Shown here in pieces: positions 1-64,000 of a DNA stretch of 64,000 nucleotides. Both the position numbers and the translations under genes were made by a program. The notes under the pieces are model-generated. The model worked only from the letters and a program-made list of their open reading frames with translations, was not told the origin of the DNA and made no database searches. Positions within the stretch are counted from its first letter, which is position 1. Each line of letters starts with the position of its first letter. The stretch is from Isoetes taiwanensis (lineage: Eukaryota > Streptophyta > Lycopodiopsida > Isoetales > Isoetaceae): positions 62,001 through 126,000 of the forward strand of contig JAJEKV010000418.1 in the NCBI GenBank assembly GCA_021234155.1, given 5' to 3'.

Positions 1-370
1 ACTACTAGTCACCAAAATGCAGGTTAATTTGGAGATGGTATTCTTTGTCTGTCGGAGCCAATAGTTGCTGTTTCAAATGCGACTGCAAGTGCGAACAATT
101 TCTTCTGCCTTTTGGGTTCTCTCTATCACGTCTTGAATCGCTCCAATTTGATAAGCAGATAAGTCTACTTCTATTTCTTGTTATTTCTGCCATTCTGGAA
201 GTGATGGAGCACTGGAAATGGAGAACTCTAATTGCATTCATCTTTGCCTGTTATATTTGATGCAGCTAGTCCATCTCAATCAGTGTATATCTCATTTCAG
301 TTCATTTATGTATTGCTATTTTTTAAGGCATTCGTTTCTATCCAAACAATACTTATTCGGATCTTATAGC

Positions 371-1213
371 TTTATTTGAGCCATTTAAAGTGCGAATTTG
401 AGAAATATTCTCCTAAGTGCTTTTGTAGAACATTCCTTAAGCTCTCCAATGAATGCTCATGCATAAAAAACAGAGGTTTCGTTTTGGAGTTATGTGCCTT
501 TTATACTCTGCTATGAAACAGGACAACAAGTGCATTTTGGCATTTTTGACATCTTTACAAACAGAATTTGGAAATTTTATGCCTAGGATTATCTTTAGAT
601 TTTCTTGAAGGGTCTTTAACGAATGCTCTTGCTGGAAAATCTGAGTTTTGGTTTGCAAGTTATGCCCAAAAACGGTTCTATCTCATATAGTTCTATGAGG
701 TATTATTAGAAAGTGTTAAGGAAGATCTGAAGAGTATAATAAAAAAGAAGAGCATGGATATGGCAGTGAACACAAATAGCATCATCTATAGAGCTTTATT
801 TGAGCCATTTAAAGTGTGAATTTGAGAAATGTTCTCCTAAGTGCTTAGAACATTCCTTAAGCTCTCCAATGAATGCTCATGCATAAAAAACAGAGGTTTC
901 GTTTTGGAGTTGTGCCTTTTATACTCTGCTGTAAAACTAGGACAGCAAGTTCATTTTGGCATTTTTGACGTCTTTACAAACAGAATTTGGAAATTTTATG
1001 CCTAGGATTACATTTAGATCTTCTTGAAGGGTCTTTAACGAATGCTCTTGCCGGAAAATCCAAGTTTTAGTTTGCAAGTTATGCCCGAAAACGATTCTAT
1101 CTCGTATAGTTCTATGAGGTAATATTAGAAAGTGTTAAGGAAGATCTGAAGAGTATAATAAAAAAGAAGAGCATGGATATGGCAGTGAACACAAATAGCA
1201 TCATCTATAGAGC
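371..1213. repeat. Tandem duplication, two ~420-bp units
   Basis: Two adjacent copies of about 420 bp. Unit 1 begins at the TTTATTTGAGCC at 371 and unit 2 at the same words at 795. The shared end ATCATCTATAGAGC occurs at 781-794 and 1200-1213. Unit 2 differs by a few substitutions and short deletions. No coding potential is evident on either strand; the short minus-strand frame at 437-658 is not kept in the second copy. This is a local segmental duplication. Confidence 0.9.
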
Positions 1214-3250
1214 ATCAAATGATGTGTCATATTGTAAATGCCATTCCTCTTGAGAGGCATGCTTGAAACCCAAGTGAAAATTGCCAAATCGCATTCTCCT
1301 CAATATTTGTGATCACTCATGTACAGCTCTGCAGTATTATTCACCTATATACAGCCACATAATGCGCATATTTATCTATAAGATTTTGTCTAAGATTCGA
1401 GTTTGAATTTAAGCTTTTGTCTTGGAGTTCTTACTTTGCTGCACTCAAAGTGATAAGTTTCCATTCTTCTTGGCACAAACAGCTTAGGATTGTCCACTCG
1501 AAGGATTGACGATTTGATTTCTTGAGTTCCATAAAATGTTGTGCCAAACTATGATATAATATGATCGAGTTGTCGCTTTACTGTACTGGAAGCAATAAAG
1601 TTGTCATCCCAATGGCGGTTCACACTTGATAGCTAGAGGTAGATAATGTTCGTTTTCAACATTCTTCTGCTGAATGCATTACTCATATTGTGGAATGAAG
1701 CTAGCTTTAGACGTTGTCAGGATATTAGTGAGCCATCTATGATGGAACGTTTATGTTTAAAATCTGGTGAATTTGATATTTTAGATTGGTTACAGACTTG
1801 CTTTCGTTTTCAGGTGTTTTATCTCGCATTGCTGGAACTGCCCTTGCAAACTCATGGCAAGTATGGAATGGCAGATTATGCAATTGGCATTCCCAATGAG
1901 TTCTCGTGGACAACCATGACATCAGTGTTGGAAAATAGGCCATTCAAGTACTTCACCAAATGCACGTTGCAAATTTCAGCCAACAATTGAAAGCGTGTAC
2001 GCATGAAACATGAAGTTTACATTCATGTTTGTGTTGTTAAAAGTGAGTTAGCAAGTAATATTGTGAGAACAACTCAATTTAGCATGGCCCTCTAACATGG
2101 TGCGATAATTGTGGAACATTGGGATCTACAAGGAGTCCCAAGAAGATGCATTATTTCTTAGAATGCAATATCCCCTACGTTTAAATACATCTTTGAAGAG
2201 TCCAGCTTGACCATCTTAACAAGAAAGAAAATAAGATGAGAATGCTCACGTTGCACTATGGCTTAATGTGACATCCACAATACACAATCGATCCACAATG
2301 CATATCACCTTGATTAGGCAGCAATTCATACCTATGCAATAGGATGAGAATGGCCATGTGGCATTATGGCTTAATTCGCCATCCACAAAACACTATCGAC
2401 ACCTTGATTATGCAACAATTCATACCCATGCTATAAACTTTAGTATACTCTAATTTGCCAAGTGCATATGCATTCTTTGAAAAACATCTTTAGGAAGACA
2501 CATTTCTCACCTTATATCCCTATTGTTGGCTCCCCGGATGACTTTGGTCACACATCAAATGCTACTATCTAGAATCAGTCTTCCTCAACAAATGCTACTT
2601 TTCCATGCTCAACAAAGACATATTCTCGATCTTCCTTCTTCAACATGTGCTTGCATAGCTCGTCTACCCCCCTTCCCTTCTACAAACTCAATAACAATGT
2701 GTTCTCCCACATTGCTTCAACAAATGGTACTTTCTAGATTTCAACAATAACATGTACGCTCTTCCATGTGTGTGCATGCCTCACCTATGGCTCTACACTT
2801 GACCTATCACCACTCTCGAAGCACAATAATCATCTCGGATCCAAATCGGTTTAACATCACAATACCACCTTTTGTGTCAACTTTGCATTGACCCACTCCC
2901 ACCATGAGTTTCCAACTCCTCATTGATGATTTAAAAGTGGAAGCTCTAGAATAACTTTTTCTTCCAAAATAATATTTGGCGAAAGCCAAGATTGCCACGC
3001 AGCAAAGCCGAACTTACATGGTACCATCTCATGATTGATATGAATGTGTAGAAGGATGTTAACAATTAGGCATTTCTTACGGATGGCTGAAGCTATTGCA
3101 ATACACTTATCAACAAAAGTAGGTGCCTATGTCCTATTTTGGTTAAGATGAGTAGTGCAATCTAAGTTTATAATGATGAGACTAGTTAATGCTTTGTAGT
3201 TTTTGGGTTGCCCCTAGGGGGCAAACCCTTGTTTATAATGGGCTTTTGGC
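1214..3250. other. Stretch without a supported gene
   Basis: AT-rich sequence with no recognisable protein domain. A plus-strand open frame at 1646-1990 (114 codons) has no motif I recognise. A diverged tandem duplication of about 100 bp lies at 2234-2433: each unit has a GATGAGAATG start, an ATGGCTTAAT core and a CAATTCATACC end. Short repeats of the word CAACAAATG follow at 2580-2750. Confidence 0.6.
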
Positions 3251-3287
3251 ATATCCTAGGTATATCTTTGGAATATACCTAGGATAT
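3251..3287. repeat. Perfect 15-bp inverted repeat, 7-base loop
   Basis: The left arm ATATCCTAGGTATAT (3251-3265) and right arm ATATACCTAGGATAT (3273-3287) are exact reverse complements around a seven-base loop. A second small palindrome (CCCCTAGGGG) lies just upstream. It could be a foldback remnant or cruciform-prone site; no function can be assigned. Confidence 0.9.
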
Positions 3288-3415
3288 CTTTGTGGATCGC
3301 TCCAAACCTACTCTTACTGTAAACTCTCGATTCGCCATTGTTCTTTGCTGTTTGGTGGTGTGGGGGCCGAGTTAGCAAGCACCGCCAAGCATTAGAGCGA
3401 GGTCCATAAGCTGGT

Positions 3416-5290
3416 GTGGGAGGCGGTGTTGGAAGAAGGGGAATTGGAAGAATTTATCTCGGACTTGGCTTATCGGTTTGGTGCATGATTTGCACCCATC
3501 AAAAAGACTTGGATTCAGGTAAGCTCCTTCACTCTTTGATGATTCAAAGCGGCATATACGCTCTCTTCTTAGCCAACCATCTCATCCAGATCTTTTAATG
3601 GATTGAAGCGAATAATACATTAAACATGCTTTCAAATCCAGATCGTTATATATTCATGGAATGCAATTATTTATGCTCATGCCAAGCCCAAAGATGGTGA
3701 GAGTTGTTTTTACAGTTGTATCATGAAATGCAAATTGCAGGCATTTCCACAGACAAATTCATGTTTTTGGCTCTCTTGAGAGCTTGCAACAGCTTGCCTA
3801 GCATGTCGTTCATGGGCAAATATTTGGCACTTATCTCCAATATGACCTTGTTGTGGAAAATTCTTTGATTAATATGTATGCCAATGTGGGAACTCAGAAG
3901 AAGCAGAGAGGGCAGTCAACATTTCTAAAAGCCCCAATGTGATATCATGGAATGCAATAATTGCAGGATTTGCTCAGCATGATCAAGACCACCTTGCACT
4001 AAGTTGTTTTACACATCATGGAATGCAATAATTGATAATTGCAGGATTTTCTCGGCATGATCAAGGCCACCTTGCACTAAGTTGTTTTACATATGCAGCT
4101 TAATGGATCCATGAGCAGCCTGAATGGAGATGATATTTCCTATACCCCTGAGGTCAATATGGAAAATACACTTATTGATGTATATGCTGAATGGGGTAGC
4201 TTAAAGAAGGCAATCGGGGTCTTTAATAATTTGCAAAATAAAAAGGATGTAGTGTCTTGGGGAATAATGGTATCAGGATATGTTGAAAATGCTAAGGATA
4301 AATTGGCACTGGAATGTCTTGAGGGGATGCATAAAGAAGGAAAGAGCCCAATAATGTTACATTCATTATGACCTTGAAAGCATGTAACACGGTGGATTCT
4401 GAGAAGGGCAAGTGCATTTATGAACAGGTTAGTGTAGGCACCGGTCAGGCTTAGCAACCTGGAAGTACACTTGTTGACATGTATACTAATTGTGGGCACT
4501 TGCGGGGAGGCATATGGAGTCTTTTTTGATTAAAAACCGTAATGTTGTGTCATGGAACGCATAATGATTGCAGGATATGTTCAACATGAACAAGACCATT
4601 TTGCTTAGAGTCGTCAAAAGATGCAATATGATGGTATAAAGCGACAAAGTAACACACCTAAGTGTCACGAAAGCATGTGGGAGCATTGGTAGCATAGAGA
4701 AGTGCTCTTGCTTTCATGAAGGTATCATTGAGATTGGGCTATAATATGATAATGTTGTGGGGAATCTGTTTGTTGACATGTATGTCAAGTGTAAGAACAC
4801 GGGCGTGGTATATAAAGCTTTTCAAACATTGCCAAATAGAAACCTTATGACTTGGAATGCAATAATTCTTTGGATATGCTCAAAATGGCGAAGGCCTTCT
4901 TGCTTTGGATTGCTTTGAAAGCATGCAAAGGGAAGGCCGCAGATCAAATGAATACACGTTCTCAAGTATTTTAAAAGCAGCGGCAATGTAGCAGCAATAG
5001 ACCTAGGCAGGGGCATCCACAAGACCATCATTAGAAGTGGACTTTGGCCTTATGCTCATGTAGAAGACGCCCTTATTGATATGTATGCCAATTTTGGAGT
5101 TCTGTTAGAGGCATGTAAAGTCTTTGATAGAATGCATAACAAAAATCTAGTGTCATGGAATTCATGGATATGGTCAGCACAAGGAAGCTTGAATGGCAGT
5201 ACAGTGCTTTGAAGATATGTATCTATGTGGTCTTATTCCAAATGGGACAGCATATATGGTAGTATACTTACTGCATTTCTGTATTTGCTC
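3416..5290 (+). pseudogene. Decayed PLS-class pentatricopeptide repeat (PPR) gene
   Basis: Six relics of the plant PPR 'SWNAII' motif recur about every 300 nt, near 3651, 3947, 4255, 4550, 4850 and 5155. That spacing matches one P-L-S triplet of about 100 residues. Other recognisable pieces are 'DLDSGKLLHSLMIQSG' (about 3510-3560), 'AGISTDKFMFLALLRACNSL' (about 3735-3795), 'VSWGIMVSGYVENA' (4249-4290) and 'CFEDMYLCGLIPNG' (about 5206-5250). Intact members of this family bind organellar RNA and guide C-to-U editing or processing in plastids or mitochondria. Here all three frames are needed and several stops intervene, so no protein can be made. No E or DYW C-terminal domain is visible. A micro-duplication at 3947-4092 is listed separately. 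The family assignment is firm; the original start and end are not. Confidence 0.85.
3947..4092 (+). repeat. ~72-bp tandem duplication inside the PPR pseudogene
   Basis: The segment reading ATCATGGAATGCAATAATTG ... CACTAAGTTGTTTTACA occurs twice in succession, from about 3947 and about 4017. There are a few substitutions and an extra TAATTG in the second copy. It duplicates one PPR hairpin half and probably arose after the gene lost function. Confidence 0.8.
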
Positions 5291-6294
5291 AAATGCATTC
5301 CACTTCCCTTTGGTAAAGACGACCCCTATAGTTCACACGCATACAAACCAACAGGCATTACTAATGTGTCAAAAAATCGTTTCCATATTGGCTAAGACCG
5401 CACATTTGCTTGCACTGCCTATAACATGCTTTCAATGTCATTTGAAATCCCTCTTAAAACCTTAACGCGGCATACACCTCATATCAAGTTACTACTTTAT
5501 TAAAACATGAGAATAAAAGAAAATAAAAATAAAAGTCTGAGATGTCTCGTTTGGCGGGCCTAAAAGGTATTGCAACCTTTGAGAATAGCATTTTAAAATG
5601 CAATGGTAATGGATGATTAGAACTAGAAGATGGTCTATTTGGACGGTTCTTTGCTATAACATTTGAAGCGACATAGGAGACTCAACTTCAAAACAGAGTT
5701 AGATTTAGGACTTCATGCGAACCAAGCATTGCTGTTGTATCTTAGCAAACATTCATAAGTTCTAACTTCACCTATGCAAGAACCTAGCAAGCTGCGCCGC
5801 CCGCCGTCAAACTCAAAGTCCATTTGGTAGTGGCGCATGGCAACAATCGAGAATAAAACCTAGACAACCAAAAAATAAAAGTTATACATCGGATAGAAGA
5901 TTGAAACAAGAACATTCCTCATATCAAACCAAAGGCGTGCGGATAGGCTAGACAAGTTCCAAACTACAAGAAAAGATAGTCCTTACTTGAATGTTTGTAT
6001 ATCTTTGCTACTTGAAATACATATTCTTCAATGACATTTCGTTTATACCACATTATACAAAATCGGCGATTGCCTATATCAAAAGTTTGAAAAGGCGGGG
6101 CCGGTTGTTAAAAAAGATTTATTATCCTAGATAGTAGAATGGCCACATAAGATGACATGAAATGAAATGGTTTTGAAAAGCCAAACTTTTACCCTTTGTA
6201 CCCTTTCTATTTGCTTAGCGTGCATTTTTTTACGCCTCTTTTAAATATGTGGCGAGCTATAAAGGTGAGCCAATTCGGTACGATATGCTAGGTG
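5291..6294. other. Stretch without a supported gene
   Basis: This follows the last PPR relic and ends at the target-site duplication of LINE C. I see no coding motif, RNA gene or long repeat. Confidence 0.6.
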
Positions 6295-6312
6295 ATTAAT
6301 TTCTGCATTAGA
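6295..6312 (+). repeat. Target-site duplication of LINE C, left copy
   Basis: GATTAATTTCTGCATTAG, identical over all 18 bases to the right copy after the poly-A tail. Confidence 0.9.
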
Positions 6313-7405
6313 AAAGGGGTAGGAATTAAAATGAGCGTTGGCGCCGGCCTTTGAGCATACGCTCTTGGGAGAACTCCTAGCCCGATGGATGAGGCTTTGC
6401 TAGAAATTTTGTTCTCCGTGGGGGGTGTCCATATCGATGGAATTTCAAGATTCAGTACTAATCATTGAGAATTTGATTAGAGAAGCAGTAGAATCGAATT
6501 CTAGGATAGGTTTCTGTAGATTAGCGTTCACTCTTTCTTTTCCGTGCATCCTTTGTTTTGACAGATCTGGTTCTCTACGAGTGGCAGCCCATAATTCCCA
6601 ACCTTATATCGGTCTTGGGAACAGATATGAGAGGAATTTGTTTATGATGAGCGTTCCATTGGAATTTGGAGCGGAACCAATTTATCGGTTAGTAGACCTT
6701 CTTGACCTCCGACCATCACAACATATCAAGAGACCTAGATGTGGTGGTGTGGAGATTCCTAGTTTCTAACTAGAATAGATCATCTTGGGCCCAATGTGGT
6801 CGATTAGGGCCTGTCAAAAGCAAGGGTCTTTTTAGGATCAATCTATTTGGGATTTTTCCACGAAGACGGTACATGGGTTTTTATGTCACATCTAGGGAAT
6901 TATCTTGGGGGACGCGGAAAGACATCAAGTGCAGCTTTCTTTGATTTTGGAAAATCGGGGTAAGAAAGTCGAGGTTACAGTCGGCCTTCTGGTAACGGTT
7001 ATTCCTTTATCTGTCTGCGGGGGAACGCAATTGAGGCGGAAGTCGAGACCGATGGCTAACACCAAAACAAAGGCTGGTGGCTCAACGAAGCTGGAGTATA
7101 GAGGAGGACGAAGAATGGGCAGATTTTACGGCTTGAGACCGAGGCGGGGATAAGGCTTGGGGTGTGCTTAAGGAAATTTACAGATGCTGGAGATAATCGG
7201 GGATCAACAAAAGGCAGTGGCTTTACTGCATGGGGGTAAATGAAGAGATAGGTATAGTGGCATGCAAGGGAGAAGGGGATTGATAAAAAGATTATATGGA
7301 CGGAAGGGCGAATGATAGGGGCTGGGTTTGGAACACATTCGGTTTTGTGCAAGAAATGGATAATACCCTCTATAAACTCATCCGGTGAAGACGGGGGCCA
7401 CTCTG
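6313..7405 (+). mobile_element. LINE C 5' region (5' UTR or ORF1 leader)
   Basis: This is assigned to LINE C by position between the TSD and the nested insertion. It is GC-richer than the flanks. Open frames at 6425-6769 and 6905-7153 show no recognisable domain. The exact role (UTR or diverged N-terminal part of ORF1) is unknown. Confidence 0.6.
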
Positions 7406-7426
7406 TTTTTTTTTTTTTTTTTTTTT

Positions 7427-8005
7427 GGAATAAAAGCGAGTTTGTATTCATTATAACATGAAATCTGAGATAGGAAAGGAGCTTAAAATCTCCTTTTTAA
7501 CATTAACATAAATAGTCTCCTGTATAGAGATCTCGGGTCCTAATATGTATATCAGCAAAAGATATAATAGCTAGATAGTTCTGAAAGCTTCAAATAGCAA
7601 GCGATGATCTTAATCTTCTCGGGACCAAATACTTACGCCCGGCTTGGATCAGATCTCAAGATCAAACTCCTCTATTTTGTTTCTGCCCAAAATCAAGGCG
7701 ATTCATCAAATCATGTATGGTGAGCATGGTGTTGTTCAAAAGGCTGATAGAAATTGCCTTCCTCGCCTTTTCTTTGCTCTGAAGCAGTTTTTAAAAAATA
7801 GGCTTGAGGGAGTTATCTTTGCCACCCATCCTCTTGTTTTGATGTTCTTCGTAAAGCCTTTGCCCTGACAATATACGTCTTGAGTGAAACTAATGTATCT
7901 CCAATCTCTACCCGACTCATTTCTTCATCTGGATTGAACACCCTGAAGGAGCCTTGAGCTCTCAGTTTGTTGAATTGTGCTGCAATATAACAGAAAAATA
8001 AATAG
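7427..8005 (-). other. LINE AB 3' untranslated region
   Basis: This lies between the ORF2 stop and the poly-A tail of the minus-strand half. It ends, read on the minus strand, with ...TTTTATTCC before the A-tract, a common style of plant LINE 3' end. No coding signal. Confidence 0.6.
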
Positions 8006-9612
8006 TTAGATAAGAGGCCAAGGAGATGTTTTGGATGCCAATGATTCCAGACTATCGTCCCCATCCTGCAAGACTAATTTGAAAAGGTTAAAGAGACCCT
8101 TGAATGCACCAATTTTATCCCACATTCTGTCATATTCTAGACCTCTTTCTCTCCTATGGGCAATTGCAGTCTCAATCAGCTTTGCAATGAATTGTCCTTT
8201 TAACCAATTCAAGTTCGGAGGCATATTCTGCATGGTAACCCTGTTTCTGTGAAGCCAGATGCTCCATAAAGCTATGGATCTAATAGTGGCTGTGAATGGG
8301 TTGTTTTCATCTAGGAAATTTAGAAAGCTGCCACTTGTATTGCCCGGGGTTAAGCTGGTTAAATTCTGCACCCATGTCCAGAAAGGTAACAGCCACGGGC
8401 ACTGGAATATGTGTAATGGATTTTCTTCCTGCCCACAACCTGCACCACATGCTGCATCAATAATAGAATTATATTTTGAGGCTGCAACATTACAAGAGAG
8501 GCTTTGATTAAGGATAAGCCATCTGAAAATAATTATCTTCCTTGCACAATACTGTTTCCAGCCAGATCTAGCCATCCTGATAGCCAATTCTTCCTCACAT
8601 TGCCATTTATCAGAAATTTTCAGATTGGAGCTTTTAAGTAGCAAAGGGTATATTCTTGTAACCTTATAGCCTTCTTTACCTTTTACTGTCCATTTGGTTT
8701 GGAGCTCCCTTAGATCAGTTATCTCTTCTACTTTCTCCATAACTTTCCTGAAAATCTTCTTATCTGTCCCACTGTTGCCCAATGTTGTGCAGATTTCCTC
8801 CCAAGTTTTCCACCTATTATCAATCCTTAGATCCTCTAAAGTATGCACCCCTGCCAGGACCCATTTCTTATATCTCTGAGGATGCTTAAGAGCCAGACAG
8901 CCGTCTCGAGTGTTGGTGAAGCCCATATGCCAGAAAAAGTGAAGATCTGGACATTGCATATTGTTCTCGCTTTCTCTGAAAACCAGAGAGACCTGACTCC
9001 ATGCATTGAAGATTCTTCTCATCACCTGTGAGGTGTTTGGGGCCATTTGAAATTGGATGAATGCTGATTCAGGAAGCTGATGGGGTATATTTTTACCCGC
9101 TGGTAGCGACTGTTCAAGCCAGTATCTTATGAAAACCATAGCAGGTGATTTAGACCCATTAATTGCCCTCCAGACTAACTTAGCTGCTAGAGCTTGAGCC
9201 TGTTGAAAGAGGTCTTTGCAACCTAGTCCTCCCTCCTTCTTGGATCTGACCAGATTATGCCAGGCCACCTTATGATGTTTGTTCCAGATAAAATTTCGAA
9301 CTGCTGTTTCAATTTCCTTGTATGAGCCCTTATCAGCAATTATTGCAGACGAGAAGTAGACATGAGTGGCCATGATGACAGAGTTTGCTATTTCAATTCT
9401 GCCAGCCAAAGAAAGGGTAGAAGGATATTGGGTTAGTTTCCTTTTAATCCTGTTTACAATGCCTGCCCAAAGCCCGTGCATATTCATATCAGCTGCAAGA
9501 GGGAGTCCCAAAAGCTTGGTAGCAGTTCCTTTGGCCAAACATTGTATACCTTCAATGATCTTATCATCTGTGTCCCTGGAGGAAATCAACAACGATGGAA
9601 AGAAAGAACTCA
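8006..9612 (-). pseudogene. LINE AB ORF2, C-terminal part (RT thumb to zf-RVT)
   Basis: An open frame of about 530 codons without its own start: the first residues continue a reverse transcriptase whose N-terminal part lies inverted at 11087-13295. Near the N terminus is 'TKLLGLPLA', the post-catalytic RT block (compare KYLGVPL). Then come 'LSLAGRIEIANSVI', 'FIWNKHHKVAWHNLVRSKKE', and a zf-RVT-like zinc region (C-x3-C-x6-H-x3-C in 'CGAGCGQEENPLHIFQC'), followed by 'ALWSIWLHRNR'. In plant LINEs this part follows the polymerase and helps bind RNA or the target. It is cut off from its catalytic core by the inversion, so it cannot work alone. Confidence 0.85.
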
Positions 9613-11090
9613 GGGTAAAAAAACATTACGAATCATGTTTTACATTAAGGATAGGCTTGGTTTTTTCGGATCCAAGGCCCTTATAGGATGTGTGAGGCAT
9701 GAAGGGGTTAGACTTGCACAAATGAAGATGGAGTTGGAGAATATGAACAGGGAAATCAGAATCAACAAGATTTACTGGCTTGAATTTCCATATTTTATGG
9801 TTGAATGTGCAAGTGAAAAAACTGCAAATCTCCTTCTCAGACAAGGGACAATAGCCAAGGCAAACACTCAGTTCTTCTTTCAGAAATGGAGCCCTGTTTT
9901 TGATTCACAGAATCCGCCCAAGCTGCATCACCGGCTTGGACTTGCGTGGGGGTTGAACCCAGTTTATTGGAATGAAGAAATCTTTAAAAACCTTTTTAAA
10001 GATGTTGGGGAATACATTGGAGTTGAGAATGTACCTGAAAAAGCCCCACAGATGCGGGTTGATTGGACCTACATAAAAAGAAATTCCAAGGCTGCATCAA
10101 TTCACATTGGATTTCTTTGGGACAAGCAAACAGCTCAAAGTACAATGGTCAGGGCTTCCAATACCATGTAGCATCTGTGGGTTAAGGCTGCATGGGGGGG
10201 GAGTCTGCATGGGTACAGATAGACCCAAACAGATAACTTCTGCAGCAATAAAGGAGCCCATTGGAGGAGAATGGATTACTCCAAGTCTGAAGATGAAAGA
10301 TAAAAAAATAAAGAGCAACATCAATGGAAGTGTAAAAAGGAAAAGGAAGCAGCAAAAGAAACGGGAATTGGAGATGGACAAAAAAAAGGAAAATAAAGAA
10401 TGGGTCAAAAGAGTTTATGGAGAGGTGAGAAAAGAAGTATCTCAGGAAGTGAGGGTTCTCAATAAACCTCCACTGCAGAAAATGAAGAAACCAATAGAGG
10501 AGAAATCTACACATCCAAAGGCTGCTGAGACCCCTGCTCAGTTACTCAGGAAAAAGAATGTGATCATTGTGGAACCCCTAGAACCGGTCCCAGTTTCGGA
10601 TTCTGACACTGATGAAGATCTGCCCAGCAGTGGCATGTATGTAGGCGAGTGTTCGAAGTTTTTTGAAGTATCACCTCTGCTTGGTCAGAAGCTATTCCAT
10701 CCACAGAAGGTTGATGATAAGGATCCAGATGCTGTGCTAGAAACTCAAGGGGTTTCAGATCCAGTGAAACTGAGGCGAGAAATTCAGCAAGGTTCAAATC
10801 CAGAGGATTCAAGGACTGAAGACCCCATATTACAGTCCACTCCAACTCGGAGTGAGACACACAATGATCAGCCCTCAACATTGGGGCTGAACGAAAAAGA
10901 AGTGAAAGAACACCCAACTCAGATTCTGCCTACTCCAGGCAAAGAGTTGGGTTTTTTTTCCCCATCACAGGAGTTCACTGAAACCTTTTATACTCCAGCA
11001 CCAGGTACGGGCACAAAACTGAAGAACAGAAGACAATTCAACTTCTTTGAAGACGGTCCGGCCAATCATACTCGAACAAGATCCCAATGA
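9613..11090 (+). pseudogene. LINE AB ORF1 (DUF4283-like domain plus zinc knuckle)
   Basis: This RNA-binding ORF1 of the LINE is read in two frames. The first part (about 9620-10150) has the DUF4283-like block with 'YWLEFPYFMVECAS' and 'FFFQKWSPVFD', collinear with 'FYIMKWSPEFIPG' in LINE C ORF1. A shift to the frame 10107-11090 is needed near 10150. There a CX2CX4HX4C zinc knuckle follows ('PCSICGLRLHGGGVC'), then a long lysine/glutamate-rich tail ending 'NHTRTRSQ'. The N terminus is probably missing at the inversion junction. The stop TGA (11088-11090) overlaps the ORF2 start as ATGA. Confidence 0.75.
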
Positions 11091-13295
11091 AGGTCATCAC
11101 CTGGAATTTAAGAGGAATCAAGGGCCCCCTGAAGAGGAGGAGGGCTATAATCGCCTTAAAGAGATGAAGGCGGACATTATACTCATTCAAGACCTGAGAC
11201 TCCCACTGCTTTTGAAGCTTGTAACTTGGGAAATGGATCTACCCAGACGGTGACTCAATCTGACGGACAGACAAATGGGACTAAAGGAGGAATTGCCACA
11301 ATCTGGAAGGGCTTCAGTTCAAATGGTAACATTTTGTGATCCAAGTGGAAGATGGTCTGTGTGTTTCTTAACTTGTAGATGGGAAACTTGGGATAATAAA
11401 CATCTATGCTTCTCTTGAACCAAAGGAGAGGGAAAGTCGAAAGTGGCGGGGAGATGAGAATATGGCGTGAGACCCAACAAGTTGACAATTGGGTGATAGG
11501 GGATTTCAATAATACCCCTTCTTGGGAGCAAAAAATGGGAAAAAAACTAAACATGTCGAAAGGAGAGAGACAAGAATGGGATAATTTCATTTCCCCTTTT
11601 GTATATCAGTCTCCTTCTTCCTCTCAAGTGTTTTCCTGGAGCAATAAGAGAAAAGGAGATGAGCGGGTTTTCTGCCTCCTCGGCCGTGATTCTACATTGA
11701 AACCTTTCTCGAGATGTGGGCGGGGAGTCGTAATAATCACCTCAGATCTAGGGAACTCAATCTCGACCATTTCCCTCAAGTGTTGGAAACCGGGAATGGA
11801 ATGAATAAAGGGAAAAGCAAATGACACCTCCTTCAAGATGAACACTTCTCTGGGTTTAGAAGGCTTCAACGAGGACTTTAAATCCTACTTTTACACTATT
11901 CCTCCATTAGGAAATAGTGGATGCATGAAGAATTTTTCAGCAAAGTACAAACAGATAAAAGGATGGATTAAAGAATGGGGAAAGAAATGGTTTCAGGGAA
12001 AGAAAGTAGAAAAACAAGAAATCTACAAGCAGATAAAAGAGGTCAGAGAAAAATTATTTGAAGACAAGGGCAATGCAAGTTTACAACAGGCTGAGGAAGT
12101 TCTGGAGCTGCAGGTTAAGCACATTGAGGAGGATGAAGCTAAATCCCTGGCCATCAAATCCAAATGTCTGCTAACAACCTGCATGGATAAGGGTAACAAT
12201 TCTTTTTTCTTTAGGGTGGCCAAAAACAGGCTATCTAACAATGGGATCTCAAAAGTGCAAAATGAAGATGGAGTCATTCTTGAAAAAGAGAAGGATATTC
12301 AAAACTTCTTCAAAGACAAGTACATGGAGCTGTACAAGGAGGAGCAGATGGATGAAAAAAGAGCCCAAGAACTGTTTGATTTGGTGAAGCAATCGGATTG
12401 TATTGAAGATGAGGAGCTGCTGGAAATGCCATCAGAAAATGAAATCTGGGATACTCTAAGGGGCATGAAAAGTGGGAAAAGTCCGGGGCCGGATGGATTG
12501 CCACCAGAGTTCTTCATTCACTTTTGGAAAATGCTGAAAGGAGATATCATTACACTGGTGCAGGGAGCCTGGTCTGCACAGTTTCTGCATCCAACCATCA
12601 ATGCAGGTCTGATTACCCTCATTCCCAAAGTTGAAAAACCTATTCTGTTTGGAGACTGGAGACCCATCTCCCTCACAAACTCCATTTACAAGCTCATTGT
12701 CAAGATCATGGCGCATGTGTTAAAGATGGTTCTTATGAAGATTATTGATCCGGGGCCTGCAGGTTTTCTCCCTACGTAAGTATTCTGGACAATTATATAG
12801 GAGCTTATGAGGGTCTTCATTGGAACAAGTTGTCAAAACAGGGCTGCATCCTTTTAAAACTAGATTTTAAAAGGGCTTACGACACCATCAAGTGGCCTTT
12901 TCTTTACAGTGCAATGAGTAAGATGGGCTTCTCTGACAGGGTAATTCAGAAGATTCATGGCTTCAATTGTGCTGCAGGCTCTACAGTTCTCATTAATGGC
13001 TCCCCAACTCCAGTATTCCCAATTGAAGAGAGGGGGTGAGGGGGCTGCCCTCTTGCACCATACCTCTTCCTCATTGTGGCGTAAATGATGACAAGAGCTA
13101 TCAAATCTATGCTGATGAACAAAGAAATTCAAGGTCTGGAAATGCCAAACAACCATGATACTCTAACAGCCATGCAATATGCAGATGACACATTCTGCTT
13201 TCTCAAGAATGATGGCTATAGTATCAGGAATTTTTTAAACATGCTGGGGATCTTCGGAGATGCTTCTGGAGTGCGCTTAAATATGAGTAAGAGCA
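11087..13295 (+). pseudogene. LINE AB ORF2, N-terminal part (endonuclease and RT)
   Basis: This starts at the ATG overlapping the ORF1 stop (ATGA at 11087-11090), with the AP-endonuclease-like opening 'VITWNLRGIKG' and then 'ADIILIQD'. RT blocks follow: 'LRGMKSGKSPGPDGLPPEFF', 'LITLIPKVEKPILFGDWRPI', 'LLKLDFKRAYDTIKWPF', 'GCPLAPYLFLIV', and the catalytic 'MQYADDTFCFL' (about 13172-13204). Several frameshifts and stops (for example near 11250, 11800, 12777, 13038 and 13083) break the frame. The sequence stops being LINE AB just after 'NMSKS' at about 13295. The missing C-terminal part is the inverted fragment at 8006-9612. Confidence 0.8.
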
Positions 13296-13345
13296 GGGCC
13301 ACTAAAACGATTCTGTAGAAAAACAAAGATATATTTAGAACTTTC

Positions 13346-14884
13346 ATGGATGAACTGTTATCAAAGGTAAAGAACCTCATATTTGTTTGGGACGGGGTGA
13401 AGGAAGGATCCAAGGCAAGTATCAGGTTAATCAAAAGATGGGAAGAGGCGGAGGATCATGTGATAGAAAGGTACCGGAAATCTTTCAAATTGGGACTTGA
13501 CAAGAACCAGTCTATAGAAGGGGTGTCCACCTCTCTGGAAGTTTATCAGCTCAGAAGAAAGAAGCAGGCGAAAACATGCGAGATCAAGGATTCAAATGGA
13601 TTCTTCAACCCCATGGAGGTCAACTTATGTGACTGTGGTAATTGTGAAGAAATCAAGTTTTCCAATCTGAACCTGACAAAAACGAAGATTGGGGAGAACA
13701 AGATCACCAACTCCATTCCGGTAATAGGGAAGAATGACAAAGCAAAAGGTAAGATATCTCCCCCATCATATAAAAATATTCTTTTAGGGGAAAAGGGGGG
13801 GGAAAAGCCGGCTTCTTCTACTAACCCCGGGAGGGAGAATGTTAGTAATGGTGATTTTATTGACCTGTTTAGTGTGCCTGATTCTTCGGCTACTAACATT
13901 TTCTCCAAGAAAGGCCTCTTGATTCATTTCCCGCGTAATTGCCCTGCTCAGGGGGACATTAAGGCTTGGATAACCAAATCCCAGCACATCCCGATTATGT
14001 CGATCCTCAAGCTAGATAGTAGAACCTTTCAGATCGTGTGCAGGGACGAGGTCTGTGTTGATTACATTTTAAAGAGGAAGCTAGATTCTATTGCCAATTC
14101 CCCGTTCTACATCATGAAGTGGAGTCCAGAATTCATTCCAGGTTCAGAAAGGGAGATCAGAACATCTACTTGGATAACTTTTCCTAATCTCCCTCCAGCT
14201 TTTTGGACTCGCACTCACTTATTGGCCCTCTCTGAAAATTTGGGGGAAGTTATAGACATCAATATCCCTCAAACTAACTTCCCCTCTGTGTGTATCTCTA
14301 AAAAAATCAACTCTGAATGGAAAAAAAAGATTAAATCAAGAGTGAAAATCAATGAATATCTGGAGATCACGGTTAATTATTCCAAATGGCCAGTCCCTGG
14401 GTTGGAGAATAATGAAGCTCCCCCCCAGAAGTTCAAACAGATTTGGATGCCAAAAGGGATGAAGGAGAAGGTGGGTGATAAGGGTTCCGTAATGCCCGCC
14501 CATTTGAATGATCAGATGATTATAGGGGACAGAATGGAGGCATCTTATACAGCAGGTGATAATAAGGAGTACATTGATACTCCTAGGATGGAAATTAAAG
14601 ATAACATGGTTCTATTTCTAAAGAACATTAACATGTCAGTAAGGATTGACACAGGGGACTTCATTTTCTCGGTGCCGGACAGTCCAGACTTATTGTTTCA
14701 AAAAAATGAGGCAGATATCTTGGATAAAATTGAGGGGTTGCTGGATACAGAAGATAAAGGCTGGAAAATTGTTGATAAAAGAAAGGGCAGAGGTAAAAAG
14801 AAATTTTACAATGGACCATGCAGAACTAGCCCGAGAAAGCAAACCATCCAAGCTCGAATAGAGTACGGTAAGTATAAAGTCTGA
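13346..14884 (+). CDS. LINE C ORF1, RNA-binding (DUF4283-like)
   Basis: An open frame of 512 codons. An acidic/basic N-terminal region includes 'LCDCGNC'. A DUF4283-like nucleic-acid-binding region spans roughly residues 190-350 ('KGLLIHFPRNCPAQGDIKAW' to 'KINEYLEITVNY'), with the family-typical 'FYIMKWSPEF'. The tail is highly charged. In plant L1-type elements ORF1 coats the element RNA. The frame stays open upstream to 13319, so the true start could lie before 13346, across the nested insertion. The stop TGA (14882-14884) shares its A with the ATG of ORF2 (TGATG), which suggests coupled re-initiation. Confidence 0.8.
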   Translation: MDELLSKVKNLIFVWDGVKEGSKASIRLIKRWEEAEDHVIERYRKSFKLGLDKNQSIEGVSTSLEVYQLRRKKQAKTCEIKDSNGFFNPMEVNLCDCGNCEEIKFSNLNLTKTKIGENKITNSIPVIGKNDKAKGKISPPSYKNILLGEKGGEKPASSTNPGRENVSNGDFIDLFSVPDSSATNIFSKKGLLIHFPRNCPAQGDIKAWITKSQHIPIMSILKLDSRTFQIVCRDEVCVDYILKRKLDSIANSPFYIMKWSPEFIPGSEREIRTSTWITFPNLPPAFWTRTHLLALSENLGEVIDINIPQTNFPSVCISKKINSEWKKKIKSRVKINEYLEITVNYSKWPVPGLENNEAPPQKFKQIWMPKGMKEKVGDKGSVMPAHLNDQMIIGDRMEASYTAGDNKEYIDTPRMEIKDNMVLFLKNINMSVRIDTGDFIFSVPDSPDLLFQKNEADILDKIEGLLDTEDKGWKIVDKRKGRGKKKFYNGPCRTSPRKQTIQARIEYGKYKV

Positions 14885-17800
14885 TGGATAGGAACATAGA
14901 TTGTATTACCTGGAACCTCCAGGGTCTCAATAACAGCATGAAGAGGGACAGATTAAAGGTATGTCTTTCCTCCCTTACCCCTGATTTTCTTTTCATCCAA
15001 GAACACAAGATTCACGATGCGGATCATGCTACCATTCTAAGTAGATCCCTTCCTCCTAATCTCAAGATCTGGTCTATTCCTGCCAAGGATTCCTCTGGAG
15101 GTATTGCCATGGCATGGAATGACAATCTGAATCTGTCTGACATGTATATGATAAATGGGAATGATGGTAGGTGGCAGATTCTTCTATGTACCTGTTTCAA
15201 GATTAGACTTGTTCTAGTTAATATCTATGCTTTTAACAATCCAGGGGATAGAGTTGATGTTTGGCGTAAGGTTAAAATTAGTCTGGACAACTTAGAATTT
15301 GATGAGTGTATCTTAGGGGGTGATCTAAATATGGTAACCAACAGCTTTATGAAGAACAAAAATTTTAGGCCTCTGGGGAAGCAGGAGAGGGCAGTTTGGT
15401 CAGACCTGATCCGAGGGCATAATTTAACTATGGCCAGAACCAAAGCCAACTCTTATAGTTGGACAGACAAAAGGGTGGATCCAACGTTATGCCTCCATGA
15501 TAGGTTTTACTTATCTGAAAATCTGTGGAATCAAAGCAACAGAGTTAATAACCTAGAAGGCTACACCCTATCGGATCATTTCCCTCAGCTGATGAGCATT
15601 TCGGCTGCTAAATATGATAGAAAGAGGAGGACATATTTCAAGCTCAATACTAACCTTCTGGAGCATGAGGAATTCATGACTAGGTTCCAACAAATCTTAG
15701 ACAATCACCCCAAACCTAATGGCAGTACAGGGTGGATGCATTGGTGGATTCATTTGTCCAAGGCTATCAAAATTTGGCTTAAAGAATGGGGTAAATCTGT
15801 GCACGCTCAAAAAACAGCTCATTTACAGGATCTGAGGAATAGACTCCCATATGCCAGGGATGTAGACAAGGATGGGATTAGGTCAGAAATTGAAAGAGAG
15901 GAGATAAGAATAGCTGAGGGGTGGAAGCTGAAAGCCAAGATCAGGGAAATTAAGCATGACGAGAGGAGTAGCTCCAAATTCTTTTTTGTCAAAGCAAAGG
16001 GTAGAGTGAAGAGGAACCACATTTTTGAGATCAAGGTTGGGAATGATGATATCTCGAATGAAGATCAGTTAAAGGTGGCTGCTGCAAATCACTTTAAGAA
16101 TATCATGGGCACTAATCAGGACGGCCAGTTGCAGGCTATGGATAGGTTCATCAATCTTCAAGCTAAAGTTAACCCGGATGACAACTCAGATATTGAGAAA
16201 CCCTTCTCGGCAGCTGAATTATTTAGTATAGCCAAGGACATGGAAAAAGGCAAAAGCCCGGGTCCAGATGGGCTCCCTGTCGAGTTCTATATCAAAACTT
16301 GGCCTATTCTCGGAGATAGCATTGCATGCCTGGCCAATGAATTCAGGGACAGTAAGTGTATGGATGCAAGGATTAACACTAGTCTGATCACTCTCATCCC
16401 TAAAATTGAGGCTCCTGCTACCTTCTCGGACTACAGGCCCATATCCCTTTCTAATGTAGTGTATAAGCTGATTTCTGGTGCTGTTGCAAAGAGATTGAAG
16501 TTGGTGTTGGAAAAGATTATTAGCACTTCCCAGGCAGCCTATCTGAAGGATAGATTTATTTTAGATAATGTGGTTACAGCGATTCTGGGGCTGAATTGGG
16601 CTAAGGATACAAATCAGGATATTGCTCTTATTAAGCTTGATATTACTAAAGCCTTTGACTCTGTGAGCTGGAATTTTCTCTTCAAATGCTGTAAAGCCTT
16701 AGGTTTCTCCAATGAGGTAATTCTCCTTTTTAAGGCAATTCTTTCTAACTCTAGATCTTCTGTTTTAATTAATGGGGAATGTGGACCATTCTTCCCCCTG
16801 CTGAGGGGGGTCAAACAAGGATGTCCATTAGCCCCATTCCTTTTCCTTATTGTCATGGAGGCCCTTCACAGCAAACTGGAGGAAGCCAAAAGCACTAATT
16901 TGATTCAAGGCCTCTCCCTTCCAGGGAATGGAGGCTTGGATCAGATCTTGAATGGCCATTTTGCAGATGATACATTCCTGCTCGTCTCGATGGATAACAG
17001 ATCACTCATCAACACTCGGTCCATTCTGGAAGAATTTGGGGAAGTTTCGGGATGTAAGATCAACCCTCTGAAGTCTAAGATTGTAGCCAAAGATCAGGTA
17101 AAAGGAGAGCAAACGGCTGCTCTCATGGGCTGTAAGTATATTCTACCAACTACCTCTTCCAAAATTTTAGGTGTCCCTATGGCCTTAAAAGGCAGTCCCT
17201 CCGATATTTGGGCAGACATCATTGAGAAGTTTCAGAGGAAAGTGGACAGTCTGAATTCCAAGTACATCTCTAAACAAGGTAGGGCCATAATTGCTAATTT
17301 TGTCATCTCCTCTTCCCATGTGTACCAGTCTTCGGTTATACTGGCTCCAAAGAAAGTATCATCCAAGCTCCAGAGTATTATAGGTAGGTTTATTTCCTGC
17401 GGGCAGAACAAGAGATGCTGGACTCCGGTATCTATGATGGAGTGCTGTAAGAGCAAGAAGTCAGGTGGATTGGGTGTAATCAATATCGAAAAGCAAGGGA
17501 TAGCCTTGGCTGCCAAATATTTCTTTAAGGCTGCTCATGACAAGATCAAGCACCCGATTTCTAAAATTATCAGACACTATTTAACCAGATGTCACCCCTA
17601 TGGTTGGAGAAATGTGAAGATGAGTCTTCCCCACGCTATCTATTTTCCATTCACTGTCCCAAATTCCATACCGGGCCTCCTAAAAAAGTGGATCAGGGCG
17701 TGGAATCTGGTAAAAGGGATGTTCTCTTGGAAGGAGGGGCTATCTCTAGATCAGTCCATATTTTGGAATCCAGCTCTTCTTACGAATAATCCCTCTCTTT

Positions 17801-18534
17801 GTCTGGCCTGCCATTTCCCGGATCAAGCTAAACTTTGGGATAATAAAGGTATCCACCAGATCAGGGACATGTTCAATGAGAATGGGATTATTCCTTTCGG
17901 GGAATCGAAGCTTTATGGAGAGAATGATAACTGTCAAGCCTTGTATAATAACATCTGTACCATGCTTGTCCAAGGGAAGTGGGCGAATGGGGAAAGTAAT
18001 TGGAACCATAATGGGAATACTGAATTCACAGTTAAAACAGCTTACAGATTCCTTATGAAGGATCAGGTTATTACTTTGCATAATAAGTGGCTGATTGGGG
18101 CAGAAAGATGTATCAGGAACCTTAAGTTTATGTGGTCAAGCCCAATCCCGCCTAAGGTCAAATCCTTTATGTGGCGCTTATGGCACAAAGGCTTTGCCAC
18201 TAATCGTAAGAGATTTAAGATGCATATGGCGATTCGGATGTGTGCCCCGTGATGTTTGGCCCATAGAGAAGATGAGGACCACTTATTCAGAGAATGCATT
18301 TGGTCAGAGTGGGTTCTGGAACTAGCCTCAGCCTCAATTGGGACTGACCTCAATAATATAAGCTCCAGTGAACTCTTCATGCCAGATCAACCTAGGGATT
18401 GGAGAATTTACATCATCCTGTGGAGGATATGGAAAGGCAGGAATAACTTCATCTTTAATTGTGACATCACTCATCCGGAGGCTGTTATTAAGCAGATAGA
18501 TTATGATATAAGATGGATAACAGCTACAGGTTAA
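14884..18534 (+). pseudogene. LINE C ORF2 polyprotein, one internal stop
   Basis: This encodes an AP-endonuclease-like domain (about residues 1-235: 'CITWNLQGLN', 'FLFIQEHKIH', 'LGGDLNMV', 'LSDHFPQLM'). Reverse transcriptase follows (about 440-790: 'GKSPGPDGLPVEFY', 'SLITLIPKIE', 'ALIKLDITKAFDSVSWNFL', 'GVKQGCPLAPFLFLIVMEAL', catalytic 'FADD' near 16965). The C-terminal zf-RVT-like region is near 18230-18300. All key endonuclease and polymerase residues I can check are present. The open frame runs 1122 codons to a TGA at 18250-18252, inside the zinc region ('MCAP' stop 'CLAHREDEDHLFREC'). The same frame then continues to 18534. A single point change explains the break, so the copy was functional recently or the stop is a sequence error. 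Confidence 0.88.
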
Positions 18535-19067
18535 GTATTCTTGAATTTCTCATCCTCTTCTCATATTTTACTGGTTGCTTTTCAGGAATCATTTTCATGC
18601 TCGTTCGGAAACTCAAGTGGAAAAAGATCGATCCGAGAACAAATGAGCAGTGGATCAAAGTATTCGGCCCCCCAGATGGTGAGAGTCATGGCGAGACTTG
18701 TGAATGTGAGTGCTCCTGCGATCAGTTTCCAGACGTCAGAAGGGCCTTGCTGTGCGAAGCCAAGGATAATCGTGGGAGGTTCAATATGGCAAAAGCTGAG
18801 GCATGCCTATGTGCTTTCTGCACACTTTCAGCCATGGTCAAAGGGCGTGGTCGTAAATCTGCCAATTCTAATCTAAAATCCTACTTTTAGGTTGTGGATG
18901 CTTTCCAAGAACACTGTTATGCATATCTATATCTTTTTTGGGCTTAAACTTCTACCTCTATATATATATAGGTGGTAACCAGGGTTACACTTCCCTTCAA
19001 AAAGTAATTTTGTAACTTTAACTTAATTTTGTCAATATATTATCTATGGCCTTCAATTAAAAAAAAA
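18535..19067 (+). other. LINE C 3' UTR and poly-A tail
   Basis: This runs from the ORF2 stop to the nine-A tail at 19059-19067, immediately before the right TSD. An open frame at 18541-18876 has no recognised domain. Confidence 0.7.
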
Positions 19068-19085
19068 GATTAATTTCTGCATTAG
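19068..19085 (+). repeat. Target-site duplication of LINE C, right copy
   Basis: An exact copy of 6295-6312, directly after the poly-A tail. Confidence 0.9.
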
Positions 19086-19203
19086 CTGGCCGACATTTCA
19101 GTTCTTGATTATTTTGTTTTTCGTTATTAATTATTTGATTTGGATATGGCAGATACTCGGCTTGTTTGGCGCTGAGGTAGTTTATTAGTTTGCTTCAATG
19201 GCA

Positions 19204-19732
19204 TTCAAGATTTGTGCAAAGGTCAAGCTGGTTTAGGATGAATTATAGTTCCTAGACAATGATGTAGTGGCGACACTCACAAACAAAGACTTCGCAGCAC
19301 ACGTTCTAGAAAATACCAAGGTATATCTTCTGCCACTAAAATTAAGCCAAAATTGTCTTTGCTTCTCACTCAAACATTCTTGGATGTACGGGTCTTAGGC
19401 ATATTGAGATTGAATATAACTGGTGACAACAAGGTCGTCAAGACGTGCAATGCTTGCAATAAGGCAGTGTCGGACAGTCTCTGCGACACGTGCAGGAACG
19501 ACGACATGATAGATGAGTTAACAATGTTCGGTGATATCGTCACTGCATCCAAGACGCTACATGTCACAGTGATAGGAGCATTGCTTGACAAATTTCTCGG
19601 TTATCCATTAGGAGGCGCATTAGCTACAATGAAGAAAGATTCTCAATCATTGCGCCAAAGCGTACTGAAGAGTCGGGGTAAATGCATGTTCGAGCTCAAT
19701 CACGGACTCCAAATCATTGCATTCGTCAGGAC
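19204..19732 (+). pseudogene. Fragment of an OB-fold / zinc-ribbon protein (RPA-like?)
   Basis: Two overlapping frames are needed: 19204-19380 ('NDVVATLTNKDFAAHVLENT') and 19353 onward. The second part holds a C-x2-C-x8-C-x2-C cluster ('CNACNKAVSDSLCDTC'), then alternating hydrophobic strands ('LHVTVIGALLDKFLGY', 'GKCMFELNHGLQIIAFVRT'). This resembles the zinc-ribbon OB-fold of replication protein A large subunits and related single-strand DNA-binding proteins. The likeness is by layout only. The gypsy element at 19733 cuts it off, and I could not find a continuation after 30588. It may be a gene fragment or a transposon-captured exon. Confidence 0.3.
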
Positions 19733-22186
19733 TGTTAGCCTAAAACCTGGAATTTTAGTCTAACCTCAAGGGAGCTCAAACAAATTGGTTAGGACCTCCA
19801 GATCACTTAGGGTGATCAATCCTCAACATATGAAGCGAGAAAAATCATTTTGAAATAATGGTTTCTTCAAAATCACTAGAGTCCCTGAAACTGAAAAAAC
19901 TGTCAGAGCAAAAATTGGTTTTGCAGACACACCTTGTGAGATTTTCGAGATGTGATTGGTGGTATAGATGATCAACAAGCAGGGGAAACTGATGGTGAAG
20001 ATTTGACTTGATTTGAATAGGGGAAGGCTGAGAAAATCTAGGTCAAAGTCGGGTCAAAAAGTTGGCCAGTGCCAAAACAGAGAGCCAAATTTTGCAGATG
20101 GAGCTTGATAAGGAATTTTGAGTTGGAATCTGTGCAGGCAACTTCAGAATAGCCCCTAGATCACGTGCATAGGGTTTAAATAGCAATAGATGTTTTAGTT
20201 TTTCTCTGTAAGTAGCCAAAGCCTCGAGAAAAGCATAACCACTGTAACAGTCATGGAAGAGAAGTTCTTTTATATGTTTTCTTTGAATGTATAGGTTTCT
20301 AATGTTTTTGTGAAGATGGAATGCAACTTCCTAAAGAGAATATAACTTGGAATAAATATTTTTAACTTAGCTTTTTTAGTTTTAGCTTTAAAAGAACAAT
20401 GCAGAATTACCAAAGATGAATGTATAATGATGACAATAATTTTCCAGGCAAAGACTATGCATTATCATAATATAATAATGTAATACAAAAATTTAATAGT
20501 GTCAACCGGGCATTACCAAAGCTTAGAATATAATAGTGCTTGAGGGCGAATTCCAGGTCTGTCTGAGCCTCTAGAGAATCTCAGATCTACCAATGAAGCT
20601 AAACGAAATGATTATTTGAGTTGTAACTGAAGTGCCTCAATGTCGAACTAGTCACACCGGGACAAATCATTCAATTTCGAGCAGAACAGAGCAAAATCTG
20701 AGTAGAGCAGATCAAGATAATAGCAGTGCGCCAAGATCACAGAGGTCTATCTCGAGGGACGCCCGATTTGATCTGTAATGCTGGTTTAAGAACTGTTCTT
20801 CCCACAAAACTAGCTCGGCCGAGTGATTTAAGGCCAAATTTGAGCAATTTCTCACGGATCAAGTGCCACAGAGGGTCCCCAAGGTCTCGGAAAAGGTTCA
20901 GGAGTTGATCTCGGGAGAAAATTGGCGGGATTCAATCAAATTATGGCACGAATTGGCCGAATTTAGCAGCTTCCCTATTTTCTAGGGTTCGTCGAAAATT
21001 TTCGAATGTGATATATCCCACAGGCAAAAACGAGTCTGGCAGCTTCTGTATATAAGGAATAGTGTTGACCCCACTATTAAATTTACGTGCCACGCAGAGG
21101 GGACACCCAGCTCGTGTCTGGCCCCCACGCCCTGCTGCCACGTGGAAAAATGGGGGGGGGTGACCTGGAACTATGCAGAAATAGACAGGGTAGATAGGCT
21201 AGAATAGGTTTTTTATTTTTATTTTTGGCACGCATCCCAAGAATCCAATTTTGAAGGCCTTCCCAAGGGTTTTTTTCAAATTTAAAAAGGCCAAGTTAGC
21301 TCTTTTTTGCCAAGCTTTCCATCTAGAAGGTTTTCAGGTCAAACTGAAACATTTGAATTTTTGTCCATTTTGACCCATGGTCAATGAATATTGCAACATA
21401 GGGATGGTGAAAAAGTCATGGGAATAAGATGGGAAAAGGGTGTAAACAGGCTATACTAGGGTTTAGGAAGATGAAATGAGAATGAAAAAAGAGTTTTCTT
21501 GCCTTTGAAGTTTTTCAAGATCATTAGGGGGCAATTCTCAATTGAAGGTAGGATCAATAAAAAATGGGTAGTGAAATGATGGGAAAAGGTGTCAAAAGTG
21601 GAAAAAATGGTGAAAGAAAGGTTATAAAAGGTTCATAGGACATAAAAAGGTGGATATGGAATGAAGACAAGATGGGTACCTCTGTAGCACTTGATTTCAT
21701 CTCAGATTGTCTCTAATGCTCAAATTATACCTCATAGTGAAGATACGTTTGCTCAAAGCCTAAGGGTCTTCCAAACTTCTATAAGGGTCTTCCAAACTTC
21801 AAGGCTAGAATAAGAGCACGTTTCATTTCCAAGATGGCATCCTTATGTGTGTGACTTCAAACTACTAATGAAACTCAAGCAAGCTTCATAAGGTTGAGCT
21901 TTGGTAAAACATCTTGTGCTTCCTTGATAATCTTGCTATAGCCTTTGCCTGGTCTTCAAATCAAAGGAAAATGTTAAACAAATGGGAATGTGTCTAAAAG
22001 GTGTTTTACCTCAAGGAAAAGATTAGGCTATAAAAGGAGATCCCCAATGCCTTCCAAACTTGGTCAAATGTCTTCCAAACTCTAATGGGATCACAATAGC
22101 CTGAAACTTTTCCTTAGAGGAAATATAGATGAAACAAAAGTTTTTTGATAATAGATGCTAGTCCATGTTGCCAGAAATGGGCAACA
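19733..22186 (-). repeat. Gypsy 3' LTR (left copy)
   Basis: 2454 bp, collinear with 28130-30583. Differences between the copies are mostly one-base indels in homopolymers and CG/CAG/CGT-type changes rather than a spread of transitions. Confidence 0.92.
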
Positions 22187-22847
22187 TCTCCTCAAAGGAA
22201 AGAATAGGCTGGTCCCCTCAGCCTAACAGATGTAAACTTAGACGAGGATCTTCAAATACTTTGGGTGCGGTGTGATGTAATGATGTAGAGTAATGAAGTG
22301 AGTGGTATGAGTGTGAGATGAACTCGCTATGGTGGAAATGTGGTGCGTGAGCATTGTAGGGAATGAAAATAGAAGGATAGAAGGCTGAAATGGAATGTAA
22401 GGCAACTTATAGGCAGATGAAAATGGAGGAGAAAAGAATGAACCCACGCATATGACAAGAATCAAGGTTAGCATGAGTGCCAAGCAAGATGTGGAAAATT
22501 ATATATGGATAGCACTCTAGAACTCCAATGGAGAAGCAAGGTCTTATGAAGAATAGGCCAGGTTTAGAAGACAGATGAAATGTTTTAACAGATTGTCGTG
22601 TCATGACAACATAGAGCCCATTAATAGGTAATAATCAAAGTCTTCATCCCTTGTGGTCACATTCCTGCAGCTAAACAGAAAAAACACAATATTAAACCTC
22701 AAAGGAAATATGCTAATCAAAAGAAATATTAAAACCTCAGCTTGGAAATTATAAACTAACCTATTCTAAGCTAGAACAAATGCTTATATAGAAGTGAAGA
22801 GGCTCAAGCAGGCATGCTGAGGCCAATATCTTTTAAGGTGTTGAATA

Positions 22848-23225
22848 TTAATGGATTTGGCGTTCTAATCCTGTACCAAGATCCGCCAACCTATAAGATG
22901 AGCAGCCAAGATCTCCTAAAATCTGATAGGGACCTTCCTGTGGATTTTCAAACTTTGAAAGCTTTCCTTCATCTGCAGCATTCCACTTTAAAACTAATTC
23001 CATAGGTGCAAACTTGTCTTGTAGTTTGTGAGCAGCCTTGAAAGCTGCTGCACTCTTAGCCTTCTTCAGCAAGTTGTAATTCTCTGCAACAAACCTTTCT
23101 TCATCTAATTTTAACAGAACTTCATACCTGTGCTTCAAGGCTTCAGAAAACTCCAACTCAAGCTTGAGTGCCATCCTTAAAGAAGGTATCTCTAACTCAT
23201 TTGGGATAATAAAGCCTCTACCCAT
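22848..23225 (-). pseudogene. Gypsy integrase C-terminal region
   Basis: The open frame contains a helical, charged stretch ('FAPMELVLKW', 'AAAFKAAHKLQDK') and 'FENPQEGPYQILGDLGCSSY', matching the 'GPY.V.....G.Y.L' block at the C-terminal end of gypsy integrases. It is separated by a frame break from the catalytic core upstream. Confidence 0.7.
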
Positions 23226-23299
23226 AAACTAAACCAAGGGTGAGGCATTAGTAGTTGCTTTAGAAGTAATTCTATGAGCCCAAAGAGCATCATATAATT

Positions 23300-23913
23300 T
23301 CAAGTGCCAATCCCTTTGGTTTTGGCAAAACTTTTTCGCAAAATACCCTTAAGCACTTTGTTAGTAGACTCAGCTTGGCCATTTCCTTGAGGATAATAGG
23401 CTGAGCTTTTCACATGCTTGATCTTGAGGCTTGAAACAAGGAAATTAATAACTTCATTAATAAAAGTAGAGCCTCTATCAGTTAAAATTTTAAAAGGAAT
23501 GCCAAACCTAGAGCAAATATTCTCATGCAAAAATCTAGCAGTAGTATGGGCATTTGCTTTCCTTAAAGGTGCCGCTTCTGACCACTTAGTGAACAGATCT
23601 GTAGCCACAACAATGTATTCATGCTGGGCTGAGGATGGGGGATTGATAGGGCCAACATAGTCCAATCCCCAGACTTGAAATGGACCGGGGAGACAATTCC
23701 TCAGAAGAGGAGCAGGATGCAAGATTCTTTTGCCAAAGATCCGCATTGATGACAAGTCTTTATAATATCATAACAATCTTTAAATAAATGAGGCCGTAAA
23801 TAACTGCGGACCTCAATATTTTCTTGGCAGTTGTGTTCCGCCGCAAAATGACCACCACAAACACCTTTGTGATTTTCAAGAAGTACCAGGGGCAGCTTCA
23901 TCTTCATCAACAC
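23300..23913 (-). pseudogene. Gypsy integrase zinc-binding end and catalytic core
   Basis: A zinc-binding remnant 'CYDIIKTCHQCG' (near 23760-23800) precedes the rve core. In the core the three acidic residues are visible: D in 'WGLDYVGPI', D in 'ILTDRGSTFI', and E in 'YPQGNGQAESTNKVLKGIL'. Integrase inserts the cDNA into the chromosome. A frameshift separates the zinc region (23701-23913 frame) from the core (23300-23755 frame). Confidence 0.88.
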
Positions 23914-24179
23914 ATCTTAAGAGTACACCATCCCTATTTACCTTGCACAAGATGTCACCAACCAAGGAGTAAGTCAAACATTTTAACTTAAACTTGTAAG
24001 CTTGGCTTTTTGAAAATTCAGAGGGTATCTCCCGACATCAAGGAACCTCCTAATAGGTTGTTGCCAACCTTGAGCTGGGTATAGTTGACAAGTCCCGCTC
24101 ATTTACAACAAGGTTAGTCATTTCTTCTTCTTGTATCAACTCCTCATGTTCAAAGTAGGCAAGCAGCAAGTATGAACTC

Positions 24180-25470
24180 GGGTTGTTCAATACATGAATA
24201 ACCTTTACCTTTTAAATCATAAGATTGAAGCCTACAAGCCCACCTATGAAGCTTAGGTTTTTCTAATTTCTTACCATACAAAAAGGGCATGGGGTTCTCA
24301 CGATGTAGATAGTGGCTTGGGATTTTTGTAAAGATGACCCCGTCTCTCTATCAAAAAGATGAGAGCAGCAAAGACTCCTTTCTATCTTAGCATACTTCTC
24401 TTCAGTTTGAGACCATTGTTTGCTTGCAAAAGCAATAGGGTGTCTATCCCGCAAAATGGCAACTCCAAAGAGCCTTTTTAGTGATAGTTATGTAAACTTT
24501 AAATGGTAATGAAAGGTCTGGAGTTTTTAAAAGTGTAGAATGGCAAATAGCCTCTATGATCCGCAAAAAAGCTTTTTCACACTCATCAGTCCAAACAATG
24601 AGACCTATATTTGCTTTCTCTTTTACTAACTTGACCTACTCTAGTCAACTTAGAGATAGGACTAATAAGGTGAGAGAAATTAGGCACATACACTCTTAAG
24701 AAAGAGGTCATTCCCATAAATCCCTTGACTTCTTTAATTGTCCCGGGTGTTTGAAGCTTTTTAAAGCTATGATCTTCTCTTCAGCTACTTGAAGGCCTTT
24801 TAGCGTAAAACCTCATGGCCTAAGAGCTGGCCTTTGGATGCAAAAAGATGCACTTCTTTGGGTTTAGATTAACTCGGTTTGTCTCGCGACAATGTATGTA
24901 TCCTTGTTAGCTCAAATATGATCACTTGTATCAAGTACCTAAGCATAAATCATCAAGATAAACTCGAATTGCTCAGAGTCATGTTTGCAAAGACAATATC
25001 CATAGCTCAAATGTAGCAGGGGGCATTCATTAAGCCAAAAGGCATCCTTTTCATTGCATAAGTTCCCCATGGAGTAATGAAGGATGTCTTTTATTGATCT
25101 TCCTTTTGATGCTAACTGATTAAAACCAGAGAAACCATCCAAAAATGAGTACATAGACTTGCCACCAATCGCATAAAGTATTTCTTCCAAAAAGACAAAG
25201 GGTAACAATCTTTAACAAGAGCTTTTATTTAGATCTCTATAATCCACACATATTCTTAGAGAACCATTCTTTTTTAGAACGGCACAATACAAGAAACCCA
25301 AGAAGGGTTCACAATGTCAACTATCAAACCCGACTCCTGCATTTTGAATAATTCCTGCTTGATAAGATCTAAAAGTGAGGAATTAATTCTTCTCATCTCA
25401 AACTCACAAATGCTCCTATCGACCCCTTTCAATTCTGAATATTCCCATGCAAAACATCCACCCAATCTTC
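24180..25470 (-). pseudogene. Gypsy reverse transcriptase and RNase H, heavily broken
   Basis: RT opens with 'ELFKMQESGLIVDIVNPSWVS' followed by a stop. Then come an 'SLRICVDYRDLNKA'-type block (about 25220-25270), 'SMYSFLDGFSGFNQL' and a decayed 'FGLMNAP' region. The RT-linked RNase H is seen as 'HPIAFASKQWSQTEEKYAKIE' (about 24380-24450). All three minus-strand frames are needed and stops are frequent. The YxDD catalytic block is not readable, so this polymerase is dead as sequenced. Confidence 0.8.
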
Positions 25471-25555
25471 AAAGTACTTAATCATTTTACCTTTGCAATC
25501 TTCATCATATAGATCTCCCATTTGCAAAGTCCTCGACATACCTCCTTTGTGCACT

Positions 25556-26070
25556 TCAAGTTCTTTTGTGTGATTCCTCTTGTGCTAGGTTGATGGTCAA
25601 GATAGGATGAAACCGAGAGAGTTCATCTTCATCTAGGACATCTTCCTTGATAGCTCCCCTCGAGAGATGCTCTAAGAGTGTTTTTCCTGCACAAAGAATC
25701 AGCCTCAAAGTTTTTGGACCTTGGAATATGATAAATTTCCCAATGATCAAAAAAAAAAAAGTTAGCAATTCTCGAGCTTGTGTGTTCAGATCCTCCATAT
25801 CTTGATGTTTTGTTTGGTATTCTCCCAAAATCTGTTTGCAAACAAGTTGTGAGTCTCCATAGATAACAATATGGGAAATATTCATGAACCTTGCTTCCTG
25901 TAGGGCCCGCAATGAGGGCCCTATATATTCCGCTGCATTAGAAGAAATATTAGGATGAATTCTCCCTATTTTAGTCATCGCCTTTAAGATCTCGCATCCT
26001 TCGTAATAGCAGCAGGAAGAAGCAATCCCTAATTTTTAGACATACCTCCATCAAACCAAAGGTAGGCCTT
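25556..26070 (-). pseudogene. Extra RNase H domain between protease and RT
   Basis: This begins at the end of the protease frame with 'AYLWFDGGMSKN' (first Asp) and continues in the 25556-25978 frame. Further motifs are 'SSNAAEYIGPSLRAL' (Glu), 'HIVIYGDSQLVCKQILGEY' (Asp) and, in an alternate frame near 25700, 'SKNFEADSLC' (last Asp). The four-acid D-E-D-D set and the 'GDSQLV..QI.GEY' wording are those of type I RNase H of the plant/archaeal kind, acquired by Tat-type gypsy elements. Its position before RT, rather than between the native RNase H and integrase, is odd. Confidence 0.8.
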
Positions 26071-26988
26071 GTTTTCTTTTGGATCAGGGAACTCTACATG
26101 AGCAAAGTTGATAACTTCTGCATTTATATCAACATCTAGACCTAAACTGTAAACTCCTAACTCTTCTTCCTGCAAAATATCCACATCTATGAATCTAATG
26201 TTAGCAGAAGGGTCGGTTTGGTTTACCAGTTTAATGGAAGTTGCTCCATTTGAAATAGTGCAAATACCTTCAGACCATATAGGCCTAGCATCTACTGTTT
26301 TCATCCACCTTCTTCCCAATAATAAATCATAGATGTTAGCATGGTTAACATTCTCAAAATCAACAACCACAAATGTAGCTAAGACAATGATTCCCCCTGT
26401 ATTAACAGACACATTTCTCACCACTCCCTTTGGTACTACCTTAGCATTGGAAAAGGATTTTAGAACAATAGAAGTGTTGTCTTCTACTTTGAGATTCAGT
26501 GTTTTCATAACATGATAAGGCATGACATTTAGGGAGGAACCTCCATCCAACAAAACCTTATCTAAATGGGAGGTACCTATAGTAGCACTACAAATAAAAG
26601 CACCCGGATCTTCAGTGTGCTCAGGTAAGGCTACAGAAATGTTGTTGCAAGTTTCTGCAGCAATTTCTTCAACATTTTGGGTATTCTTGATAAGCTTTTC
26701 CCTGTATGATGGTGCAATCCTTAATAAAGTTAGTAAGTCTACAGTAACCTTGGAGTTTTTCATAAGTAATTCAAATTCATCAAGCTCAGAATCTTTCTGT
26801 TTATACCTTTGAACAGGGGGAGGAGCTATATCCTGAGGATTTGGCTGAAATGTTACCTTAGGAGCTACAATTGGTGGGACAGAACTTGCAGATGTACCTG
26901 AATGGAGCCTAGCACGTGTTTGCACAACCATAACATCTTGTTCTTCTTGTTCTTCTGCACAAGTCTCAATAAAACTAACATTGGACAC
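26029..26988 (-). pseudogene. Gypsy aspartic protease region
   Basis: The longest clean frame of the element (319 codons). A retropepsin-like active site is seen as 'KVLLDGGSSLNVMP' (D-G-G in place of the usual D-S/T-G, as in some plant gypsy proteases), followed by 'VVVDFENVNHANIYDLLLGRRWM', the usual flap and 'LLGR.W' block. It follows gag with almost no gap. Confidence 0.85.
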
Positions 26989-26992
26989 CTGT

Positions 26993-28095
26993 TTACCTTT
27001 TTCTTGCTTTGCAAGGTAATTCTTGACCTATCTCTTTGCAAAAAGAACAAACAGGACATTCTCTACCAAAATGGCCCCTTTTGTGGCATTTAGGACAAGA
27101 TCTTGCAAAGCAATTTTCAGCCCTATGATAGGGTTTACCACAGTTTGTGCATTCAGGTATGGCAGAGCTAGAAGAAAGAGCATTATTACTATTTTTTAAC
27201 TCCATGAGTTGTTTGGTAACTTCTAAAAGAGCTTCAGACACCTTACTTATCTCAGATTTCACTTCTAAAACCTGAGGGTCTAGCTCTTCAGCTTTTGGCT
27301 TTTTCTTTTCCTTCTGAACTGCATACACAGGGGCAGCATTAGCATAATGTAACTCGTGCTCAGTATCATGATGAGGAGGGTAGAATGGATCTCTGACTTC
27401 TTCATCAGGCAAATAGCTTAGCATTTCTACTAAATCTACAGCCTTTACAAATGTCTTATGGATTGAATCTAGCTCACCAAACTTTTGAAGTTTTAATAAC
27501 TTTCTATAAATCTTAGGCCTGGACATCAAACCTCTGATAAAGGAAGCAACCAGATGCAAAGTTGGGTGGGAAACATGGTTCCTATTACACACCAGCAAAT
27601 AAGAGTTAAATCTTTCCACATACTGTTTCACACTTTCACCAGATTTAATAGAAAAGGAATTGAGCTCAAAAACAAGATCCTGGGGTGAAGTAGTCTTACC
27701 AAACCTTGACAGAAACCTTTGTTCCAATTCATCCCACTTAGTACCTATTGATGGTTCAAATCCAACCAGGATGATCCGCCTCATCACCTTTCATGCATTT
27801 GATAAACTCAAAGAAACCTGGTACCTTTCTTCTTTCCATGCTCCTCATAATATTCTTCAAAATTTTTCAAGAAATGGTTAGCATTCATGGAAGAATCATA
27901 ACAAGGGGAAGAAACAGGTATAGTGAGCTCAAATTGGTAAGGAGCTTGTGGAGGAAAAGGCAAAGCAGAAACATTTGTAACATTTGCTGTGGAACTGGTA
28001 GCCACTTTCATGCTTACCCCTACTAGATCTGGTTGACCTGTTACCTCAGGTTGCTCAACAAAGCTCGCCAGTCTTTTTGGTGCCATGGAGTTCAA
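26993..28095 (-). pseudogene. Gypsy gag (capsid and zinc knuckles)
   Basis: Two frames, 28095-27808 (starting with an MAPKRL-type N terminus) and 27787-26993. The capsid part has 'WDELEQRFLSRFG', 'FSIKSGESVKQYVERFNSYL' and 'LVASFIRGL', typical of the Retrotrans_gag domain. The end has cysteine-rich knuckles ('CTNCGKPYHRAENC', 'CPKCHKRGHFGREC'). Gag forms the virus-like particle and binds the element RNA. One frameshift near 27800. Confidence 0.88.
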
Positions 28096-28113
28096 CTTCC
28101 GTGTGAAAATCTT

Positions 28114-28126
28114 AAGGGGACCTCCA
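28114..28126 (-). other. Candidate primer-binding site of the gypsy element
   Basis: Just inside the 5' LTR (three bases after its end), the minus strand reads TGGAGGTCCCCTT. It begins TGG, as a tRNA-CCA complement should, but it is not the usual initiator-Met site. I cannot name the tRNA. Confidence 0.45.
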
Positions 28127-28129
28127 AAA

Positions 28130-30583
28130 TGTTAGCCTAAAACCTGGAATTTTAGTCTAACCTCAAGGGAGCTCAAACAAATTGGTTAGGACCTCCAGAT
28201 CACTTAGGGTGATCAATCCTCAACATATGAAGCGAGAAAAATCATTTTGAAATAATGGTTTCTTCAAAATCACTAGAGTCCCTGAAACTGAAAAAACTGT
28301 CAGAGCAAAAATTGGTTTTGCAGACACACCTTGTGAGATTTTCGAGATGTGATTGGTGGTATAGATGATCAACAAGCAGGGGAAACTGATGGTGAAGATT
28401 TGACTTGATTTGAATAGGGGAAGGCTGAGAAAATCTAGGTCAAAGTCGGGTCAAAAAAGTTGGCCGTGCCAAAACAGAGAACCAAATTTTGCGGATGGAG
28501 CTTGATAAGGAATTTTGAGTTGGAATCAGGCAGTGCAACTTTTAATAGCCCCTAGATCACGTGCATAGGGTTTAAATAGCAAAAGATGTTTTAGTTTTTC
28601 TCTCAGAAGTAGCCAAAGCCTCGAGAAAAGCATAACCATCAGAATATCATGGAAGAGAAGTTCTTTTATATGTTTTTCTTTGAATGTATAGGTTTCTAAT
28701 GTTTTTGTGAAGATGGAATGCAACTTCCTAAAGAGAATATAACTTGGAATAAATATTTTTGGCTTAGCTTTTTAGTTTTAGCTTTAAAAGAACAATGCGT
28801 AATTACCAAAGATGAATGTATAATGATGACAATAATTTTCCGTGCAAAGACTATGCATTATCATAATATAATAATGTAATACAAAAAATTTAATAGTGTC
28901 AACCGGGCATTACCAAAGCTTAGAATATAATAGTGCTTGAGGGCTTAATTCCGTGTCCGTCTCGAGCCTCTAGAGAATCTCAGATCTACCAATGAAGCTA
29001 AATGAAATGATTATTTGAGTTGTAACAAGTGCCTCAATGTCGAACTAGTCACACCGACAGATCATTCAATTTCGAAAGCGTAATGCAGCAAAATCCGAGT
29101 AGAGCAGATCAAGATAATAGCAAAAGGCGCCAAGATCACAGAGGTCTATCTCTCGAGGGGACGCCCCGATTTGATCTCAGAATGCTTGGTTTAAGAACCG
29201 TTTCTTCCCACAAAACTAGCTCTACCGAAAGTGATTTAAGGCCAAATTTGAGCAATTTCTCACGGATCAAGTGCCACAGGGTCCCCCAAGGTCTCGAAAA
29301 GGTTCAGAGTTGATCTCGGGAGAAAATTGGCGGGATTCAATCAAATTATGGCACTAATTGGCGAATTTAGCAGCCTTTCCTATTTTCTAGGGTTCGCCGA
29401 AAATTTTCGAATGTGATATATCCCATGCAAAAACGAAGTCCGGGCAACTTAGATATAAGGAATAGTGTTGACCCCACTATTAAATTTACGTACACGCAGA
29501 GGGGACACCCAAACAGAAACCGCCCCCACGCCTGGGCCGCCACGTGGAAAAATGGGGGTGACCTCGAACTATGCGAGAAATAGACAGGTAGATAGGCTAG
29601 AATAGGTTTTTATTTTTATTTTTGGCACGCATCCCAAGAATCCAATTTTGAAGGCCTTCCCAAGGGTTTTTTCAAATTTAAAAGGCCAAGTTAGCTCTTT
29701 TTGCCAAGCTTTCCATCTAGAAGGTTTTCGTGTCAAACCAAAAACATTTGAATTTTTGTCCATTTTGACCCATGGTCAATGAATATTGCAACATAGGGAT
29801 GGTGAAAAGTCATGGGAATAAGATGGGAAAAGGGTGTAAACAAGGCTATACTAGGGTTTAGGAAGATGAAATGAGAATGAAAAAAGAGTTTTCTTGCCTT
29901 TGAAGTTTTTCAAGATCATTAGGGGCAATTCTCAATTGAAGGTAGGATCAATAAAAAATGGGTAGTGAAATGATGGGAAAAGGTGTCAAAAGTGGAAAAA
30001 ATGGTGAAAGAAAGGTTATAAAAAGGTTCATAGGACATAAAAAAGGTGGATATGGAATGAAGACAAAATGGGTACCCTCAGAAAGCACTTGATTTCATCT
30101 CGATTGTCTCTAATGCTCAAATTATACCTCATAGTGAAGATCACGCTTGCTCAAAGCCTAAGGGTCTTCCAAACTTCTATAAGGGTCTTCCAAACTTCAA
30201 GGCTAGAATAAGAGCACGTTTCATTTCCAAGATGGCATCCTTATGTGTGTGACTTCAAACTACTAATGAAACTCAAGCAAGCTTCATAAGGTTGAGCTTT
30301 GGTAAAACATCTTGTGCTTCCTTGATAATCTTGCTATAGCCTTTGCCTGGTCTTCAAATCAAAGGAAAATGTTAAACAAATGGGAATGTGTCTAAAAGGT
30401 GTTTTACCTCAAGGAAAAGATTAGGCTATAAAAGGAGATCCCCAATGCCTTCCAAACTTGGTCAAATGTCTTCCAAACTCTAATGGGATCACAATAGCCT
30501 GAAACTTTTCCTTAGAGGAAATATAGATGAAACAAAAGTTTTTGATAATAGATGCTAGTCCATGTTGCCAGAAATGGGCAACA
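28130..30583 (-). repeat. Gypsy 5' LTR (right copy)
   Basis: 2454 bp. It begins TGTTAGCC and ends GGGCAACA on the plus strand, followed by AGGAC (TSD). Confidence 0.92.
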
Positions 30584-30588
30584 AGGAC

Positions 30589-31339
30589 CCAAACTCACAA
30601 CACGACCCATAACTATTGAGCAACAAAAGACATGCCTTCGCATTTCTAAGCAGCTTTCCTTGGCTTGCAACTTCCATGTATTTCATGCTCTTAAATTCTT
30701 AGCAACCTTCTTCATTTTAAAATATCGAGTTCTTCCTTCGTACCCTCAACAAAATTGATATGCAAAACAATTCACAGTTGCACCCCACTCCTCCTCTTAC
30801 TTCTCTATTTGAATTCTTCATACATTGCTTCGTATGTTATCAGGTATCAAATACTCTATGCTATTAATAAACTCATGGTATCAAGTACTCTATTGTCTAA
30901 GTAGCAACTTGAATCAATTGTCAAAACATGACTTTGAACTATGATTTAAGTCACTTCACAAAACATGTATTTCCATTCTCTCCTCTATTAGACTTCTCCT
31001 TATGCTTCTGCCATCCTTGTTCCATACCGAGCACCACAAACCAATACGATACACTCAAACCCCAATGTCCATGTGTCTAGTTGGATCCTAGTCCAAGAGG
31101 AGCTCAACATCTAAGGAGGAGTTAGTGATGCAAATAGGTACCATCATCTTCACAAAATGACAATGTTCTAAAATAGCAATTTTGATTGATTATAAAAACA
31201 TAACTTTCAAGTATGATTTAAGCCACCTCAACCTCCGGCCACGGAGGGCAACCCTCCGTGCGCAGCACCTTGTTTTTTTACTTACACAATTTGTCAACTC
31301 ATGTGTTTTTTCTGGTTCTTTTTCTTCTTGCGCTGAGTG
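30589..31339. other. Stretch without a supported gene
   Basis: AT-rich flank of the gypsy element. No protein motif was recognised on either strand. A short G/C-rich imperfect palindrome (around 31235-31265, CGGCCACGGAGGGCAACCCTCCGTG-like) is present. Confidence 0.55.
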
Positions 31340-31433
31340 CGAGAAGTTAATATGGTTTTCTATAAAACACTTTTAGATATGGAGAACGAAACATATCTAA
31401 AAGTGTTTTATAGAAAATCATATTAACTTCTCG
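31340..31433. repeat. Long foldback: 42-bp arms, 41 of 42 paired
   Basis: The left arm (31340-31381) and right arm (31392-31433) are reverse complements with one mismatch, around a 10-base loop. The arms start CGAGAAGTTAATATG. Part of the right arm and its flank (CATATCTAAAAGTGTTT...GGCGCGA...CAGTTTGTTAAAATTCATTTCTT) recurs at about 31578-31655. This looks like a MITE/foldback remnant or the end of a DNA transposon. Confidence 0.9.
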
Positions 31434-31668
31434 TGCTAGGCGCGAGCAAACTACAGTTTGTTAAAATTCATTTCTTATAAAAGATTAGATCAGTACACTA
31501 TACTCAATGATGTAGCCAGTGAGATATATAGATAATAAGGGTGTTTGCAGAGAGAGTCAGTCTCCTTAAGAAAACGAGTCATATCTAAAAGTGTTTCATG
31601 CTAGGCGCGATTGAACTCCAGTTTGTTAAAATTCATTTCTTAAAAGATATTAGATTTAGGGAAAAACT

Positions 31669-31864
31669 ACAATATACCCCTAACTTTTTGCAAAATTCAC
31701 AACATGCCCCTAACTATAGGTTTTTTAGGGGCATTTTGTGAATTTTTAGAGGCATTTTGTGAATTTTTAGAAAGTTAGGGGTATACTGTGAATTTTGCAA
31801 AAAGTTAGGGGTATACTGTGAACATTTAGTTAATTAACGCCAAAAAAAAAAAAAAAAAAAAAAA
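31669..31864. repeat. Inverted-repeat element ending in poly-A
   Basis: ATATACCCCTAACTTTTTGC at 31674-31693 is the near reverse complement of GCAAAAAGTTAGGGGTATAC (about 31797-31816). A second GTTAGGGGTATACTGTGAA copy (about 31774-31792) pairs as well. A tract of more than 20 A follows (about 31842-31864). It could be a small foldback or SINE-like insertion; the family is unknown. Confidence 0.65.
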
Positions 31865-32119
31865 CTACTACAGAGTACATACAGGTCAATACACTATACT
31901 CATTGATGCAGCAAGTGATATATATAGATAATAAGTGTGTTTGCAGTGAGAGACATCTTTGGTATTTCAAGCTACAGACAAAATATAACAAATCTATTTT
32001 ATTCTATTCTATTCTATATTATAAAGTTTTAGCGTATGTAATGAAGAAAACCCTACATCTAATTGCACCTGAAGGCCGAGATATATCACACGACTTCCCA
32101 CCACCATGATTGGCCATGC

Positions 32120-33595
32120 TCTAATGTCTGAAGAGGAAATGGAAAAGGAAAAGGGAGGAGAAAAGGGCAAAGTGAAAGGCAAAAAAGGCACGGGTAAAAA
32201 GGGAAAGAAAGAAAGGGAAAAAGGAAAGCTTAAAAGATAACGAAAAAGGGAAAGGAAAAAAAAAAATGACACTATGAAAAGGAGAAGATGGAAAGGATGA
32301 GGATAGGAGTAAAAGGGAAGTTGAAAGGGGGATGAGGAAAAGGGTAGAGAAAAGGGAAGGGAAAAGGAAAAGAGAAAAGGCAAGAAAAGGGAAAGGGAAA
32401 GGGGAGGAGGAGGGAGTGAAAAGGAACACTGGGAAAGGGGAAGACGAAAAAGGTGGGGAAATGATGAAAAGGGAGGATATAAAGACAAAGTGAAAGGCAA
32501 AACAACACGGGTAAAAGGGAAAAGGAAATGGAAAAGAGCACAAAAAAGAGAAAGGAAAAGAAAGAGAGAAAAAAAAATGAAAAAGGACACTATGAAAAGG
32601 AGGAGGGAAAGGGTGAGGACAGGAGTAAAAGGGAAGGGAAAAAGGGGATGAGAAAAAGGGTACAGAGAGGAAGGGAAAAGGAAAAGGGAAAGGGAAAAAA
32701 GGGAGAGGAGGAGGGAGCGAAAAGGGACAGTGGGAAAGGGGAAGAGAAAAAAGGTGGGGAAAGGAGAAAAAATGAAGGGAAAAAGGACACGAAAAAAAGG
32801 AAAGAGAAAAAGGGAGGGGAGAAGGGATGGAAAGGGTAAAAGAAAAAAACCAAGGGGAGGGGCAAAAGGGAAAAAGGGCATGGGGAAAAGAGGAAGAGAA
32901 AAGAAGGAGAGAAGCAGAAAAAAGGAAGAGAGAAAGGAGGAGGGAAAGGGGAAAGAGAAAAAGAAAAGAACAAAGGAGGGAGGAAAGGGAAAGAAAAAGA
33001 CTACGAGAAAAAGGGAAGAGGGAAAGAGTGGGCAAAGGGAAGGAATAAATGGCACTGTAAAAAGGGGAAGGGAAATAAAGGGAAGGGAAAAAAGACATGA
33101 GAAAAAGAAAGGGAAAAAGAAAATAAAAAGGAGGCAGAAGAGAGAAAAATGGTAGGGAAAAAGGGCACGAAAAAAAGCGAAAGAGAGAAAGGGTCGGGAG
33201 AGGAGGAAAAGGGAAGGGAAAAAGGCCATTGATAAAAGGAAAATAAAATAAGGTAAAATGAAAAAGGGAATGTGAAAAGGGGAGGGGAAAAAGGGAACGG
33301 GGGAGATAGAAAAAAGGGAAAAGCAAGGAGGGGAAAAATGGAAAAAAGGCAAACGTGAAAAAAATGGAAGCAAATGGAAAAAGGCAAAAGGGAAAAAACA
33401 GGGGGTAAAATGGGAAAATATAAAGGAATAGAATAGGAATAGGAATAGGAATAGGAATAGGAATAGGAATAGGAATAGGAATAGGAAGGGGAGGTGAATA
33501 AAAAGGAAGAGCAAAATAGAAAAAGAAAAAGAGAAGGAAAAAAAGGAAAAGGAGGGGGAGGGGGAGGAGGAAAAAGGTGAAGAAAGGGGAAAAGA
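32120..33595 (+). repeat. Long polypurine (G/A) tract, part 1
   Basis: About 1.5 kb composed almost wholly of A and G, in irregular GAAAAGGGAAAGG-type words with sparse C and T. It gives long artificial open frames on the minus strand (Ser/Phe/Pro/Leu only) that should not be taken as genes. It includes a clean (GGAATA)n run at about 33428-33486. Such mirror-rich purine tracts can form triplex (H-DNA). Confidence 0.9.
33428..33486 (+). repeat. (GGAATA)n microsatellite
   Basis: About nine perfect GGAATA units embedded in the purine tract. Confidence 0.95.
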
Positions 33596-36029
33596 TGTAA
33601 CAGTCCTGGCCACCTAATGGGTCAATATACATATTTATGTATGTATATACATATTCATGGCATGTATACAGCATGAGACCAGGGTTTTGTCTCTTTGGAG
33701 AAAGTATTGTTGCAGAGCATGAAGGCAGGGAGCAATTCTGGGCAGTTTTAGAACCCGATTTTTGAAGCATCATATCTCGGCGACCCGAGATCCTTTTCAG
33801 GTGATTTTTCTTTTGCTGGAAAGATCATTAAGTTAGCTTTCCAGAATGGATCTGATCATGCCGAAACTCATCCGTATGAGAACGTTATGACAGAAATTGT
33901 GATGCTGGGTCAGAATTGACTGCACTATGTATGTTCTTCTGCAGTTTGATTCTTGGAGTTAGAAGACGATCTTTGGAGGCGCAATCAATTGCAAGGGGTC
34001 CAGAGGTCTATCCGCGAAGAAATTATCAGGTGGGGTTTTGCTTTTGATCAATTGAGGTGTGCTATGAGCTGCCATGATTAGTCTGCACATGATTTTTGCA
34101 TGCAAATATGATAGATTATGAATTTGTTGGAGACTCATAAGGCTAGAGAAGAAAATCAATGATTAGAAACATCCCTCTAAGGCTGATTTTAAGTCAAGAA
34201 TGGCTGAATATTACATGAAGAGCACCGATTCAGCATGGAAACTTTAAAAAAAGGCAGAATTAGATTGGATCTGGTCGGCACCGAGCTCTCCAACGCCATT
34301 TTGTGTTCATATTATGTTTTTGTCATTTTGGTTTTGTGCTTTATTTTGTTGGTCTTGTATTTGCTGCCTTTCTCAATTTATTTGCATGTCCTAGTATGAA
34401 GCTAAGTCCTCATAGATGGAATGGGGCTGCATTTGAGCTTAGCAGCAGAGGAGATCGGAGCATGAAGAGCTGAGCAGAATAATCATAATAGTAAGAATAT
34501 GCATTGTTTGATAATTGTCTAACTATGGTAAAATTCTAAGGTTTGGGATAAAGTATCTTTCTTAGCTCATGGAGATGGGGCTAATGCTGAGAAGTAGCCT
34601 AGCACAGATGTAGAGCGTCAACGACCCCTCGGCATCAAGGATTTCAGCATCAAGTTCGCATGTGGATCTTGAAATAGGAATAAGCGGTCATCTGACATCA
34701 AGGATTATTGAGATTGAGACGGGTCCACATTGGTACAAGGAGAGCCATGTGAAGCTTGGGGGTTTCTGAATGTGACTATAGCATGAAATACGCTAGTCTG
34801 AGTGCGTAATTGTAAGTTTTCAAGTTGTTGCATTGTATTTTATCAAGAGCATCATAGCTAATGGATTCAAAGTATAAACGTTATGGAACGTTGTATTCCT
34901 CATGAGAAGATGGTTTCAAGATAAGTTTTGCATTATAGAAGATGTTAGTATCTTTCCTTGATCAGTAACGTACATAGTTATTGGAGCTACATCAAGGACA
35001 GTTAGGCTTATGGCTTCCTCGACGTGTTGGATTGCGATCATTATCTTCATCAGTCACCTAGCTACTTCAACTTGGACAGGTTGTATAGACAACATCAGCA
35101 ACAATATAATCTAGGCACATGATAGTAAACATCCTAATGAACTTCACATGTCTTGGTCTTGCATTGTCCACTGTTGTCTTGGTATTTGATGTCTATTGAA
35201 ACCTCCGGGGCCGGACTTCTAGGTTCGTGGCCTAGGTTGCTCCGGCATGCTCATGTTCATCCGTGATTCTCTCGCGTGGTATTCTTGTGCTCAGGACACC
35301 GGGCGTTAGTTCTCCGGCCGGGATTGCTACGTCACCAACTCTTGTGAACTCCATGGTAAGAGGTCCTCCGGGGCAGACGGGTGGGGAAGGGTAAGGCGAT
35401 ACGAGGTTTACCCCACCAACTCCGCCAACGGGCTCGAAATGTGAGCCGGGCTGGGCATTTCTCGCTAATGTGGCCTCGCATGTAGGTCGGGCTGAGCTTC
35501 CCATTGTCCCGAGCTATGTGTCATGATGGTTTGGTATTTTGACTATGTTGTTTGCTTCTAATGTTCCTGCTTGGTATTTCCTTGGATTATGTTGTCATTG
35601 TGATAGCGTTGTACTCACGTAGGATTTTTCGATGCAATGTTTGTGCTTATCCAAGATTTCCAGAGTATTCCCATGCATGCAATGGCAGCCGTGGATCCCC
35701 ACTTAGTCACGAGGACTAACCCCTGAATGCATGTGCAAAGTGAAGTAGCAAGCAAGCATAGATATGGAGCTTGGGAGCATGGTCGGTTAAGAAGATTCGA
35801 GCAAAACTGCTGATTTTATTGTATTGTGTAGTGAATTCACATTGTACTTGATGGATATTGAGTTTATAGAATTTGTCCATTGAATATGAAGAATGAAAGT
35901 TCAATTGTCAAGGAAGATTCAATTCTTCACCTATACTCAACTGTTTGCCACACAAACCTAGTAAGAGTTTTCGCAAGTTTTGACAAGATCCCGAGTTGCC
36001 AGGAGGGTCAACTCGGGCAGCTCGCCACA
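33596..36029 (+). repeat. Solo LTR of family D (D1)
   Basis: It begins TGTAACAGTCCTGGCCACC and ends CTCGCCACA. The 5 bp before it (AAAGA, 33591-33595) recur after one extra A at 36031-36035. It is collinear, in inverse orientation, with the two LTRs of element D (41410-49757 and 50057-55846). Shared words include ATGGCGTTGGAGAGC and AGGGTCAACTCGG. It splits the polypurine tract into two parts, and no internal domain is attached. A GC-rich block lies at 35205-35510. Recombination between two LTRs would leave such a copy. Confidence 0.85.
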
Positions 36030-36640
36030 AAAAGAGAAGCGAAAAAGAGTATGAAAAAATAGAAGAGAAAAGGGACATGGCAAAAAAGGGAAGAGGGAAA
36101 GGGTGAGGAAAGGGAAAAACCGAAGGAAAAAAGGACATGGAAAAGGGGAAAGGGAAAGAGGGAAAAGAAAAAAGGAGGGGGGAAAAGGAAGGGAAAAGGG
36201 CACTAGAAAAAAGGGAAGACGGAAGGGCTGGGCAAAGAAAGAAAAGGGAAGGGAAAAAGGGAAAAAAAAGAAAAGGTGGGGAGAAGGAAAGGGAAAAGGG
36301 AAAGGAAAGGGGAAAGTGGAAAGGAAAACTTAGAAAGAAGGGCACGAGGAAAAGGGGAAGAGGGAAATGGGAAAAGAGAGGGAGGAAAGGGCACAGGGAA
36401 AGGGAAAAAGGGCAACCACAAATTGGAGAAAAGGGAAGGGAAAAATAGAAAAGGAAAAATGGGGAAGCAGAAACAGAAAAGAGAAATAGAGGAAATGGAA
36501 TAATGGAAAAAGAAAAAGGTAAATTGGAAAATGTAAAAAGGGAAAAGGGGCAAGGGGAAAATAGGAAAAAAAAAATAGTAGACAAAGGCAAAAGGAAAAG
36601 GGAAAAGGGAAAAGGTAAAGGGAAGTGTGAAATGTGGTCG
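36030..36640 (+). repeat. Polypurine tract, part 2
   Basis: A continuation of the tract interrupted by solo LTR D1, with the same irregular A/G words. Long minus-strand frames here are low-complexity artefacts. Confidence 0.88.
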
Positions 36641-36748
36641 AATGCTCTTGATTATCCAATTTTAAAAACATGAATCCATTTAACAATTGTTCCAGTATGT
36701 CATTCACAGTTTCTAGCTATGCCCAGCAACGCTGGGCACCTAAACTAG

Positions 36749-38440
36749 TGAACAATACTAAAGAAGTTGGGATGTCACTTCAAATCAAGTTCTTGCCTGG
36801 ATGTAAGCGATCTTTTATTCAACAAGGAAAAACCATGGCAGTTTTAAAAGAAGAGAACTATTCTTTCACCAACCAGGCTCATCATGAGCAGGTGGCACGG
36901 TCACTCTCTTAACCTCATAAACACCATGCTCTTAAACCCACACAAGGTGGATAACAACCTTATATGTATCAGGATAACTTCTAGCAGAGGCCGTTGCAAC
37001 TCCCTGCAGTCAAGGATCGAGTTCCAAGCCCCTCTGCAGGCATCTATAAATTTCAGAATAGTTCATGGAGCAAATGATGGAATCCACATATTCTGGAGCC
37101 GATGGCAAGGTAGATCAGCAATTGCAATTAGAACAGGACGCGATCGGATTGCAGGACATGACTAATGCACTGCCACTAAGAGGAACTCATATTTATAGTA
37201 TGAGCAATACAGCAACAGCATTATTGTGTAGACATACGAGTATGCATGTGATTAGCACATGTAAAGGTGACACATGAAATATGCTAGAGTAGCTACAATA
37301 AAGAGCAACAATGCTACAGTAAAATTTCAGTACATATCTCTCTGAGTAGTGTTATTGGCCAAGCCAAAAAACTCCATAGTGATTCTCCAAGGTTTCTGCT
37401 CCTGCATGTGGTCTTTGTAATGGATGAGTGGCAGCAAAGCAGTCTGTCAATCTAATTCTAATATAATCAGGTCCCAAGAGCACTCCATGGCATGTTGTAG
37501 TTGGTGCCATGTTATCAACAATGCCTTTGCCAATTACATCTTTCCTGTTTTCTGCTAACAAGAAGCATGCTTCTCCAATGGAAAATTTTATTTCTCCTGC
37601 TTGATTGCTCATTTCTTTGACCTGTAAAGCTTTGTTAATTATGTTGCACAAGTTATGGCTCAATCCACTCATTTAATAGAAGAACTACCTGAGATATGGC
37701 AGCCTGGTCCAGCGCTTCAGCAAGCTTCCTTCTTGGCGACATCCCAAATTCGAATTAAAACACTGTAATGGAAACACAATTCTTGTGTTTCTCTAGAGGC
37801 AAGAGAGAAACACAAATTCCATGATCCAATGCGCAGCCAATAATGCTATAAATGGCCGGCATTTTTTAAATAGACAGTTAGTACAGGCCAATGATTGAAA
37901 AGTAGTTGGGAAAGGGACATTCGCGGGCAGGCTAAAAGTTTTTAAATTTTAAATTGCAGGCGGGATTAATTTTCTTATTCTCTTAAAAAGTAAGACCCGT
38001 GTAATAATTTTCATTAATTTTTGTACGACCCGTGTAATAATCACGGGTTTTCTAATTCCAATCTAATTTAAATCTCGTTTTTTCATTCCTAATCATTCTT
38101 CTCTGCTCGAGATTCTTGGTCACAGGGTTCCTCAGCACTAGCTTCACGACATGGTATTGTATGCAATAACAATAAATGAAATATTTATACAATGCCTACA
38201 TCACACTACGTGCCACAGTGCACGCGACACGTATGGACAATAATAATATGAAATACATAAGAAAGGCATATTAATTTACCAAATACAAATATGTCGCCCT
38301 GGGCGCGACTCATACAAAAGTATTCAATATTTCTGTTTGTGACATAACAGGTCTAGACACGTCAGCACATCTCCCATTTTGTATTTCTTTGAATCAAGAT
38401 AAATATCATTTCGCCATTCCAATCTTTGCAGGTTTTTTTG
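36749..38440. other. Intergenic stretch; weak transposon-like frame and a hairpin
   Basis: The minus-strand frame 37352-37672 reads '...DVIGKGIVDNMAPTTTCHGVLLG', somewhat like the 'GkG.V.....IHG..LG' region of a domain found near plant CACTA-type transposase genes. The likeness is weak. ACCCGTG-TAATAAT-CACGGGT near 38026-38046, followed by TTTCTAAT, could be another Helitron 3' end. No intact gene. Confidence 0.35.
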
Positions 38441-38889
38441 CTCAATGGGTTACCTAACTGGTTTGGTGCATGTCAATGCTACTAATGGAGTTCATGTCCA
38501 CGAGCAAGGCTTGGCCTTGAGCCTCACCAAAGTTCGGGACAGGGCACTTCACAGAGATATCTCGAAAGCCACCCTATTCAGGGATTTTCACAGATTGGTC
38601 CACAAGTTCGACCATGTCCTTCCAGTTTCTGAGGAGAAAGATGGATATGAAAGTGCAATGCAGCAAGTGGCAGACGTGCATGCGTGAGACTTGTCGCGCC
38701 ATACGTGAGATGTTGGTGCAAGATGCTTACTTAATACAGAAATACTTCAGCAATGGCTAACTTGGATATTTGTTTTATAGCTTCCAAGAGATCACTAGTT
38801 ACATCAACTATTGCATCCTCAAAGAAACCCAGGAAGGACCCCAAGGTAGTACAAGAAGAAACTGAGAAGATAGATCAAATGGCATCAAG

Positions 38890-39219
38890 CTAATTGATGA
38901 CGGCAGAGTCATAACATGCGAGCTAAGTTAAGACATGCTAGAGACAGTTTTGCCTGAGGGGTCTGAATGGTATGTTACTGTGAGCAGGGCAGGCTCAAAA
39001 TATGACGTGGTCTTGCATTCAAGGGAGAACAAAGATGCGACCTTCAAAAAAGTAGGGTTGGTTCTTTCATGCGAGGAGCTTGATGACGAGATCTTTGTCT
39101 TCATAATAGAGAAGACCGTAAAGAAGAATCTCAGCATTTCCAGATACAATATAGGTATAGACGAATTCATGCTAGATAAGACAGTAGACGGTGTTACGAA
39201 GTATGGCTGGCCCCTTTAA
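38890..39219 (+). pseudogene. Beta-rich domain of the fusion gene, unrecognised
   Basis: The frame around 38890-39219 reads 'IKLIDDGRVITCELS', a stop, then 'ETVLPEGSEWYVTVSRAG' and 'DEIFVFIIEKTVKKNLSISR'. The alternating hydrophobic pattern suggests a beta-sheet domain. I recognise no family. It lies directly upstream of the ParB-like part. A plausible splice acceptor (TCTGCAG) at 39268-39274 would join it to the next exon. Confidence 0.45.
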
Positions 39220-39276
39220 GCCTCACACCATATAGTTTGTTCTATATATGAAGATATATCTGCAGTCCGAAGAAGT

Positions 39277-39800
39277 TTGCAGAAGAAACCTGGTTTCAGT
39301 GGTAGTGGCGGTGCATTTGAGTCAGAAACATTGGCCCTAGTACCTTTGCCAAAGCCAGTGAAGGAAACAGATAGTGAAAAGAAATCGAGGGTTGACGCTG
39401 TAGACAAGCTTCTGAAGTTCAAGCAATGGTATCCACTTGGTTTGGATGTAACAAAAAGGATAGCCATTGACAAGCTGATAAGATCTCCTAGAGCATCTTT
39501 CATATCTAGGATCTTTAATCCAAAACATGCCCTGAGGATACAGAAGTCCATAGTTGAATTTCCCACCACAGTACCAAATCCAGCTGATGTTCTACCATGG
39601 GACTCAGTCAATGACAAGCCATACCCATGGAAGACATGGAATGACCTAAGGAAGAGCGACATGGAGCGCTACATTGTCATTGATGGACAACACTAAGTTG
39701 AGGCAACGAATAGAATCCTTAGTTATTACACGCCTCAACTTGCACTAACTATAATAAGTGCAGACTTGAACACAATTGCAAGGGCGGTACAATACAACTT
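39277..39800 (+). pseudogene. ParB/sulfiredoxin-like domain
   Basis: The key block is 'YIVIDGQH' (39671-39693), then a TAA stop, then 'VEATNRILSYY' in the same frame. This is the ParB/Srx signature 'iDGqHR..A....'. Upstream is 'IAIDKLIRSPRASFISRIF', the strand-loop expected at the start of the fold. In bacteria and phages this domain is often fused to DNA methylases. A candidate splice donor (TTGTAAGT, about 39800) follows, and an acceptor (CCATGCAG) ends at 39991. The phases do not match without an indel. Confidence 0.65.
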
Positions 39801-39834
39801 GTAAGTGACTATGTTTCTTAGTCTGCAGTAATCA

Positions 39835-39922
39835 ACTCGCGCTACGCGCAAGACGGTCTGCAATCTCGTGCGTAGCGCGAGTAAGTTTTTTATTATCTTG
39901 CTTCAGCATACTCGCGCTACGC
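39835..39922. repeat. Three copies of ACTCGCGCTACGC, two as a hairpin
   Basis: ACTCGCGCTACGC at 39835-39847 pairs perfectly with its reverse complement at 39870-39882. A third direct copy is at 39910-39922. All lie inside the likely intron of the fusion gene. CG-rich hairpins like this occur at transposon ends; no further sign of an element was found. Confidence 0.85.
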
Positions 39923-40189
39923 ACGAAATGGATATCTACATGGTACTAACTTATGGTTTTAAATTCTTATCTCATACCATATCCCATGCAGTTGAGGCAA
40001 GCTAGAAAGCAATGGATTGAGCTTGGCCATCCAATTTCAAAAAGAAAGAAGCAGGGGGAGAAGAAAGACAACTCCTACGAGGAAATGATAAAGATGATCA
40101 GCAAGGTCATCATACGAAAGAAGAAGGATATTGCAGAGAAGGAAGAGGAAACTGGCACCAAGAAGAAGAAGTCCAAGAAAGGCCCCTCT

Positions 40190-41409
40190 GATTCCTACTA
40201 CATACTGTTCAGTCCTGATCATGCGTGGGACAAATGGAATGAACTGTGGAACAAATGGACATCAGGAGAGCTTGTAGTAAAAGCAGGGAAACCTGAGAAA
40301 GGATCCCTTGAAGATTTTACCGTCACAAACTTGAGGAGTGCACAGGGGTTAAGGGAAGAAGAAATTTTCAAGGTCCTCCAGTCTATTATAGATGGACAGA
40401 TCTTTGCGAAAAAGATTTCAAAAATCAAAGATGTACCATCCTTTCCAGAGGCCTGCAAATCCATGAAAGACCTCCGTGTCATGAGGGAGGCTATCTCAAA
40501 GGAACTCTTTGAGATGTCTGGAATAGAAAACATATCTGCGCAAGGTATCTTGGACATGATGAAAATAACCGATGAAGACCTGCTCAGGTACTCAATGTGG
40601 TCGCCTGGATTTATTCAGACATATAAATCCAGGAACAAGGAAAAACCAGCTCATCTACCATCAAAGGTCCTTGTGGAGCTGAAGTGCAAAGTCAGTGGAG
40701 ACTTGGACATTCCTGAGACTGTCTCAGAAACCTACATGGTGAAGTCCTGTCAGGGTTCTCTAGTTGTTGCCACCCAGACTATTCCAAAGACAACTTCATT
40801 GTTTGTGGTGGACTGTCTAACATACCCTCAGGATATAGACTATTACATCTCCAGGCTCTCAAATTGTCTCAAGCAGACCACTGAAGAGTACATCACACTT
40901 GTGTTCCTGTCTGAACCTGCAGAGGAATATCCAAAGACCTTGTAGGCCACCACTCAGATAGAGGCCAATATGAGCGTACGCCACAGGGTGCTAATAGATG
41001 GAACGCCTGCTAAGAACAATCATGTCACACGTGGCATAACAATGATCACTTACGTGATCATAAATAAAGTAGCAGACGTAGTTTACGAGGCACACAAGAG
41101 TGGTCCCCAAAAGCTTCCCAGCCGATACTCAAATTTACAGAGAAGGAGAGCTTGGATAATTACCACTGGATGATCTTACCTCGAACCTGACCGCTAAGGA
41201 ATGTAAGAAGGAATTAGAGTACAAATAGGTGGGCCTGAAGGGAGGTGCAGTGAACAAGTACAGACTAAGCTCAAACTTGGCTTTCTACCTCGTGGATACA
41301 TTTGTACCCAAGGGAGGCTTAGTCTGTGACTACTTTGTCAATGGTAGGGTTGGGCGTGAAGCTCTAGCCAATGGCAGAAAAGTTCAAAGCTGGGTGGCCA
41401 CTGAGCAAC
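40190..41409 (+). pseudogene. N4/N6 DNA-methylase-like domain (beta motif order)
   Basis: The 39953-40945 frame carries a helical N part ('AWDKWNELWNKWTSGELV') and then 'SLFVVDCLTYPQDIDYY' (Asp at 40811), placed where the catalytic D/N-P-P-Y/F motif IV would be. After frame breaks, 41229-41409 gives 'LVDTFVPKGGLVCDYFVNG' followed by 'GREALANGRKVQSW'. This is the layout of the C-terminal SAM-binding block 'G..VlDpF.GsGt...aA..lgR'. Motif IV before motif I is the beta-class order of phage and bacterial methylases. Neither the DPPY nor the FxGxG core is canonical, so the domain may have lost activity even before the gene decayed. Confidence 0.5.
41405..41409. repeat. Target-site duplication of element D, left copy
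   Basis: GCAAC, repeated at 55847-55851. Confidence 0.8.
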
Positions 41410-42159
41410 TGTGACGAGCCTGCCGAGTTGACCCTCCAGGTAACTCGGAATCTTGTCAAAACTTGCACATTCTAGCTTGTTAATGGTGGTGAAGAATCGA
41501 ATCTTCCTTTTGCACAATTGAAACTTAACCCATTACTAGAAATCCATCCTCATTGAGATACAATATATTCCCACAATCCATCAAGAATACAAATTCAAAG
41601 GATGTACTATCCACAATACTCTCAATGTATATGCATAAATGTTAAAATTATGTGTCATGTGATATTCGAGCATATAAGGGGATTAGTGACCACATCTTGG
41701 CTCCCCTAGGCTAATGAGGATTCATACAAGCATTCATGAGAAGCAGTGGCAGTGAATGCAAGAAAAAAACATAGAAGTTGGCAGGTACTACCTGCACGCG
41801 TTACTGGGCCGCCGAAAACGCTTGATACCCCCCTGCCCGCCACTTAGGGTTTTGACTGGTCAAACGGGTCAAAGTCAACGACAGCTGGAACTTAAGGACA
41901 GCAGGGCATCCTATTATTTAGGCAAGTTGGAAAACTTTCTATATGAAGGGCATGCACGATTTAACAAGTGGATACATCCAGGTTGATGAGAAAATATATA
42001 GATGAATGATGGTGATAGAAAATAATGAGCTGAGTGCAGATACAAGTGCGTGTATGCAAGTTAAGGAGCGGGTGGGTTTGAAGGAGACAGAGATTGGTAT
42101 ACTTGGGTTCAAACCCCAAGCTCTGATTCTAACATTGGTATCAGAGCTAACTAGTTCCT

Positions 42160-43231
42160 GCCCTGTGATAATGACAACCCGATTCGGGGGCAAATGCTGA
42201 ACTCTATTGAAGTCTTTAAAAGGAGATGGAGGATTTCAAATCTGGAAGGAGGGTATTAGAGGTGTGCTGGAGTTTGAAAAGTTGTGGTATTTGTTTGATG
42301 GTAGTTCAGTAAGCGGTGCAACTAGCTCAGGTAATTCAACTGCTGCTAGTAGTAGTAATGCTCAATCTGGTGCAGGGGGAACTTCAGGTGAAGCAAGGGC
42401 AACTTCTCTGAGTTCTGGAGTAGAAGATGAAGTTAAGATTATGGAGGCCCAGGCCATAATCATGTGTAAGGTAGGCACTGCTTTAAAATTGAAGCTTCGA
42501 GGCATGAAGCCTAAGGAAATGTGGGATTATTTGATAAAGCACTATGAACAAAAAAGTTCTTCACAAATAGATGTGCTAGAAAAACAGTTAAGGAAGATGA
42601 AATTGTTTGAGAAGGATAACCTGACTGACTTTTTGGAGAGATTTGATTCCATTATTGCAGATCTTGAGGGAGCTGAAAATATCTTGAATGAACAGTATCA
42701 AATACTTGCTTTAGCAAGAGCAGTATCTCATAATAGTCACTTGGCAACTTTACTCAGAAATGTAGCCTCTTCCAAGGAGCATGCTATCAATTATAACGCA
42801 TGTGAGTTTTGAACAGTCTACTATTACACAGAGGAAGTCGGATCAATCCTCGAGAGGTCTTGTATACTGGTAAGACTAAAAGAGGTGGTTTTGCAAGAAG
42901 GAAAGTAGGACCTTGTTATGCATGCAAACAATTTGGTCACCTAAAGAGTGAATGTCCAAACAATAGTGAGAAGGAATTTAGATGTTTCAATTGTGAAGGC
43001 AAAGGGCATTTTGCTTTTGATTGCCCAAGTCCTAAAAAGGGAAGAGGTCGAGGGGGATTCTCTGAAACTTATAGAGGTGGCAGAGGCCGGGGAAAATTCA
43101 AAGGAGGCCCAAGTATTAATGTGGTAGGAAAGCAAGATAGTAGTGAAGGTGAACTTTCAGAGTTTCCAAGGAAAAGCAATAACCAATTTGTTGTTATAGA
43201 TTCGGGAGAGAAAAAAAAGTGTGATGTGTGA
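42160..43231 (+). pseudogene. Copia gag with two zinc knuckles
   Basis: The frame 42207-42812 and its continuation 42809-43231 (a shift near 42810). The UBN2-type capsid part includes 'IIMCKVGTALKLKLRGMKPKEMWDYL' blocks and 'LRKMKLFEKDNLTDFLERFD'. A Ser/Gly-rich insert lies near residues 33-70. Two CX2CX4HX4C knuckles follow: 'CYACKQFGHLKSEC' and 'CFNCEGKGHFAFDC'. The end reads 'QFVVIDSGEKKK', the start of the aspartic protease (D-S-G). Confidence 0.88.
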
Positions 43232-44450
43232 CTTGCATATGCTTAAGGATTGGGAAAAGAAGGAAGGACATGTGCAACTTGGTGATGGAGGTTTGAAGAA
43301 AATAGAAGATACCGGAGTTTTAGAGTTGTTTGACTTAAATGGCAAAACTGTAAAATTGAGAGATGTTTTGTGTGTGCCCAGTCTTGTTAGAAATCTCATA
43401 TCCGTATGCCGACTTGTGGATTTGGGATATAAAGTCGTTTGAACAGTCCAGTTGTAAAAGTATTTCTTAATGGTGAATTAAAGTTTATTGGCAAAAGAGT
43501 TGGTAATCTCTTTGGATTGGATATGGAGCATCTTCATGAAATTAATCTTGTGGAATATTCAGATGTGAAAATATGGCATAACAGTTATGTCATGTAAATG
43601 CCGCAATAATTAAAAGACTTGGAGAAAAGGGATTAATATCCGCCAAGGTACAAAATGAAAAGTTCTTATGTGGGGATTGTCAATTTGGAAAGCAATCAAG
43701 ATTGCCATTTAAAAGGTCACACAAAAGAGCAAAGGGTATTTTGGATTTGGTGCACCTGCATTTATAATGTTACTAGTTTGAGTGGGCATAGATATTTCAT
43801 GAGTTTTATTGATGATTTCAAGTGAGAAAAACCAAGTGTTATATTTTGAAAACAAAAGACCAAGCTTGTGATGCTTTGAAGTTATTTCTTGCTGAAAACC
43901 GAGCTAGAAACCGGAAGGAAGATAAAGTGCATAAAGGTCATTGAGGAGGTGAATATATCTACGATGAATTTAAAGCTTTTTTGCAAACAGGGAATCGGGA
44001 GGCAATTGACATGCGATACTCATCACAACAAAATGGAGTTGCAGAAAGGAAAAATAGAACATTGCTTGATCTTTGTGGAGGTCCATGTTGAAGTACTGGC
44101 TTACCAAATTATTTATGGGATGAAGTCTGTGAAGACTACCGTCTACATTCAAAACTTGTTACCATCATCAAGTATTAAAGGTGCAATTCCAGAAATGCTT
44201 TGGTCTGGTAAGTCACCTTCTTATGATAGATTAAAAGCATATGGGTGTTTATGCTTTGTACATGTGCCTGAAGAACTAAGGAAAAAGTTGGATGATAGAG
44301 CATACATATCTTATCTAGTAGGGTATGATTCTAACTCGAAAGCATTCAGATTATATGATCCTGCTAGAAGAAAAATTATAGTGAGTAGAGATGTGGTCTT
44401 CAATGAAAATGAATTTTATAGGAAAATTCCCAAGATAAATACTAAAGATC
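43221..44450 (+). pseudogene. Copia protease end and integrase, broken
   Basis: The 43221-43442 frame holds the protease C-terminal part ('VLCVPSLVRNLISVCRLVDLGYKV'). Integrase pieces follow in changing frames: 'CQFGKQSRLPFKRSHKRAKG' (about 43680-43735), 'GHRYFMSFIDDF' (about 43785-43820), an 'SSQQNGVAERKNRTLLDL' block (about 44020-44070, with the catalytic Glu), and 'AIPEMLWSGKSPSYDRLKAY'. At least four frame breaks. Confidence 0.82.
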
Positions 44451-46384
44451 CATGTGAAAGTGAAAGGAAAGATAGTATTGAAGAAGTAAATCAGTCAATA
44501 AGTGAAGAGGAAAAAACTCAAGGATTGGAGCAGGTAGATTTGAGTGACTCTGATAATGAGTCAGAAATGATTCCAAGTAATGTTGTTGAGCCAGAAGTGG
44601 AATCAAGTGCTGAGCAAGAGATTGAACACCAAGAGGCAGAAGTTGATAAAATTGATAGACCAAAAAGAAAACCCAGACGAACAGAAGCTCAAATGTTGGC
44701 AGAAGAAGCCAAACATAATTTAGAGTCTCATGGTAGAACTGAACTTGGGAAAAGTAAAAGACTTAGATCTCAGGTAGGAGAAATTAATACTGTATTTGAC
44801 ATTTTGATACTTGAAACAGACAAGATTCCACAAAATTATATGGAAGCAGTTCAAGATAAGAATGGAAAGAACTGGAAATGTGCTATGGAAGAAGAAATGA
44901 GAGCATTCAAAAGAACAGACACTTATACAGTGGTAGATATTCCTTCTGATAAGAATATAGTTGGAAGTAAGTGGATCTATAGAATAAAACCAGGAGTAGA
45001 CAAAAATACTAAGAAATTCAAAGGAGACTTGTTGCATGGGGCTTTACACGAAAAAAGGGGAAGATTTTGATGAAACATTCTCACCATTGGTAAAGATAAA
45101 TAGTTTGAGAATGTTATTAGCTATTGCTAATGCTATCATATGGATGTAAGTACAGCATTCTTGAATGCTAAATTAGAGGAGGAAATTTATTTAAGACTGC
45201 CCCTGGGTTTGAAGAGGAAAAAGGAAAAATTTGGAAGTTGAATAGAGCAAAGTCTATGGTCTTAAACAAATCTCTAGGAATGGTATAAATGTATGGATGG
45301 ATATCTTGTAGAACAAGGTTTTGAGAAGCTCAATTATGATGGTAATATCTATAGGTTCAAAATGGGAGATGTCTGGTGCATTATCGCTTTATATGTTGAT
45401 GACAATATTATGATATCAAAGGGAACTCAAGTACTAAATCATTGCAAAGATATCTTAAAGAAACGATTCCAAATGAGTGATCTTGGAGAATTAAAGAGGT
45501 TTCTGGGCATAGATGTTTACAGGGACAGAAATCACAAGATATTAGCTTTGAGTCAACAAGGGCATATTCAAAACATGTTGAAGAAATTTCATATGGAAGA
45601 TTGCAATATGGCATATACTCCTATGGTTCCGGGTCACAGAATTTCTGCAGATATGAGCCCAAAGACAGAAACAGAAAGCAAACAAATGGAGAAAATACCT
45701 TACAGAAGTTTGATTGGTTGTTTGTCCTATGTAGCCAATTGTACTAGGCCTGACATTGCATTTGCAGTTAATATTCTCAGTAGGTACAATGACAAGGCTG
45801 GTAAAGGACACTGGAATGCAGCAAAAAGGATTCTCAAATACTTGAAAGGTACAATGCATTTTGGTATAGTATTTAATGGAACCAACTTGCAATTGCAGGC
45901 TTATTGTGATGCTGATTGGGGAGGAGATTTAGATAAACGAAAATCAACTTCAGGGTATGTTATTTTATTAGGTGGAGCCCCAGTTGCTTGGAAGTGCAAG
46001 AAGCAAAGCAGCATTGCTTTATCTAGTGCTGAAGCTGAGTACAACTCAGCAGCCCTGTTGACTAAGGAACTTATTTGGGAAAGAAGGCTTATGGCAGAAT
46101 TTGGATTTGCTCAAAGAGGACCAACAATCATTTATTGTGATAATACTAGTTGTATTGCTATGACAAAAAACCCAATTCAGCATGAAAGATCAAAACATAT
46201 TGATATGGAGGTTCATTTTATCAGGGATATGGTAAAGAAGGATCAGGTGCATTTAACTTATGTTAGTTCACAAGATCAACGAGCAGATATACTTACAAAA
46301 GCCTTACCATTGTCCAGATTTGTGGAATTAAGAAGTTTGCTACACTGTGACAACATGGAATATCACATGAAGGGGGAATGTTAA
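44451..46384 (+). pseudogene. Copia reverse transcriptase and RNase H
   Basis: An acidic linker is followed by RT blocks 'NWKCAMEEEMRAF', 'GSKWIYRIKPG' (to 45070) and a broken stretch 45060-45290. The clean frame 45293-46384 then has the catalytic 'ALYVDDNIMIS' (YVDD) and 'SDLGELKRFLGIDV'. RNase H has 'AYCDADWGGDLDKRKSTSGY', 'ALSSAEAEY' and 'HIDMEVHFIRD', ending at 46382-46384 just before the polypurine tract. The catalytic residues look intact; the frameshifts lie upstream. Confidence 0.9.
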
Positions 46385-48103
46385 AATTATGTGTCATGTG
46401 ATATTCGAGCATATAAGGGGATTAGTGACCACATCTTGGCTCCCCTATGCTAATGAGGATTCATACAAGCATTCATGAGAAGCAGTGGCAGTGAATGCAA
46501 GAAAAAAACATAGAAGTTGAAAAGTGGTGAGCAGGTACTACCCAGACGTTGCTACGGCCGTCAGAAAACGCTTGATACCCCCTGCCCGCCACTTAGGGTT
46601 TTGACTGGTCAAAGTCAACGACAGCTGGAACTTAAGGACAGCAGGGCATCCTATTATTTAGGCAAGTTGGAAAACATTCTATATGAAGGGCATGCACGAT
46701 TTGACAAGTGGATATATCCAGGTTGATGAGAAAATATATAGATGAATGATGGTGATAGAAAATAATGAGCTGAGTGCAGATACAAGTGCGTGTATGCAAG
46801 TTAAGGAGCGGGTGGGTTTGAAGGAGACAGAGTCTTGGTATACTTGGGTTCAAACCCCAAGCTCTGATTCTAACAATAAATACTACTAAGCAAGCTAAAC
46901 AAAAGCTTTTTAACTCCAGATCACAACCACGATCCTCAGCTACATTGCTACATCCGCGCAACCACTGCCTTGCTTGTTCACTGCACATGCACTCACTAGA
47001 TTTAGACCTCGTGACTAAGTGGGGATCCCTAGCTGCCTCTGCATGCATGGACATACTCTGGAAATATTGGATAAGCACAAACACAGACGAAAAATCCTAC
47101 ATGAGTACAATGCTAAGACAATGACAACATAATCCAATGAAATACCAAACATGAACATCAGAAGCAAAGAACATAGCCAAAACACCAAACCATCATGACA
47201 CATAGCTCCCGGACAATGGGAAGCTCAACCAACCTACATGCAGGCCTTGTTAGCAGAGAAATGCCTAGCCAACTCACATTCCGAGCCCTGTTGGCGGAGT
47301 TGGTGGGGTAAACCTCGTATGCGTATACCCTTCCCAGCCCACGTCTGGCGCTGGAGGACCTCTTATCATGGAGTCACAGAGGTGACGTAGCATTCTGATC
47401 AGGAAAACTATGCCCGGTGTCACAGAGCACAAGAATACCAACAGAGAATCACAGATGAACATGAGCATGCCGAAGCAACCTAGGCCACCGAACCTAGAAG
47501 TCCGACCCGGGAGGTTCCAATGTGCCTATATTATATTGCTGCTGATGTTGCCCATACAACCTACTCATGTTGAAGCGACCTCAGCGATGAAGACTAGAAT
47601 AACAATTTCAAAGATGAAGAAATATCAAGTCATGTTACCACATTGATGTAAATCCAACGTCGTGCACTTTGTTGAACAAAGTAGAGATCTAAGCATTCTC
47701 CAATATGCAAAGCTTACCTTCGAATCATTTCCTCTATAAGGACTGCAAATATACTCATATCAATATCACTCACTATTTATATTAACAAGTGTTTCTTATT
47801 GCCAACGCAGGACTCCTTGCATAACCACATTGTAAAAGCCCCATAAGCTTCATATTCAGATACTCTCTTCACCCTAGGAATGTGAATCTCACCCAAATTC
47901 CTGACGCTACATCGAAGTTCCCATATTGACAGTAAATTACTTAGCTATGGTTACTCATGTTTTATATTTAAAATCCACATCTTTAGCTTATGCATTCAAT
48001 TGGCACAACTAATGTGAAACCTCAAGCCAACACTTCCAACTTAAAAATCCATAAGGTCTCATGACCGTAACTGCTTCTATCCCATGACAAGTTATTGTAG
48101 GCT

Positions 48104-48838
48104 TAGACTTCATAAATTATAAAAAAAGACCCCGGCTAGCCTTTGTAAGAGGTCTAAATGATACAAGGAAACATAGCTGCAAGTACAAATCAGGAGAGAA
48201 AGAGGGCGGTCTATCTTTTCCAGTGTTGCCCTAGCTGCAGTGCGATCGTGGCGCCAAGAAATATGTTTTTTTTCCAGTTTTTTCCAATGTTGCACGTTAT
48301 GACTCTTAAAGGCATGGGAACTTGGATTCTATTGATTTGATCTTTAAGTCTTTTGAGTTCTATGACATCCGTATCTTCTCCTTGTGTTGTGTAATGTTCT
48401 ATCTTATGCTCTTTGAATTTGGCCTTTAGCAAATTCATAAATCTCGCTTTCCTTCCTCTATGTTGGGGTATATCTCCTTTCTTTCCGAGGTGTACTCTTT
48501 TACAGTTTCTATGTGGATTCCTGTTTGTGCAACCTTACTTCTAGTAACCGTATTCAGATCCGTGAATTTTTCTTCCAAACTTATCATTCTCATTCTTAGG
48601 TTCCATTCTTGCTTCTCCCAAACTTAGGTTCTTCTTTTCTTGAGGTCATTTTTGCCATAGAATCCTTACAATCTCTTGCAAAGAGCCCCTTGATGCCACA
48701 CTTTAAACATTCTACCTCAACCTTGTCTCCCTTTTTGAATGTTTTCGTGGGATGTGACACCTTCGGGGAGCCAAATTTACGGTCGGTCTTTATTCTTATA
48801 ATTATATCATTTATTCTCTTAGTTAAACATGACTTCAA
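48104..48838 (-). pseudogene. Gag-like fragment inside LTR D2
   Basis: This lies in or at the edge of the block found in LTR D2 but not in D3. The minus-strand frame 48838-48596 contains 'CLKCGIKGLFARDC', a CX2CX4-x-X4C zinc knuckle in which the usual His is Leu. Downstream frames (48438-48211) are charged and coiled-coil-like ('LKAKFKEHKIEH'). It is probably a remnant of another retroelement's gag, or of gag once carried by family D. Confidence 0.45.
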
Positions 48839-49757
48839 CCATTCATAGAATGCAAGATCTTATTACTTGTTATTTTTATGCCTAGCTTTTCATGCTCCAA
48901 TCTCCCTGCTGCTAAGCTCAGATGCAATCCAATTCCATCCCTGGGTATTTAGCTTTATATTATGACACACAATTAAATTGACAAAAATAACGAATACAAG
49001 TCTAACAAGATAAATCACAAAACACAAAATGACAAAAATATAACATGAACACAAAATGGCGTTGGAGAGCTTGGTGCTGACCAGATCCAATAGAATTCTG
49101 CTTTTCTGAAGTTTTTGTGCTGAATCGACGCTTTTCAAGCAAATTTTGGCCATTATTGACTTATATCAGCCCTTACAGAGATGTTTCCAATCATTGATTA
49201 CCTTCTCTAGCCTTATGAATCTCCAATAAATTCATAGTTTATCATATTTGCATACAAAAATCATGTACAGACTAATCATGGCAACTCATAGCGCCTCAAT
49301 TGATCAATAGCAAAACCCCACCTGAGAATTTCTTCGTTCATAGACCTCTGGACCCCTTGCAATTGGTTGCGCCTCCAAAGATCACCTTTTAACTCCAATA
49401 ATCAAACTGCTAAAGAACATACATAGTGCAGTCAATTCTGACCCACCATCACAATTTCTATCATAACTTTCTCATACAGATGAGCTTCAGCCTGATCAGA
49501 CCCATTCCAGAAAGCTTACTTCAAGATCTTTCCACCAAAAGAATAATCAGCTGAAAAGGATCTCGAGTCGCCGAGATATGATGCTTCAAATTTTGAGCTC
49601 CAAAACTACCCGTAATTGCTCCCCTCGCGCTCATGCTCTACAACAATCCTTTCTCCAAAGAGATAAAACCCTAATCTCATGCTACATACATGCCATGAAT
49701 ATGTATATACGTATATAAATACGTATATGGACCCATCAGGTGGCCAGGACCGTTACA

Positions 49758-50056
49758 GTCTCCCCTTCTAAAATTTAACCCATGTCCTCATAGGTTGATC
49801 ATTGATTTGGTGAAGCAATTCTCCAACAACTTATAGAATTAATATGCAATGCCGACTTATTCACAAATTCATACCTCAGTATCATCAAGGGTTGCTCTCG
49901 TTGCTTATATGGAGACTTCTCCCTTGAATACTTCTATAGTAACCACGAAGCCTCTAAATACTACTCCTTCCCCTGAGGATAGCATTTCTAGATCTCTCTG
50001 CGATCCACATATCATAATGTCAACACCCAAGGATTCAACATTGCTCTGATACCAAC
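49758..50056 (-). other. Interior of element D with PBS and PPT, no gene
   Basis: 299 bp between the LTRs. It contains the primer-binding site at one end and the polypurine tract at the other, and no meaningful open frame on the element strand. Confidence 0.85.
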
Positions 50057-53000
50057 TGTGACGAGCCTGCCGAGTTGACCCTCCAGGCAATTCGGGATCT
50101 TGTCAAAACTTGCACATTCTAGCTTGTTAATGGTGGTGAAGATTTGAATCTTCCTTTTGCACAATTGAAACTTAACCCATTACTCGAAATCCATCCTCAT
50201 TGAGATACAATATATTCCCACTATCCATCAAGAATACAAATTCGAAGATGTACTATACACAATGCTCTCAATGTATATGCATAAATACTGCTAAGCAAGC
50301 TAAACAAAAGCTTTTTAACTCCAGATCACAACCATGATCCTCAGCTACATTGCTGCATCCGCGCAACCACTGCCTTGCTTATTCACTGCACATGCACTCA
50401 CTGGGGTTAGACCTCGTGACTAAGTGGGGATCCCTGGCTGCCTCTGCATGCATGGAAATACACTCGAAATCTTGGATAAGCACAAACACGCAATTTAAAA
50501 AATCCTACATGAGTACAGTGCTAAGACAATGACAACATAATCCAACGAAATACCAAACATGAACATCACAAGCAAAGAACATAGCCAAAACACCAAACCA
50601 TCATGACACATAGCTCTGAGACAATGAGAAGCTCAGCCAGCCTACATGCAGGCCCTGTTAGCAGAGAAATGCCTAGCCAGCTCACATTCCGAGCCCCGTT
50701 GGCAGAGTTGGTGGGGTAAACCTCCTATGCAAGATACCCTTCCCACGCCCCGTCCGCCGAGGACCTCTTACCATGGAGTCATAAGAGGTGACGTAGCATC
50801 CTGATCAGGGAAACTACGTCCTGTGTCACAGAGCACATGAGTACCACAGAGAATCATAGATGAACATGAGCATGCCGGAGCAACCTAGGCCACCGAACCT
50901 AGAAGTCCGACCTCAGAGGTTCCAATAGACATAATCAAATACCAAGACACAATGGAATAATGCAAAGACCAAGACAGGTGAAGTTCATTACAATATTTTC
51001 TAAACATGTTCCTACATTATACTACTGCTGATGTTGCCCATACAACCTACTCATGTTGAAGCGAGCTCAGTGATGAAGACTAGAATAACAATTCAAAGAT
51101 GAAGAAATATCAAGTCATGTTACCACATTGATGTAAATCCAACGTCGTGCACTTTGTTGAACAAAGTAGAGATCTAAGCATTCTCCAATATGCAAAGCTT
51201 ACCTTCGAATCATTTCCCCTATGAGGACTGCAAATATACTCATATCAATATCACTCACTATTTATATTGACAAGTGTTTCTTATTGCCAACGCAGGACTC
51301 CTTGTATAACCACATTGTAAAAGCCCCATAAGCTTCATATTCAGATACTCTCTTCACCCTAGAAACGTGAATCTCACCCAAATTTCTAGCTGGACCAAAA
51401 TAAAAAATACAAAAATTTCCGTGACTTCCTAAGGTGGGAGATATCATGTTTCTACAAAGTGTGCATGTATGGCCAAAGTTTTGCCCAACCGGATGTGTGG
51501 TGAGTTGGTATAGGCCTAGTAATGCCAAAATAAATGTGCACTTGGTCTGGGGTTCAAACCCGCCAAAGGTATGTTTATATTTGGGAGTTAACATGGTTAA
51601 AACGACCATGATCCCCGGCGTGGGTAGAACTTGTGCTATAATTGTCCTCCACTTTGTTTGCCTTGACCTTTTATGGGATATTTCTAGCTAGATGCATACA
51701 AGATGATATTCTAGTGACAAAGTCTAGCTGGACCAAAATAAAAATACAAAAATTTCCGTGACTTCCTATCATTGATATCCCGCCATACAAAGTGGCATGT
51801 ATGGCTAAGTTTTTGCCCAAGCGGATGTGTGGTGAGTTGGTATAGGTTTATCAGTAATGCCAAAATAAATGTGCACTTGGTGGGGTTCAAACCCGCCATT
51901 GTATGTTTATATTTGGGAGTTGGTTCTGAGGGTTAGAACCATGATCCCGATGTGGTAGAACTTGTGCCTATCATTGATCCTCCACTTTGGTTGCCTTGAC
52001 CCGCAAAGAGGATATTCTAGCTAGAATCAAACCGGATGATATTCTAGTGACAAGACTAGTCTATTTGGACCAAAAATAAAAATACAAAAATTTCCGTGAC
52101 TTCCTAAAGGCGGGAGATATCCGCTTACAAAGTGTGCATGTATGGCTAAAGTTTTTGCCCAAATCGGATATGTGGTGAGTTGGTATAGGCCTAGTAATAC
52201 CAAAATAAATGTGCACTTTTTTGGGGTTCAAACCCGCCGGTGTATGTTTATATTTGGGAGTTGCATTCTTGAAGGGGTTATACGACCATGATCCCACGTG
52301 GTAGAACTTGTGCCTATCGTGTCCTCCACTTTGGTTGCCTTGACCGCGAATGGGATATTCTAGCCAGTCCTGCACTGCATGATATTCTAGTGACAAGACT
52401 AGTCTAGCTGGACCAAAAATAAAAATACAAAAATTTTCGCGGACTTCCTAAGGCAGGAGATATCCCGCCACAAAGTGTGCATGTATGGCTAAAGTTTTGC
52501 CCAATGGATGTGTGGTGAGTTGGTATAGGCCTAGTAATGCCAAAATAAATGTGCACTTGGTGGGGGTTCAAACACGCTGAGAGTATGTTTATATTTGGGA
52601 GTTGGTTGGGGTTAATGGCCATGATCCCAGAACATTGGTAGAACTTGTGCCTATCACGGTGTCCTCCCATTGGTTGCCTTGACCGCAGTGGGATATTCTA
52701 GGCTCCACTTTGGTTGCCTTGACCGGCAAAAGGGATATTCTAGCTAGTGTACTGGATGATATTCTAGTGACAAGACTAGTCTCAAATGGACCAAAAATAA
52801 AAAATACAAGTGCTACCACCCAAGACAATGATCCAAGTTTTTATTTTTATTTAAGGTCCATGCTAGACTAATCTTGTAGAGACTAGCACTGCCTTATATC
52901 CCATTTCGCCTCATGGCAGCCAAAGTGGAGGACACGATAGGCTTTTAAGTTCTACCACGTCGGGATCATCATCGAGATAACCCAAGTAACTCAACTCCCA

Positions 53001-55846
53001 AAGATAAATATACATTGACAAGGTTTGAACCCATGACCAAATGAACATTTATCTTGACATTACTAGGCCTATACCAACTCACCACACATCCTGGGCAAAA
53101 TTTTGCCTTACATGCATACTTTGTATGGATATCTCCGCCTTTAGGAAGTCACGAGTATATTTTATTTTTTGTTTAAGGTCCATGCTAGACTAATCTTGTA
53201 TGCACTAGCTAGTTATATCCCCCATGCCTCATGGCGGCCTAAAGTGGAGGACACGTATAGGCTTTTAAGTTCTACCAACGTCGGTAATTCATAACTAACT
53301 CCCAAAGATAAATATACATTGGCAAGGTTTAAACCCATGACCAAATGAACATTTATTTTGGCATTACTAGGCCTATACCAACTCACCACACATCCGCAAT
53401 GGGCAAAACTTTTGCCTTACATGCACACTTTGTAGTAGGTGTGATATCTCCCGCCTTTAGGAAGTCACGAGTATTTTTTATTTTTGTTTAAGGTCCATGC
53501 TAGACTAATCTTGTAGAGACTAGCTAGCCATATCCCACATCGCCTTGGCAGCCAAAGTGGAGGACATGATAGGCTTTTAAGTTCTACCACGCCGGGTAAC
53601 CCCAAGAACTAACTCCCAAAGATAAACATACATTGGCAAGGTTTGAACCCATGACCAAATGAACATTTATTTGGCATTACTAGGCCTATACCAACTCACC
53701 ACACATCCGGGCAAAACTTTTTTTACATGCACACTTTGATAGCACTTGTATTTTTTTTTTTTGGTCCAATTCTAGACTAGTCTTGTCACTAGAATATCAT
53801 CCGGCATGCACTATCCTATGCCGGTCAAGGCAACCAAAGTGGAGGACACGTGATAGGCACAAGTTCTACCACGTTTCGGGGATCATGGCCGTGATAACAT
53901 AACCAACTCCCAAATATAAACATACACCGCGGGTTTGAACCCCCACCAAGTGCACATTTATTTTGGCATCACTAGGTCTATACCAACTCACCACACATCC
54001 GCTGGGCAAAACTTTAGCCATACATGCACACTTTGAATTAGTGGATATCTCCCCCCTTTAGGGTGTCACGGAAATTTTTGTATTTTTTTATTTTGGTCCA
54101 AGCTAGACTAGTCTTGTCACTAGAATATCATCCGCACAGACTAGCTAGAATATCCCTTTCCGGTCCAAGGCAACAAAGTGGAGGACACGTGATAGGCACA
54201 AGTTCTACCCGTCGGGGATCATGGCAGATAACCCCAAAGAACCAACTCCCAAATAAAAAACATACAATGAAAACCGGGTTTGAACCCCCAGCCAAATGCA
54301 CATTTATTTTGGCATTACTAGGCCTATACCAACTCACCACACATCCGTTGGGCAAAACTTTAGCCATACATGCACACTTTGTAAGGGGATATATATTTAA
54401 AATCCACATCTTTAGCTAGATCTTTTTTTTTATTTTGGTCCAGCTAGACTAGTCTTTGTCACTAGAATATCATCTTGTCTGCACTATCCTCGCCGGTCAA
54501 GGCAACCAAAGTGGAGGACACATATAGGCACAAGTTCTACCACGTCGGGGATCATGGCCGTGATAACCCCAAGAACCAACTCCCAAATATAACACACACC
54601 GGCCGGGTTTAAAACCCCCACCAAGTGCACATTTATTTTGGCATTACTAGGCCTATACCAACTCACCACACATCCGTTGGGCAAAACTTTAGCCATACAT
54701 GCATGCTTTGTGGTCATGTTTTATATTTAAAATCCACATCTTTAGGGCACAACTAATGTGAAACCTCAAGCCAGCACTTCCAACTTAAAAATCCATAAGG
54801 TCTCATGACCGTAACTGCTTCTATCCCATGCCAAGTGATTGTAGGCTCAGTCTTCATCTTCAGGACACCTTCAGGAACCAAATTTACAATTTGTCTTTAT
54901 TCTTATAATTATATCATTTATTCTTTTAGTTAAACATGACTTCAACCATTCATAGAATGCAAGATCTTATTACTTGTTATTTTTATGCCTAGCTTTTCAT
55001 GCTCCAATCTCCTCTGCTGCTAAGCTCAGATGCAACCCAATTCCATCCCTGGGTATTTAGCTTTATATTATGACACACAATTAAATTGACAAAAGTAATG
55101 AATACAAGTCCAATAAGATAAATCACAAAACACAAAATGACAAAAACATAACATGAACACAAAATGGCGTTGGAGAGCTCAGTGCTGACTAGATCCAATA
55201 GAATTCTACCTTTCTGAAGTTTTCGTGTTGAATCGATGCTTTTCAAACAATTTTTGGCCATTCTTGACTTAGAATCAGCTCTTGCAGATATGTTTCCAAT
55301 CATTGATTACCTTCTCTAGCCTTATGAATCTCCAATAAATTCATAATTTATCATATTTGCGTGCAAAAATCATGTACAGACTAACCATGGCAATTCATAG
55401 CATCTCAATTGATCAATAGCAAAACCCCACTTGAGAATTTCTTCGCTCATAGATCTCTAGACCCCTTGCAATTGGTTGCGCCTCCAAAGATCGTCTTCTA
55501 ACTCCAAGAATCAAACTGCTAAAGAACATACACAGTGCAGTCAATTCTGACCCAGCATCACAATTTCTATCATAATTTTCTCATACTGATGAGTTTCGGC
55601 CTGATCAGATCATTCCGAAAGCTTACTTGAAGATCTTTCCAAAGAAAAGAAAAATCACCTAAAAAGGATCTCGAGTCACCGAGATGTGATGCTTCAAAAT
55701 TCGAAGCCCAAAACTGCCTAATTGCTCCTTGCCTTCATGCTCTACAATAATCCTTTCTCCAAAGAGATAAAACCCTAATCTCATGCTGCATACATGCCAT
55801 GAATATGTATATACGTATATAAATACATATATTGACTCATCAGGTA
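50057..55846 (-). repeat. Element D 5' LTR (D3) containing a repeat array
   Basis: Collinear with D2 from the TGTGACGAGCC end to about 51382, then interrupted by the array 51383-54716, then collinear again to 55846. Without the array it is about 2.5 kb, close to solo LTR D1 (2.43 kb). Confidence 0.82.
51383..54716. repeat. Head-to-head array of ~10 tRNA-like (SINE-like) units
   Basis: Four units of about 337 bp run on the plus strand (starts near 51385, 51722, 52060, 52402), with a partial fifth near 52787. About six units then run on the minus strand (near 52836, 53160, 53475, 53745, 54080, 54425). Each holds GTGGTGAGTTGGTATAGGCC, like a pol III A box, and about 45 nt later GGTTCAAACCC, a B box, in the layout of a tRNA gene. 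Units are joined by CTAG-rich sequence (GATATTCTAGTGACAAGACTAGTC). Copies differ by small indels. A tRNA-derived SINE amplified in place, or a satellite made from one, would explain it. Confidence 0.75.
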
Positions 55847-55851
55847 GCAAC
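55847..55851. repeat. Target-site duplication of element D, right copy
   Basis: GCAAC. From here the reading frame of the interrupted gene resumes. Confidence 0.8.
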
Positions 55852-56304
55852 AAAAAGAGTTTCTGGAGCTATATTATCCCGGTGTGGAGAAGCATCATCT
55901 GACATATCAAGGAATGCAAGCACAGAGGAAGAATTGACAAGGTCAAAAGGATGCAGAGAAGAAGGAGAGAAAGAACAAGGAGGCACAACAAGAGTCTGAG
56001 GAGGAGGATGTAGGGGATGGCACTTTAGAAGAAACTATCTCTGATGAAGAGTCTGCTTCTGAAGAAAGTGAAACTGAATCAGGAAGTCCATCATCAAAAT
56101 TGCCACCAATCATGGATCCACTAACTTAGGAGAAGTTGGCGCAGGCCTTACCAGAAGAGGAGAGAATTCTTGAGGTAAATCCATAGGACCAGATATACAG
56201 AATGCTTCTGTTCTTCCTGAACAAACCGACCTTAGTCCTATCAGAGCTGAAGAAGAAGATAGGACATCCAGGATGGGAGAAAAGACGACTTCACCCACAA
56301 AAGA
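55852..56304 (+). pseudogene. Fusion gene: acidic linker exon after element D
   Basis: This continues the methylase frame from 41409. 'KEFLELYYPGVEKHHL' closes the methylase-like part, then Lys/Glu- and Glu/Ser-rich sequence follows ('ESEEEDVGDGTLEE', 'ISDEESASEESETESG'). Stops TGA 55935, TAG 56127 and TAG 56184 are in frame, and a one-base loss near 56184 moves the frame. After it 'SVLPEQTDLSPIRAEEED' runs to the splice donor GTAAGC at 56305. Confidence 0.7.
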
Positions 56305-56437
56305 GTAAGCCATCTACGCCTTCTGTAGCGAAGTTCTTTTATTATATCGACCAATTTTTCAGCATGTCTTATGCATAGCGCGTGTATTACTCTTGAATTT
56401 CAATAAAAAATTTTAACTTAAAATATGCATTGTGCAG
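56305..56437 (+). other. Predicted spliceosomal intron (133 bp, phase 2)
   Basis: Donor AAAAGA|GTAAGC at 56305 and acceptor ATTGTGCAG|A ending at 56437. The interior is T-rich. Joining the flanks gives an uninterrupted frame '...TSPTKEEETTPNNN...' leading straight into the FCP1 motif I. This supports both the intron and the unity of the gene. Confidence 0.65.
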
Positions 56438-57030
56438 AGAGGAGACTACTCCAAATAACAACAAACTTATTCTCTTCGACCTGAATAGAGTTCTTATCAA
56501 GTCCTTTTCCAAGCAAAGTACAGTGCTGCACCTCCTTTTCCTGGAGTGGTTCTAGATACAAAGACCAAATGGGTGTATCCAAGACCAGGTGTTCACAAAT
56601 TGTTGAGCCATCTGAAGGACAGAGCCAGCATTGGTATATGGTCATCCATGTTGAGAAACAATATATTAGAAATTAAAGAGAGCTAAAGAACTTCGATTTC
56701 TACATTATTTTAGATCAAGGTAATTGTGGGATTGTTCGTCGACCACAACATGGAGCAAAGAATATCTTCATCAAGAATATACATGAGGCCTTGGAGGTGA
56801 TAGAAGGATTTCCGTGTAAGAGCATATATGTTTGGTGGATGATGACACCATCGAAAGTGTTGCTTTGAATGTAGACAACATCATAAATCCGGACATGGCA
56901 CCCAAATAATGTAGATGAAGAGAATTGGATGTCGCTATAAATACTACGATGTTTGACTCCCTCATATTAGCCCCCATGCGCCTACTTCCCCAGTAATAGA
57001 CCGTGATTTGCAAGGAAAAGCTTAACCCTA
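56438..57030 (+). pseudogene. FCP1-like HAD phosphatase domain
   Basis: Motif I is 'KLILFDLNRVLIK' (56462-56500), with D-x-N where active FCP1/SCP enzymes have D-x-D. After a frame shift come 'YPRPGVHKLL' and 'ASIGIWSSMLRNNI' (motif II region), then 'GAKNIFIKNIHEALEVI' (the conserved Lys block) and 'VDDDTIESVALNVDNIINP' (motif IV acids, near 56834-56890), and finally 'WHPNNVDEENWMSL'. This is the order of the NIF/FCP1 homology family, which removes phosphate from protein Ser/Thr. At least three frameshifts are needed. The D-to-N change resembles plant FCP1-like relatives presumed inactive. Confidence 0.7.
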
Positions 57031-57122
57031 CGCATTCTATGATCCGTTGTAAAAAATTATCACAATGAAAAATATATCTAGATTTGTAAAAATTCCTTGT
57101 ACATGTACATAACTTATAAGAA

Positions 57123-57150
57123 CTAGTTATGGTGCCCGGCGTTGCCGGGC
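57123..57150 (-). mobile_element. Helitron 3' end (minus strand)
   Basis: On the minus strand: hairpin GCCCGGC-AAC-GCCGGGC (57150-57134), then seven bases, CTAG (57126-57123) and T. It matches the 3' end at 36721-36748 at 25 of 29 positions, so both are members of one family. The body would extend to the right; I could not find its 5' end. Confidence 0.55.
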
Positions 57151-60100
57151 TTTAGTAACAATTTGAAGGGGTCTTCGCCATCTACCATCTGAGACCAAAT
57201 TGTAATAGGTGCCAATCGTTATGGATATGAACACGGGTAGAAAGTTATTACATATATGTGCATTATAGAAGGCATTAACTCATGTTTTAGACATATATTG
57301 CTCTAAGTTTATGCAACATCTTTTTATAAAAACATAGTCATGCAGAAAAATGTCCCACATTGTCTCAATCTTTAACACGCTTGTGTTAAAGGTTGATCAA
57401 ATTTGTTTCGCTTTGCATATGCTATTGATCTTTATCCTCAAAAGCGTGTTGTGTCACTGTAGATCCAACATTGGGCTATATTATAAAGGTTATGATGCAA
57501 TATGTTTGGCATGACTACACCTAAGATCTTTTTATTTGAAAGGAATGCAATGTCGTTTATGGTATATATCAAATCATCAATTGACTTGCATATATTTTGG
57601 GTGCCCGTCTACAATCCCATCTGTAACCTTGACTAAAACTTAGCATGATTTATTATGTTATATACAACCTTTACCAAAACTTAGCGATGGCAATTCAAAT
57701 AAAATGTATCAATGCGCCTTTAATGTCTGCAATAGTATCTTGAGTGCTAAACGTCCAACTAAGTGGTTGAATAAAATAACGTAATTACAGTAAATTTAGT
57801 AGTATAAATGGATCATACATTTAGCATATAATGTTGTGGGTTGTTAAATGTTGTGGATTGCTTACCTAACAACAAACAAACATTTTTGTTAGTGTTTTTG
57901 ATGAAATACAAAATGGAGGATATATAGTCAAATTGCTTGATAATCTTGGTAAACTATCCTTGGGTTACAGGGTAGCAGCTTCATCATGTTCAAACGGGCA
58001 CTCCACGACCAAAACTTAAGAAGAAATTGATCATTTCCCGTTTCTCATATATATCAAAATTTAATGTATTTAAAACAAAAAATAAAACTTGGGAAAGAAA
58101 GTTGATGAAGGTGGGACTCGAACTCAAGTTTGCATCGCGTATGTGCCAATAACGCAAACCACAAAACTATCATCATGCAAAGAACTTAGAATATTTTCAA
58201 GATAAAAAACAATAACAAATTACAGACAGAGACAATAGTGACTGATGAAACATAATCGTGACTTAATTTAGGCCGAAACTCTCTATAAAAATTGGATGAA
58301 CATGCAAGAAAAGAAGCAATTTATTTCTCATGAATCAAATACACTAATTCAAGCATAAAATAGAAATAGATTCATTTCTAGCATTCAAGCAAAGATAAGG
58401 CTCTAGATAATTGAGTTGCCTGTAATGCTCAAACCACTACCCCAATCAGAAATTTCCTTTTACTCCTCCTACTACTATTTTCTAACTAAGGACCTAAGAA
58501 GATACACAACATTATGCTATACGAAACCCCAAATGAGTGCACGCTAAACATGCAATCGCATAGTTTCCGAATAACAAATACAATCCAATCATTGCCTAAA
58601 AATTTAGTCTTGTCACCTAGGTTTTAGAAGTCACTCAAATTTGGGGCATTTGCTTTCATGCATTGCGGATGTAACCTTCATCAATGGTTTTGGATGCTGG
58701 TCCTGCAAACAGAACTACATTCTTAAATAGTAATGATGCCGAAACCAGAAGACATCCAATGCATCAAATCTCAAAAACATTTTTGTGGATCTCGTGACCA
58801 AAGATTCCCGGATAGAATACAATGTATCACATGCTTCGGATGAACGCTTTTCTTCACATCAATGTAGCTTTTGTTATTACATACACTCATCCCACTTCAT
58901 AAATAGAGAACTTGAGTTAAAAAAAAACCTAATATCGGAAAAAACTTTGGGAAAGGATCTATTTGGAAGCAAAATGAGCTAGAAGTCTACTTCTATGCAC
59001 CGCACTACATTCCTATTAACTCAAATGCTTAAATTTCTTCTACTTTATATGAAGATAACATTCTTGGCATGAAAGATAGATCATATCGATGCTAAATCAT
59101 GATTTTCTCGATGTATTTGAATTTTTATTATGAAAGTATATTTTGATTCAACTTATATAAAATCAACAATTTAGGCACATGCATCACCGGCAGTCGCATG
59201 GTGGACAAATACAAAGATGAAGAACTCGCTACATAACAACATCATTAGTACCGCAGAAAAATAAAAGCAAGTGATAATCATACATCAAAGGAAAACCAAG
59301 CAGCTTGGTCACCGTTTTCAAAGTGCTTTCGAGATGGCCGATAGTTTTATCATGTGGATAAGATGCAACAACGTAATAGAATGGCACAAAGGGCCAAAAT
59401 ATGACGCATTAAATGTAGGAAAATACTTGGAATTAAAAAAGTAGAGTTGAGGCAAAAGCATGTGTCCGCATATGTGCTATAAAAGGCTAAGAACGATGTT
59501 GTCAAGTTGCATGCAAATAATGTTTCATATGTGGCACTATGAAAAAAATGTAATTCTATCCCTAATTTTTCTAGCCATATGCATGAAGCAAACCCCATCT
59601 CCAAATTTTATTCCAAGGTTAAAGCATTTTGCTCAAATTTGCATTCAAAGTCCCATTCCGGTCGGTTTGTAAATATATGGGAATAATAGCTCGTGAAGCC
59701 GCTGCCTCTCTATCTCCGCATTTGTTCGCCAGATCAAATACTACTTTTGTTTTAGCTTGTGCTATAGAAGAGAGAGGCTCTGTAATCTAAGAATCTTACT
59801 AAATTTTGCATCAAGAAAGCTGACCAAAAGACGCTAATAAACACTGCTAGAAGATAAGCCAATCAATTTTGTGCAGAGGTTTCTACCATTCATGGATAAC
59901 AAAAGTTGGATGTAAAAAGGAGCAAAAAATCTAAACATTTGTGTGTGTAAGAGGCCATTTGCATTATATACATTTGTGTGTGTAGTAAGAGAATGCCATT
60001 TGATGGAGCTTTTATGTACAATGGATTTTGAATGTTTTAGAGTCCAAAGTGGTCATGAAAGAAGCGTAGGGGAGGCTGCCTTTGTGAGCCCTCCCCAACC

Positions 60101-62872
60101 TTTTTGACAGGAGTTTCAGCCTACGTGTAGAAGAAGAAGAGAATTTTGGTCATGTTAATACCCCCCTTAAAGGGATGATGGTGATAAGAAAGTATTAGTG
60201 GACACGCCTCTTTAAGAAAATGACAAATTAGCGGGTGGAAATGGCAATCCTCATTGATTTTCCCTCAACCTTAAGGAAGCCAACACCATATTATCCTTTG
60301 CAAGAGGGCTGTTGTGGGGCTTGCAATTATTGGACATAGGTGGCACCATGAACGTCTTGGGAATCAACAATTGCGCCTTCAAGTCTACTCTAAAGAGGAG
60401 GTTTGTGGGCCTTTATTGCATTTCTTATTTTGATTATAATCGCGATACTTTGCATAATTTATAATTAGCCTCGCCAAAAGCAGATTCTTGTAAATCTTAA
60501 AGTTGCTGGAGAAAACTTATACTACAGGATAGATGTTCTATAAACTTTGTTTCGTAGATATGAATTAACTATAAAAGTTGGCTACTTCTAGTTGTGCTCT
60601 TTCATGTTTTTAGGTTTAGTAATATGTGTGTTCAAAAGGATTACTATGTACCTTTGCTACTGAGAAGAAGCCAACTCTAGGTCGGTTACATTGGTTTCTT
60701 TCACGATTAAAAAGTTCTAGAAGTGCAGATAACAACAATAATAAAATTTGTAATGTGGAAAGTTCTCTTTTTTTCATAGAAAGTGAATCAGTTTGTTTAC
60801 CTTGGGGAAAATGAAGGAGAGCCTTTTGGGGCGCCATATTCTGCATAAATTATACCGAAGTTCTGAGATATGTTGGCCAGCTTTTGAAGCCTCAGAATCG
60901 GTCTCAGATTTTGGGTCAGAATAGTACTTTAGCTTATTCCGTTTTGCAAACATCGATCAAGGCATCATCATTATAAAAGCTTCTAAAGAGTAACTTAGTA
61001 GCCGAAAGTAACTCAATAATGTAATAGCAAGAGAATTTCCCCGCAGGTAAAGATATGTCATATGATGAACACAAAAAATGTAACAAAATCTTACTCCGCC
61101 GGAGGTCTAAGATGCAAAGAATGCAACATGATCTTCCACAATGTACAATGGTAGCTTCTCATAAGTCAACCCCAAAAAAATGGTCTAATCGAGATCCTCA
61201 GGCATTATTATCTAGAATGTAGCTAATCAAAACACGAAGCCTTCCAACGAAGTTCACGGCAAAACAATGAATCATCAAGCTTCACGCTTTTATACCTTTG
61301 TTAAAAAGACGCACAAAATGATTTTTCAGATTCTCTCCTCGAAGCCGAACATATTCAAATTTTAGATAAATGGCACATTATGCATATTTGTGTAGCTTAT
61401 AAAGTCAGAATTCTCTGATCATATGACAACTTGATTAATAGAATTACATAATGCATGTTTATGACTTAGGTTGACTCGCGGATAGAATGATCATGCATGT
61501 CACTTTGGAGCTCCTGGCAACCGTGATTTGCTTGAAAATGTTAAAAATGCTAGGATGCCTAGCATGCAAGGATGCATTCCCTGTGACCAACAGGTCTAAT
61601 TTAATATAGCCCTGGCGTATGACAACATGTGGATATGCTTCAAAGAGAAAAAATACAAGCTTGTGATGATTTTAATTGTTATTTTCAAACTTCTCTCAAA
61701 AAATCTTGAAAAGAAGCAATTACGGACATCAAATTTGATCTCACCTATCTAAGAGCCAACCTTTAATGAAGCAAGCAATGGCCGGAGGAAGAAATGCCAT
61801 AACATCCCAATAGATAGAAATTATATTCTTATTGACATCATACTCACAAAGATGTAGCAAACTCAAGAAGCATGAAAAATGGATGAAAATGTATGCACAC
61901 CTTGAGACGATCAAGATAACGCCTCTTTCATGCTTGCATTTAAAACTTGATGTTCGGACCTAATTCTTTTGCACCAATGCAAGTGATCATAAGCAAGCAA
62001 CACAATCTCTTCCCGATGCACAAATCTGAAGAATGCTGGGAAGTGGAGCCGCTAGGGGTTTCGAAGCCCCGAGGAAAAGGCAATCTCAAATTTCTAGAAC
62101 TCATACCTATCTTGAACGAAAATGCACGCCGGATTGCCTCAGCCGCGGACATGCATGTTAGATTTGCCACTTTCAAGAATAAAAAGAATTTGAAGACAAC
62201 CATATTTTTAATTTCGATGCCACCAAAATGTCAAATACTTCTTCTATGATTTTTGGAAGATCGGGAAGTTTTCCCGCAGCCTAGAACCCTAAAAATCTTA
62301 GGAAATCAACTTATACAAAATTCCAAAAACCGGAAAATCCCAAATTAACAAGATTGATATACAAGATGTTTCTTGATGCAAAATTAGTTTGGCCTTGGCT
62401 CTTTCCAGTCTACACTATACTTTTTGCCTTGGTTTTGTTGTCACTAATTTCTAACGCATTCAATAAATGGTGCAATATTGCCATCAATTCATATTCAAAA
62501 AAATACAGGACGCAATTTCTTGCTCAAAACATAGGGAAAAAACCCGAGATAAAAAAAATGAACAGTGGAATAATTTCAAAATAACGAAATCGTGGTTTTC
62601 ACAAGAATAAAGTATAGTACAAAGTACAAAAGAACTTTCATCAGATCTGTGCAGTATTCTCAAAAACTAATAGCAAACTGAACGGTACTCAAGAGACAAT
62701 CTTATTGATGTTTAGAGAAACCAAACGATCCATGACATAATGCTTGTTATATAATTGTAAGACCATTGCATACATCCTTATTGCATGAAGATGAGTCTTA
62801 ATGCCTTGCAAGAGAAGAACCCAATCTAAAGACGGGATCCACCTTTGCCTAGGATGCATTATTATTTTAACC
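57151..62872. other. AT-rich stretch without a supported gene
   Basis: Short open frames (for example 58785-58982, 59460-59672, 61947-62249) show no recognisable domain. Part of it may be the body of the Helitron ending at 57123. A tRNA-like SINE head at 58108-58182 is listed separately. Confidence 0.5.
58108..58182 (-). repeat. SINE-like tRNA-derived head
   Basis: The minus strand ends ...CTTGAGTTCGAGTCCCACC, a near-perfect T-arm / pol III B box. It is preceded by a D-arm-like TAGTTTTGTGGTTTGCG about 40 nt upstream. The acceptor stem does not pair, so it is not a working tRNA gene. Confidence 0.4.
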
Positions 62873-63070
62873 CAAAATATCTAGTAATTCCTACAAATCA
62901 TGCACATAGAACTTTCCAATAAGGTTAAGCTTACATCATACAAAATTCCATGTGGACTTCCTTCGCTCCTATACTAAATTTACATTTCTCCCCAAAACTA
63001 CCTAGTAATTACCTACAAATCAAGCACATAGAACTTTTCGAAAGGTTAAGCTTACATCATACACAATTTA
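62873..63070. repeat. Tandem duplication, ~120-bp period
   Basis: The segment CCTACAAATCATGCACATAG...GGTTAAGCTTACATCATACA at about 62890-62943 recurs at about 63012-63064 with a few changes. The sequence between the copies is unique. Confidence 0.75.
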
Positions 63071-63239
63071 TTGCAAGATTCTCTGTGCACAAGTTCTTTA
63101 TGGATGAAACTCCTGCAGCCCACACCAAAGAAGGAAGGAAGTATATTTTAACGTCCGCTGGAGGCCAAACTTGACCTATGAGACTACAGACATGCAAAGA
63201 CACAAAGCAGATAAAATCACACCAAAAAGACAAATGCTA

Positions 63240-64000
63240 CTATACAATGTGTCCCTACTCTTTGGGATGAAAAAACCCCACATGGGAGGAAAAACCCGGT
63301 AGTAGGCTCGGGATCCCTTGTCCTATAAAGGGATTCTCTCGACGGTAGAGACTTGCAAAATGTAGGATCGCGCAGACGCAACCATTGACGATGCTGAAGA
63401 ATTGATGCGGCGGTGCCAGCAGAGCATCTAAGATCAAAGATGTGTTGCTCTGGATATGCGTGATATGCCGGACACTCTGGGTGCAGCATGGTGTTCATCC
63501 TCTCTTGTCGCGATGTGGCAACACCGCATATTCTCTCTCATGTAGGGGGATTCTCTCGGCCTCCATCGTAGTCCAACGACCTTTTTCAATTAGAGATGAT
63601 GGGACCTCGTCCTCACGCGGAGGCAATAGCTCTTCGTTTCTTCATAGATATATGCTTTCAAGCACTTGGTGTGGGCCATGTTCGTTGTTGGATAGTTCGT
63701 GTGGTAGTGCTTTCTGTTTTAGGCTTTGCATGAGTGGGTCGCATCCCGCGAGTGGTGGCAAAGTGCTCATTCGGTGTGCGGCCTGTCCCTGGGCATCGTG
63801 CATAGCAGCCGGTAGTCTATAGACCACATTGCGAACCATCCCCCCATAAAGCTGCTCCCCGCCATACTCTCTTAGCTTGTTGCGGCTCTTGTGCCAATAA
63901 CAAAGCCCCTGGGAAGACGTTTGTGCATCCATCTTTGGTGACCTTGTGGAAATATGCAAGATGTCTCAAGATAGCGGAATGTTGGGGGCCGTAACCCGCC
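63240..64000 (+). other. Possible edge of another LTR element
   Basis: From about 63263, AAAAAACCCCACATGGGAGG is followed by a TATA-like CCTATAAAGGG (63320-63331) and then less AT-rich sequence without genes. This is reminiscent of a promoter region in plant LTRs. The window ends before a second LTR, PBS or coding region, so it cannot be confirmed. The open frames at 63442-63959 show no domain. Confidence 0.25.

Follow-up and report, generated by a model that had tools for sequence, protein, structure and literature searches.

A dead gene in Isoetes taiwanensis, probably the second gene of a large inverted-repeat DNA transposon

The 64,000-nucleotide stretch of Isoetes taiwanensis DNA analyzed here (the window) probably contains the remains of a large DNA transposon with terminal inverted repeats (TIRs), whose second gene survives here as a dead copy broken up by repeats. 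This gene does not form an ordinary gene family. It travels on a DNA transposon together with a gene encoding a DUF7869 protein, a connection that the preliminary description of the window missed, and this mode of carriage accounts for its high copy number, its many dead copies, and its dispersion. One piece of the gene alone has at least 129 matches in the I. taiwanensis genome.

The anatomy of the element can be laid out with high confidence. The copy C985 is 10.1 kb long, has inverted-repeat ends of about 32 bp flanked by a 4-bp duplication, and carries the DUF7869 gene on one strand (minus) and a single long gene on the opposite strand. In order, the long gene encodes an N-terminal region, a ParB-like part, a methylase-like part, an acidic linker, and an FCP1/NIF domain. 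The TIRs match at 30 of 32 bases in C1034, with C985 carrying a 31-base variant, and the target-site duplication (TSD) is 4 bases in both of the two complete copies (AGAG/AGAG in C985 and ATAG/ATAG in C1034). In these two copies, TIR and TSD enclose the long gene and the DUF7869 gene together. Their starts lie no more than 2 bases apart, with 94.8% identity over 1.6 kb; complete ends, and with them the 5′ end, are known from these two copies only, one of which has an internal inversion. The element ends read AACC...GGTT, and a Helitron-type end was dropped as a candidate since TIRs are present; Sola, or another named superfamily with TSDs of 4 bp, is a possible affiliation. The minus-strand gene matches DUF7869 (PF25273) with E values of 9.1e-38 and 2.5e-37. 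Pfam gives no function for this family, and its name was not found in the literature searched. Its place in the element, together with D...D...D/E-like motifs read by eye, indicates that the protein is probably the transposase.

The 3′ end is documented in more copies. An abrupt end, with small variants and unrelated flanks beyond it, is reached by 10 of 13 distinct aligned copies; the remaining three stop short because the stretch obtained ends there. In the window, this part of the transposon occupies 62357 to 62597 on the plus strand, matches other copies, and finishes in the shared 3′ TIR TGGAATAATTTCAAAATAACGAAATCGTGGTT (62566 to 62597). When the terminal 148 bases (62450 to 62597) were searched against the genome, all 40 scored matches (from 221 candidates), spread over many contigs, reached the last base. 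For half of them (20/40, read from the tables by hand), a gene match on the same strand lies no more than 6 kb upstream, and the other 20 have no scored gene match within that distance; the window's own end match lacks one because of its inserts. A 5′ terminus matching the 3′ TIR was not found in the window, where the best candidate agrees at 21 of 32 bases.

What is left of the long gene in the window is a set of collinear plus-strand coding pieces interrupted by stops and frameshifts, so the copy is dead, as had been proposed. The exon A block (38149 to 38684) contains the N-terminal exon MGYLTGLVHVNATNG..., which starts at 38445 and runs to 38684. The block is 80% identical to C985 over 475 bases, in the same reading frame, with 73% amino acid identity over 66 residues. 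Exon A is displaced. In C985 it precedes an internal block of the transposon, block X, which in the window lies at 36774 to 38101, out of the usual order, and which is 85 to 92% identical to gene-adjoining blocks in three other copies. Block X holds a minus-strand open reading frame (37355 to 37672) that is kept in four copies. The second coding piece (38783 to 39219), with frameshifts and stops, is about 83 to 91% identical at the DNA level to other copies. It is followed by the ParB-like piece (39220 to 39800; IDKLIRSPRASFISR...IVIDGQH*V), which is assigned by motif only, and by an intron-like plus-strand spacer, GTAAGT...GCAG, read by eye (39801 to 39991). The methylase-like piece (39992 to 41409) has an altered motif IV (VVDCLTYP) and then an altered S-adenosylmethionine (SAM) motif I (LVCDYFVNGRVGREALANGRK), and it is broken by a TAG at 40943 to 40945 and a frameshift near 41120 to 41170. 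Farther on come the broken linker piece, KEFLELYYPGVEKHHL... plus an acidic stretch (55854 to 56310), and the FCP1/NIF-like domain in pieces (56439 to 56905), which reads FDLNRVL (motif I), VYPRPGVHKLLS...GIWSS, LDQGNCG, and LVDDDTIES.

Do the two halves, separated by some 14 kb, belong to a single gene? The preliminary description held that they do, and the relatives agree. P0001, a 348-amino-acid protein from ENA that is 82% identical to the piece 39950 to 40942 over 52% of it, reads from the window's 41.4-kb end straight into its 55.85-kb start (...SWVATEEQKEFLELYY...) and on into the linker. In the genomic copies L004 to L008, the sequence at window position 41409 likewise runs on directly at 55852, and the ParB/methylase part and the FCP1 part are contiguous rather than separate. 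The collinear domain order also stands, being identical in a subfamily that is about 35% identical. The intervening 14.4 kb (41410 to 55846) consists of inserted nested repeats, missing at the same point in L004 to L008 and flanked by the 5-bp target-site duplication GCAAC (41405 to 41409 on the left, 55847 to 55851 on the right). It includes what looks by eye like a Copia-like element, with long terminal repeats at 41638 to 42134 and 46377 to 46875 that are 93% identical. An intron was considered for this stretch and ruled out, given the contiguity of L004 to L008. A second insertion, of 5.2 kb, lies inside the transposon at 57123 to 62356; three other copies lack it, joining the sequence at about 57122 directly to that at 62357. 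Position 57122 was thus rejected as the end of the element, since other copies extend further and the window resumes at 62357. The span first given for the gene, 38445 to 57030, takes in the coding pieces but is enlarged by the 14.4-kb repeat insertion, and it falls short of the element's end at 62597.

The second subfamily, about 35% identical in the long gene, has the same order of gene parts and a GGTT end. Two of its copies, L043 and L044, have a common ...GATGGTT end with differing flanks; its 5′ terminus was not recognized. In the single copy with a readable upstream side, C1106, both genes are present, the DUF7869 gene lying upstream on the minus strand with about 46% identity. In C943, the upstream stretch obtained, much of which is N, gave no match to DUF7869. 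No copy of the long gene among those read is intact, L043 and L044 also being frameshifted. Coding constraint is visible. Pooled pN/pS, computed on open frames only and from non-independent pairs, is 0.56 for the ParB-like part (15 pairs, 6 sequences) and 0.50 for the methylase-like part (21 pairs, 7 sequences), and dN/dS is 0.55 for the sole transposase pair and 0.30 for the sole subfamily-2 pair.

The FCP1-type domain named in the preliminary description is the part best supported by profiles. Pfam NIF (PF03031) matches L040 (E=1.3e-8) and L043 (E=7.8e-6), members of two subfamilies, at 35.2 and 26.1 bits against a gathering score of 21.8. Of the window's own pieces, 56534 to 56680 falls below the cut-off (E=0.0031, 17.6 bits), and three other pieces of the domain have no PF03031 match. 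The catalytic motif of NIF/FCP1 proteins is DxDx(T/V). Compared with these phosphatases, the Isoetes domain keeps the VDDD motif, but its motif I is D-x-N (FDLNRVL in the window, FDMNGVL in L043), and it is fused to a ParB/methylase-like part and borne on a transposon.

The ParB-like part is harder to place. The signature DGQH...VEATNR had been read as intact, which it is not: a TAA occupies 39694 to 39696, and about 71 bases present in relatives (e.g., L002, L003, L004, L006, and L009) are missing at 39710/39713, so that VEA|TNR is a deletion junction. Across this site the relatives read DGQHSVEAAKALIEKMDK. The motif itself is present, but Pfam gave no ParB (PF02195) match in the window pieces, P0001, or the relatives tested, with only chance-level matches in the pieces and P0001, and the hhalign score against phage ParB-methylases was not significant, 39 of 200 shuffles doing as well (21 of 100 in a first test). 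A ParB-like PHROGs match (E=0.17) was confined to the motif and, like the other weak matches there (P0001 to a minor head protein, the best at E=0.018, and a match to an HNH family at E=0.11), was treated as chance. An AlphaFold2 model for the ParB fold had low confidence (mean pLDDT, 37.0), and a second predicted structure reached 47.6, both values being too low for fold searches. A sequence search of the PDB returned nothing for P0001 or the ParB piece and one weak match for the NIF piece.

For the middle of the long protein, the outcome is intermediate. Pfam found no N6_N4 DNA methylase (PF01555) in the window pieces, P0001, or the relatives tested, but the methylase reading proposed earlier has marginal hhalign support at SAM motif I: one template gave E=0.025, and the best profile match is to motif I of YhdJ, equaled by 1 of 191 scored shuffles (200 were made, of which 9 gave no score). 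N6_N4 methylases have a catalytic (D/N/S)PP(Y/F) and a SAM motif DPFxGSG. At these positions the Isoetes sequences read DC(L/R)TY and DSRTA, and CDYFVNGRVG and CELHVGGYIG, respectively. Judged from sequence, this part may descend from a DNA methylase.

Where did such a protein come from? A fusion of ParB and methylase from a foreign source, to which an FCP1 domain of eukaryotic type was added and which acts on DNA or chromatin, is possible, with the odds somewhat against it; this reading overlaps the preferred one. The order of ParB motif, motif IV, and motif I is identical to that of phage ParB_N plus N6_N4_Mtase fusions (L056, L059, and others), and the YhdJ match points the same way. In contrast to those fusions, the Isoetes protein has a nonsignificant ParB match that shuffles often equal, a marginal methylase match without Pfam backing, and altered catalytic motifs; its ParB-to-methylase part spans about 725 residues (in a composite) versus about 420, and it adds the NIF domain. 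Viral contigs searched with both family alignments yielded no confirmed relative. In the protein database, P0001 was the single match for the piece 39950 to 40942, and neither the read-through nor the two-subfamily alignment found any match among the approximately 8,000 candidates scored, those sharing most words. The partly foreign origin suggested earlier remains conjectural. The idea of a relic left by a large plant DNA virus after integration, which the numerous copies and odd domain mix might bring to mind, is hardly credible for a defined 10.1-kb element that has TIRs, a TSD, and the DUF7869 gene and no relative in those viral contigs.

Two more conventional readings also deserve attention. 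Plant TIR transposons are known to capture pieces of host genes, and NIF domains are ordinary in plant proteins; a host gene that the element picked up a single time and has since carried without using it would fit both facts. This is nevertheless improbable, as the gene, its parts in unchanged order, was kept in both subfamilies, which are only about 35% (long gene) and 46% (DUF7869) identical, under constraint similar to that of the transposase pair. Less probable still is an ordinary, duplicated lycophyte gene family near which transposons inserted by chance. The GT...AG intron-like spacer, the constraint, and the 20 end matches without a nearby gene match would suit such a family, but its copies would not be expected to stop at one exact base before unrelated flanks, to be bracketed jointly with the DUF7869 gene by TIR and TSD in two copies, or to recur in a divergent subfamily with a transposase-like gene upstream (C1106) and the same type of end (L043 and L044).

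With the gene placed on a transposon, what might its product do? The long protein is best read as an accessory protein, encoded by the element, that binds DNA or chromatin and whose three "active sites" are altered. The consensus is DGQHR in ParB and D-x-D in NIF motif I; since the Isoetes protein has DGQHS, altered methylase motifs IV and I, and D-x-N, its sequence makes it more likely to work by binding than by catalysis. The DNA- or chromatin-acting role suggested earlier stays plausible, and a role of the second protein as a DNA or chromatin factor is put forward tentatively. With a phosphatase-like end and a possibly methylase-derived middle, the protein may give the element its own tool for host DNA or chromatin. 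It would bind DNA, at the element ends or in host chromatin, via the ParB/methylase-like part, and the NIF domain would take a phosphorylated partner, for example the tail of RNA polymerase II, as substrate or ligand, allowing the element to be expressed or to escape silencing. Anti-silencing in particular is a doubtful proposition. Equally speculative is a three-part pseudo-enzyme (ParB-like, methyltransferase derived, and FCP1 type), its parts perhaps from a phage-type ParB-methylase, that would counter silencing by marking or shielding element DNA or by keeping RNA polymerase II on the element.

A natural point of comparison is the VANDALs, which are TIR elements. In Arabidopsis, VANDAL elements are reported to carry VANC anti-silencing proteins (PMC5735166, PMC10398659). 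Both systems keep a second element-encoded gene, and chromatin control is possible in the Isoetes element as well. The latter differs in its DUF7869 gene, its 4-bp TSD, and the NIF, methylase-like, and ParB-like make-up of its second protein. If the reading given here is true, DUF7869 transposases, 4-bp duplications, and AACC...GGTT ends define a new type of transposon, a likely function can be assigned to DUF7869, and the element has retained, across deep divergence, a long protein bearing a domain of the CTD-phosphatase type. Lycophytes would also gain a transposon-borne chromatin or transcription factor comparable to VANC. For annotation there is a practical hazard, in that such transposon copies may be called host "FCP1" genes. 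As a minor observation, the intron-like spacer in the window contains a small palindromic repeat at about 39829 to 39926.

The coding pieces of the feature, each of about 80-331 codons, follow a single order on the plus strand of the window, and translation reproduced the three segments of the preliminary description, stops included. Do they belong to one gene? In a large protein set, piece 39950-40942 matched one protein, the nameless 348-amino-acid ENA protein P0001 (82% identity over 52% of the piece). It reads from the methylase-like part into SWVATEEQKEFLELYYSDVEKKHLT, bridging window positions 41.4 kb and 55.85 kb. In the genomic copies L004-L008, 41405-41407 is joined straight to 55846-55851, and GCAAC lies on either side of the window's extra 14.4 kb (41405-41409 and 55847-55851). 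The two parts proposed to form one gene are therefore indeed one gene, split in the window by an insert. Within the insert are a Copia-like element, recognized by eye, with LTRs 93% identical, and, at 51385-54745, clustered repeats (about 140-1020 bases, 74-89% identity) that resemble one another and are in part inverted. A 97-98% identical copy (G000:C1032:3680540-3684532), either a segmental duplicate or a second haplotype, has the same insertion point near 41408 and lacks the Copia-like element. The intron-like spacer carries a small palindromic repeat at 39829-39926, ACTCGCGCTACGCGC..., with similar words upstream of copies L003 and L004.

The carrier of this gene is a transposon. When 13 distinct copies were aligned beyond the gene's 3' end, 10 reached a common terminus, ...AATCGTGGTT (with small variants), followed by unrelated flanks; the remaining three end before it, where the fetched stretch stops. 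In the window copy, the terminus lies at 62597 and is preceded by a 5.2-kb insertion (57123-62356). When the genome was searched with the terminal 148 bases, 40 of 221 candidates were scored and all 40 extend to the last base. Twenty of them have a same-strand gene match no more than 6 kb upstream (tables read by hand); the other 20, the window among them, have no scored gene match in that range. The 5' end of the copy on contig C985, AACCCGATTCCATTATTTTAAAATTATTCCA, lies 10.1 kb from its 3' end, with AGAG outside both. The C1034 copy contains an internal inversion. Its 5' part is displaced, is 94.8% identical to that of C985 over 1.6 kb, and starts within two bases of it; it opens with AACCACGATTCCATTATTTTGAAATTATTCCA, which agrees with the copy's own 3' repeat in 30 of 32 positions, and ATAG lies outside both ends. 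In both complete copies, the element therefore has 4-bp target duplications and terminal inverted repeats about 32 bases long. Across the assembly (1,658,258,908 bases, 1,110 contigs), piece 39950-40942 has at least 129 matches. Six of the eight best contain stops within it; the exceptions are the window and, on C1032, a copy with 99% identity.

What else does the element encode? A minus-strand frame lying between the element's 5' end and exon A (window 38445-38684) stays open for 644 codons in C1034 (L048:5613-7544) and 504 in C985, and each of the two matches Pfam DUF7869 (E=9.1e-38 and 2.5e-37). Neither copy is clearly intact, since in C1034 the N-terminal coding region seems to continue in a different frame. 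Three motifs picked out by eye, DKMDQ, QLDNCAGQNKNR, and HTHEDIDAMF, suggest a putative DDE-type transposase. Pfam states no function for DUF7869; in this element, L048:5613-7544 is the transposase candidate. The name is absent from the open-licence literature searched. A minus-strand ORF at 37355-37672, in an internal block of the transposon, is conserved in four copies (LGPDYIRIRLTDC...GESVGSFLAWP in L039); it has no Pfam match above the cut-off and is possibly a third protein.

The FCP1-type domain of the preliminary description is well supported in relatives, with Pfam NIF above the cut-off in L040 (E=1.3e-8) and L043 (E=7.8e-6). Other L043 and L044 pieces fall below it (E=0.0013); in the window, one piece reaches E=0.0031, likewise below, and three others have no NIF match. 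Motif I of this family is D-x-D; the window and L043 read F-D-(L/M)-N-x-V-L, that is, D-x-N. The apparent ParB signature DGQH...VEATNR proved to be a deletion junction, where relatives carry about 71 extra bases and show DGQHSVEAAKALIEKMDKIGAKEY. Pfam gave neither a ParB nor a methylase match in the window pieces, P0001, or the relatives tested. Profiles of both parts were set against 33 sequences; these came from 9 phage methylases and from 98 viral loci, represented by their longest frames, and were non-redundant at 85%. Five plain methylases, including E. coli YhdJ, were added for the methylase. Two checked viral loci, L056 and L059, carry ParB_N and N6_N4_Mtase by Pfam, ParB_N in L059 just under the cut-off. 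The best methylase match falls on SAM motif I (LAFYLMQTFIPKGGLACDYFVN-GRVGREALANGKK, E=0.025). Of 200 column shuffles, 191 could be scored, and 1 of them equalled it; against a combined ParB-methylase profile, the alignment lies elsewhere and is non-significant. The best ParB match falls exactly on the IDGQHS/IGGHQR motif, yet 39 of 200 shuffles equal it. AlphaFold yielded low-confidence models (pLDDT 37.0 and 47.6). The methylase-like part is probably a genuine methylase-type domain; for the ParB-like part, a genuine ParB-type domain is possible, the chances being about even.

How old is the pairing? Five of the at least 129 matches are only 34-35% identical to piece 39950-40942. Two of these, L043 and L044, have the methylase-like and NIF parts in the window's order, and the ParB-like part can be read in L043. 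Both are frameshifted, and they end at exactly the same point, ...GAATGATGGTT, beyond which their flanks differ; no 5' terminus was recognized in this second subfamily. One of the two, on C1106, has a minus-strand DUF7869 gene upstream (about 46% identical, E=4e-124). The other, on C943, gave no DUF7869 match, which means little because much of its upstream stretch is N. The association of the two genes is old. A 495-codon frame between them in one copy (L049:4315-5799, minus strand), hAT- or zinc-finger-like by eye, is probably another inserted element. Among copies, the ParB-like part has a pooled pN/pS of 0.56 (15 pairs, 6 sequences) and the methylase-like part one of 0.50 (21 pairs, 7 sequences). 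From one pair each, dN/dS is 0.55 in the candidate transposase and 0.30 in subfamily 2. Only open frames were used, stretches below 60% identity were removed, and pairs are not independent. These ratios suggest that selection maintained the long protein while the element was active.

The DUF7869 protein would move the element, with the long protein as its partner. Because its ParB motif has S for R, both methylase core motifs are lacking, and NIF motif I is D-x-N, the long protein is more likely to bind DNA and a phosphorylated partner than to catalyse a reaction. It might target the ends of the element, aiding transposition, or host chromatin and Pol II, aiding expression. Arabidopsis VANDAL elements are reported to carry VANC anti-silencing proteins (PMC5735166, PMC10398659), a functional parallel and not a relative shown by sequence. 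Null searches make a foreign origin less likely: neither the gene read-through nor the two-subfamily alignment found relatives among the scored candidates (those sharing most words) in the large protein set, and none was confirmed in viral contigs searched with family alignments. To our knowledge, the element is undescribed in the open-licence literature searched.

The window's other repeats include, by eye, a 1124-codon LINE-type frame (14878-18252) in which endonuclease and reverse transcriptase-like sequence can be recognized, LINE-like frames nearby (8006-9625, minus strand; 10077-13039, plus strand), and Gypsy-like gag/pol pieces with integrase and RNase H-like parts (22848-28131, minus strand). 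A purine-rich low-complexity stretch at 32001-34000 (GC skew 0.62, AT skew 0.57) yields false long ORFs and has a weaker counterpart at 36-37 kb.
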